A stretch of DNA of 36,512 nt, from the NCBI GenBank assembly GCA_021731095.1, contig JAKFYA010000236.1:1-36512 (forward strand). The letters run 5' to 3'. Positions 1 through 36,512 of this stretch are shown piece by piece (positions within the stretch are counted from its first letter, which is position 1; each line of letters begins with the position of its first letter). The translations under genes were made by a program, and so were the position numbers. This stretch comes from Acidobacteriota bacterium. Lineage in GTDB: Bacteria; Acidobacteriota; Vicinamibacteria; Vicinamibacterales; UBA2999. The notes beneath the pieces are model-generated. The model was given only the letters and a program-made list of their open reading frames with translations. It ran no database searches and was not told the DNA's origin.

Positions 1-2
1 GG

Positions 3-1010
3 GAGGCCGAGAGCAACCGCCAGGTCTACGAGTCACTCCTGCAGCGCGAGAAGGAACTCCGCGTCGTCAGTAACAGCCGTGCCAACAACGTTCGGCTCCT
101 CGACCGGGCGCAGGTTCCTGGTGGGCCGTTCACGCCTGACATTCCCCGCGCGTGGATGATGGCGATGCTGTTCGGTCTCGGCCTCGGCGCTGCGGCCGCA
201 TTCGCCATCGACTATCTGGACGATACGGTCAAGACACCGGAAGACGTGACCTGGCGACTGAAGCTGGGGTTCCTTGGCCTCGTTCCCAAGGTACGGGGTG
301 ACAGACACCCGTTGTTGTCAGGCCCGGTGCCCCACGACTTCGGCGAATCTTTCAGAGCACTGCGCACGGCCCTCGTGATGAGCAGTCCTGGCCGCGGCAC
401 GCGAGTCATTGCCGTCACCAGCACGCAGCCGCTCGAGGGCAAGACCACGACGGCCGCCAACCTGGCCCTGGCGCTGGCGATCGGCGGTTCCCGGGTGCTG
501 CTGATCGATGCTGACATGCGCCGGCCAAGCCTGCACAAGGCCCTGCGCATGCCCAACGACAAGGGCCTGTCGCACCTCCTGACCGGCCAGGCGAAGATGC
601 GCGAGGTGGTCCACCGCTCCTCGGACCCGAACCTGCTGGTCATCACCGCGGGCGCCACCCCGCCCAATCCGTCGGAGCTGCTCGCCTCGGACGGCATGCG
701 CGGGTTCATCCAGCAGTTGTCGGTTGGTCCCTTCGACTGGGTGATCATCGACACGCCACCGGTGCTGGCCGTCACGGATTCGGTGATCCTGGCACCACTG
801 GTCAACAGCATGATCTACGTCATCGGCTCCGAGATGACACGCTGGAGACTCGCCGAGCGTGCACTGGCCACGCTTCAGGGTGGCAACCCCAAGTCGATCA
901 ATGCGGTCCTGAACCGGGTGGACTTCGATCGCAACCGCTATTACTACACCCGGTACTACGGCCAGAACTTCAAGAGCTACTACGCTGAGAGCAAGTCGGC
1001 GGCAAGCTAG
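3..1010 (+). CDS. Polysaccharide biosynthesis tyrosine autokinase (BY-kinase/Wzc-like), 5' end truncated by the window edge
   Basis: Open frame runs in from position 3 (EAESNRQVYESLLQREKELRVVSNSRANNVRLLDRAQVPGGPFTPDIPRAW...). GNVR/Wzz-like segment followed by Walker A' (STQPLEGKTTTAANLALALA), VLLIDADMRRP and a Tyr-rich C-terminus (RNRYYYTRYYGQNFKSYYAES). Confidence 0.92.
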   Translation, partial: EAESNRQVYESLLQREKELRVVSNSRANNVRLLDRAQVPGGPFTPDIPRAWMMAMLFGLGLGAAAAFAIDYLDDTVKTPEDVTWRLKLGFLGLVPKVRGDRHPLLSGPVPHDFGESFRALRTALVMSSPGRGTRVIAVTSTQPLEGKTTTAANLALALAIGGSRVLLIDADMRRPSLHKALRMPNDKGLSHLLTGQAKMREVVHRSSDPNLLVITAGATPPNPSELLASDGMRGFIQQLSVGPFDWVIIDTPPVLAVTDSVILAPLVNSMIYVIGSEMTRWRLAERALATLQGGNPKSINAVLNRVDFDRNRYYYTRYYGQNFKSYYAESKSAAS

Positions 1011-1050
1011 TTCGCGCAGCCTGACCCTCAGGGCGTCCCTGGCCGCCGGC

Positions 1051-2394
1051 GTGCCGATTCTGGCACTGGCCGCGCTGGGTGGTGCGTACTCCTCCTCGGT
1101 GCTCCCCCTCCTGGCGGCGGCCGCTGTCCTCTTCTTCGCAGGCGGCGGTGCCATCGCTTCCACCCGGGAGACCCGCCTCCTCGACGTCGCCCTCGTGCTG
1201 CTGGTTGTGGCCATGGGCCTGCAGATCCTTCCCCTCCCCTGGTCGTTCATCTCGTCGCTTTCGCCTCGCACGTTCGAGGTCATGGCCTCGCTGACGATGC
1301 TTGATCCGTCAGCCCCGGGTACGCTGAGCATCCGACCCGCCGTCAGTCGCGAGACCCTGATCTCGGCACTCTCTGTGGTGCTGGTGTTCTGGGGAGCGCG
1401 TGGGGTCTTTGACAACGGTGGCCTGCGGCCGGCGGTCAGGCTGCTGTCCTGGGCCGGCCTGGTCGCCGCGCTGGTCGGTCTGGCCCAGCGCGCCACCTCG
1501 CCCATGTTGCTGCTCTGGACCTGGAAGCCGCTGGACCCTGGCGGCAGACCATTCGGCCCATTCGTCAACAGGAATCACTTCGCCTTCTGGTTGCTGCTGG
1601 CGGGAGCTGTGGCGGCGGGCGCCGCCATTTCCCACATCCACGCGCATGGCCTGCTGCGTCGGCGCGCGCTGCGCGACCGGTTCGTGGACCTGCTCGCCGA
1701 CGGTACGGGCGTGATGCTCCTGGGGTCGGCCGCGCTCATGTGGCTGACACTGATTGCCTCAACCTCCAGGGGCGCCATTCTCGGCATGGCCGTGACCTGC
1801 CTGATTGCGCTGGTCATGGCGGGCCGGCGCATCCATTCACGCGCGGCCTTCCGGACCATGATCGTCCTGGTCGTGGCCCTGCTGTCCTGGGGGGTCTGGG
1901 CCAACATTCAGGCGCTGGCCAGCCGGCTGGATCTGAACAGTGGAGACGTCCCGCGCGTTGCCGTCTGGACAGACACCCTGCCGGTCATCTCGGCATTCGC
2001 AGTGACAGGAACTGGCGCCGGCACCTTCGCCGACGCGATGGTCCGCTTCCAGCAACACGAACGTCGCGTGCTGTTCAGCGAGGCTCAGAGCGAGTATCTG
2101 CAGTTGATGGCAGAAGGCGGGCTGCTGCTGGCAGTTCCGGTGCTGGTCGCCCTGCTGGCCTGGTTGCGGCTGTCTCTGATGCGCCTGAAAGCCAGCAGTC
2201 CCGGCTCGACCTGGATCAGACTGGGCGCGCTGGCAGGGCTGTCTGGAGCCGCCGTGCAGTGCCTCTGGGATTCGGCGCTGCGCATGCCGGCCAACGCGAT
2301 GCTGGTGGCCCTGCTCGCGGCCATCGCCGTCCACCAGCGCACGGATGGCGCCGGTTCAGCTGAGGGAAACGGGCGCGGCCCCGAACTCCACTGA
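1051..2394 (+). CDS. O-antigen ligase/polymerase family membrane protein
   Basis: Multi-TM hydrophobic protein; FGPFVNRNHFAFWLLLAGAVAAG resembles the Wzy_C/O-antigen ligase family motif; late conserved block GTGAGTFADAMVRFQ...EAQSEYLQLMAEGG. GTG start. Confidence 0.82.
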   Translation: MPILALAALGGAYSSSVLPLLAAAAVLFFAGGGAIASTRETRLLDVALVLLVVAMGLQILPLPWSFISSLSPRTFEVMASLTMLDPSAPGTLSIRPAVSRETLISALSVVLVFWGARGVFDNGGLRPAVRLLSWAGLVAALVGLAQRATSPMLLLWTWKPLDPGGRPFGPFVNRNHFAFWLLLAGAVAAGAAISHIHAHGLLRRRALRDRFVDLLADGTGVMLLGSAALMWLTLIASTSRGAILGMAVTCLIALVMAGRRIHSRAAFRTMIVLVVALLSWGVWANIQALASRLDLNSGDVPRVAVWTDTLPVISAFAVTGTGAGTFADAMVRFQQHERRVLFSEAQSEYLQLMAEGGLLLAVPVLVALLAWLRLSLMRLKASSPGSTWIRLGALAGLSGAAVQCLWDSALRMPANAMLVALLAAIAVHQRTDGAGSAEGNGRGPELH

Positions 2395-3816
2395 GGCACA
2401 GGCCTGATAGAAGTCTGCCGGGATGCCGCGCGCCGGGCAGAACCGGTCCAGGAACCACGTCACCCGCTCGGCCAGCGCCGCTCCGGCTGGCCATGTCGGC
2501 ACCTGCTCCAGCCACGCGTCAAACACCTCTGACGGCCGTACGCCCTTCTCGCGACAGAGCATCCGGAAGGTCTTGCGATCGCCGATCTCCCGGAGGGCCG
2601 CTTCCAGTCTGAACCCATAGGCCACCTCATCTGGCGACATGGACAGATGGGACTCCACGAAGTAGGGCGGCTCGTGACTGAAACGCAGTCCCATCGCCTC
2701 CGCCTTGCGCCAGAGCTCGGTGCCTGGCAGGACCATCAGGGGAAACACGGCCAGTTCTGGCGGGTCCAGCGTCACGGCAAAGTCGAGCGAGCGGTGGAAC
2801 GAGGCGACGGTCTCTCCTGGAAGTCCATAGATCAGCTGGAGTTCGAAGGCGAGGCCATGCGCCTTCAGGAAGCCGATGCCATCGAGAAACTTCTGCATCT
2901 TCAGGCGGCGTTCGACCGTCGCCAGCACGTCCGCGTCCGTCGTCTGCAGGCCGACTTCCAGAAACGACACGTTGGCCTCGCGCATCAGGGCGGCAAGTTC
3001 GTCATCGATGAACTCGGCCCACACCTCCGCATGCACGGCAATGCGGCGGGGGTTGTGCGCGGCAATGAGCCGGCAAATCGCCTTCGCCCGGTCGGCGTAG
3101 AGATTGAACACCGGGTCCATGAGGTACAGCTCGTCGATATCGCGTTGCAGCCAGAACAGGATCTCGCGCTCCACGCGCGCCAGATCGAACCGCCGGTTCC
3201 GGACCGACAGGTCCTTGTTGTAGAAGCAGAAGTTGCAGCGGAACACGCATCCGCGTTGCGTCTCGATGCACACCACGCGACCAGGCCGGTCAGCATAGGC
3301 GTCGGTATGCGGGGACGGCAGCTCGTTGATGTCCCGCAGGAGTGGGGCCTCAGCATTCTCGATGATGCGGTCGGCCTGGCGATACGCGATGCCAGCCACC
3401 TCGTCGAGTGTGCGTCCGTCCCGCGCGCAGGCCACGACCTCCGCGAACGGCAGCTCGCCCTCACTGCACACCACCACGTCGACGAACGGGTTCGCGGTGA
3501 GCACGGCGGCCGCCACGGGTCCCACCTCAGGCCCGCCAAGGACCAGCAGCACATCGGGCCGAGCCGCCCGGATCAATCTGGCCGCGGCCATCAAGGTCCG
3601 CACATTCCAGACATAGCAGGACAGGCCCACCACGGCCGGCCCGGTAGACAGGATGCGGGCAGCGATGACCTCAGGTGCCGCCTCCTGGTCGAACTCCGCC
3701 AGGTCAATCTCACTGAGGGCATGCCCCGCTCGCTCCACGAGATAGGCCCTGAGGTACAGCAGCGCCAGCGGTATGAAGGACGGGTTCTTGTGAACGGTCG
3801 CCAGGCAGATCTTCAC
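2356..3816 (-). CDS. B12-binding-domain radical SAM protein (candidate RiPP tailoring enzyme)
   Basis: N-terminal cobalamin-binding-like fold (VVGLSCYVWNVRTL...LLVLGGPEVGPV), radical SAM Cx3Cx2C motif CVFRCNFC. GTG start at 3816 (VKICLATVHKNPSF) overlaps the upstream stop (GTGA); the longer track ORF to 3939 is probably over-extended. Confidence 0.85.
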   Translation of the reverse strand: MKICLATVHKNPSFIPLALLYLRAYLVERAGHALSEIDLAEFDQEAAPEVIAARILSTGPAVVGLSCYVWNVRTLMAAARLIRAARPDVLLVLGGPEVGPVAAAVLTANPFVDVVVCSEGELPFAEVVACARDGRTLDEVAGIAYRQADRIIENAEAPLLRDINELPSPHTDAYADRPGRVVCIETQRGCVFRCNFCFYNKDLSVRNRRFDLARVEREILFWLQRDIDELYLMDPVFNLYADRAKAICRLIAAHNPRRIAVHAEVWAEFIDDELAALMREANVSFLEVGLQTTDADVLATVERRLKMQKFLDGIGFLKAHGLAFELQLIYGLPGETVASFHRSLDFAVTLDPPELAVFPLMVLPGTELWRKAEAMGLRFSHEPPYFVESHLSMSPDEVAYGFRLEAALREIGDRKTFRMLCREKGVRPSEVFDAWLEQVPTWPAGAALAERVTWFLDRFCPARGIPADFYQACASVEFGAAPVSLS

Positions 3817-4796
3817 AGGCCGTTTCCCTCGAGACCGATCCCGTGCGCGGACGGCTCGGCTCCCCAGAAGGTGGACTGGTCCGTGGCCGCATGGCGAAGG
3901 CCACCCTGGGCATCCTCGATGCTGACCCGCCACCGCCAATGGATGCTGTCAAACCCGGTCATCTGCAGGCGGACGACATCCCCTGTCCCGACCGGGACAG
4001 CCGCAGGTAGCGGAAAGAAACCCTGCCGGTACTGCGTGCTGTTGTCAGACGGGCTGTTGCCGATGACGATGCCGTCTTCAAGGGTCGCCGAGAACCAGAT
4101 AGCCACCCCGTGCAACGAGCCGGCCCGTTCCATCGCCCACCGCACCTCCGCGTCGAATCCGTACCGGGCAAGCGCGTCGAGCCTGAATGTGGCCACCGCC
4201 ACAGGGCCGGCGAGCGACTCCGCCGGTGCCAACCAGACGGGATACCAGTTGTGGGTAGCCATGCCGCGGAAGCAGGACATGTCAACGCCTTCTCGCGGCG
4301 CATCCCAGCAGGTCACCGCGTCCGCATGCAGGCGCGCGGACTCGACCGGCGCTGCGTGGAGAACCACCAGGTCCGGCATGACCCGCCCGCCCGGGTTGAG
4401 AAAGCGCGTCACGGCGTCGCTGACGCACCGGAGGCCGTCCTTCTGAAGTCCGCAACAGTCGTACGTGTCCGTGACGATAAGGTCCACAGGCTCTGGTAGT
4501 GTGACCTGATCGGACGCCCCCTGGACCAGCACGACACGGTCTGCCACACCGTTCGCCTCGGCCAGCCGACGCACGAGGCCTGCCATGGGATGCGCCTCGA
4601 CCGCATAGACACGCCTGGCGCCTGCGCGCGCCGCCAGGACCGACAACACGCCACTCCCCGCCCCAAGGTCGAGCACGACCATGCCAGGCACGACAGCACT
4701 GGCCAGGGCTGTCGCGTAGCGCGTCAGTCGCTCACCGGTGCCGGCGAGGAGAAACCGCTGCTGCTGGAGAAACTCCGCCGACTCGGGGAATTGCAT
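3813..4796 (-). CDS. PRMT-like class I SAM-dependent methyltransferase (candidate RiPP tailoring enzyme)
   Basis: Motif I VVLDLGAGSGVLSVLAARAGARRVYAVEAHP resembles protein arginine methyltransferases; followed by VDLIVTDTYDCCGL and LNPGGRVMPD. Confidence 0.78.
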   Translation of the reverse strand: MQFPESAEFLQQQRFLLAGTGERLTRYATALASAVVPGMVVLDLGAGSGVLSVLAARAGARRVYAVEAHPMAGLVRRLAEANGVADRVVLVQGASDQVTLPEPVDLIVTDTYDCCGLQKDGLRCVSDAVTRFLNPGGRVMPDLVVLHAAPVESARLHADAVTCWDAPREGVDMSCFRGMATHNWYPVWLAPAESLAGPVAVATFRLDALARYGFDAEVRWAMERAGSLHGVAIWFSATLEDGIVIGNSPSDNSTQYRQGFFPLPAAVPVGTGDVVRLQMTGFDSIHWRWRVSIEDAQGGLRHAATDQSTFWGAEPSAHGIGLEGNGL

Positions 4797-4808
4797 GGTG
4801 GCGAGGTC

Positions 4809-5435
4809 CTACAGGCCGTCGCGAAGGATGTCGAGAAAGGCGGGCTCGGACCGGAACCACCCTACGAAGGCCAGTTTCTCGACGGCGCCCGCGATGGGCG
4901 TGACCTGATGCTCAAGGGACTCATCGATACGGAACAGGAGTGCATCTCCTTCCCCGGTGTTGGCCACGTCATCAAGCACGGATCCAGACATCGCACTTCG
5001 CAGGCGGAACACGCCGCCCTCGTACGGGTGGTCTCCCAGATTGATGCTCATGCCGATCAAGCGGTGGTCCACGGCATCGTTGTGCCAGGACACATGGTGC
5101 GCGCCGCCCGGCAACATCCGGTACACCCGTCCCGTGAAGCAGCCAATGGCGCCGCAACCGGTGAGGTTCTGGATGCCGGCATAGACGACAGGGTCGTTCA
5201 CGAGAAAATGCAGGAGACTCACGGTGCCGTCGGCCTCGAGACACTGCTCGGTTCCGAGCCCCTCATGGTCCCGCTCGAGGAAGGTCCCCTGGTCCAGTCG
5301 CTGACGTATCGTCAGGCACAAGTCTGGCGACAGCACACCAGGTACCACCGCGCAGTTCGTGCGGGCAAACTGGTCGCGAACGCTGGACAGCTCATCAACA
5401 GGCCAGAACAGCCGAGACGTCAACGGCCCGGTCAT
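4809..5435 (-). CDS. 2OG-Fe(II)-dependent oxygenase, copy 2
   Basis: HxD motif (SWHNDAVDH) plus distal His (LEHQ) and Lys 11 residues later. ATG at 5435 lies 2 nt after the stop of the upstream paralogue; extension of the ORF to 5528 is unlikely to be coding. Confidence 0.82.
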   Translation of the reverse strand: MTGPLTSRLFWPVDELSSVRDQFARTNCAVVPGVLSPDLCLTIRQRLDQGTFLERDHEGLGTEQCLEADGTVSLLHFLVNDPVVYAGIQNLTGCGAIGCFTGRVYRMLPGGAHHVSWHNDAVDHRLIGMSINLGDHPYEGGVFRLRSAMSGSVLDDVANTGEGDALLFRIDESLEHQVTPIAGAVEKLAFVGWFRSEPAFLDILRDGL

Positions 5436-5437
5436 TG

Positions 5438-6118
5438 TCAAACCCCCGCCCTGGCGCGAGCCAGGCCGACTTCCTCGGACCCAAACTCTTCGAGCAGTGA
5501 GACGAGAGACAGATCCGATACGAACCACCCTGCGAAGGTGGTACGCGGGACAGTGCCTGTGACCTCCGTGGCCCGATGCTCAAGGCCAGAGGCAATGCGG
5601 AACAGGACCGCATCTCCAAGGCCGGTATTCGCGATATCACACAGCAATCGCTGTCGCGGATCATCCAACAACTGGAAGTGCCCGCCTTCGTAGATGTCGA
5701 CGCTGAGGTTGAGGCTCACGCCAATGCGGCGCCCCTGCACGTTGTCCGAGTGCCACGAATCAAAGTGTCCGGCTCCCGGGACAAACCTGAACACACGCCC
5801 ACGAAAGCCTGACAGCGGCTCACAGCCGGTCAGTTCCTCGACGAGACGCAGCAACGCCGGGTCGTTGAAGGCGAAGTGCAGCAGGCTCAGGGCCGGATTC
5901 GGCATCATGGCGTGATCCGCCGCGATGTCGTGATGCTTCTCGTCAAAGAACGCCGACTCCGTCACATGCCTGAGCGCAAACGCCAACAGGTCGTCAGACA
6001 GCACCTGGCGAAGGTGCACGTAACGGTGTTCCGAAAACTGTGCTGACAGCGTGCGTCGTTCAGAGTCCGGCAACGGCGCAGCCAGGCCGTGTGGTGTCAG
6101 TTGCAGCATGGGGGGCAA
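5438..6118 (-). CDS. 2OG-Fe(II)-dependent oxygenase, copy 1
   Basis: HxD motif (DSWHSDNV) plus distal His (LEHR) and Arg 11 residues later; YEGGHFQL and ANTGLGDAVLFRI blocks shared with the downstream copy. Start could be 6118 or 6109. Confidence 0.83.
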   Translation of the reverse strand: MPPMLQLTPHGLAAPLPDSERRTLSAQFSEHRYVHLRQVLSDDLLAFALRHVTESAFFDEKHHDIAADHAMMPNPALSLLHFAFNDPALLRLVEELTGCEPLSGFRGRVFRFVPGAGHFDSWHSDNVQGRRIGVSLNLSVDIYEGGHFQLLDDPRQRLLCDIANTGLGDAVLFRIASGLEHRATEVTGTVPRTTFAGWFVSDLSLVSLLEEFGSEEVGLARARAGV

Positions 6119-7116
6119 GTAGACAGGTCGGACAGGACTGCGTCACGCACCGTCGCAAGGAGGGGAAGCCGTCGAGGATAGGACAACCGCCTGACCGGTA
6201 TGCTCCCCGCCAGGTTCGTGACAAAGGCAAACTGCCGGGACAGACGTTCTGCGGTGGCCACGCGCCCATTGAAGGTATTGGCAATCAGCGCCAGGCACGC
6301 CTGGCGCAATGGCAAGTGGCGGATCCGAACCTGCGCATGGGCTTGCGCACGAGCCTCTGAACGACGCGCTTCGCCGATGACATAAATGGCCCGAAGCGGT
6401 ACAGCCGTCAGCGCCTGCTCACCATCCACCATGGGCATGGCCAGCTTGGGGGCCAGCAAGGGCATCGTGATGCCGGCCGGACGCCCCTGTCGCAATCGGG
6501 TCGCCATGCGGCGCATGAGCTTGATGCGTGGTGGCCCCAGGTGGGCCATCAGGGCTGTACCCTGGCGGGTGACGACCAGCTGGTCATCAGTGACCAGGTG
6601 ATACCCCGCCTGCACGAACGCAGCAGCCAGGCTGGATTTGCCGCGCCCTGATGGACCGAGGAACGCCACGCCCTGCCCGTTGATGGACACGACGCTTGCA
6701 TGAAGCGGTTCGAGACCCTGCTGGACCAAGGCGTAAGAGAGTGCGGGTCCGAGCATAAGGGCTTCGAACAGTTCCAGACCTGTCCGTCCCCCACGACGCC
6801 CAATGATGCGCGCGCCATCCCCGGTGACCAGGAACTCGATGGAGCGCCCCCAACGGAGATAGGACCCGCCATCATCAAGGGCGGCCCGTTCGAACCAGGA
6901 GGAGTGACGGGTGCGCGGCAGGAGGGCCGCAGAGGCAAACAGGCCATCATGGACAGATGTCGTCCCATCTTCAAGGGAGACGTCCCAGGACGGGGCGTAT
7001 GCGGATGACACGGGAGCAAACGGCAGGCGCCACGCGCTCGACAGGCGAACTGAAAAGAGATCGTATAGGTAGCGAGGCCCCTGGCCTGTGCCTCCCACCG
7101 CTGCGACCGGGGACAT
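6097..7116 (-). CDS. HPr kinase/phosphorylase-like (HprK-related) kinase of the lasso-peptide cluster type
   Basis: P-loop GPSGRGKSSLAAAF preceded by LHASVVSINGQGVAFLG, then GYHLVTDDQLVV, typical of HprK-related kinases. Start overlaps the precursor stop (TGATG). Confidence 0.85.
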   Translation of the reverse strand: MSPVAAVGGTGQGPRYLYDLFSVRLSSAWRLPFAPVSSAYAPSWDVSLEDGTTSVHDGLFASAALLPRTRHSSWFERAALDDGGSYLRWGRSIEFLVTGDGARIIGRRGGRTGLELFEALMLGPALSYALVQQGLEPLHASVVSINGQGVAFLGPSGRGKSSLAAAFVQAGYHLVTDDQLVVTRQGTALMAHLGPPRIKLMRRMATRLRQGRPAGITMPLLAPKLAMPMVDGEQALTAVPLRAIYVIGEARRSEARAQAHAQVRIRHLPLRQACLALIANTFNGRVATAERLSRQFAFVTNLAGSIPVRRLSYPRRLPLLATVRDAVLSDLSTCPPCCN

Positions 7117-7280
7117 CAGGACTTGGTGGTCTTCCGGATCCCGTCGCTCTTCTTGCCGCCCTTTGCCAGCGCCAGATGGCGCAGGTCTCCGTAGACCGTC
7201 AGCTTCGGCGTCCTGTAGGCCTTGCGCGACGTCTCGCCCTGGTCTCTCGATTCTGAATCAGACGATGACACGTTCTTCAT
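7116..7280 (-). CDS. Lasso-peptide precursor (54 aa): MKNVSSSDSESRDQGETSRKAYRTPKLTVYGDLRHLALAKGGKKSDGIRKTTKS
   Basis: Translated by hand from the reverse complement; below the 60-aa cutoff of the supplied track. Leader motif YRTPKLTVYGDL matches YxxPxLxxYGxL; Asp is a possible ring acceptor; AGGAG Shine-Dalgarno 8 nt upstream (7289-7293); lies between a lasso cyclase (ATGA overlap) and an HprK-like kinase (TGATG overlap). Confidence 0.88.
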   Translation of the reverse strand: MKNVSSSDSESRDQGETSRKAYRTPKLTVYGDLRHLALAKGGKKSDGIRKTTKS

Positions 7281-9217
7281 GACCTGCTCTCCTGCCTGCT
7301 AGGTGAACCGCGCCCGACTGTCGACATCGGACCAAAGAACTGCTGCAACCAGACTTCCAGCGCCAGCACATCCGTGAGTCCCCGGCTCGCGTCGAACGTG
7401 TCGTTCGCCAGTGCCGCATGGGCCTCACGCAGGGCCCGGTCCGCTCCGGCCCGGACATAGCCTCGCTGCACCGCTTCGCCCGTCGCCGCCAGCCGCGAGA
7501 CGATCCGATTATAGTCGCGGGACACACCGTCATTCACCAGCGACGTGAAGCTGACTTTGGTGCGCCTGGACGCAATCGCCTCTGGCAGCACACCACGCAG
7601 ACTTTCCCGGAGCAGCGCCTTGGGCACCCCGCCAGCGCACAGCACGTCACCGGGAATAGCCATCAGGAAGGCGACCAGGTCCCGGTCCAGGAACGGGAAC
7701 GCGTGCTCGAGTCCTTCGATAGCCCCGGCCTTGTTGTGCCACTCCAGGCAGAACACGGCGTACCGGGACCTGGCCTCCCGGTAGAGACTGGCGCCGTGGG
7801 CCGTGAATCCGGCCGGCACCCGGACAGGCGGGCGCTCGGCGCTCCGGCGAAACGCGTCGGTGTACCAGCCTCGGACATCGCGCCGTGCCGCCAGACGCTG
7901 ACGCGCGCGGCGAAGGCGGCGCAACACCGCCATCGGCAGGTGTCGCACGACCAGCCCTCTCAGGAGTCGCGTGGTGAAGTAGGAGGCATCCGTGACGCTC
8001 AGCCACTCACCAAAGCCCCGCGCCTGCCGCCAGGCCTCGCGCCAGGCGCCCTGTTCGACCAGGTCCAGCAGATAACCATCATCTGCCAGGAACTGGTCGC
8101 CCCAGTCGCCCGACAGCAACACCCGGACGCCCTTGGACCTCACAAACCGGTTGAACGCCTGGTCGCTGGTCCACTCCATATCGAGGGATGGCACCTCGAC
8201 GTGCCAGACCCCCCGGTCCACCTCATCGACCATGCCCAACTGCGGATGCGGGAAGCGATGGGACTGGAGGCCGGTAGCGACCTCGACCGCTCTGAGAAAC
8301 GCTTCCTCGTCAGCCTTCGACCCTGGTGGCGGCGTATAGGTGACGCCAACCGGGGACTGGGCATGGCCGCGCCCCTGGTGGCGCAGGTGCTCCGCCACGC
8401 AGAAGATCGAGGACGAGTCCACGCCACCACTGAGCGACACGCCGACCGGCGCTGCGCTGCGCAGGCGACGCGACACGGCCTGCTCAAAATGTTCGCGAAA
8501 GGCCTCGGCGTACGCGCCGGGCGACGCAAGCCTGATGCGTGCGCCGGGATCGAAGTCCCAATACCGGCGTGTCCGTGCCTCGCGGCCGCGCACCACGACC
8601 TGATGGCCTGGCAACACGCTGAAGACCTGGTCGAACACTGTCAGGCCCTGCGTGTCCTCGGACATCAGGGCATTGAAGTAGAAGTCTGCGATGCATGCGT
8701 CGCACGGTGCGACGTGCGCCTCCGGGTGTGCCAGCAGGGCTTTCACTTCGGTGCCGAACAGTAGGTGCGTCGGCCCCTGCTGGTAGTAGAGGGGTCGTAC
8801 TCCCATGGCATCGCGAGCAAGGCAGAGCATGCGTGTCGCGGTCTGGTAGGCCGCAAGGGCGAAGTCGCCCAGGAGGTAGTCGGGAGCCGCCTCGCCCCAT
8901 CGCGCGTAGGCCGACAGCGCCAGGTTCTCGTCTGGCGTGTCCGCGCGAAGATGGTGGTCGCCCAGCCTCGCGAGCAGGTCGTCACGGTTGTCGAGTCGGC
9001 CATCAAAGGCGATGACCCAGCGATCGTCCCGGCAGACCTGGGCCAACGCTGGCGCCTCAGCGTCCCCGGGAGCCCAGTCGCGTACGGCACACCCGAACGA
9101 CGCATCCCGGAAATGCCGTTCGACGCCACGGTGAGCCATGGCCGCAGACATCGCCCGCAGTTCCGGTGCCCCGGCCAGACGTTCGTCGAAATTGAGGACG
9201 CCGCAGATGCCGCTCAC
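7277..9217 (-). CDS. Asparagine-synthetase-like lasso-peptide macrolactam synthetase (C protein)
   Basis: N-terminal glutaminase-like domain SGICGVLNFDERLAG...MAHRGVERHF; ATP-binding VGVSLSGGVDSSSIFCVAEHL; AFPFLDRDLVAFLMAIP; adjacent to PqqD-like and B2-like genes. GTG start at 9217 preferred over the track ATG at 9373. Confidence 0.88.
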   Translation of the reverse strand: MSGICGVLNFDERLAGAPELRAMSAAMAHRGVERHFRDASFGCAVRDWAPGDAEAPALAQVCRDDRWVIAFDGRLDNRDDLLARLGDHHLRADTPDENLALSAYARWGEAAPDYLLGDFALAAYQTATRMLCLARDAMGVRPLYYQQGPTHLLFGTEVKALLAHPEAHVAPCDACIADFYFNALMSEDTQGLTVFDQVFSVLPGHQVVVRGREARTRRYWDFDPGARIRLASPGAYAEAFREHFEQAVSRRLRSAAPVGVSLSGGVDSSSIFCVAEHLRHQGRGHAQSPVGVTYTPPPGSKADEEAFLRAVEVATGLQSHRFPHPQLGMVDEVDRGVWHVEVPSLDMEWTSDQAFNRFVRSKGVRVLLSGDWGDQFLADDGYLLDLVEQGAWREAWRQARGFGEWLSVTDASYFTTRLLRGLVVRHLPMAVLRRLRRARQRLAARRDVRGWYTDAFRRSAERPPVRVPAGFTAHGASLYREARSRYAVFCLEWHNKAGAIEGLEHAFPFLDRDLVAFLMAIPGDVLCAGGVPKALLRESLRGVLPEAIASRRTKVSFTSLVNDGVSRDYNRIVSRLAATGEAVQRGYVRAGADRALREAHAALANDTFDASRGLTDVLALEVWLQQFFGPMSTVGRGSPSRQESRS

Positions 9218-9232
9218 AGGTAGACTGATCCT

Positions 9233-9532
9233 ATGACGAAAGTAACCCTGTCCGATGCGGTCAGGCCGGGGGCCAACGTCCTGTTCCGCGAGCTTGAAGG
9301 CGAAGGCATTCTCTTGAGCCTCGAGAGCGGAAAGTACTTCGGCCTCGACGCGGTCGGCACGCGGATCTGGCAACTGCTCGGCGCCGGTCCGTCACTCACC
9401 GGCGTCTGCGAGACGCTCGCCGCGGAATTCGATGTGGAGCGCGCCACCATCGAGGCCGACCTGCTGGCCCTGGTCGCGGAACTCTCGTCCCACGGACTCG
9501 TGCTGGTGGCGGAGCACGCCCCGTCGGCATGA
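9233..9532 (+). CDS. PqqD-like RiPP recognition element (lasso B1)
   Basis: 99 aa; LLSLESGKYFGLDAVGTRIWQLL...CETLAAEFDVERATIEADLLALVAELSSHGLV is the characteristic PqqD pattern. Confidence 0.9.
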   Translation: MTKVTLSDAVRPGANVLFRELEGEGILLSLESGKYFGLDAVGTRIWQLLGAGPSLTGVCETLAAEFDVERATIEADLLALVAELSSHGLVLVAEHAPSA

Positions 9533-9993
9533 TGGCCACCGGCGAGGCGTGGCTCGAACGCGTCGCCTGGGTTCGACAGGAGTGGCCGCTGATCGGCGAG
9601 GCGATGCTGGCCGCACTGGTGGTGGAGACGGGCCTCCGCGCCACCTCGCATCCCCGCCTGTGGCACTGGGCCGGGGTTGTCCCTCGCGACATGGCCTCCC
9701 GGCCAGACCCGGCGCTGCTCTGGGCCATCCTCCGCGCCAGCTACTGGGCATGCCTGCTGCTGCCGGTGCGTGGAACCTGCCTCCGTGAAAGCCTGGTGGC
9801 CGCGCGCCTGCTGTCGCGCCGCGGTCACCCCGTCACCGTGCAGGTGGGCGTCCGCAAGGCCGGTCCCCGTCTGGACTCCCATGCCTGGCTCGAAGATGGC
9901 GATGGACGCGCGCTCACCGATCCCCTTGCGGGGTACGCCCCTCTGATCGCCGACACGCATGACCGAACAGCTCTGCCGGATCCTGCGCGGTAA
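9529..9993 (+). CDS. Lasso-peptide leader protease (B2, transglutaminase-like)
   Basis: Cys-His-Asp arrangement: RGTCLRESLVAARLL...DSHAWLEDGDGRALTDP. ATGA overlap with the B1 gene. Confidence 0.9.
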   Translation: MMATGEAWLERVAWVRQEWPLIGEAMLAALVVETGLRATSHPRLWHWAGVVPRDMASRPDPALLWAILRASYWACLLLPVRGTCLRESLVAARLLSRRGHPVTVQVGVRKAGPRLDSHAWLEDGDGRALTDPLAGYAPLIADTHDRTALPDPAR

Positions 9994-11110
9994 CCCGGTC
10001 GACTGGCCACCAGACGCCGCCGGTGCCGAGACCTTGCAGCGGGAGGCCTATGAGCATGGCGTCCATACCCTGGTCGCGGCACGGCTGTCGAATCCGTCGT
10101 ATGCCGACTGCCCGATCTGGGTCCGGCAACCGTTCGCGCGTGAACGCGTGGACGAGGCCGCTGAAGAGCAACTGGTACGCCAGTCGATCCGGTCAGTCAT
10201 CGCCGCGTGCGCCAGTGCGGGCCTGCACCCGCTCATCTTCAAGGGTGCCGCCCTCGCCTTCACCCACTATGACGACCCGAGCGACCGTCCCTATGTGGAT
10301 GTCGACCTTCTCGTCCGACCGGGCGAGGCGCGCCTGGCGGCACAGGTGCTCGAATCGCTGGGCTACCAGGCCGCCGTCAGCGTGACCGGCGCGCTGCTGG
10401 CGGATGCCCCGGATGCGACCACCATCGATCGGTATGCGCCCAGCTCGCAGGTCCCGTTCACGAAGCGTGATGCCCGGGGAACGCCGCTCGAGATCGACCT
10501 GCACTGGCGCCCCACAATTCCCCAGGTGTTTGCCCAGGTGTTCGACCTGGATGCGTTGCACGCCGACTCGGTCGCCGTGCCGGCCCTGGGTCCGCAGGCG
10601 CGCGCGTTTGGACCCGTTCATGCGCTGGTGCTGGCCTGCCTGCATCGCCTCGCCCACCACCACGGCAGCGACCGGCTGATCTGGCTGTACGACCTGCACC
10701 TGCTGGGGTCACGTCTCACGACGGGTCAGGTCACAGCGCTACTCGAACTGGCGCGTGCGCATCAGGTGGCCGGGGTCTGCCTGGATGGACTGACCCTGGC
10801 CAGGCAGGCCTTCCAGAGCCCGTTCCCGGACGCACTCATCGAAGGGCTCCGCGAGGCGGCCGCTGCCAGTGACGAGCCGTCCGCCATGTATCTGCATCAT
10901 CAGGTTCGCCAGATGGACGTGCTGCGCGCAGACCTCGCGGCCCAGCCCAACCTCTCCGCGCGCATCCGCCTGTTGCGCGAACACCTCTTTCCACCGCCTG
11001 CCTATCTGCGCCAGCGTTACGGCGCACGCGCGTCCCTCTGGCTGCCCTGGCTGTATGTCCGGCGTGCGGTGTCCGGTGCACGCCGGTGGATGACCTCGCC
11101 ACGCCCCTGA
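9959..11110 (+). CDS. Nucleotidyltransferase-family protein (NTP_transf_5-like, lasso-cluster associated)
   Basis: LIFKGAALAFTHYDDPSDRPYVDVDLLV (KG..L....Y..p..R...DiDlLv pattern) and PLEIDLHWRP; overlaps the end of B2. Confidence 0.8.
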   Translation: MTEQLCRILRGNPVDWPPDAAGAETLQREAYEHGVHTLVAARLSNPSYADCPIWVRQPFARERVDEAAEEQLVRQSIRSVIAACASAGLHPLIFKGAALAFTHYDDPSDRPYVDVDLLVRPGEARLAAQVLESLGYQAAVSVTGALLADAPDATTIDRYAPSSQVPFTKRDARGTPLEIDLHWRPTIPQVFAQVFDLDALHADSVAVPALGPQARAFGPVHALVLACLHRLAHHHGSDRLIWLYDLHLLGSRLTTGQVTALLELARAHQVAGVCLDGLTLARQAFQSPFPDALIEGLREAAAASDEPSAMYLHHQVRQMDVLRADLAAQPNLSARIRLLREHLFPPPAYLRQRYGARASLWLPWLYVRRAVSGARRWMTSPRP

Positions 11111-11117
11111 CAACACA

Positions 11118-11166
11118 AAGGGGATGCCGATGGCATCCCCTTCATGACGGCGGCTCTTCAGCCGCC
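11118..11166. terminator. Two tandem hairpins between convergent genes, probable bidirectional terminator
   Basis: AAGGGGATGCC-GAT-GGCATCCCCTT (11118-11142), then GGCGGCT-CTTC-AGCCGCC (11149-11166), both perfect stems, in the 74-bp gap between converging CDS ends. Confidence 0.7.
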
Positions 11167-11184
11167 ACATCCCCCGGACCCGCG

Positions 11185-12345
11185 TCAGCTCAGCATGCGC
11201 CTGAAGAGCAGGGTTCGCGCCGGCTGGTGGCGGAACAACGCCAGAATCAGATCCCGATGGCGATTGAAGCGCGCCGTCTGTCGCACGATCGGCATGATGC
11301 CGTTGGTATTCGCCAGCCTGAAGAGGGCATCCATTTCGCCGTCACTGAGCTTCTGCGCCAGCATGCGCAGCGCCAGCTGCGTCCGGAACTCGGGAATCAG
11401 TTCCTTCCGCCAGCCCGCTTCATACACAGACAGGGCGGACGCATCCAGCCGGTCCCGGTGCAGCGCGTCGCGCAACACCTCGGCGGCCATCGCACCCGTC
11501 GTCATGCTGTAGTAGATGCCGCCCCCTGTGGTTGGCTTGACCAGCCCTGCGGCGTCCCCGATGGCGACCACACGATCGGCATAGGTCCGGCGGATCGCCC
11601 CGAGCGGCAACAGTCTGCGGCGCGGCGATGCCGCGATCGTGCCTGCCACGCCCCAGGACGGGCCGATTCTCTCCATCAACCGGCGAAACGGGCCGGCGGC
11701 GTCGCCGTCGCACATCAGGCCGATGCGTACGTGCGGTCCGTCGGGTCGCACCGTCGGCACAGCCCAGGCAAACCCCTGCGGGGCGACATCCAGACCGAAG
11801 TAGACCTCGACCTCGCCACTGCGACCCGCGGGCACTTCCATCTGGGCCGATGAGAGATACACCGACGGCAGACCCATGCCGAGCTGGCGCTGGAAGCTGT
11901 AATTGACCCCGCAGGCGAGCACGACCGCACGTCCCACGACCGGAGCCTGCCCCTCGATCCCGACCTCCACGGAGTGCTCGCCGTTCACCAGGCCCGTGGC
12001 GCGGGCTCCCCGGATGAGGGCGGCACCTGCGGCAACAGCTCTGGTGGCCAGCATCCCGTCGAACCGGACGCGGTCCACCACCACGGCTTCCAGGCGGTCG
12101 GGAGTCCACGAGAGCTCAAGCCCTCCGGGCGAATGAAATCGGACCGCCGGCAAGGGATTGAGCACGGCATCGCGCGGAAGCCCGAGCTCCTCGAACACCT
12201 CATCTCCCAGGATGCCGGTGCAATGCGGAGGCTGGCCTATCTCGGCGTGTTCCTCGAGGACAGCCACATCAAAGCCGTCACGCGCCAGCTTCGCGGCTGC
12301 GTGCAGGCCTCCCGGGCCGCCACCGATGATCACGACATCATGCAT
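11185..12345 (-). CDS. FAD-dependent oxidoreductase, geranylgeranyl reductase family
   Basis: MHDVVIIGGGPGGLHAAAKLARDGFDVAVLEE (Rossmann FAD motif), VYFGLDVAPQGFAWAVPT, VVAIGDAAGLVKPTTGGGIYYSM. Confidence 0.85.
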   Translation of the reverse strand: MHDVVIIGGGPGGLHAAAKLARDGFDVAVLEEHAEIGQPPHCTGILGDEVFEELGLPRDAVLNPLPAVRFHSPGGLELSWTPDRLEAVVVDRVRFDGMLATRAVAAGAALIRGARATGLVNGEHSVEVGIEGQAPVVGRAVVLACGVNYSFQRQLGMGLPSVYLSSAQMEVPAGRSGEVEVYFGLDVAPQGFAWAVPTVRPDGPHVRIGLMCDGDAAGPFRRLMERIGPSWGVAGTIAASPRRRLLPLGAIRRTYADRVVAIGDAAGLVKPTTGGGIYYSMTTGAMAAEVLRDALHRDRLDASALSVYEAGWRKELIPEFRTQLALRMLAQKLSDGEMDALFRLANTNGIMPIVRQTARFNRHRDLILALFRHQPARTLLFRRMLS

Positions 12346-12377
12346 ACGGTGCGGCCATTATATGTGTCCCGTGCCAG

Positions 12378-12977
12378 TCACACCTTCGGCCCCGGGTGTT
12401 CCCATCGGCCACGGGCACTGATCCAGAACGACAGCGCAATGAGACGGACATCCAGCCAGAAGCCGGCACGCCGGCAGTAGAGCGCGTCGAAACGGAACTT
12501 CTGCGGTCGCGGCAGGTCACGCCGCGCATAGACCTGGGCCAACCCGGTCAGCCCCGGACGCACGGCGTGTCGCGCCACGTAGCCGGGAATCTCCTCCAGA
12601 CGCACGAAGCGTCCATCGCCACGTGCCTCGATTTCGCCCACCGCCAGGGGGCGAGGGCCGACGAAGCTCATGTCGCCAATGAAGATGTTCCAGAGCTGAG
12701 GCAGCTCATCAAGCGCCATGGCGCGCAACAGGCGACCCACACGGGTGATGCGCTGGTCATTGGCCACCACCTGCCTGGCAGGTTCGACTGACGCCGCCAC
12801 GAACATCGACCGGAACTTGTAGGCGGTGAATGGCCGTCCGCCACGACCGACTCGCGGCTGGGTGAAGAACACCGGGCCCCCATCCTCCAGCCGGATCGCC
12901 AGGGCGACCAGCAGCCACACCGGTGCGGACAGAACGAGCCCGAGGCCAGACAGACACAGGTCGAACAGGCGTTTCAT
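12378..12977 (-). CDS. Undecaprenyl-phosphate sugar phosphotransferase (initiating bacterial sugar transferase)
   Basis: MKRLFDLCLSGLGLVLSAPVWLLVALAIRLEDGGPVFFTQPRVGRGG...YKFRSM...DELPQLWNIFIGDMSFVGPRP...RPGLTGLAQV. Confidence 0.95.
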   Translation of the reverse strand: MKRLFDLCLSGLGLVLSAPVWLLVALAIRLEDGGPVFFTQPRVGRGGRPFTAYKFRSMFVAASVEPARQVVANDQRITRVGRLLRAMALDELPQLWNIFIGDMSFVGPRPLAVGEIEARGDGRFVRLEEIPGYVARHAVRPGLTGLAQVYARRDLPRPQKFRFDALYCRRAGFWLDVRLIALSFWISARGRWEHPGPKV

Positions 12978-12987
12978 GGGTTGCCCG

Positions 12988-14202
12988 CTACCGCACGCGT
13001 CCCGCGATCAGTCTGCGAAACAATGACGCGTAGGCTTCAACCTGCCGAGGACGGTCGAACCGCAGCCCCGCCTCTCGTGCTCGCGCCCCCATGGCGCGCA
13101 CCAGGTCTGGCGCGGCACGCAGGTCCCTGATGCGCGTGGCCAGGGCCACGCCGTCGCCCGGTGGCACCACCACGCCGCAGCCGTGTTCGCGGGCCAGCGT
13201 CACCAGTTCGCAGTCGTCCTCGACCGCGGCCACAAACGGCCGACCTGCGGCCAGGATGCTGTAGACCTTGCTCGGCACGATGTAGCCCGCCAGGCCAGGC
13301 CGCAGCGACACCAGGAAGAGATCGGCGGCGGCATACGACAGCGCCATGTCCGCACGCGGTTGATAGGGCAGGAACATCACGTGCGAGAGCCCTCGTGCAG
13401 CGGCCTGCGCCTCAAGCGACGCGCGACGCGCACCATCGCCGACAAACACGAAGCGGATGTCGGGGTCGTCCCGCAACTCGGCCGCCGCATCCAGCACGAC
13501 GTCCAGGTTCTGCGACAGGCCGATATTGCCGGCGTGCATGACCACGAACGCCTGCTGCAGGCCATGGGCGCGTCTGAAGGCGTTGTCCGGCGGACCGGGT
13601 GACAGCGCCGCGCAGTCGGCCCAGTTGTCGATGACGACGATCCGGGACGGCTCGGCGCCTTTGCCCTCCACGAGACGCCGCTTCATCGTGTCGCCAAGCG
13701 CCACGACCGCATCCGCCGTGCGGACCAGGAAGCGTCCGACCTGCTGAAGCACGGCATTGACCGTGGGGCTGCGGAAGTCCTCGAGCAGGACGGCCACTTC
13801 AGGAAAGACGTCCTGGCAGAGAAACACGAACGGCGCCCGCATGCGTCGCGCCGCACACCACCCGGCCAGACCGATGATTGGCGGGTCTGTCATGGCCATC
13901 ACGACATCGGCCCGAGGAACCCGGAGAGCCGCCCACAGCGCAGACACGAAGTACGACAGGTAGTTCATGGCCCGACCGGCAAAGCGGCGCGGGTCATGCA
14001 CGGTGCCGGCGGCACGCACGATTCGCACGCCGTTCCGCACCTCCTCAGCCGGCAGCGGGCCAGCGTGGCGGAGCGGGTACCCAGTGACTACCGTGACCTG
14101 GCAACCGTGGTGTGCCACCAGATCCTCGGCCAGTTCGGTGAGCAGCTGCCCTGTCGCGCCGAAATCCGGCCAGTACGACCGGTTGAAGATGCAGACCTTC
14201 AC
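12988..14202 (-). CDS. Glycosyltransferase family 4 (WbuB-like)
   Basis: FNRSYWPDFGATGQLLTELAEDL...; C-terminal PSKVYSILAAGRPFVAAVEDDCELV typical of WbuB-like GT4. Confidence 0.88.
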   Translation of the reverse strand: MKVCIFNRSYWPDFGATGQLLTELAEDLVAHHGCQVTVVTGYPLRHAGPLPAEEVRNGVRIVRAAGTVHDPRRFAGRAMNYLSYFVSALWAALRVPRADVVMAMTDPPIIGLAGWCAARRMRAPFVFLCQDVFPEVAVLLEDFRSPTVNAVLQQVGRFLVRTADAVVALGDTMKRRLVEGKGAEPSRIVVIDNWADCAALSPGPPDNAFRRAHGLQQAFVVMHAGNIGLSQNLDVVLDAAAELRDDPDIRFVFVGDGARRASLEAQAAARGLSHVMFLPYQPRADMALSYAAADLFLVSLRPGLAGYIVPSKVYSILAAGRPFVAAVEDDCELVTLAREHGCGVVVPPGDGVALATRIRDLRAAPDLVRAMGARAREAGLRFDRPRQVEAYASLFRRLIAGRVR

Positions 14203-15944
14203 CGCTTCTCGAGCACGTGACTGCCCATCACCAGCACATCCATGTCCGTTCGGAGGAAGCAGTCGAGCGCCTGCGCCGGCAGATGCACGATCGGCTCGTT
14301 CTCGTTGAACGACGTGTTCAGCAGAATCGGAACCCCCGTCCGCTCGCGAAAGGCATTGATGAGCGCCCAGTACCGGGCATTGGTCGCACGACTGACCGTC
14401 TGGAGTCGTCCTGACCCATCCACATGTGTGACGGCCGGTATCTCCGCCCGACGCTCAGGCCGCACGGGATACACCTGAATCATGAACGGGTCAGGCACGG
14501 CGCCCACGAAGTAATCGTCAAGGGCGTCTTCGGCGATGGAGGGCGCAAAGGGCCTGAACTTCTCACGAAACTTGATACGCGTGTTGATGATGTCACGCAT
14601 GTCTGCGCGCCTCGGGTCGGCCAGGATGCTCCGGTTGCCAAGTGCGCGCGCTCCCCACTCCATCCGTCCCTGAAACCAGCCGACCACATTCCCGGCGGCA
14701 ATCCGATCCGCCGTCCAGGCACACAGGGTCTCCTCGTCCGGAATCACGGAGTGAGTGGCCCGTGCCAGCACATCCGCGTGACGCGCGTCGATGGCGTCGG
14801 CAATCTCGGCATCGGTGAAGGCGGGTCCCCAGTAGCCGTGCTCCATGACACACGCCCGGGCGCCACCGCCGGCATGCCAGGTGTGCAGCGCGGCTCCCAG
14901 CGCAGTGCCGTTGTCGCCGGAGGCGGGCTGCACGAAGATCTCCCGAAACGGTGTCTGCTCGCGAATCTTGCCGTTCGCCACCGAGTTCATGGCGCACCCG
15001 CCCGCGAGGCACAGACGGTCGAGCTTCGTGCGGGCGTGCAGCGCGCGCAGCACAGCAAACGCCGCTTCCTCGTAGACGGCCTGCAGCGACGCCGCCAGAT
15101 CTTCATGTCTCGACTCGAGCGGATCGCCCGGTCGCCTGGCTGGACCCAGGAGCCGCTCCATCTTCGGCGTGAAGACCGTGCCAATTGTCGGTGAGCCCTC
15201 ATCCCAGGTCATCGACACGCCGCCTGACCAGTGACTGAAGTAGGCCAGGTCAAGCGACACGTCCCCATCTCCCGACACCCGCACCAGTTGCCGCAATTCC
15301 CGGACAAAGCGCGGCGTCCCGTAGGGAGCCAGGCCCATGACCTTGAACTCGTCGCCGTAGCCGGGAAAGCCCAGGAACTGCGTGACCGCCAGATAGAGCA
15401 GCCCAAGCGAGTGCGGGAAGTAGACACGGCGATCGACCGTCAGCGACGTGCCGCGGCCGACACCCGTCGAGGTGCTGACAAAATCGCCGAATCCGTCGAT
15501 GGCACAGACCGCCGCCTCGTCGAACGGGCTCGCGAAGAAACTGCTCGCCAGATGCGCCGGGTGGTGCTCGACCGGACGAAACCGCGCCCGCACATGGGCG
15601 GGGTCAAGACCCAGCGACTGGGCGAGTCGGTCCGGCACCTGCGAGACGCTGGCCGCATTCCGTCCACGGTCCACGAGCATCCGGGGGTGTGGCAGTCGCC
15701 GGAGCGCAAAGAGCGCCTTTCGCCAGAGGTGCGCACGCGGGTCTCTGCTGATGGCGAAGAGGTCCACGTCGGCGGCCGTCGCACCAGCCATCTGCAGGCA
15801 CACCTGCATGGACTGGTCGGGAAAGCCCGCCCAGTGCTTGACCCGGCGAAAGCGCTCTTCCTCGACCGCTGCGACCAGTCGCCCGTTGTCGAGCAGCGCC
15901 GCCGCGACGTCGCCGTGATAGGCGTTGAGGCCCATGATCAGCAC
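14199..15944 (-). CDS. Carbamoyltransferase (NodU/CmcH/TobZ family)
   Basis: VEEERFRRVKHWAGFP; HHPAHLASSFFASPFDEAAVCAIDGFGD; LAGGCAMNSVANGKI; QGRMEWGARALGNRSILADPR; LNTSFNENEPIV. Confidence 0.94.
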   Translation of the reverse strand: MLIMGLNAYHGDVAAALLDNGRLVAAVEEERFRRVKHWAGFPDQSMQVCLQMAGATAADVDLFAISRDPRAHLWRKALFALRRLPHPRMLVDRGRNAASVSQVPDRLAQSLGLDPAHVRARFRPVEHHPAHLASSFFASPFDEAAVCAIDGFGDFVSTSTGVGRGTSLTVDRRVYFPHSLGLLYLAVTQFLGFPGYGDEFKVMGLAPYGTPRFVRELRQLVRVSGDGDVSLDLAYFSHWSGGVSMTWDEGSPTIGTVFTPKMERLLGPARRPGDPLESRHEDLAASLQAVYEEAAFAVLRALHARTKLDRLCLAGGCAMNSVANGKIREQTPFREIFVQPASGDNGTALGAALHTWHAGGGARACVMEHGYWGPAFTDAEIADAIDARHADVLARATHSVIPDEETLCAWTADRIAAGNVVGWFQGRMEWGARALGNRSILADPRRADMRDIINTRIKFREKFRPFAPSIAEDALDDYFVGAVPDPFMIQVYPVRPERRAEIPAVTHVDGSGRLQTVSRATNARYWALINAFRERTGVPILLNTSFNENEPIVHLPAQALDCFLRTDMDVLVMGSHVLEKR

Positions 15945-17044
15945 AGCTTGCCTACCTCATCCAGGCCGAGCGCCTGACGGACGCATGCCTGGGTCTGCTC
16001 TGGAGAAAACCGGTCCCTGATGGTGGCCATGGCCTCGGCCGACAGCCGGGCACGCCAGTGCGCGTCCGTCAGCAGGCGAATGATGGCCGCTGCCAGTCGA
16101 GCCCCGCCGTCCGTCTCCGGATCCACAATCACGCCGTCCACGCCGTGGGTGATGATCTCCTCGGGGGCGCCGGGTCGCGCCACGCACGGCGTGCCAGCCG
16201 CCATCGCTTCGAGATACACCAGTCCAAATCCCTCGCCGGCGCTGGGCATCACGAACGCAGAGGCGTCGCGATAGAGCGCCGCCAGCGTCGGCGCATCCAC
16301 GCGCCCGGTGAAGACGACGGCACCGGTCAGTCCTGCCCCACGGGCCACGGCCTCCAGCCTGGCCCGATCATCCCCGTCACCCGCAATGACGAGCCGGGCA
16401 TCAGCCACAGACTCGCGCACCCGAGGCCAGATGTCGAGCAGCGCGTCGTGGCCTTTGTACCGTTCCGCCGCGGACATCCGCCCCACAATCAGTGCGTACG
16501 GGCCGTCAATCGCCCGGTCACCCGCGGGCACGACCGGGGGCACACCGGGATGGCAGACCCGCACAGCCGCCGTTGCCAGCTCCGGATGTGTGGCGTGAAA
16601 CCGATCCACCGTGTGTCGCGAGATGGCAATGCGACACCAGGCCCGCTCCAGCGCCGCCCGCTCGCGCCGCCGCAGTGGCTTCCAGACTTCGATGCCGTAC
16701 ATCACGGCGGCCAGCCGCGCGCCACGGCGAAGCAGCGGCAGCGCCACGGCCAGCAGATGCACATGGAGACCGACCACCAGGGTCCTGGCACCGACCGCTG
16801 CGCACGTCAGGCCCCACCATGCGAATCTGACGCGACTGCCAGCCGCCGCTCGAAAGCCGATGGCCGGGTCCAACCCCTCGGGCCGCACCGCATCGGTGAG
16901 CGACCAGACCTCGAGGGCCCCTCCTGTCGCACGCATGGCATCCGCAAGCAGGGCCACATACTGCCGCGACACCTCGGCAATGCCGTCTGAGCCGGCGAGC
17001 CCTGGCGTGAGCACAATCACCCGACTCGTGGCCACTGCCTCCAT
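15938..17044 (-). CDS. Glycosyltransferase family 4
   Basis: IVGRMSAAERYKGHDALLDIWP...PSAGEGFGLVYLEAMAAGTPCVA. Confidence 0.88.
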   Translation of the reverse strand: MEAVATSRVIVLTPGLAGSDGIAEVSRQYVALLADAMRATGGALEVWSLTDAVRPEGLDPAIGFRAAAGSRVRFAWWGLTCAAVGARTLVVGLHVHLLAVALPLLRRGARLAAVMYGIEVWKPLRRRERAALERAWCRIAISRHTVDRFHATHPELATAAVRVCHPGVPPVVPAGDRAIDGPYALIVGRMSAAERYKGHDALLDIWPRVRESVADARLVIAGDGDDRARLEAVARGAGLTGAVVFTGRVDAPTLAALYRDASAFVMPSAGEGFGLVYLEAMAAGTPCVARPGAPEEIITHGVDGVIVDPETDGGARLAAAIIRLLTDAHWRARLSAEAMATIRDRFSPEQTQACVRQALGLDEVGKLC

Positions 17045-18198
17045 CAGGCGCCCGCCGTGACCGGGCGCGCCGCGAGCACCGCGCGGTACTCCTGCTCGAA
17101 GCGTGCGGCAATAGCGTCCCAGCCGTAGGATGCCCGCGCCAACTCTCGACCGCGACGTCCCATGACCTGGGCCGCCGCCGGATCGGCCAGCAGTGACCCC
17201 AGGGCGGTCGCCAGCGCGTCGGCGGTCTGATCCACGACCAGGCCGGCCTGTCGTGGCGCCAGTTCCACCCAGCCACAGCTTCGCGTCACGACCACGGGCA
17301 CGGCCTCCGCCAGCGCTTCAAGCACCGTCAGACCGAAACTCTCTGAGTCTGAACAGAGGGCCAGTGCTGACGCCTGCGAGAGCAACCGGGTCCTGGTGGC
17401 CGGGTCGACGGCTCCGGTCCAGGTAATGCCCGCTGCCGCCGCTCCGGCCCTGGCGATCAGGCCTGCCTGCAGGCCCGCTTCATCGGGGCCTGCCACCACC
17501 AGGCGAGCCGCAGGCCACTGCGCGCGGATCCGCACAAAGGCATCGACCAGCAGGTCGAGCCGCTTGATGGGATGAATGCGGCCCACAAACAGAATGACGG
17601 GTGGACCATCCGGTCGTGGCGGCGCCACGTCCTCGGCGATGTCCACACCGTTGGGAATCAGCACCACGCGCGACGACGGGCTCCAGAGCTGAAGGCTCTC
17701 TGCCTCTCGTCTGGAGGTGGCATGCAGGAGCGCGGCTCCCTCAATGGTCTGTCGTTCAAGCAGCGAATAGGCCGCCCGCTTGCGCCAGGCGTGGTGGTCG
17801 AGCGCGGCCGACTGCAGCATGCCCCGCGGTGACAGCACATAGGGCACACCGGCCCGCCGGGCTTCGCGGGCCGCCGCCCACACGACACGGTTCCACAGGC
17901 CATGGATGTGCAGGACATCCGTGTCCGGCAGCGCTGTACGCAGCACGGGTGCCAGCGCACGCGAGCCGATGATGCGCAGCGGCCAGCTCCGGGGGCAGTA
18001 GGTGACCGGCACCCCTTCGAATGCTCCGGCCGTCGTCACGGCCTCCGGCAAGGCGCCGTCACCATTGGCGTCGGTGGAGTACACACGGACGTCTGTACCC
18101 AGGCGACGGAGCGCCCGACACAGACCATGAATGCTCGCCGGCGGTCCGCCATAGACGTAGGCCGGCGCGTAGTAGGCGGACACATGCGCGACCCTCAC
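17044..18198 (-). CDS. Glycosyltransferase family 4
   Basis: YAPAYVYGGPPASIHGLCRALRRLG...LFVGRIHPIKRLDLLVDAF...SDSESFGLTVLEALAEAVPVV. Confidence 0.9.
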   Translation of the reverse strand: MRVAHVSAYYAPAYVYGGPPASIHGLCRALRRLGTDVRVYSTDANGDGALPEAVTTAGAFEGVPVTYCPRSWPLRIIGSRALAPVLRTALPDTDVLHIHGLWNRVVWAAAREARRAGVPYVLSPRGMLQSAALDHHAWRKRAAYSLLERQTIEGAALLHATSRREAESLQLWSPSSRVVLIPNGVDIAEDVAPPRPDGPPVILFVGRIHPIKRLDLLVDAFVRIRAQWPAARLVVAGPDEAGLQAGLIARAGAAAAGITWTGAVDPATRTRLLSQASALALCSDSESFGLTVLEALAEAVPVVVTRSCGWVELAPRQAGLVVDQTADALATALGSLLADPAAAQVMGRRGRELARASYGWDAIAARFEQEYRAVLAARPVTAGA

Positions 18199-19649
18199 GC
18201 CTTTCGACCTCCATCCGGACGATGAGGGTGAGCGGGAACCAGGGAGCGCTGCGCCTCCTGGGCCTCGTATTCACGCTCCTGTTCGTCGACCTCACGGGCG
18301 CGAATCAGCAGCCACCGATCCACGAGGTACGCCAGTCCGCCGACGTAGACCATGATGGTGAGACTGTCACCCAGCAACTTGGCAAAGGCCTTCTCGTACA
18401 GGTACAGCGTGATCCAGAACAACGCCATGGTGACCGACACCGCCAGTTCCCGATGAGCGATCGTCCGCAGGAACCACTCATAGGCGCCACCCATGAACGC
18501 CCCGTAGAGCAGGATCGGCAGGAACATCATCGGAATACCGAAGTCGAGGTACATCTCGGCTGCGTAACCGAACGCAATCGACGTGTCTGACTCGTCGCCA
18601 GCCACCCAGACGCCGGAATACTTCCGGACCAGTTCGCTTTCAGAGATCAGTGGCGGCTTGTCGGGAAACAGCAATCGGGGTGTCACGATGTGGAGCATCG
18701 TAGTGGCCAGCATCGAACCGTCGGTGTGCGGGAGCACCGACGGGACCCGGTTCACGGCCAGTGCCGGATAGTAGACAGCCGACGTCCGGTCGACAAAGGC
18801 GAATATGCTGTCGCGTGCAGTGGAGCCAGCCTGCGCGTACCAGTCGGTGAACAGGGCCTGCATCCGGGTGAGGCGTGCGCCACGCGACGCGGCGAAACCG
18901 GCATCGGCGAAATCCTCGCGATACTCGGCGCGGACGCCAATCCACATCACGGCTGCAAACAGGAGTGTCACCCCCAGCACACCAACGGCCACGACATGGT
19001 CGCTCCGCTTGCGGTCGAATACCTCCAGCAGCGCCAGTGTTGCCAGCAGGAGAGGCTCCTTGAAACCCGAGAAGTAGCCGGTGAAGCCCAGCGCCACCTC
19101 CACTGTCAGCAGAGCGATGACCAGGTCCCACCGGAACGTCGGGCGCATGAGTCGCCGCAGGACCAGCGACACCACGGCAAGGCGCCCCAACGACAACGCC
19201 ACCACCGCCTGCCGGAGCGGCTCGAACACGCCGGCCAGTTCCTGCAGTACGCCGGTCAGGGCCAGGGCGACACCGTAGATGACGAGCAGGGTGCTGAACG
19301 AGACCATCTCCTCGGGCGTCAGCTCGGGATAGGCCTTCCGCTGCTGCATGGCACGCAGGCCGATGATGAGCCCGATCGTCAGGGCCGCAACCGAGCCCAG
19401 TCCCATCACCATGGTCGTCCCGTAGGCCGGAATCTCCTCGATCGCCATCACCTCGCCGGTGAGGAAGGTATAGAAGGGGCCGATGGCCACCTGCATCCAC
19501 TGGGTGGTCATCGCCAGCTTCAGGACCGGCGGGCCTTCGGAGTTGGGGATGCCTTTCCAGATCAGCAGCAACACCGCCACGCTGGCGCCGTGGATCCAGC
19601 TGCCACACGCGTAGGTGACGATGGCGACGATGGCGAGGTCAAGAATCAT
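18195..19649 (-). CDS. Polytopic membrane protein, probable O-antigen/oligosaccharide repeat-unit polymerase (Wzy-like)
   Basis: Multiple TM segments, length and context; FSGFKEPLLLATLALLEVF reminiscent of polymerase-type proteins. Confidence 0.6.
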   Translation of the reverse strand: MILDLAIVAIVTYACGSWIHGASVAVLLLIWKGIPNSEGPPVLKLAMTTQWMQVAIGPFYTFLTGEVMAIEEIPAYGTTMVMGLGSVAALTIGLIIGLRAMQQRKAYPELTPEEMVSFSTLLVIYGVALALTGVLQELAGVFEPLRQAVVALSLGRLAVVSLVLRRLMRPTFRWDLVIALLTVEVALGFTGYFSGFKEPLLLATLALLEVFDRKRSDHVVAVGVLGVTLLFAAVMWIGVRAEYREDFADAGFAASRGARLTRMQALFTDWYAQAGSTARDSIFAFVDRTSAVYYPALAVNRVPSVLPHTDGSMLATTMLHIVTPRLLFPDKPPLISESELVRKYSGVWVAGDESDTSIAFGYAAEMYLDFGIPMMFLPILLYGAFMGGAYEWFLRTIAHRELAVSVTMALFWITLYLYEKAFAKLLGDSLTIMVYVGGLAYLVDRWLLIRAREVDEQEREYEAQEAQRSLVPAHPHRPDGGRKA

Positions 19650-22078
19650 GGGCCGGCTCTCTCTGTGGCAGACAGGACGACATCGGCGGAGCGAGGCGAG
19701 ACCCCGAAGACCTCGAGCCAGGCGGACCAGAACCGCTCACGAGTGAAGCGCCCGGCTGAGGCTCGCGCGGACCGCGAGGCCAGGTCCAGTCGATCGCCGT
19801 CGCCCAGGAAGAATCTGATCCCCTCCATTATGGCGTCCACCGTGGCCTCCGAACAGACCCAACCATCCACGCCGTGTTCCACCAGTTCCGGAAGTGCCCC
19901 GCTCGCCGTCACGACAGAGGGGACGCCAGCCATCTTTGCCTCGACCGTCACGACACCAAACCCTTCGCGAATTTCCGGCAACGAGGGGCAGCAGTGAAGT
20001 CCCGCGGCTGCCAGCAGCGCGGGCACATCCCTCCGGACGCCCAGAAAGCGCACGTGGCCCTGGAGGTCGGGTTCGGTCGCTCTGGCGCGAAGCTGCGCTT
20101 TGTAGCCCACCCACGCCTCGGGCTCCCACCCGTCGATGTTGCCCACGATGTCGAGCGTGACCGGGAGGCCCTGCGCGCGCAGGCCAGCTACCGCATCGAG
20201 AAGCAGATGCGCCCCTTTCGGGGGAATGAGCTGACCCACATACAGGACGCGGAGCCGGTCCCGCGCGGCGACACCGGCCACAGGCAGAGACCTGGTCGGC
20301 GCGGCGTTGTAGATCATCCGAATCTTCCGAGGCGGCACCCCGTGGGCCATCAGGGCATCCTGCGTGAAGCGGGAGTTGGCGACGATCACGTCCACCACCG
20401 GACTGACCAGCCACCGCCAGACCTTCTGGTAAAACCGTCCCTCCTCTGGCGCATTGCCCAGTCGCAGAATCACGCGCACACCACACCACCGGAGCAGGAC
20501 GAGCGCAGGCAGGTTCCGGAGGGCGGCGCCATATTCCGGCAGCGCGACATGGGTGGCGCGCATCCGGACCGCGTCGCGGAGCAGGCCACCGCTGGTGCAG
20601 GCGATGTCCCAGAGCACGCGTGCGACCGAGAGCAGCGTCTGCTTGCGGCGACGAATCTCGTAGTAGTAGTACCCGGTGGACCAGCTGGCGCCAATGTCCT
20701 CAGCGAGCTCGACGATGGGGCTGCTCTCCCATCGGTTCACGATGCAGTGCACCTGCACCCCTTCATGACGCAGGGCGCGCAGCACCTCGAAGGTCATGCG
20801 CTCGAGGCCGTACACCGACACCATGTTTCCGCAGCACTCAATGACGCGGGGGGCGGCCCGGCCCGGCTTCGGCACCCGCCGCATGGCGAGCACGCGGCGG
20901 CTCATGGCAATCAGGCCGTCCGTCGCCGCCCCGAAATTGAACGGGGCCACCCTGGCTCGGCATTGGCGGGAGACGTCGTCGCCCTCGGCTCTTGCCTGAT
21001 GCACCGCGTGAAGCAGGCCCGACATGGCCTCTACATCGCCCACCGGTACCACCCAGCCGCCGTCGCCGCCCGCAACCAGGTCACGCGCGGCGCCGACACG
21101 GTCGGTCACGATGCAGGGCAGACCCGAGGCCAGCGCCTCGTTCACCACCATGCCCCACGTCTCGGATGCGCTCGGCAGCAGCAGGCAGTCCGCCGCAGCG
21201 AACATGCCGGGCATCTCGGACTGGTTGACGAAGCCGCGCATGGCCACGCGCACACCGACCAGCGCGGCCTCTGCCCTGACGGCGTCGGCCAGTTCACCGT
21301 CTCCCGCTACCAGCAGGACGACCGAAGGGCCAGCCAGGGCGACGGCCCGGACCGCATCAATGGGCCGCTTGATGGGTTGCAGTTTGCCGGCGAACAGCAC
21401 GACCAGATCAGACGGAGCTGCACCAATGTCTCGCCGGAGACGCTCGCGTGTTCCGTCTCGTCTGCGCGTGTCAACCTCGGTGGCCATGCGGTGGTTGTCG
21501 ACCGCATGGGGGGACGAGGCGATGAGTGGCTCGGGAACCCCGAACGCCCGGAGGTATTCGCGTGCCGCCGCACCCACGTTGAGGTAGCCATCAAAGAGCC
21601 GCAGCATGGCGCGCGTTTTGACGCGCCAGAGCAACCGGCGCACCCCGGAGGGGCCGCTCTCGAGCGTCGAATCACCCCGGTACAACACCGGCACCTTCAG
21701 TCGTCGGCACGCTCGCAGCGCCCGCACCTGCATCGCAGCATGCCAGCCCGGCACGACCACCACGTCCGGGTTCGTGGACGCAATCCGATCCCCAATGTCC
21801 GGCACGTCCACACCGAAGAAGTGCGCGCTGCCGAACTGCATCCCGTCGGCGGCTCCACACACGACGAAATCATAGCCCTCGGTCAGCGGGACATCCCACG
21901 CGAACGGCCGGCCAAAGCCCTCACCCTGCTGCGCGGGCGTCGGAATGGCGGCGTAAATGACCGTGAGTGCCACATCCGGTCTGTGTGCGGCGATGTAGCG
22001 GAACCAGGGCGAGAAGTACTGCACCGGATGGGTCAGCACCATCGTCACCCGCAGGGCTGCGCCCACCATGCGTTTCAT
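19646..22078 (-). CDS. Two-domain glycosyltransferase (GT4-GT4 fusion)
   Basis: First GT: LFAGKLQPIKRPIDAVRAVA...LLPSASETWGMVVNEALASGLPCIV. Second GT: VLYVGQLIPPKGAHLLLDAVAGL...PSLPEIREGFGVVTVEAKMAGVPSVV. ATG at 22078 overlaps the upstream stop (ATGA). Confidence 0.87.
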   Translation of the reverse strand: MKRMVGAALRVTMVLTHPVQYFSPWFRYIAAHRPDVALTVIYAAIPTPAQQGEGFGRPFAWDVPLTEGYDFVVCGAADGMQFGSAHFFGVDVPDIGDRIASTNPDVVVVPGWHAAMQVRALRACRRLKVPVLYRGDSTLESGPSGVRRLLWRVKTRAMLRLFDGYLNVGAAAREYLRAFGVPEPLIASSPHAVDNHRMATEVDTRRRDGTRERLRRDIGAAPSDLVVLFAGKLQPIKRPIDAVRAVALAGPSVVLLVAGDGELADAVRAEAALVGVRVAMRGFVNQSEMPGMFAAADCLLLPSASETWGMVVNEALASGLPCIVTDRVGAARDLVAGGDGGWVVPVGDVEAMSGLLHAVHQARAEGDDVSRQCRARVAPFNFGAATDGLIAMSRRVLAMRRVPKPGRAAPRVIECCGNMVSVYGLERMTFEVLRALRHEGVQVHCIVNRWESSPIVELAEDIGASWSTGYYYYEIRRRKQTLLSVARVLWDIACTSGGLLRDAVRMRATHVALPEYGAALRNLPALVLLRWCGVRVILRLGNAPEEGRFYQKVWRWLVSPVVDVIVANSRFTQDALMAHGVPPRKIRMIYNAAPTRSLPVAGVAARDRLRVLYVGQLIPPKGAHLLLDAVAGLRAQGLPVTLDIVGNIDGWEPEAWVGYKAQLRARATEPDLQGHVRFLGVRRDVPALLAAAGLHCCPSLPEIREGFGVVTVEAKMAGVPSVVTASGALPELVEHGVDGWVCSEATVDAIMEGIRFFLGDGDRLDLASRSARASAGRFTRERFWSAWLEVFGVSPRSADVVLSATERAGP

Positions 22079-23367
22079 GCGCACACCGCGTCGAACACCT
22101 GGCCCAGACGTCCGGCCAGGGCCTCGGCCGACCAGGGCTGCCATGCGGCAGGAATGGGACAGTTCCCGGCTTTCGGGGCCATTGCCCGCTGTTCGAGTGC
22201 GCGGGAGATGGCCGGCACCAGCGCCGTCAACTCTGACGGACCGGCAAAGCTGAAGGCGGTCGCGGCTGGATGCCCGGCCAGGTGTGACGTGACCGTGCTG
22301 GCCGCGTGGTGCACCGCCAGCATGGGCCGTCCGGCGAGCAGCGCCGCGAAGACCTTGCTCGGCGTGTAGTGCGGTTCGTCGCTCCCCATCAGCAGCGTGG
22401 CGTCGGCGTCCATCAGCACACGCAGCGCATCCAGATAGTCCAGGCGCGACGGCTCCTCAGTCACGACATCGTCGACGCCGGCGCGTTGCGCCTCTGGCAT
22501 GACGCGTGGACGCTGATGGGCGCCGCGCTGGTTGCTCGTGCCGAAGAAGTGCACGCGCACGCGGGCATAGGCCTGCGGCGCCCGCTGCCTGAGATCAGCG
22601 AGAGCCATCAGCACGACCCGCAACACGCCCACGCCGGCGGGCAACAAGGTGCCGACGTAGCAGAAGTGCACGCACCCGTCGTCCGGTGCGAACCAGCCGT
22701 TCTGCCAGGGCCGTCGGGAGGCCACATCCCGGTCGGCCGGCTCGAACCCGATGGGCAATTCGTCGACCACCCGCGGAGTCAGGCCGGGATACCGGGCCAA
22801 CGCCTCCTGGTAGGTCCGCGCCGACACGGCCGTCACCGCGTCGGCGCCTGCCAGCGCACGCGGCTCAAGGGTCGTCGCCAGCGCGCGGCTGGCACGACTC
22901 CGCAGGTCGGCATGCCCGTCCGGGCCGGTGGTCAGCCCCCAGGAGCCAACCCACGGATCCTGATAGTCCAGCACGAACGGCACGCCGTGCCGGCGTTTCG
23001 GTCGCGGCCCCATCAGGGCCGTATAGGTCGGGTAGATCGTGATGAACAGGGCCTGGTAGTGCCCTGACGCCAGCAGCGCATCGGCCGCACGGTACAGCGG
23101 AACGAACGCCCGGAGCCCGAGATCGCCAACGCCGGCCGCCCGCGTCAGGCGCGATGGCCACGCAGCCACGCGACGCACCTCCAGCTCGTCCGCCACCAGC
23201 CCGGCCAGCCCGGAGTCGAGTCTGGTCTCGTGGCTCTCCGGCGTGACTGTCAGCACCGTCGGTGCCCACCCGACGGCCGCCAGGCGCGGCGCCAGCAGGC
23301 GCACGCGATGAGTGCCGGCGCTGCTGTCGGGTGGAAAGTGCGGGCTGACCATCAGGACACGGCGCAT
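22075..23367 (-). CDS. Glycosyltransferase (GT4-like)
   Basis: MRRVLMVSPHFPPDSSAGTHRVRLLAPRLAAVGW...; C-terminal TPSKVFAALLAGRPMLAVHH. Confidence 0.8.
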   Translation of the reverse strand: MRRVLMVSPHFPPDSSAGTHRVRLLAPRLAAVGWAPTVLTVTPESHETRLDSGLAGLVADELEVRRVAAWPSRLTRAAGVGDLGLRAFVPLYRAADALLASGHYQALFITIYPTYTALMGPRPKRRHGVPFVLDYQDPWVGSWGLTTGPDGHADLRSRASRALATTLEPRALAGADAVTAVSARTYQEALARYPGLTPRVVDELPIGFEPADRDVASRRPWQNGWFAPDDGCVHFCYVGTLLPAGVGVLRVVLMALADLRQRAPQAYARVRVHFFGTSNQRGAHQRPRVMPEAQRAGVDDVVTEEPSRLDYLDALRVLMDADATLLMGSDEPHYTPSKVFAALLAGRPMLAVHHAASTVTSHLAGHPAATAFSFAGPSELTALVPAISRALEQRAMAPKAGNCPIPAAWQPWSAEALAGRLGQVFDAVCA

Positions 23368-23368
23368 G

Positions 23369-24406
23369 TCACCCGGCCAGGAGGCGGTCGTACAACGCGA
23401 GATACTCGCCGATGATCACCTCGTCACTGAAGCGCCGGACGCCCTCCTCCCGACACACGCGGCGGTCAATCGAGGGCAGCGCCTCCACACACCTGGCCAT
23501 CTCCTCGACCGTTGCGCAGAGAAAGCCGGTGCGGCCATGGTCGATGCCCTCCGGCATGCCGCCCCGACTGAAGGCAATGACCGGCGTGCCACACAGCAGG
23601 GCCTCAGGAAGGATGACGGGGAACGGCTCCTCCCATTCGATCGGCGACAGCAGGGCGGCGGCGCTGCCAAGCAACGCATTCTTGTCGGCATTGCCGACCG
23701 GGCCGATGTACTCGACGAGGCGTCCGTCCATGCGGGGTCGCAGTTCCTGCTCGAAGTACGCACGCTCTTCAGGCAGCGTGGAGATGTTCCCGGCAATCAC
23801 CAGCCGGCGCCCAAGCCGCTCTGCCACGTCAATGGCGGCATGGGCGCCCTTGCAGCGCTCCAGGCGTCCCAGAAATGCCAGCGGCGCCGTTCGCGCGTCA
23901 ACGTCGTAGCGGGGGGCATACAGGTCTGGCCGCGCGCAGTTGTAGATGACACTCCACGCCCCGCCACCAGGCGCTCCTGTGCGACGAATGGCGTCGCTCA
24001 CGGCGGTGAAGTGGAGACGACGCGCACCAGCGCGCTCAGCCAGTCGCATGTTCGCCGGGTTGACGCGACGCATGTAGGTCTGGACCTTGGCCACGTCCGA
24101 GCGGAAGATGCCGGCCAGATAGGCCAGTCGTCCGAAGTTGTGGACCACGTCGAAGCGGTCGCCGCCCGTCCAGAAGCGACTGGTCACCAGCGCCACGTTC
24201 CGCAGGTTGCTCCAGCGCGTCCACTCCCCCTCCCGGCCAAAGGCTTCCAGCGTCGCGCGTGACGAGGACCCGGGCGCGGCCCAGAGCGTGACCTCGTGGC
24301 CCCGTTGACACAACCCGTCCGCCAGGTCGGACACCACGCGCTCGATGCCGCCGTAGTGCTCGGGCGGGACCTTGATGAGCGGATCCATCAGCAGCAGAAT
24401 GCGCAT
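23369..24406 (-). CDS. Glycosyltransferase family 4
   Basis: MRILLLMDPLIKVPPEHYGGIERVVSDLADGLCQRGHEVTLWA...LAFLGRLERCKGAHAAIDVA...EEPFPVILPEALLCGTPVIAFSRGGMPE. Confidence 0.92.
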   Translation of the reverse strand: MRILLLMDPLIKVPPEHYGGIERVVSDLADGLCQRGHEVTLWAAPGSSSRATLEAFGREGEWTRWSNLRNVALVTSRFWTGGDRFDVVHNFGRLAYLAGIFRSDVAKVQTYMRRVNPANMRLAERAGARRLHFTAVSDAIRRTGAPGGGAWSVIYNCARPDLYAPRYDVDARTAPLAFLGRLERCKGAHAAIDVAERLGRRLVIAGNISTLPEERAYFEQELRPRMDGRLVEYIGPVGNADKNALLGSAAALLSPIEWEEPFPVILPEALLCGTPVIAFSRGGMPEGIDHGRTGFLCATVEEMARCVEALPSIDRRVCREEGVRRFSDEVIIGEYLALYDRLLAG

Positions 24407-25669
24407 TCACATCACCCGTTCGGTCGCCGCCACAAGCGCCTCGCGCTCCTGTGGATGCTCCCAGTGCCAGCGGCGACGTGCCGCCTCCCAGGAGGCTTCG
24501 CGTGCCCGTGTCAGGGCGGCCCGGTCTGCCACCCAGGCGGACAGCCCATCGGCCAGCCGGTCCACCGCTCCCTCAGGAAATCGCACGCAGGCGTCGCCGA
24601 GGCTGTCGGCCAGCGTCCGCTGTCCCTCCGTCTCTGTCAGCACCAGTGCCAACCCCGACAGTGGATAGGTGAGGGCCTTGTTGGACAGCGCCAGGCCACG
24701 GTTCCGGGGCATGCGGGCCTCTGTCGCCAGGCCAGCGTCGCAGTGCCGCCCGTCCTCGGCCATGGCATCGGGATCAGAGGGCGCATGGACGCAGAGCCGC
24801 AATGCTGGCGCCACGCGCGCGGCGTGACGGCCCAGCTGCTCCAGGTATCCGGGCACGCCGGAGCCCCGCACGTGCAGTTCGCACAGTCGCCCCTGTTGCA
24901 GCCGGCCCGTCGCGGTCGCCACGTCCTCGAGGCCTCGCCCCGGGCTGATGGTCTGGCTGAACCAGTAGAGCTTCAGCGGTCCGCTGGTCGGTTCCGGGGG
25001 ACGCCCCCAGGCCAGAGGAAACACGTTGTGAATCGGCAGCACCGGCAGATGGAACTCCGCGCTGACCGCCTCGGCAATCGCTGCGCTGCCTCCGGTCAGA
25101 AACGCCGCGCGAGGCGCCACCTCCGCCATGACGAGGCGGGCAAGCGCGTCGTGGCGCGCGCCGGCCGCGCCAGCTTCGCCCTGGGCACAGTGCAGGTCCT
25201 CGAAGTCGATGCCGCACGGAGTGCCGCTCTGTGCCGAGGCCTCGGCGATAGCCGAGAGCGCCCCGGTGGTGCCACCGTAGATCACGTCTGTCGGCTCTCG
25301 GAGAATGGCCTCGACCAGCGCGCCATGTACCCGGCTGAACGCCTGTACGACAGCCCAGTGTGGGCGGACGGGAGACGGCAGCGACAGCAACCGTTCGGCC
25401 ACGCGGTGACGAAGTGCCGTGACCAGCCACCGTGCGGGAGCCGCCTCACGACGAACCTCCACCGGATCCCACCGCCACCCGTGCCGTGCCTGGAGCGCGA
25501 CGTCGTAGGCCCCGGCCCACGCGGCGTTCGGCGTGTTGACGACGCGGACATCCCAGCCAGCCCAGGCAAACGCGTCGGCCGCTTTCACGGCACGCGGACA
25601 GGTGGCCAGGCTGCCGGCTGCCACGACAGTGACCCGTCGAGGACGGGTCACGGGCCCAGCCTCGGCCAC
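24407..25669 (-). CDS. Divergent glycosyltransferase (GT4-like)
   Basis: VTVVAAGSLATCPRAVKAADAFAWAGWDVRVVNT; LYWFSQTISPGRGLEDVATATGRLQ; C-terminal NKALTYPLSGLALVLTETEGQ. Confidence 0.68.
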   Translation of the reverse strand: MAEAGPVTRPRRVTVVAAGSLATCPRAVKAADAFAWAGWDVRVVNTPNAAWAGAYDVALQARHGWRWDPVEVRREAAPARWLVTALRHRVAERLLSLPSPVRPHWAVVQAFSRVHGALVEAILREPTDVIYGGTTGALSAIAEASAQSGTPCGIDFEDLHCAQGEAGAAGARHDALARLVMAEVAPRAAFLTGGSAAIAEAVSAEFHLPVLPIHNVFPLAWGRPPEPTSGPLKLYWFSQTISPGRGLEDVATATGRLQQGRLCELHVRGSGVPGYLEQLGRHAARVAPALRLCVHAPSDPDAMAEDGRHCDAGLATEARMPRNRGLALSNKALTYPLSGLALVLTETEGQRTLADSLGDACVRFPEGAVDRLADGLSAWVADRAALTRAREASWEAARRRWHWEHPQEREALVAATERVM

Positions 25670-26565
25670 GAGACGGCCAGCCGATGCGCCAGTTCCGCGC
25701 CGCCGACACTGTCAAGCATCAGAAACCGCCGCTGTTCGTACCGGCGCCGGCTCGGGCAGGTGAACGCCTCACCCACCGCAAACCCGTCGCTGAAGTACCG
25801 GGCCACGCATGCCGCGGTCTCGTCCGTGAAGTCGAGACCCGGCCGACCGTTCGGATAGGCGAACAGTTCGGGTGCGACACCCAGCCACTCGGACAGCATG
25901 GTCCGGCTGCCCGCGATCTGGCGCTCCTGCACGTCGGCCGGTGCGGCAGCGAGGATCGGATGGTCCACGGTGTGGGCCCCGATTTCGACGAGCGGATGTG
26001 AAGCAAGGGCCTGCAGTTGCGCCACCGACAATGGGGCGAGCGGATGTGCCGCATCAGCGGACATCGCCGCTGCGTCCACGGCACGACGCCACGCGTCGTA
26101 CGGCTGGCCCTTGAGTTGGTCCACGCGACCGGAACCGGCCTGCATCTCCACCGCGTCGTACCAGAAGTGCTCGCGCCGCGCAATGGGACCGGTGCACACG
26201 AACACCACGGCCGGAATCGCGTACTGCTCGAGCACGGGAATGCCATGCGTCAGCACGCCGGCATACCCATCATCGAAGGTCACCAGAACCGCGCGCGGAG
26301 GCGCCGTCTCCGCCCCGGCGGCAATGCGGAGGAAGCGTGCGCCATCAATGGGCGTGCAATGCGAGCGCAGCACGGCGCAATGTGCCGCCAGTGTGGACGC
26401 ACGCACGTGCAGTGGCCCACCAGGCGCGCCGGCATCCCGTGTCTCATCCGCCAGCACTCCGTGATAGGCGAGGACCGCTACTCCCGGGAAGGGTGCGTCG
26501 AGCAGGCGCCTCCGGTAGACGCCCAGTCCGGCCAGCGACCGCTTCAGGATGTGTCCAGCGCGCAT
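25648..26565 (-). CDS. Polysaccharide deacetylase family protein (NodB-like)
   Basis: VLVTFDDGYAGVLTHGIPVLEQYAIPAVVFVCTGPI; EIGAHTVDHPILA. ATG at 26565 forms TGATG with the upstream stop; the track ORF to 26871 is over-extended. Confidence 0.9.
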   Translation of the reverse strand: MRAGHILKRSLAGLGVYRRRLLDAPFPGVAVLAYHGVLADETRDAGAPGGPLHVRASTLAAHCAVLRSHCTPIDGARFLRIAAGAETAPPRAVLVTFDDGYAGVLTHGIPVLEQYAIPAVVFVCTGPIARREHFWYDAVEMQAGSGRVDQLKGQPYDAWRRAVDAAAMSADAAHPLAPLSVAQLQALASHPLVEIGAHTVDHPILAAAPADVQERQIAGSRTMLSEWLGVAPELFAYPNGRPGLDFTDETAACVARYFSDGFAVGEAFTCPSRRRYEQRRFLMLDSVGGAELAHRLAVSWPRLGP

Positions 26566-27281
26566 CACGCCACGGGTTTGCGGCAGCAGATTCCGACCAG
26601 GACCGGAAATTTCGGATCCATGACGTCCAGTTCGGCCGTGGTGAGTTCTTCCGTGGCCAGTCCCATCACGGCCGCTGTCGCGCTCAGGCAGTTGCCATAG
26701 GCGCGTACGGTGACGTTGCAGCCCGGCCAGACCCGCTCCGCCACCACCTGCCAGCCCTCGGCGCTCAGGTGCCAGTAGTCCTTGCCGTCGCCGTTCATCT
26801 GGCCGAGCACCGCTGTCGTGCCCAGGACCACGCCGCCCGGCCGGACCACGCGCAGAGCCTGCCGGAGGCACGCGTCGAGATCCCGAAGGAAGGACAACGT
26901 GTTCGGCAGGATGAAGCAGTCGTAGTGGTCATCGGGAATGATGGTGTCAGCCGTGGCCAGGTCGCAGCACCACGTCGGATGGAACTGCGGCTCGATGTCG
27001 ATGGTGTCGGACCGGCGCACCTGGTGCCCGTAGCGCCGTGTGATGTCACCGACCTGGACCTCCAGCACATCTCCGGTGATGTCGGCGCGATGGGCATCAA
27101 GGAAATGGGCCAGGTAGTACCGGTCGACAGGGGTGCCACGTTCGAAGCCGAAGTACGACGAGAACGGATGGGTCCGTCGCAGGTTGCCCCACCACGGAAT
27201 GGGCAGTCCACGCAGTACGCATCGTGCGCGTGTGGTCCAGCGCGGGCCCAGCCACGTCTTGAGTCTGGCCGTCAGCGGCAT
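26565..27281 (-). CDS. SAM-dependent methyltransferase domain protein
   Basis: GDVLEVQVGDITRRYG...DHYDCFILPNTLSFLRDLDACLRQALRVVRPGGVVLGTT. Start at 27281 (MPLTARLKTWLG) chosen over 27353. Confidence 0.75.
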   Translation of the reverse strand: MPLTARLKTWLGPRWTTRARCVLRGLPIPWWGNLRRTHPFSSYFGFERGTPVDRYYLAHFLDAHRADITGDVLEVQVGDITRRYGHQVRRSDTIDIEPQFHPTWCCDLATADTIIPDDHYDCFILPNTLSFLRDLDACLRQALRVVRPGGVVLGTTAVLGQMNGDGKDYWHLSAEGWQVVAERVWPGCNVTVRAYGNCLSATAAVMGLATEELTTAELDVMDPKFPVLVGICCRKPVA

Positions 27282-28594
27282 GAGGTGTAGAGGCTGAGGT
27301 AGTCTGCGGCCACGTCGTCCATTGAGCGCACCGGCGTGATGGCCGCGCGCCACAGGTCAAGCTGCCCGCGATTGGCCGCCAGGGTCCGCAGGGTCGAGGC
27401 CAGGCTGCGCCAGTCCCCTGGCGCCACCAGGGCCCCGGTCACGCCGTCATGCACAACCTCGAGCAGGCCGCCAATCCGCGTGCCGAGCACGGGCGTCCCG
27501 ACGGCCAGCGCTTCCAGCGCCACGGTCGGCCCGCCCTCGAAGGTCCGCGAGGGGCAACAGAGTAGGTCGATGGAGGCCAGGTAAGCCGGTACGTCGGCTG
27601 GCGCCAGCGGTGCCCCGAAGGTGACCCAGGCATCAGGCCCGACAATGCGCTTGAGTTCGGTCGCGATGGCCAGATCGGCGGTATTGGTCACCGGTCCGCG
27701 GAACTCGAAACGGATGGGCGCCGAGCGGCCAAGCAGGCGCACAGCGCGCGCGAGATCGTGCACGCCTTTGATCGGGTCGAAGCGCCCAAGATACGCCACC
27801 GTCATCGGGGCCCCAGCCTGGCGCATGGGTCTCGGCGGGGCGGCGGCCGTATCGATGCCCAGACGATTGAGTACCACTCGACCATGCCCGCCGGCCTGTG
27901 CCGTCACCATGGTTCTGGCGGCCTCGGTCAGCACCACGAAGGCGTCAACCGCGTCCAGCATGCTCCGCTGCTGCCGCAGGTTGCTGTCGATGAACGCCGT
28001 CATGCCAAGCGCGGTGCCCACCGGGCCAGGCACCAGCCCGAGGGCTCGCCCCACCAGCGGAGGGATGGCGCCGACGACATCGGCTGCCGGCCGCGGCAGT
28101 CCGGACGCCTGGAGCGCGCACCCGGCACACGTGAACGGACCCGCCGCACCGTCGCATGCCCGGCTTCCCCATCGCATGAGCGTACCGCGCTGACACAGGA
28201 AACCCAGGCTGCCCGCATGGGTGGTGACGATCACGCGGGCACCCGCGTCGCGAGCCGCCTGGATCTCGTGCGGCCCCACACCGGTGACGAACGTATGGAC
28301 ATGCACGACGTCCGGACGTTCGCGTCGCAACCAGGTGTGCAGACGCTCGGCCCCCCGAACCGCTACGCGGTGTCTCGCCTCTGCGCGACTGGGCTCGCCC
28401 GCGATGGGATAGCGATAGACGGGCACGCCTTCGTGCAGGTACACCCGCTCGGTGGCGGTCTGCGCCGCGTCCGGGGCAGCGACCAGCACTTCATGCCTGG
28501 CGGACCGGAAACGCCGGGCCAGCGCCGCCACGTATCCTTCGGTGCCTCCAAGCGACTGCGGGTAGTACCACCCGCAGAGTTGAACGATTTTCAT
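27272..28594 (-). CDS. Glycosyltransferase family 4
   Basis: MKIVQLCGWYYPQSLGGTEGYVAALARRF...YLGRFDPIKGVHDLARAV...EGGPTVALEALAVGTPVLGTRIGGLLEVV. Confidence 0.93.
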   Translation of the reverse strand: MKIVQLCGWYYPQSLGGTEGYVAALARRFRSARHEVLVAAPDAAQTATERVYLHEGVPVYRYPIAGEPSRAEARHRVAVRGAERLHTWLRRERPDVVHVHTFVTGVGPHEIQAARDAGARVIVTTHAGSLGFLCQRGTLMRWGSRACDGAAGPFTCAGCALQASGLPRPAADVVGAIPPLVGRALGLVPGPVGTALGMTAFIDSNLRQQRSMLDAVDAFVVLTEAARTMVTAQAGGHGRVVLNRLGIDTAAAPPRPMRQAGAPMTVAYLGRFDPIKGVHDLARAVRLLGRSAPIRFEFRGPVTNTADLAIATELKRIVGPDAWVTFGAPLAPADVPAYLASIDLLCCPSRTFEGGPTVALEALAVGTPVLGTRIGGLLEVVHDGVTGALVAPGDWRSLASTLRTLAANRGQLDLWRAAITPVRSMDDVAADYLSLYTSCR

Positions 28595-28618
28595 GGGGGA
28601 GCCGTGGCCTCCGTCGTC

Positions 28619-29914
28619 TCAGGCGCCGGTGAGCATGGAGGCGCCGGTGCGGGTCGACCAGTCGGCACGCCGGCAGGTCAGGCCGTCGCTGGCCACCAGC
28701 GCGAACGGGCGCCACGGAACATGGGGCGGCAGGATCTCGAACTCGAAGGCGTCGTATACCTTGTCCGACAGATGCGTTCCCGGGATGCCGAGCCACGTGT
28801 GCACGCGGTATTTGCCCGGGGCAAACGTCGGTGCCGGAATGGATACGCGGACGGCACATGCCCGCTCCTCCGGCAACTCCACACCTCCGTCATCGGCGCT
28901 GGTCACGGTGCAGAGGGGCGTCCCTTCTTCCGAGCAGACCGTCAGACTGAAGGTCAACGCGTTGAGCGCACCCGCGCCCGTGTCGTCCATGACCAGGTCG
29001 GCCTCGAACACGAGCGGTTCGTCGGCGGGACAGCGCCCGGTCGCCCCATGCGAGCTGAGGAGTCGCAGGCCATCCACCAGCGCGTCCCCGCCGCCCTCCC
29101 GGGCGTGCGCGCGGAAGGTGCCCAGCACATCGTCCGCGCCAAAGCTCGACCGGTACCGCGCCACGATCGCGTCGATGGTGCCCGTGTCCACAAGCCGGCC
29201 ACGCTCCATCAGCAGCCCCTTGCTGCAGAGACGCTGCACCGCCTCCAGATTGTGACTGACGAACAGGATCGTTCGCCCCTCGCGTGACACGTCCGACATC
29301 TTGCCCAGACATTTCTTCTGGAACTGCGCGTCGCCAACCGCCAGGACTTCGTCCACAAACAGGATCTCGGGTTCCATGTGCGCCGCCACGGCAAAGGCCA
29401 GGCGCACATACATGCCACTCGAGTAGAACCGCACAGGTGTGTCGATGAACCGCGACACCCCCGCAAACTCGACAATGGCGTCGAACTTCCGGGACACTTC
29501 CGCCCTGGACATGCCAAGGATCGCCCCGTTCAGGAACACGTTCTCCCGTCCCGTGAGCTCGGGGTGGAAACCGGTGCTGACCTCGAGCAGGGTTCCCACG
29601 CGACCGCGGATGATGGCCTCTCCCTCGGTGGGTGCGGTGATGCGGGACAGCACCTTCAGCAGCGTGGACTTGCCGGCCCCATTGCCGCCGACAATGCCGA
29701 CCACCTCGCCGTGGCCCACATCGAAGGTGATGTCCTTGAGGGCCCAGAGCTCGGTGGTCAACCCATCTGGCCCGACCTGGCCTGACAGGCGCCTGAGGAA
29801 TCCCTGCGTGGCCTGGGAAATCCGTCCCCGCAGCGTCCCGTTGTGGCCGGGCTCGGCGCCAATGCGGTAACGCTTTCCGAGACCGCGCGCCTCGATGGCC
29901 AGACTAGAGGACAT
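28619..29914 (-). CDS. Polysaccharide ABC transporter ATP-binding protein (Wzt/KpsT family) with C-terminal Wzt-like substrate-binding domain
   Basis: GIVGGNGAGKSTLLKVLSRI (Walker A), LAFAVAAHMEPEILFVDEVLAVGD; about 180-residue C-terminal extension as in Wzt. Confidence 0.93.
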   Translation of the reverse strand: MSSSLAIEARGLGKRYRIGAEPGHNGTLRGRISQATQGFLRRLSGQVGPDGLTTELWALKDITFDVGHGEVVGIVGGNGAGKSTLLKVLSRITAPTEGEAIIRGRVGTLLEVSTGFHPELTGRENVFLNGAILGMSRAEVSRKFDAIVEFAGVSRFIDTPVRFYSSGMYVRLAFAVAAHMEPEILFVDEVLAVGDAQFQKKCLGKMSDVSREGRTILFVSHNLEAVQRLCSKGLLMERGRLVDTGTIDAIVARYRSSFGADDVLGTFRAHAREGGGDALVDGLRLLSSHGATGRCPADEPLVFEADLVMDDTGAGALNALTFSLTVCSEEGTPLCTVTSADDGGVELPEERACAVRVSIPAPTFAPGKYRVHTWLGIPGTHLSDKVYDAFEFEILPPHVPWRPFALVASDGLTCRRADWSTRTGASMLTGA

Positions 29915-30758
29915 CGGCGAACGTGCCTTCCATCCGGCGGAAATAGGCCAGGCCCGCCACCAGCACTACGGCCACCGCCGCGCACGAGACATAGGCCATG
30001 GCGGATGGCAGCGGCGTCCCGAGCAGCGCCCAGCGAAAGCCTTCAACGACGGTGGCCATCGGATTCAGACCGAACAGCGGCCGCCACTGCTCCGGCACGA
30101 GCGAGGCCGGATACGCGATGGGCGTGGCGAACATCCAGAACTGGATGGCGAAGGGCAACACATAGCGCACATCGCGGTACTCCACATTCAGCGCCGCGAG
30201 CCAGATGCCGGCCGCCAGTGCGGTCAGTGCCGCGAGCAGGATGAACGCCGGCAGCATCAGCAACGCCGTCGGCGGGAGCATCCGGTACCAGGCCACCTCG
30301 ATGACCAGCATCATGCCGAGCGCAATCAGCAGGTCAATGAGCGGCGTGAGCACGGCGGCAGCCGGCACCAGCAGACGCGGAAAGTACACGTGCGTCACGA
30401 GCCGCTGGTTGCCGACCAGCGATGCGGCGCTATTGCCCACCGCTGTCGAGAAGTAGGTCCACGGTACCAGCGCGGCGAACGCAAAGAGTGGATAGGGTTG
30501 ACCGTCCGACGGCATCTTCGCGAGCTTGCCGAAGAAGATGGAAAACACGACCATCGCCATGAACGGCTGCAGGATGGCCCACGCAGCGCCGAGCACGGTC
30601 TGCTTGTACCGGACCTTCGCGTCACGCCACACGAGGAAGTACAGCAGTTCCCGATAGGCCCAGAAACTGGCCATCTGGTCGCGCAGCGACCCACGCCCTG
30701 GGCGAATGGCGGTGGCCGCAGCAGACGGCAGAGGCACGGCAGTGGAGACGGCGTGCAC
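29904..30758 (-). CDS. Polysaccharide ABC transporter permease (Wzm/KpsM family)
   Basis: YRELLYFLVWRDAKVRYKQTVLGAAWAILQPFMAMVVFSIFFGKLAKMPSDG is characteristic of ABC-2 polysaccharide permeases. Confidence 0.94.
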   Translation of the reverse strand: MHAVSTAVPLPSAAATAIRPGRGSLRDQMASFWAYRELLYFLVWRDAKVRYKQTVLGAAWAILQPFMAMVVFSIFFGKLAKMPSDGQPYPLFAFAALVPWTYFSTAVGNSAASLVGNQRLVTHVYFPRLLVPAAAVLTPLIDLLIALGMMLVIEVAWYRMLPPTALLMLPAFILLAALTALAAGIWLAALNVEYRDVRYVLPFAIQFWMFATPIAYPASLVPEQWRPLFGLNPMATVVEGFRWALLGTPLPSAMAYVSCAAVAVVLVAGLAYFRRMEGTFADVL

Positions 30759-30762
30759 AGTG

Positions 30763-31638
30763 TTACAGGAGACGCTGACGGACGATGATCGTGTCGTTGG
30801 CCAGAATCGGGTCCGTCATCTTGACCTGGACTTCCACCTTCTTGCCGTCGACCACCCGTTGCACTTTGACCCCGCGCGACGAGCCGCGGTCACTCACACC
30901 CCCGGCCAGCGTCAGAGCCTGCAGCACGGTCATCCCCCGCTCATAGGTGAAAGCCCCGGGCGCCTTCACGAATCCCGAGACGAAGAACCGCTCTGCCTTC
31001 GGCACGAAGATCGTGTCGCCCTCTCGAAGGGTGACATTCGACGTCAGCCGGCCGGTCTGCAGCTCAGCCAGACTGACCGTGACCGTTTCGGAGGCCTGCC
31101 CTGGCACAACTTCTTTTCCGGCTGACGGATCCGCAGACCTGAGAATCAGCACATCGCTTCCCGCGGCCGACGTGGTGTAGCCGGCCTGGGCCAGCGCCTC
31201 AATCAGGGTCATCTGTCCGGTGAGGGGATACTTGCCAGGCGTGCGGACTTCGCCCACGACGAAGAGGCTCCGGCTGCGGTACTGCTCCACCTCGATGGCC
31301 ACCTGCGGACGCCGCACGAACCCTTCAGCCAGTCGTCTGGCCAGTTCCTCTTCGATCAGCCGGAGCGTCCGTCCGGTCGCCGACACGCGACCAAGAAACG
31401 GGTACTGGAAGGCCCCATCCGTGTCGACGCGGAAGGTCCCGGTCAACTGCGGCTCGTCGAAGACCGTGATCTTGAGTACGTCCTGGGACCCGACCACGTA
31501 GTCGCGGTTGTCAGCCGAACGACTCGCCCCGGACGCGCCACCTTGTGGCGCCGGCGCCGCTGCCGTGCCCTGTGGCGCGGTCTGCGCAGAAAGCGTGACA
31601 CTGGCCAGGAGGAAGAGAGCGAGACCTATACGCTGCAT
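30763..31638 (-). CDS. Polysaccharide export protein (OPX/Wza-like; Poly_export + SLBB)
   Basis: NRDYVVGSQDVLKITVFDEPQLTGTFRVDTDGAFQYPFLGRVSATGRTLRLIEEELARRL; PGKYPLTGQMTLIEALAQAGYT. Start at 31638 (MQRIGLALFLLASVTLSAQ, signal peptide). Confidence 0.92.
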   Translation of the reverse strand: MQRIGLALFLLASVTLSAQTAPQGTAAAPAPQGGASGASRSADNRDYVVGSQDVLKITVFDEPQLTGTFRVDTDGAFQYPFLGRVSATGRTLRLIEEELARRLAEGFVRRPQVAIEVEQYRSRSLFVVGEVRTPGKYPLTGQMTLIEALAQAGYTTSAAGSDVLILRSADPSAGKEVVPGQASETVTVSLAELQTGRLTSNVTLREGDTIFVPKAERFFVSGFVKAPGAFTYERGMTVLQALTLAGGVSDRGSSRGVKVQRVVDGKKVEVQVKMTDPILANDTIIVRQRLL

Positions 31639-31643
31639 CTGTG

Positions 31644-32828
31644 TTACCCCAACGTGAGGATGAGGGACGCCAGCACGCGCCGGCGGGTATATGCGAAAGC
31701 GGTGATCGACGAACGGCGATGAGCCCATTCGTAGGTGGCCGTGATGCGTGTGGTCCGCGAGGCCTGTACGCCGACGCCACCTCCGACGACCTCGTTGTCA
31801 TCCCGGCGCTTTGCCTGATTGCGGGACGGGACGCCCGGATAGTCGAGCGTCTGCAGCTGAGCATTGGCAAGGAGTTGCACAGGACCCAGCACACGCTGCT
31901 GAATGTCGACGCCGTAACCTTGCTGCAGGAAGTATGGCTGTTCCAGCGAGATGTTGGTATCGCGGTTGTAGCGCACTTGCACACGCGTGGTGCCAAACAG
32001 CGAGAACGACAGGTCCACGTCGGACGCGTATCCCTCGAAGGGCACCTGAGCCGGGCCGGTATCCAGCTTGTGGTACGCCACGGTGGCGCGACCGCTGATC
32101 ACCGCGTCAGGCGAGAACGACAGCCCGATGGTCGCCCGGGTGTCACGCAGGTTCCTGTCGGGATCGGCAAACCTGTCGCGGGACGCCATCCCGTCGATGG
32201 TCAGGATGGTAAGCGGCGTCACCTCGTACCTGGCGCCCACGCGGACGTTCTGGGCCTCGTGATTGAGCGAGCGCGAGAGCTCCAGCCCGCGGAACGTCTG
32301 TCCGGCGTCGTAGTCGATCTTCTCGTCGCCCACAGATGCCTGCAGGGACCCGCGCGGCGTGACCGCCCAGCTCAGGCCGACACTGCCTGTGAGTCCTCGG
32401 CGCTTCGACCGGAGGTCCACCTCAAAGCCCTGTCGCTCGCGCGCCCGCTCATATCCCCCGGACACGAACGGCGTCACGCGGGCCAGTGGCAGATCGATGC
32501 GGAGCGACGCGCGTCGATTGATGGAACGCTCGCCTTCGTACCGTTCGAAGTAGAGCGCATCGGCGCCCCCACTGACACTCAACCGGAAGTAGGGGGCCGG
32601 AAGCGTGGCGTCCACCCTGCCGGAGAACGTGCCCACCCTGTCTTCGCGCGGCCTGGCCGGGTCGTCGAACACGTTGCTGTCCAGACCGACGTCGCGCAAG
32701 GAGATCACGGGCTTCCAGGAAATAGGCCCCGTCTGCAGTCCGTCAGCAGTTGCCTGTGCCACCCCGGGCGTCGGTCGCGCCATGAGGATGGCAAAGGCGC
32801 AGAGGCTCACCCACCGCGTTGGCCGCAT
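31644..32828 (-). CDS. Outer-membrane beta-barrel protein
   Basis: Signal peptide (MRPTRWVSLCAFAILMARPTPGVAQA) and many alternating amphipathic strands (FSLFGTTRVQVRYNRDTNISLEQPYF..., RITATYEWAHRRSSITAFAYTRRRVLASLILTLG). Confidence 0.8.
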   Translation of the reverse strand: MRPTRWVSLCAFAILMARPTPGVAQATADGLQTGPISWKPVISLRDVGLDSNVFDDPARPREDRVGTFSGRVDATLPAPYFRLSVSGGADALYFERYEGERSINRRASLRIDLPLARVTPFVSGGYERARERQGFEVDLRSKRRGLTGSVGLSWAVTPRGSLQASVGDEKIDYDAGQTFRGLELSRSLNHEAQNVRVGARYEVTPLTILTIDGMASRDRFADPDRNLRDTRATIGLSFSPDAVISGRATVAYHKLDTGPAQVPFEGYASDVDLSFSLFGTTRVQVRYNRDTNISLEQPYFLQQGYGVDIQQRVLGPVQLLANAQLQTLDYPGVPSRNQAKRRDDNEVVGGGVGVQASRTTRITATYEWAHRRSSITAFAYTRRRVLASLILTLG

Positions 32829-32832
32829 CATC

Positions 32833-33420
32833 TCAGCGGACTCCCGCCTCTGGCGTGAAGTGACCATCCCCGTCAGGATCGATCTCGAGGAGGACCGTGC
32901 CATCGGCGTCGTAGGTCAGGCGGCGCGTGGCGTGCCCGACGTGCGCATCGTCGAGCAGGAGCTGTCGCAACACCCCGTGGTCGAACAGCTCCCACGCATC
33001 CATCTGACCGTCGCGATCCGTGTCCCGTTCCGTGCGCAGCAACTCGCCAGCCGTGTAGAACTCCCGCCGGTCAATCCGCCCATCGCGCTGCGTGGCAACC
33101 TCGACGCGCGTGTCCTGGCCGTCCTTGTAGATCCAGCTGTCCTCGACCCCGTCATTGGCCGTGGACGCCCCGAGCTTCGTCAGGGCGCCGCTCTCGTCGT
33201 AGTACTCCCACCGGTCGATGACCAGATCCTGGTTGGTGTCCCCCTCCAGCCGCACCGGCTTCCCATGCGCCATGAAGGTCCGGACATCGGTGGTCCCGTT
33301 GTGGTCGTAGTCGTAGTCGAGCCGCACCAGCTCATGGGTCTTCGGATCGTAGGTCGGCGTGACGTCTCGGGGCGCGGAACAGCCCCAGGACACCAGCATT
33401 GTCAGCAGCAACAGGCGCAT
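32833..33420 (-). CDS. Secreted/lipoprotein-like protein with Asp-rich (EF-hand-like/TSP3-like) repeats
   Basis: MRLLLLTMLVSWGCSAPRD signal with possible lipobox Cys; repeats DYDHNGTTDVRTF, DTNQDLVIDRWEYY, QRDGRIDRREFY, DTDRDGQMDAWELF, DPDGDGHF. Confidence 0.75.
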   Translation of the reverse strand: MRLLLLTMLVSWGCSAPRDVTPTYDPKTHELVRLDYDYDHNGTTDVRTFMAHGKPVRLEGDTNQDLVIDRWEYYDESGALTKLGASTANDGVEDSWIYKDGQDTRVEVATQRDGRIDRREFYTAGELLRTERDTDRDGQMDAWELFDHGVLRQLLLDDAHVGHATRRLTYDADGTVLLEIDPDGDGHFTPEAGVR

Positions 33421-33588
33421 CGGCACAGGAAGAGACAGCTTCGCCCTCTCAGTCACGGCGCGTGGGCGCATGGCTGTCGCGGGCCGGATGGGCCACGCAC
33501 CTCGGGGACTCTTCCTCAATATCGGCACGGTCTCCCCATCACGATACCAGTGGCCCAGCCCTCTGCCCACCCGCATGCCCCTCTGTTG

Positions 33589-33606
33589 GATCCGGATCCC
33601 GATCCG
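33589..33606. repeat. Tandem GATCCS hexamer repeat with three GATC sites
   Basis: GATCCG GATCCC GATCCG read directly from the sequence; GATC at 33589, 33595 and 33601, ending 12 nt before the Dam-like GTG start. Confidence 0.95.
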
Positions 33607-33618
33607 ATAAGGGTCCAT

Positions 33619-34590
33619 GTGAGTGTTCTCTGCACATTTCCGCACGCCGCCCGTCCCCTGCTGAAGTGGGCAGGCGGCAAGCGCCAGCTCCTTCCGGCCA
33701 TCCGCCCGTACTACCCCCAGTCGTTCGACCGCTACATTGAGCCCTTCTTCGGGAGCGGCGCGGTCTACTTCGACATGCTCGCGACCGGGCGACTGGACGG
33801 GCGTCGGGCCTGGCTGCTGGACGCCAATCCTGACCTGGTGGGGTGCTACCAGACGCTCCGGGACCGAACGGACGAGGTCATCGAGGAACTGGCCCGCCTG
33901 GAGCGGAGCCATCTGGCGCAGGGAGACGCGTTCTACTACGAGGTTCGGGACCTTCGCTTCAATCCCCGCCGGGCAGCCGCTCCTGGCGCCTACAGCCCGG
34001 ACCTGGCCGCCATGCTGATTTACCTCAACCGGACCGGCTTCAATGGCCTGTTCCGGCTCAATCGGCGTGGTGCGTTCAACGTTCCGGTGGGTCGGTACAC
34101 CAACCCGACCATCTGCGACCCAGCCCACCTCCGCCAGGTGGCGGCCGCCCTGGGCGATGGCCGGGTGCGATTCGAGGGGGGCTCATTCGAGGTGCCGCTG
34201 GCGGCGGCCGGCGCCGGGGACTTCGTCTACTGCGATCCGCCGTATGCCCCGCTCAGTACGACTGCCAGCTTTGCCAACTACACGGCAGCCGGGTTTGGGC
34301 CACGCGATCAGGAACGACTGTTCCACCTGGTGGTCAGTGCCGTCGAACGAGGCGCCTCGGTGGTGCTGTCCAACTCGAGCGCGCCTGAAATCGTGGACAT
34401 GTACGACTCGATCGAGGCCCGCCGCGCCGGTCTGGTGCTATCCCTGGTGCCCGCCCGCCGTGCCATCAACTCCCGGGCCGCGTCCCGTGGGACGGTCAAC
34501 GAAGTGCTCGTCACGACCCGGACGGCCCTGCCGGACGTGCGACCGACGCCCGCCGTCGCAGCATTGCGCCGGGCCCGCAAGAGCGCCTGA
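33619..34590 (+). CDS. Dam-family DNA adenine N6-methyltransferase
   Basis: LLKWAGGKRQLLPAIRPYYP (motif X), YIEPFFGSGAVYFDML (motif I), DFVYCDPPYAPLS (motif IV DPPY). GTG start inside a longer open frame. Confidence 0.92.
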   Translation: MSVLCTFPHAARPLLKWAGGKRQLLPAIRPYYPQSFDRYIEPFFGSGAVYFDMLATGRLDGRRAWLLDANPDLVGCYQTLRDRTDEVIEELARLERSHLAQGDAFYYEVRDLRFNPRRAAAPGAYSPDLAAMLIYLNRTGFNGLFRLNRRGAFNVPVGRYTNPTICDPAHLRQVAAALGDGRVRFEGGSFEVPLAAAGAGDFVYCDPPYAPLSTTASFANYTAAGFGPRDQERLFHLVVSAVERGASVVLSNSSAPEIVDMYDSIEARRAGLVLSLVPARRAINSRAASRGTVNEVLVTTRTALPDVRPTPAVAALRRARKSA

Positions 34591-34592
34591 TC

Positions 34593-35756
34593 TCACCCCC
34601 GGGGCCGGTGCGCCAGCAGCGCCTGCTCCACCAGCGGTTCCAAACGGGCCCCGATGGCCCGGCTGGAGGCCTCCTCCAGAAACCAGGACCGCGCCGCAGC
34701 CCCCCGGCGCAGGCGCTCTGCCGGGTTCCCGGCCATCTCGGCCAGTGCGTCCGCCAGGGCGCGAGGGTCCCCTGGCGGCACCAGCCAGCCTCGCGTCCCT
34801 TCCCCCAGCAGGGCTGGCAGATCACCGACCCGACTCGCCACCAGGGCACGCCCCATGGCCATGGCGTCCAGTGCCTTGGCCGGCAACTGACTTTCCGCGA
34901 AAGGAACGGCCAACTGCGGCACAGGCACGGCATCCACCGCCGCCAGCAGGGCCGGAATCTCCTGGTACGGCAGCGATCCGACGCGGTGGCACCTCGGGCC
35001 AAGTCGCTCGGCGCAGGCCACATACGGCCCCAGATCCCGCGGCCCCGCCAGCACCAGGTGCCAGGCCGCCGCTCGAGGGTCGTCCAAGGCCTCGCACAGC
35101 ACCTCCAGCCCCTTGTGGGGCTGTGGCGTCCCCGCGAAGAGGAGCAGCGGCGCCGCTGGAGGCAGGGTGAATCGCTGCCGGAGCGGTGCCTGACCTGACT
35201 GGGTGGCCGGGTCGAACACGGTCTCGTCCGGCCCGTGGCGCACGATCGTGCCGCCGTAGCGTGTCCAGAGAGCGCGACTCGAGACGGTGACGGCATCGGC
35301 ACAGGCCACGAAGGGATGGAGGGCGCGTGTGTACTTCCACGCCGTCGAATGCCGCCAGCCACCAATCAGGTCACGCCGGATGAACGCCGGCCAGGTGGCA
35401 CCCATCGGCACCCATTCGTCATCCTCCACATCCAGCAGGAGCGGACGGTGCCGGCCGAAGCCCGAGGCCAGCAGCGCTGGACCGAAGCTGCCCACCAGCG
35501 GCTTGAAGCCGTAGATCACATCGCCCGTGGCCATCCTGGCCAGGCGATGGATGGCGGGCAGCACGTCGGTCATGTCCCGCGAGCACCTGATGGTGCGGTA
35601 GTCGAAGAGGTCGCGGTAGGGTTCGTACACGCCCTCGCCGTGGAGCAGGCCCAGCACCTCGATGTCGTAGCGGTGCTGCAGAGCCTGAGCCAGCGGAGCG
35701 GCACGGCCAATCGGATTGGCGTGCAGGTCGTGCACGAACAGGCTGATGCGAGTCAT
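34593..35756 (-). CDS. Glycosyltransferase family 4
   Basis: MTRISLFVHDLHANPIGRAAPLAQALQHRYDIEVLG...LLFAGTPQPHKGLEVLCEALDD...PAKALDAMAMGRALVASRVGDLPALLGEG. ATG at 35756 overlaps the upstream stop. Confidence 0.88.
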   Translation of the reverse strand: MTRISLFVHDLHANPIGRAAPLAQALQHRYDIEVLGLLHGEGVYEPYRDLFDYRTIRCSRDMTDVLPAIHRLARMATGDVIYGFKPLVGSFGPALLASGFGRHRPLLLDVEDDEWVPMGATWPAFIRRDLIGGWRHSTAWKYTRALHPFVACADAVTVSSRALWTRYGGTIVRHGPDETVFDPATQSGQAPLRQRFTLPPAAPLLLFAGTPQPHKGLEVLCEALDDPRAAAWHLVLAGPRDLGPYVACAERLGPRCHRVGSLPYQEIPALLAAVDAVPVPQLAVPFAESQLPAKALDAMAMGRALVASRVGDLPALLGEGTRGWLVPPGDPRALADALAEMAGNPAERLRRGAAARSWFLEEASSRAIGARLEPLVEQALLAHRPRG

Positions 35757-36478
35757 CCGCGCCGGTCGACGCGCACCACGATCTGATTGGCGAAGAGGTT
35801 GGGCCAGAGCCGGTGCAGGCCGAAGACGGTGACCCCGTTGCTTGGCAGAATTGCGGCGTCCGGCAGGCCCAGACCAGTCAGCCACTCGCGAAAGTCAGGC
35901 AGCGACCAGAACCGGACGTGTTCACCGGGAAAGACGGCCCACTGAACCGGGAAGCGGCCGAACAGCAGCCGGAGCCGGTGCGGGAAGTAGGCAATGTTGG
36001 GAAAGGTGAGCCACAGCGTGGTACCGGTCAGCGCCCAGGCCTGTCGCAGGAGGCCTTCAGCATCGGCCACGTGCTCGATGACCTCGCTCATGATCACGGC
36101 GTCGAAGGGGCCGGCCGTGGCCACGGCGTCCAGCGTTCCGACCCGCACATCAAGGCCGGCCGCCCGGGCTCTGGCCGCGCCGGTCTCGCTGACATCAAGT
36201 CCGAGCGCCACAACGCCTTTGCGCTCCCGCAGATGGCACAGCAGCACACCGTCCCCGCAGCCCACGTCAAGCACGCGGGCACCGCGAGGCATCCCCTCTT
36301 CAATCAGGAGGAAGCGGGGATGCAGGCTGCCTGGATGGCGGTCGTTCCAGTAGGCGTCATAGTCGATGGCGCGGCCATTGAAGCCGGCCGGGCCCACGGC
36401 ACCGGAGATGCCGCGCTTCAGTTCGAGCCAGCTGAACCAGGCCGAGACCAGCGACCGTTTCAGAGCCGAATCACGCAC
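35753..36478 (-). CDS. Class I SAM-dependent methyltransferase
   Basis: ARVLDVGCGDGVLLCHLRERKGVVALGLDVSETG; FDAVIMSEVIEHVADAEGLLRQAWAL. GTG start in track; the true start could lie further upstream, beyond the window. Confidence 0.85.
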   Translation of the reverse strand: MRDSALKRSLVSAWFSWLELKRGISGAVGPAGFNGRAIDYDAYWNDRHPGSLHPRFLLIEEGMPRGARVLDVGCGDGVLLCHLRERKGVVALGLDVSETGAARARAAGLDVRVGTLDAVATAGPFDAVIMSEVIEHVADAEGLLRQAWALTGTTLWLTFPNIAYFPHRLRLLFGRFPVQWAVFPGEHVRFWSLPDFREWLTGLGLPDAAILPSNGVTVFGLHRLWPNLFANQIVVRVDRRG

Positions 36479-36512
36479 GCGGTGCCTGCAGGGCGCGCCA
36501 CGAAGGCGGCAA

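Follow-up and report, generated by a model that had tools for sequence, protein, structure and literature searches.

A lasso peptide gene cluster with its own HprK-like kinase in an Acidobacteriota bacterium: an internal tail threonine as candidate phosphate acceptor

Gene content of the locus

The DNA analysed in this work (the window) is a stretch of 36,512 nucleotides from an uncultured Acidobacteriota bacterium (contig JAKFYA010000236.1). It contains a lasso precursor gene (A), flanked by the genes of a cyclase (C) and an HprK-like kinase (K), as well as genes for B1, B2 and several probable tailoring enzymes (Table 1). The genes A, B1, B2 and C co-occur, with a YxxPxL leader in the precursor; because of the score of B2, the PqqD-type B1, the Asn-synthase cyclase and the YxxPxLxxxG leader, the locus is, as judged from its sequence, a real lasso cluster with its own kinase. 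The minus-strand genes (C, A, K, the oxygenases, the methyltransferase and the B12-radical-SAM protein) have overlapping or nearly touching ends: the ATG of the precursor, preceded by the ribosome site AGGAGAG, overlaps the stop of the cyclase (ATGA), the stop of the precursor and the start of the kinase overlap by one base (TGATG; ..AAGTCCTGATGTCC..), and the start of the B12-radical-SAM gene overlaps the stop of the PRMT-like methyltransferase gene. The genes of B1, B2 and the NTP_transf_5 protein are divergent from this set and lie on the plus strand.

Several of the accessory genes recur elsewhere. The tandem oxygenases have counterparts in the vicinity of kinases in G006 and G027, a PRMT-like methyltransferase gene adjoins many related kinases in the lasso clusters of the phylum, and a geranylgeranyl-reductase-like FAD gene is also close to the lasso cluster in L080, L088 and L141. 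The cluster is surrounded by an exopolysaccharide locus (window positions 156-2394 and 12378-31728), with genes for an AAA_31 protein, a Wzy_C ligase, a sugar transferase, glycosyltransferases, a carbamoyltransferase, an ABC exporter and Poly_export; in Paracoccus and Azospirillum, too, plasmid-borne relatives adjoin sugar transferases.

Table 1. Features of the lasso cluster, in window coordinates
Feature	Position	Strand	Remarks
B12-binding radical SAM protein (KedN5-like)	2356..3816	-	probable cluster member
PRMT-like SAM methyltransferase	3813..4796	-	
Second 2OG-Fe(II) oxygenase	4809..5435	-	~37% identity to the first
2OG-Fe(II) oxygenase, probable tailoring enzyme	5438..6109	-	overlaps the 3' end of the kinase gene
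HprK-like lasso precursor kinase K (predicted), 339 aa	6097..7116	-	H139, G154-S161 P-loop, D177-D178
Lasso precursor A, 54 aa	7116..7280	-	ORF; leader motif, core by alignment
Codon of Ser54 (core S16, C-terminal)	7119..7121	-	acceptor according to the first-pass annotation; without conservation in the clade
Codon of Thr52 (core T14)	7125..7127	-	clade-conserved hydroxyl, [ST]-[KR]; favoured candidate acceptor
Lasso cyclase C (Asn synthase / GATase)	7277..9217	-	probable GTG start at 9217
B1, PqqD-like leader-binding protein (RRE)	9233..9532	+	profile matches
B2, transglutaminase-like leader peptidase	9529..9993	+	62.2 bits vs curated cut-off 33
NTP_transf_5 nucleotidyltransferase-like protein (compare PsmN)	9959..11110	+	
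FAD-dependent geranylgeranyl-reductase-like protein	11185..12345	-	cluster membership uncertain

The kinase and the precursor

The first-pass annotation had described an HprK-like kinase with an intact P-loop, whose start overlaps the stop of a lasso precursor ending in KTTKS, a pairing as in PadeK and ThcoK. All of these elements were confirmed: the kinase matches Pfam Hpr_kinase_C with 36.3 bits (cut-off 33.3) amid the genes of a lasso cluster, its P-loop reads GPSGRGKSS, and H139, K160, D177 and D178 are all retained and, in our alignments, invariant across its relatives. The corresponding His-Lys-Asp-Asp residues are required in ThcoK and BsfK (PMC9266682, PMC10368454). The AlphaFold model of the kinase (pLDDT 82) matches the structures of HprK/P and PEPCK, and the profile of the kinase family finds HprK in the PDB. 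On the other hand, the score against the HPr kinase model TIGR00679 is 37.8 bits vs a cut-off of 240, and the same genome encodes, on another contig, a separate full HprK/P beside HPr, which together rule out that K is the housekeeping HPr kinase. It likely acts as a lasso-precursor kinase, a function that is predicted here.

The translation of the precursor ORF, MKNVSSSDSESRDQGETSRKAYRTPKLTVYGDLRHLALAKGGKKSDGIRKTTKS, has Ser54 as its last residue. The leader carries the motif Y22-x2-P25-x-L27-x3-G31, and the whole precursor scores 23.3 bits against NF033528 (lasso_cyano), under the cut-off of 33. Alignment with relatives (LTTAKGGPNVD in L032, LTMTKGGNRAD in L080) places the core at A39-S54 (AKGGKKSD-GIRKTTKS) and predicts an 8-residue ring from A39 to D46 (Ala1-Asp8), with D46 (core 8) as the Asp/Glu acceptor at core positions 7-9. 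Position -2 of the leader is Ala37 (7170-7172) and not Thr, while relatives carry Thr or Val. This Ala is unusual and could make the precursor a poor substrate for processing; the I(-2)A substitution in BsfA stopped leader removal, and Ala, Ile or Val at -2 has been predicted in other lasso precursors (PMC10368454). Because such natural exceptions are known, Ala37 is not disqualifying for a lasso peptide cluster. A search for a second precursor in the same genome found none.

Kinase clades and the hydroxyls of their precursors

A B2 gene is present in 79 of the 396 same-phylum genomes that we surveyed; 82 lasso loci were read, 47 of them with a kinase match, and an order-level search and the Methylomirabilota locus L032 were added. 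Among the same-phylum loci, L046 of genome G187 matches the acidobacterial MAG locus L033, which makes Acidobacteriota the probable phylum. Since a contig scan with the kinase alignment yielded only 9 loci, the survey represents one phylum and a few outside loci. Further class-level searches gave no additional full members of the kinase clade of the window, and no precursor was obtained for L152/L172, where the kinase is broken and the contig short. The resulting catalogue, compiled by hand from motif searches and drawn largely from this one phylum, comprises 46 kinase-linked precursors. Their last residue is L in 10 cases, A in 9, P in 7, T in 4 and G in 3, with other residues making up the rest. 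Terminal Ser occurs once, in the window precursor itself. Chance alone would give a share of a few percent, which one Ser-ending precursor among 46 does not exceed, and the terminal Ser looks like a chance resemblance to the precursors of terminal-Ser kinases.

In the kinase tree, the window protein clusters with those of L032, L121, L080, L088, L146, L148 and L171, i.e. eight kinases from two phyla, with a FastTree local support of 1.00 and IQ-TREE values of 60/81; in the IQ-TREE tree, labels close to the root may move with the choice of root. Terminal-Ser controls were provided by kinases of Paenibacillus mendelii (twice), Priestia and Paracoccus, plasmid matches having served only in this role; these four are separated from the window clade by a 100/100 split, in a tree that does not include PadeK, ThcoK and SyanK. 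In the seven nearest relatives, the last residue of the precursor is A, A, P, A or I, or the tail continues into a long C-terminal domain. Such a domain, CFI-box-CTERM-like (CWIAEALYG.., CWIAEALFG..; NF041770, E 2e-6, below the cut-off of that model), is fused behind the tail in L148 (G077 C174), where the precursor comes after the kinase, and in L151/L171 (G464), and is a possible follower domain.

The tails of the clade (GIRKTTKS in the window, then SGGGPKSKSTTGSA, ANVAGPKTRGSGTA, GGSPKTRTTAAP, GSGKPNTRNNFPQA, GATNMSRI, GTPGNTKA.. and PGTGRATKPAP..) all contain, at core positions 14-16, a Ser or Thr followed by Lys or Arg, which in the window is Thr52 (core T14). Among 64 dipeptide classes tried, [ST]-[KR] is the sole one common to all eight. 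Shuffling of the tails gives a chance of ~8e-4 for its presence in 8/8 precursors, or ~4e-8 with the position limit, but both figures are post hoc and overstate the case, since the motif was chosen by eye and the sequences are few and related. The motif is also present in 4 of 16 kinase-less precursors; L114, which has a similar cyclase, fits it as well (..PRTR.., T15), and its contig ends before any kinase. Core position 3, on the other hand, is Gly in the window and is not Ser or Thr in any of the eight precursors, and the ring is devoid of hydroxyls in several of them, L032 and L121 among these. Ring phosphorylation was accordingly rejected as the site common to the clade.

Other clades have other invariant hydroxyls. 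One sister group comprises 12 kinases (11 without a near-duplicate); ring position 5 is Ser or Thr in 11/11 of its precursors (L184, L186, L187, L185, L168, L125, L189 and others), many of which end in Cys-Leu, and L178, with TGGITTKD, exemplifies this type. In a more distant group (L111, L083, L181, L182, L130, L174 and others) all ten precursors have [K/R]-T in the tail near the C-terminus, as in ..MMNKT of L111. Mapped onto the kinase tree, the hydroxyl features require fewer changes than in 4000 label shuffles. This pattern suggests, at the level of sequence, that the acceptor position moves with the kinase clade, and it is in line with the published shift from terminal Ser, the target of PadeK, ThcoK, SyanK and PsmK (PMC9266682, PMC8498205), to core Ser3, which is modified by BsfK (PMC10368454) and LppK (PMC13381572). 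As BsfK and LppK demonstrate, lasso and other RiPP kinases of the HprK-like type can act on residues other than the C-terminal Ser.

The probable phosphate acceptor

We favour the interpretation that K phosphorylates the C-terminal tail of the lasso precursor, with Thr52 rather than Ser54 as the acceptor, and we put the chances of this at about even. Thr52 is preferred because it belongs to the [ST]-[KR] hydroxyl conserved in all eight precursors of the clade, although this motif could serve instead in threading, in recognition by the cyclase, or in the action of another tailoring enzyme. The first-pass annotation, in analogy to ThcoK and PadeK, had proposed Ser54 as the site of (poly)phosphorylation. 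The precursor does end in Ser, the kinase is intact, and four characterised homologues target a terminal Ser (PMC9266682, PMC8498205); the pair K53-S54 is, moreover, compatible with the [K/R]-[T/S] tail of the more distant kinase group. However, the kinase falls outside the terminal-Ser clade, the other members of its own clade lack a terminal Ser, as do all the remaining kinase-linked precursors of the survey, and related RiPP kinases use core Ser3, so that the argument for Ser54 is weak and we consider this site rather unlikely.

Phosphorylation of another core hydroxyl, either Thr51 or the ring residue Ser45, appears improbable. Thr51 is preceded by Lys, a feature of the kinase group with [K/R]-T tails, but [K/R]-T is found in just 3/8 tails of the clade; the invariant Thr/Ser at ring position 5 in the sister clade makes ring acceptors plausible in general, but those members of the window clade that lack ring Ser/Thr argue against Ser45. 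Still less probable, in our view, is that the kinase leaves the peptide unmodified or has a different substrate, for instance HPr or a protein of the polysaccharide pathway: the exopolysaccharide locus does enclose the cluster and the kinase activity is a prediction, yet divergent homologues beside lasso precursors keep the catalytic residues, and for HPr a separate HprK/P is encoded next to its gene, with K scoring far under the cut-off of the HPr kinase models.

Building on the gene content, the catalytic residues, the phylogeny and the tail motif, and on the modelled HprK/PEPCK fold, we propose the following order of events for tail phosphorylation. B1 would bind the YxxPxL leader and present the linear precursor to the kinase, which would add one or more phosphates to a hydroxyl of the C-terminal tail, most likely that of Thr52, followed by Lys53, with Ser54 as the runner-up. 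B2 would cleave after Leu38, and C would close the Ala39-Asp46 ring around the tail to give the predicted threaded product. For the NTP_transf_5 protein, a role in extending the phosphate is possible, as is assumed for PsmN, and further marks could be introduced by the oxygenases, the PRMT-like methyltransferase and the B12-radical-SAM enzyme.

It is tempting to generalize that each clade of HprK-like lasso kinases has its own fixed hydroxyl (the terminal Ser, Ser3 of the core, residue 5 of the ring, [K/R]-T in the tail, or [ST]-[KR] in the tail at core positions 14-16), the window kinase belonging to the last type and placing its phosphate on Thr52; we regard this generalization as tentative, with slightly less than an even chance of being right. 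We found no description of a tail-internal Thr site or of such a clade rule in the literature searched, which comprised papers available without subscription. The usual assumption is that lasso precursor kinases target the terminal Ser, and a clade-dependent site would lead genome mining to mispredict the product. Should the pattern be borne out, the sequence of a kinase could be used to predict its acceptor site, engineering would gain several regiospecific peptide kinases, and the comparison of sites would offer a route to the reason for lasso peptide phosphorylation. The kinase-precursor pairs of L080 and L032, whose precursors lack a terminal Ser, make the clade pattern directly testable.

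Comparison with known systems

The system of the window resembles those of PadeK, ThcoK, SyanK and PsmK in the HprK-like fold, the His-Lys-Asp-Asp catalytic set, the location of the kinase gene beside the lasso precursor, the split B1/B2 and, in some clusters, the presence of an NTP-transferase. However, the terminal-Ser kinases of Firmicutes and Paracoccus form a separate clade (PadeK itself is not in the tree), and, unlike in the PadeK/ThcoK type, the relatives of the window precursor have no terminal Ser and their conserved hydroxyl is internal. BsfK from Bradymonas sediminis, which is aided by B1, and LppK, the kinase of the linear polyphosphorylated peptides, are likewise HprK-like RiPP kinases not tied to the C-terminal Ser, but the core Ser3 that they modify has no counterpart among the precursors of the window clade. 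With canonical HprK/P the kinase shares the P-loop kinase fold, but it has no HPr nearby and is far from the HPr kinase family by score. The pseudomycoidin cluster also combines a kinase (PsmK) with a nucleotidyltransferase-like protein (PsmN), whereas the cluster of the window differs from it by the divergent kinase, the YxxPxL leader and the extra oxygenases and methyltransferase. The pairing of a kinase with a lasso precursor is of a known kind, while the sequences of the relatives suggest a shift of the phosphorylation site to an internal Thr of the tail.

Follow-up and report, generated by a model that had tools for sequence, protein, structure and literature searches.

The question raised by this locus is whether a 54-residue reading frame, set between the genes of a lasso cyclase and an HprK-like kinase in an acidobacterial genome, encodes the substrate of the enzymes that surround it, and if so, what sort of product those enzymes would make of it. 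The window referred to throughout is the whole stretch of DNA that was analysed, 36,512 nucleotides in length, and its relevant features are collected in Table 1.

Table 1. Features of the lasso locus and its surroundings in the window.
Feature	Position	Strand	Evidence or remark
B12-binding radical SAM enzyme, start uncertain	2356..3939	-	PF04055, PF02310
PRMT-fold methyltransferase, recurrent lasso partner	3813..4796	-	PF22528 7.4e-15; PRMT6 4e-29; neighbourhoods
2OG-Fe(II) oxygenase 2, start uncertain	4809..5528	-	PF13640 5.2e-8
2OG-Fe(II) oxygenase 1, overlaps kinase end	5438..6118	-	PF13640 9.4e-8
HprK-like lasso kinase (K)	6097..7116	-	PF07475 5.4e-9, above cut-off
Lasso peptide precursor (A), 54 aa	7116..7280, stop codon included	-	profile search, family alignment
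C-terminal Ser of core (Ser54)	7119-7121	-	
Predicted core	7119..7166	-	register from conserved leader spacing
Predicted ring acid, Asp8 of core	7143-7145	-	ring bond predicted
Ala37, leader position -2	7170..7172	-	Thr in 57/60 relatives
Leader motif YRTPKL (YxxPxL), residues 22-27, positions -17 to -12	7200..7217	-	alignment A1; spacing per PMC10368454
Lasso macrolactam cyclase (C)	7277..9217	-	NF033535 3.5e-94, PF00733 (asparagine synthase domain)
AGGAG ribosome-binding site, 8 nt 5' of precursor ATG	7289..7293	-	within 3' end of cyclase gene
B1, discrete RRE (PqqD family)	9233..9532	+	NF033536 4.3e-15 (under curated cut-off), PF05402 8e-19
B2 leader peptidase	9529..9993	+	NF033537 62.2 bits, cut-off 33 bits
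Nucleotidyltransferase-like protein (N)	9959..11110	+	PF14907 1.4e-34
Priming sugar transferase of exopolysaccharide locus, outside lasso set	12378..12977	-	PF02397

A precursor gene between cyclase and kinase

A preliminary description of this DNA had proposed a hidden lasso precursor here, preceded by a strong AGGAG 8 nt upstream and locked between the cyclase and kinase genes. Translation of the minus-strand frame gives MKNVSSSDSESRDQGETSRKAYRTPKLTVYGDLRHLALAKGGKKSDGIRKTTKS, identical letter for letter to the peptide reported there, and both the AGGAG and the tight packing were confirmed: the cyclase stop and the precursor ATG share ATGA (7277-7280), and the precursor stop and the kinase ATG share TGATG (7114-7118). 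GC content by codon position is 0.48/0.50/0.83, third-position rich as in the neighbouring genes, and a mechanical listing of open reading frames with a 40-aa minimum includes the frame. NCBIfam model NF033528 (lasso_cyano) matches leader residues 20-42 at 4.5e-5 with 23.3 bits, below its curated cut-off of 33; an annotation pipeline could well leave the precursor unnamed when this closest NCBI model stays under its cut-off, which would account for any lack of annotation.

Homology searches bore out the proposal of a hidden precursor. A profile of six homologues from which the window sequence was left out recovered the frame in the window with an E-value of 1.8e-15, the next frame reaching 0.5, and recovered it at 2.4e-14 against a larger frame set. 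Across the whole genome, an incomplete draft, the precursor was the sole credible match (runner-up 0.18) to a profile that included its own sequence. With the single peptide as query, relatives were found in 7 of 99 related genomes, a tally that counts the window's own, with seven further places in the six others; the preliminary description had made its case depend on homologues next to lasso cyclases, and all seven adjoin one. An alignment search extended the family to 33 of the 162 genomes of the order, window's own included, where the weaker matches are short leaders and those traced are located among lasso genes. Sixty distinct precursors, other phyla included, were then assembled that adjoin cyclase, kinase or B2 genes; since this adjacency was required for entry to the set, it is not a statistic. 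The window cyclase alone, as query against the genome contigs collection, returned no relative.

The neighbouring enzymes agree with this assignment, with cyclase, B1 and B2 all adjoining the precursor. The cyclase likely starts at the GTG at 9217, and near its N-terminus (MSGICGV, window 9205-9217) it retains a Cys at the place of the glutaminase nucleophile of asparagine synthetases. The closest solved structure to B1 is TbiB1 (5v1u; E 1e-13), and recognition of [Y/W]xxPx[L/V/I..] leaders by discrete lasso RREs has been established (PMC13381572). A single B2 was found in the incomplete draft genome. The 54-residue frame encodes a lasso peptide precursor, an addition to the phosphorylated lasso class whose tailoring is predicted to be heavy and to depart from the usual pattern; it is ordinary in kind and interesting in its tailoring, and represents no new kind of system.

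Gene architecture varies among the relatives. Tandem precursors occur in some, up to three in L075, and in L012 (6596-8941) cyclase and precursor occupy one 782-codon open frame, either as a fusion or with an internal GTG as precursor start. Three loci (L014:1979-2398, L077:10513-11472 and L090:9823-10314) encode leaders of the lasso type in which position -2 is Val or Ile and the chain continues as a larger domain, roughly 100 aa long and beginning CWIAEA(L/I)(Y/F)G, with kinase and cyclase genes adjoining.

Leader, predicted cut site and core

Leaders read by discrete RREs carry Tyr at -17, Pro at -14 and Leu at -12 (PMC10368454), and the residues that fall at these places in the window peptide, Tyr22, Pro25 and Leu27, are invariant in alignment A1. 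The spacing from this motif to the cut site is identical across the 60 precursors, and counting from Tyr22 puts the predicted cut after Leu38, leaving the core AKGGKKSDGIRKTTKS. A core beginning at Gly41 (GGKKSD...) was rejected, as it would mean a ring of six residues and violate the fixed spacing. The Ala that opens the predicted core is shared by 12 of the 60 precursors. Asp at core position 8 lies within positions 7-9, where Asp or Glu is expected in lasso precursors with a discrete RRE; the first acid within positions 7-10 is at position 8 in 36/60 precursors and at position 9 in 14/60, so that Asp8, at the family's commonest ring-acid position, is the natural ring partner. The core tail has no aromatic plug residue, and threading through the isopeptide ring is thus uncertain. 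Elsewhere in the family, 23 of the 60 cores end in Cys-Leu (for example L075, L080, L083, L084, L110 and L130).

The unusual residue of the leader is Ala37, at position -2, where Thr otherwise predominates (57/60); Ala is found in 2/60, common only to the window precursor and to L116 from Terriglobia, which has the same Ala-Leu end. It might be supposed that the precursor is decaying or inactive, loss of Thr at -2 having halted leader removal, and experiments on BsfA of Bradymonas sediminis lend this some weight: there the native residue at -2 is Ile, and the I(-2)A substitution abolished cleavage by B2 (PMC10368454). However, the frame, ribosome-binding site, overlaps, core and enzymes are all intact in the window, the Ala-Leu end recurs in L116, and Ala(-2) precursors have already been predicted (Kretsch 2023, as cited in PMC10368454), so decay appears unlikely. 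Ile at -2 is accepted experimentally outside the window system (PMC10368454), and Ala37 is therefore no bar to class membership. BsfA resembles the window system in belonging to a kinase-bearing Gram-negative lasso cluster, in its ring to position 8, which for the window core is predicted, and in its non-Thr residue at -2, but differs in having Ile at -2 and a phosphorylated Ser3, where the window has Ala and, at core position 3, Gly.

Predicted phosphorylation and the proposed pathway

The kinase motif, as defined in PMC10368454, is intact, with His139, a GxxGxGKS loop and the Asp-Asp pair. In paeninodin and pseudomycoidin the kinase targets the C-terminal Ser, and for pseudomycoidin a second protein has been tied to a hexose on the phosphorylated Ser (PMC9266682); in BsfA the kinase modifies ring residue Ser3, aided by B1 (PMC10368454). 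With Ser as its last residue and Gly as its third, the window core favours the tail as the site, and phosphorylation is most likely at the C-terminal Ser. The window also resembles the paeninodin and pseudomycoidin clusters in its split B1 and B2, cyclase, HprK-like kinase, nucleotidyltransferase and precursor ending in Ser, and judged by sequence it has the residues expected of that type, namely the kinase His, P-loop GKS and Asp-Asp together with Ser54 of the precursor. It differs from them in Ala at -2, Ala at core position 1, a divergent gene order and the addition of oxygenases, a PRMT-fold methyltransferase and a B12 radical SAM enzyme. A further difference is that the kinases nearest to that of the window (L009, L011) serve cores without a terminal Ser, and the C-terminal site is accordingly not conserved.

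A pathway can be proposed in which B1 would bind the leader (residues 1-38) through YxxPxL and the HprK-like kinase, presented with the precursor by B1, would phosphorylate a core hydroxyl, most likely that of the C-terminal Ser; the nucleotidyltransferase-like protein may then extend that phosphate. B2 would cleave after Ala-Leu(-1), and the cyclase would link the amine of Ala1 to the side chain of Asp8, giving an 8-residue ring and an 8-residue tail. Further marks would probably come from the two oxygenases and from the PRMT-fold methyltransferase. What the analysis establishes is the open reading frame, its gene family, the fixed neighbourhood and the enzyme families, whereas we infer where the leader is cut, which bond closes the ring, where the phosphate is placed, how the steps follow one another, what the oxygenases and the methyltransferase modify, and that the tail is threaded. 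It is supported by the leave-one-out match, the homologues beside lasso cyclases, the cyclase, B1 and B2 families, the intact kinase motif, the overlaps on both sides and Asp8 at the preferred position, as well as by the combination of kinase, nucleotidyltransferase and C-terminal Ser known from pseudomycoidin (PMC9266682). It is weakened by the rare Ala(-2), the L009 and L011 cores, the plug-free tail and the incompleteness of the draft genome. Taken together, the probability that the frame encodes a precursor from which a phosphorylated lasso peptide is made as proposed is put at about 85%.

A real precursor could also yield a linear phosphorylated peptide, with no closed lasso, as in the LPP family, whose cluster core likewise consists of kinase, RRE and nucleotidyltransferase (PMC13381572), and the lack of an aromatic plug in the tail would suit such a product. 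This outcome is improbable, as the window and the surroundings of most relatives include a full lasso cyclase and a B2, whereas LPPs rely on a signal-peptidase-like enzyme and differ in their leader motif. That the frame arose by chance, as its shortness and the overlapping plus-strand frames of 99 and 64 aa might suggest, is refuted by the homologues, and the leave-one-out match, family conservation at the same gene position, ribosome-binding site and codon-position GC leave such an origin a negligible probability.

A PRMT-fold methyltransferase in an exopolysaccharide setting

Beyond the kinase the minus-strand genes encode two 2OG-Fe(II) oxygenases and then a PRMT_C methyltransferase; a B12 radical SAM enzyme follows, tied to the lasso pathway by position alone. 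Within the order the methyltransferase gave 30 matches in 27 genomes, 29 of them with one or more of cyclase, kinase, B1 and precursor in their vicinity; the exceptional match is on a short contig, with a nucleotidyltransferase as the only lasso-type gene nearby. In a species-wide collection, a few of whose loci are the same records as the order genomes, a methyltransferase alignment found 80 loci, with a lasso cyclase in 29/80 and an HprK-like kinase in 36/80. Lasso-bearing loci there include Nitrospirota, Binatota, Rokubacteria, Betaproteobacteria, Gemmatimonadota and Thermoleophilia, and about half of the 80 have no lasso gene nearby. From its position and recurrence, the window methyltransferase may act on the precursor peptide.

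Comparison with PRMT6 showed the same Rossmann core, PRMT_C barrel region and HW motif near the end, but the double-E loop that binds guanidinium, sought against PRMT6 and in the family alignment, was absent. The first Glu is replaced by Asp110 (Asp being invariant in the 13-row alignment), and the second is Lys in the window protein and is not conserved as Glu across the family. Given this replacement, and given that four partner cores (L110, L130, L139 and L154) are without any Arg or Lys, the enzyme is PRMT-like in fold and not an established arginine methyltransferase. Arginine methylation as its general role was not supported, Arg being present in 25/46 cores beside it versus 8/14 (p=1.0). 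Met (p=0.0002) and Cys-Leu core ends (p=0.01) are commoner beside the methyltransferase, in tests uncorrected for kinship of the sequences; for that reason, and because the window core has neither Met nor a Cys-Leu end, no target is claimed. No report joining lasso peptides with an arginine methyltransferase, or HPr kinase with a methyltransferase, was found in the literature searched, which covered few subscription journals; this weakly suggests that the association of the PRMT-fold enzyme with lasso genes is new.

The lasso cluster is embedded in an exopolysaccharide locus (window 156-2394 and 12378-17044), with the priming sugar transferase 5.3 kb from the precursor. In 16 of the 33 order genomes the contig with the precursor also carries such a transferase no more than 17 kb away, against 0.76 expected, a comparison in which the radius was picked after seeing the data and the expected value ignores kinship among the genomes. 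A tentative and speculative idea is that the PRMT-fold family lost its arginine pocket and, across several phyla, modifies phosphorylated lasso peptides at a site other than arginine, and that in these acidobacteria the decorated peptide might work with the exopolysaccharide of the surrounding genes.

Paeninodin-like clusters in capsule loci have been published for Bacilli (PMC13381572), and the window adds another phylum, Acidobacteriota, to those in which phosphorylated lasso clusters lie within polysaccharide loci. The peptide provides a concrete candidate substrate for the kinase, nucleotidyltransferase, two oxygenases and PRMT-fold methyltransferase of one locus, and makes testable which -2 residue B1 and B2 accept, which sites acidobacterial lasso kinases use, and which group is methylated by a PRMT-fold enzyme that lacks the arginine pocket.
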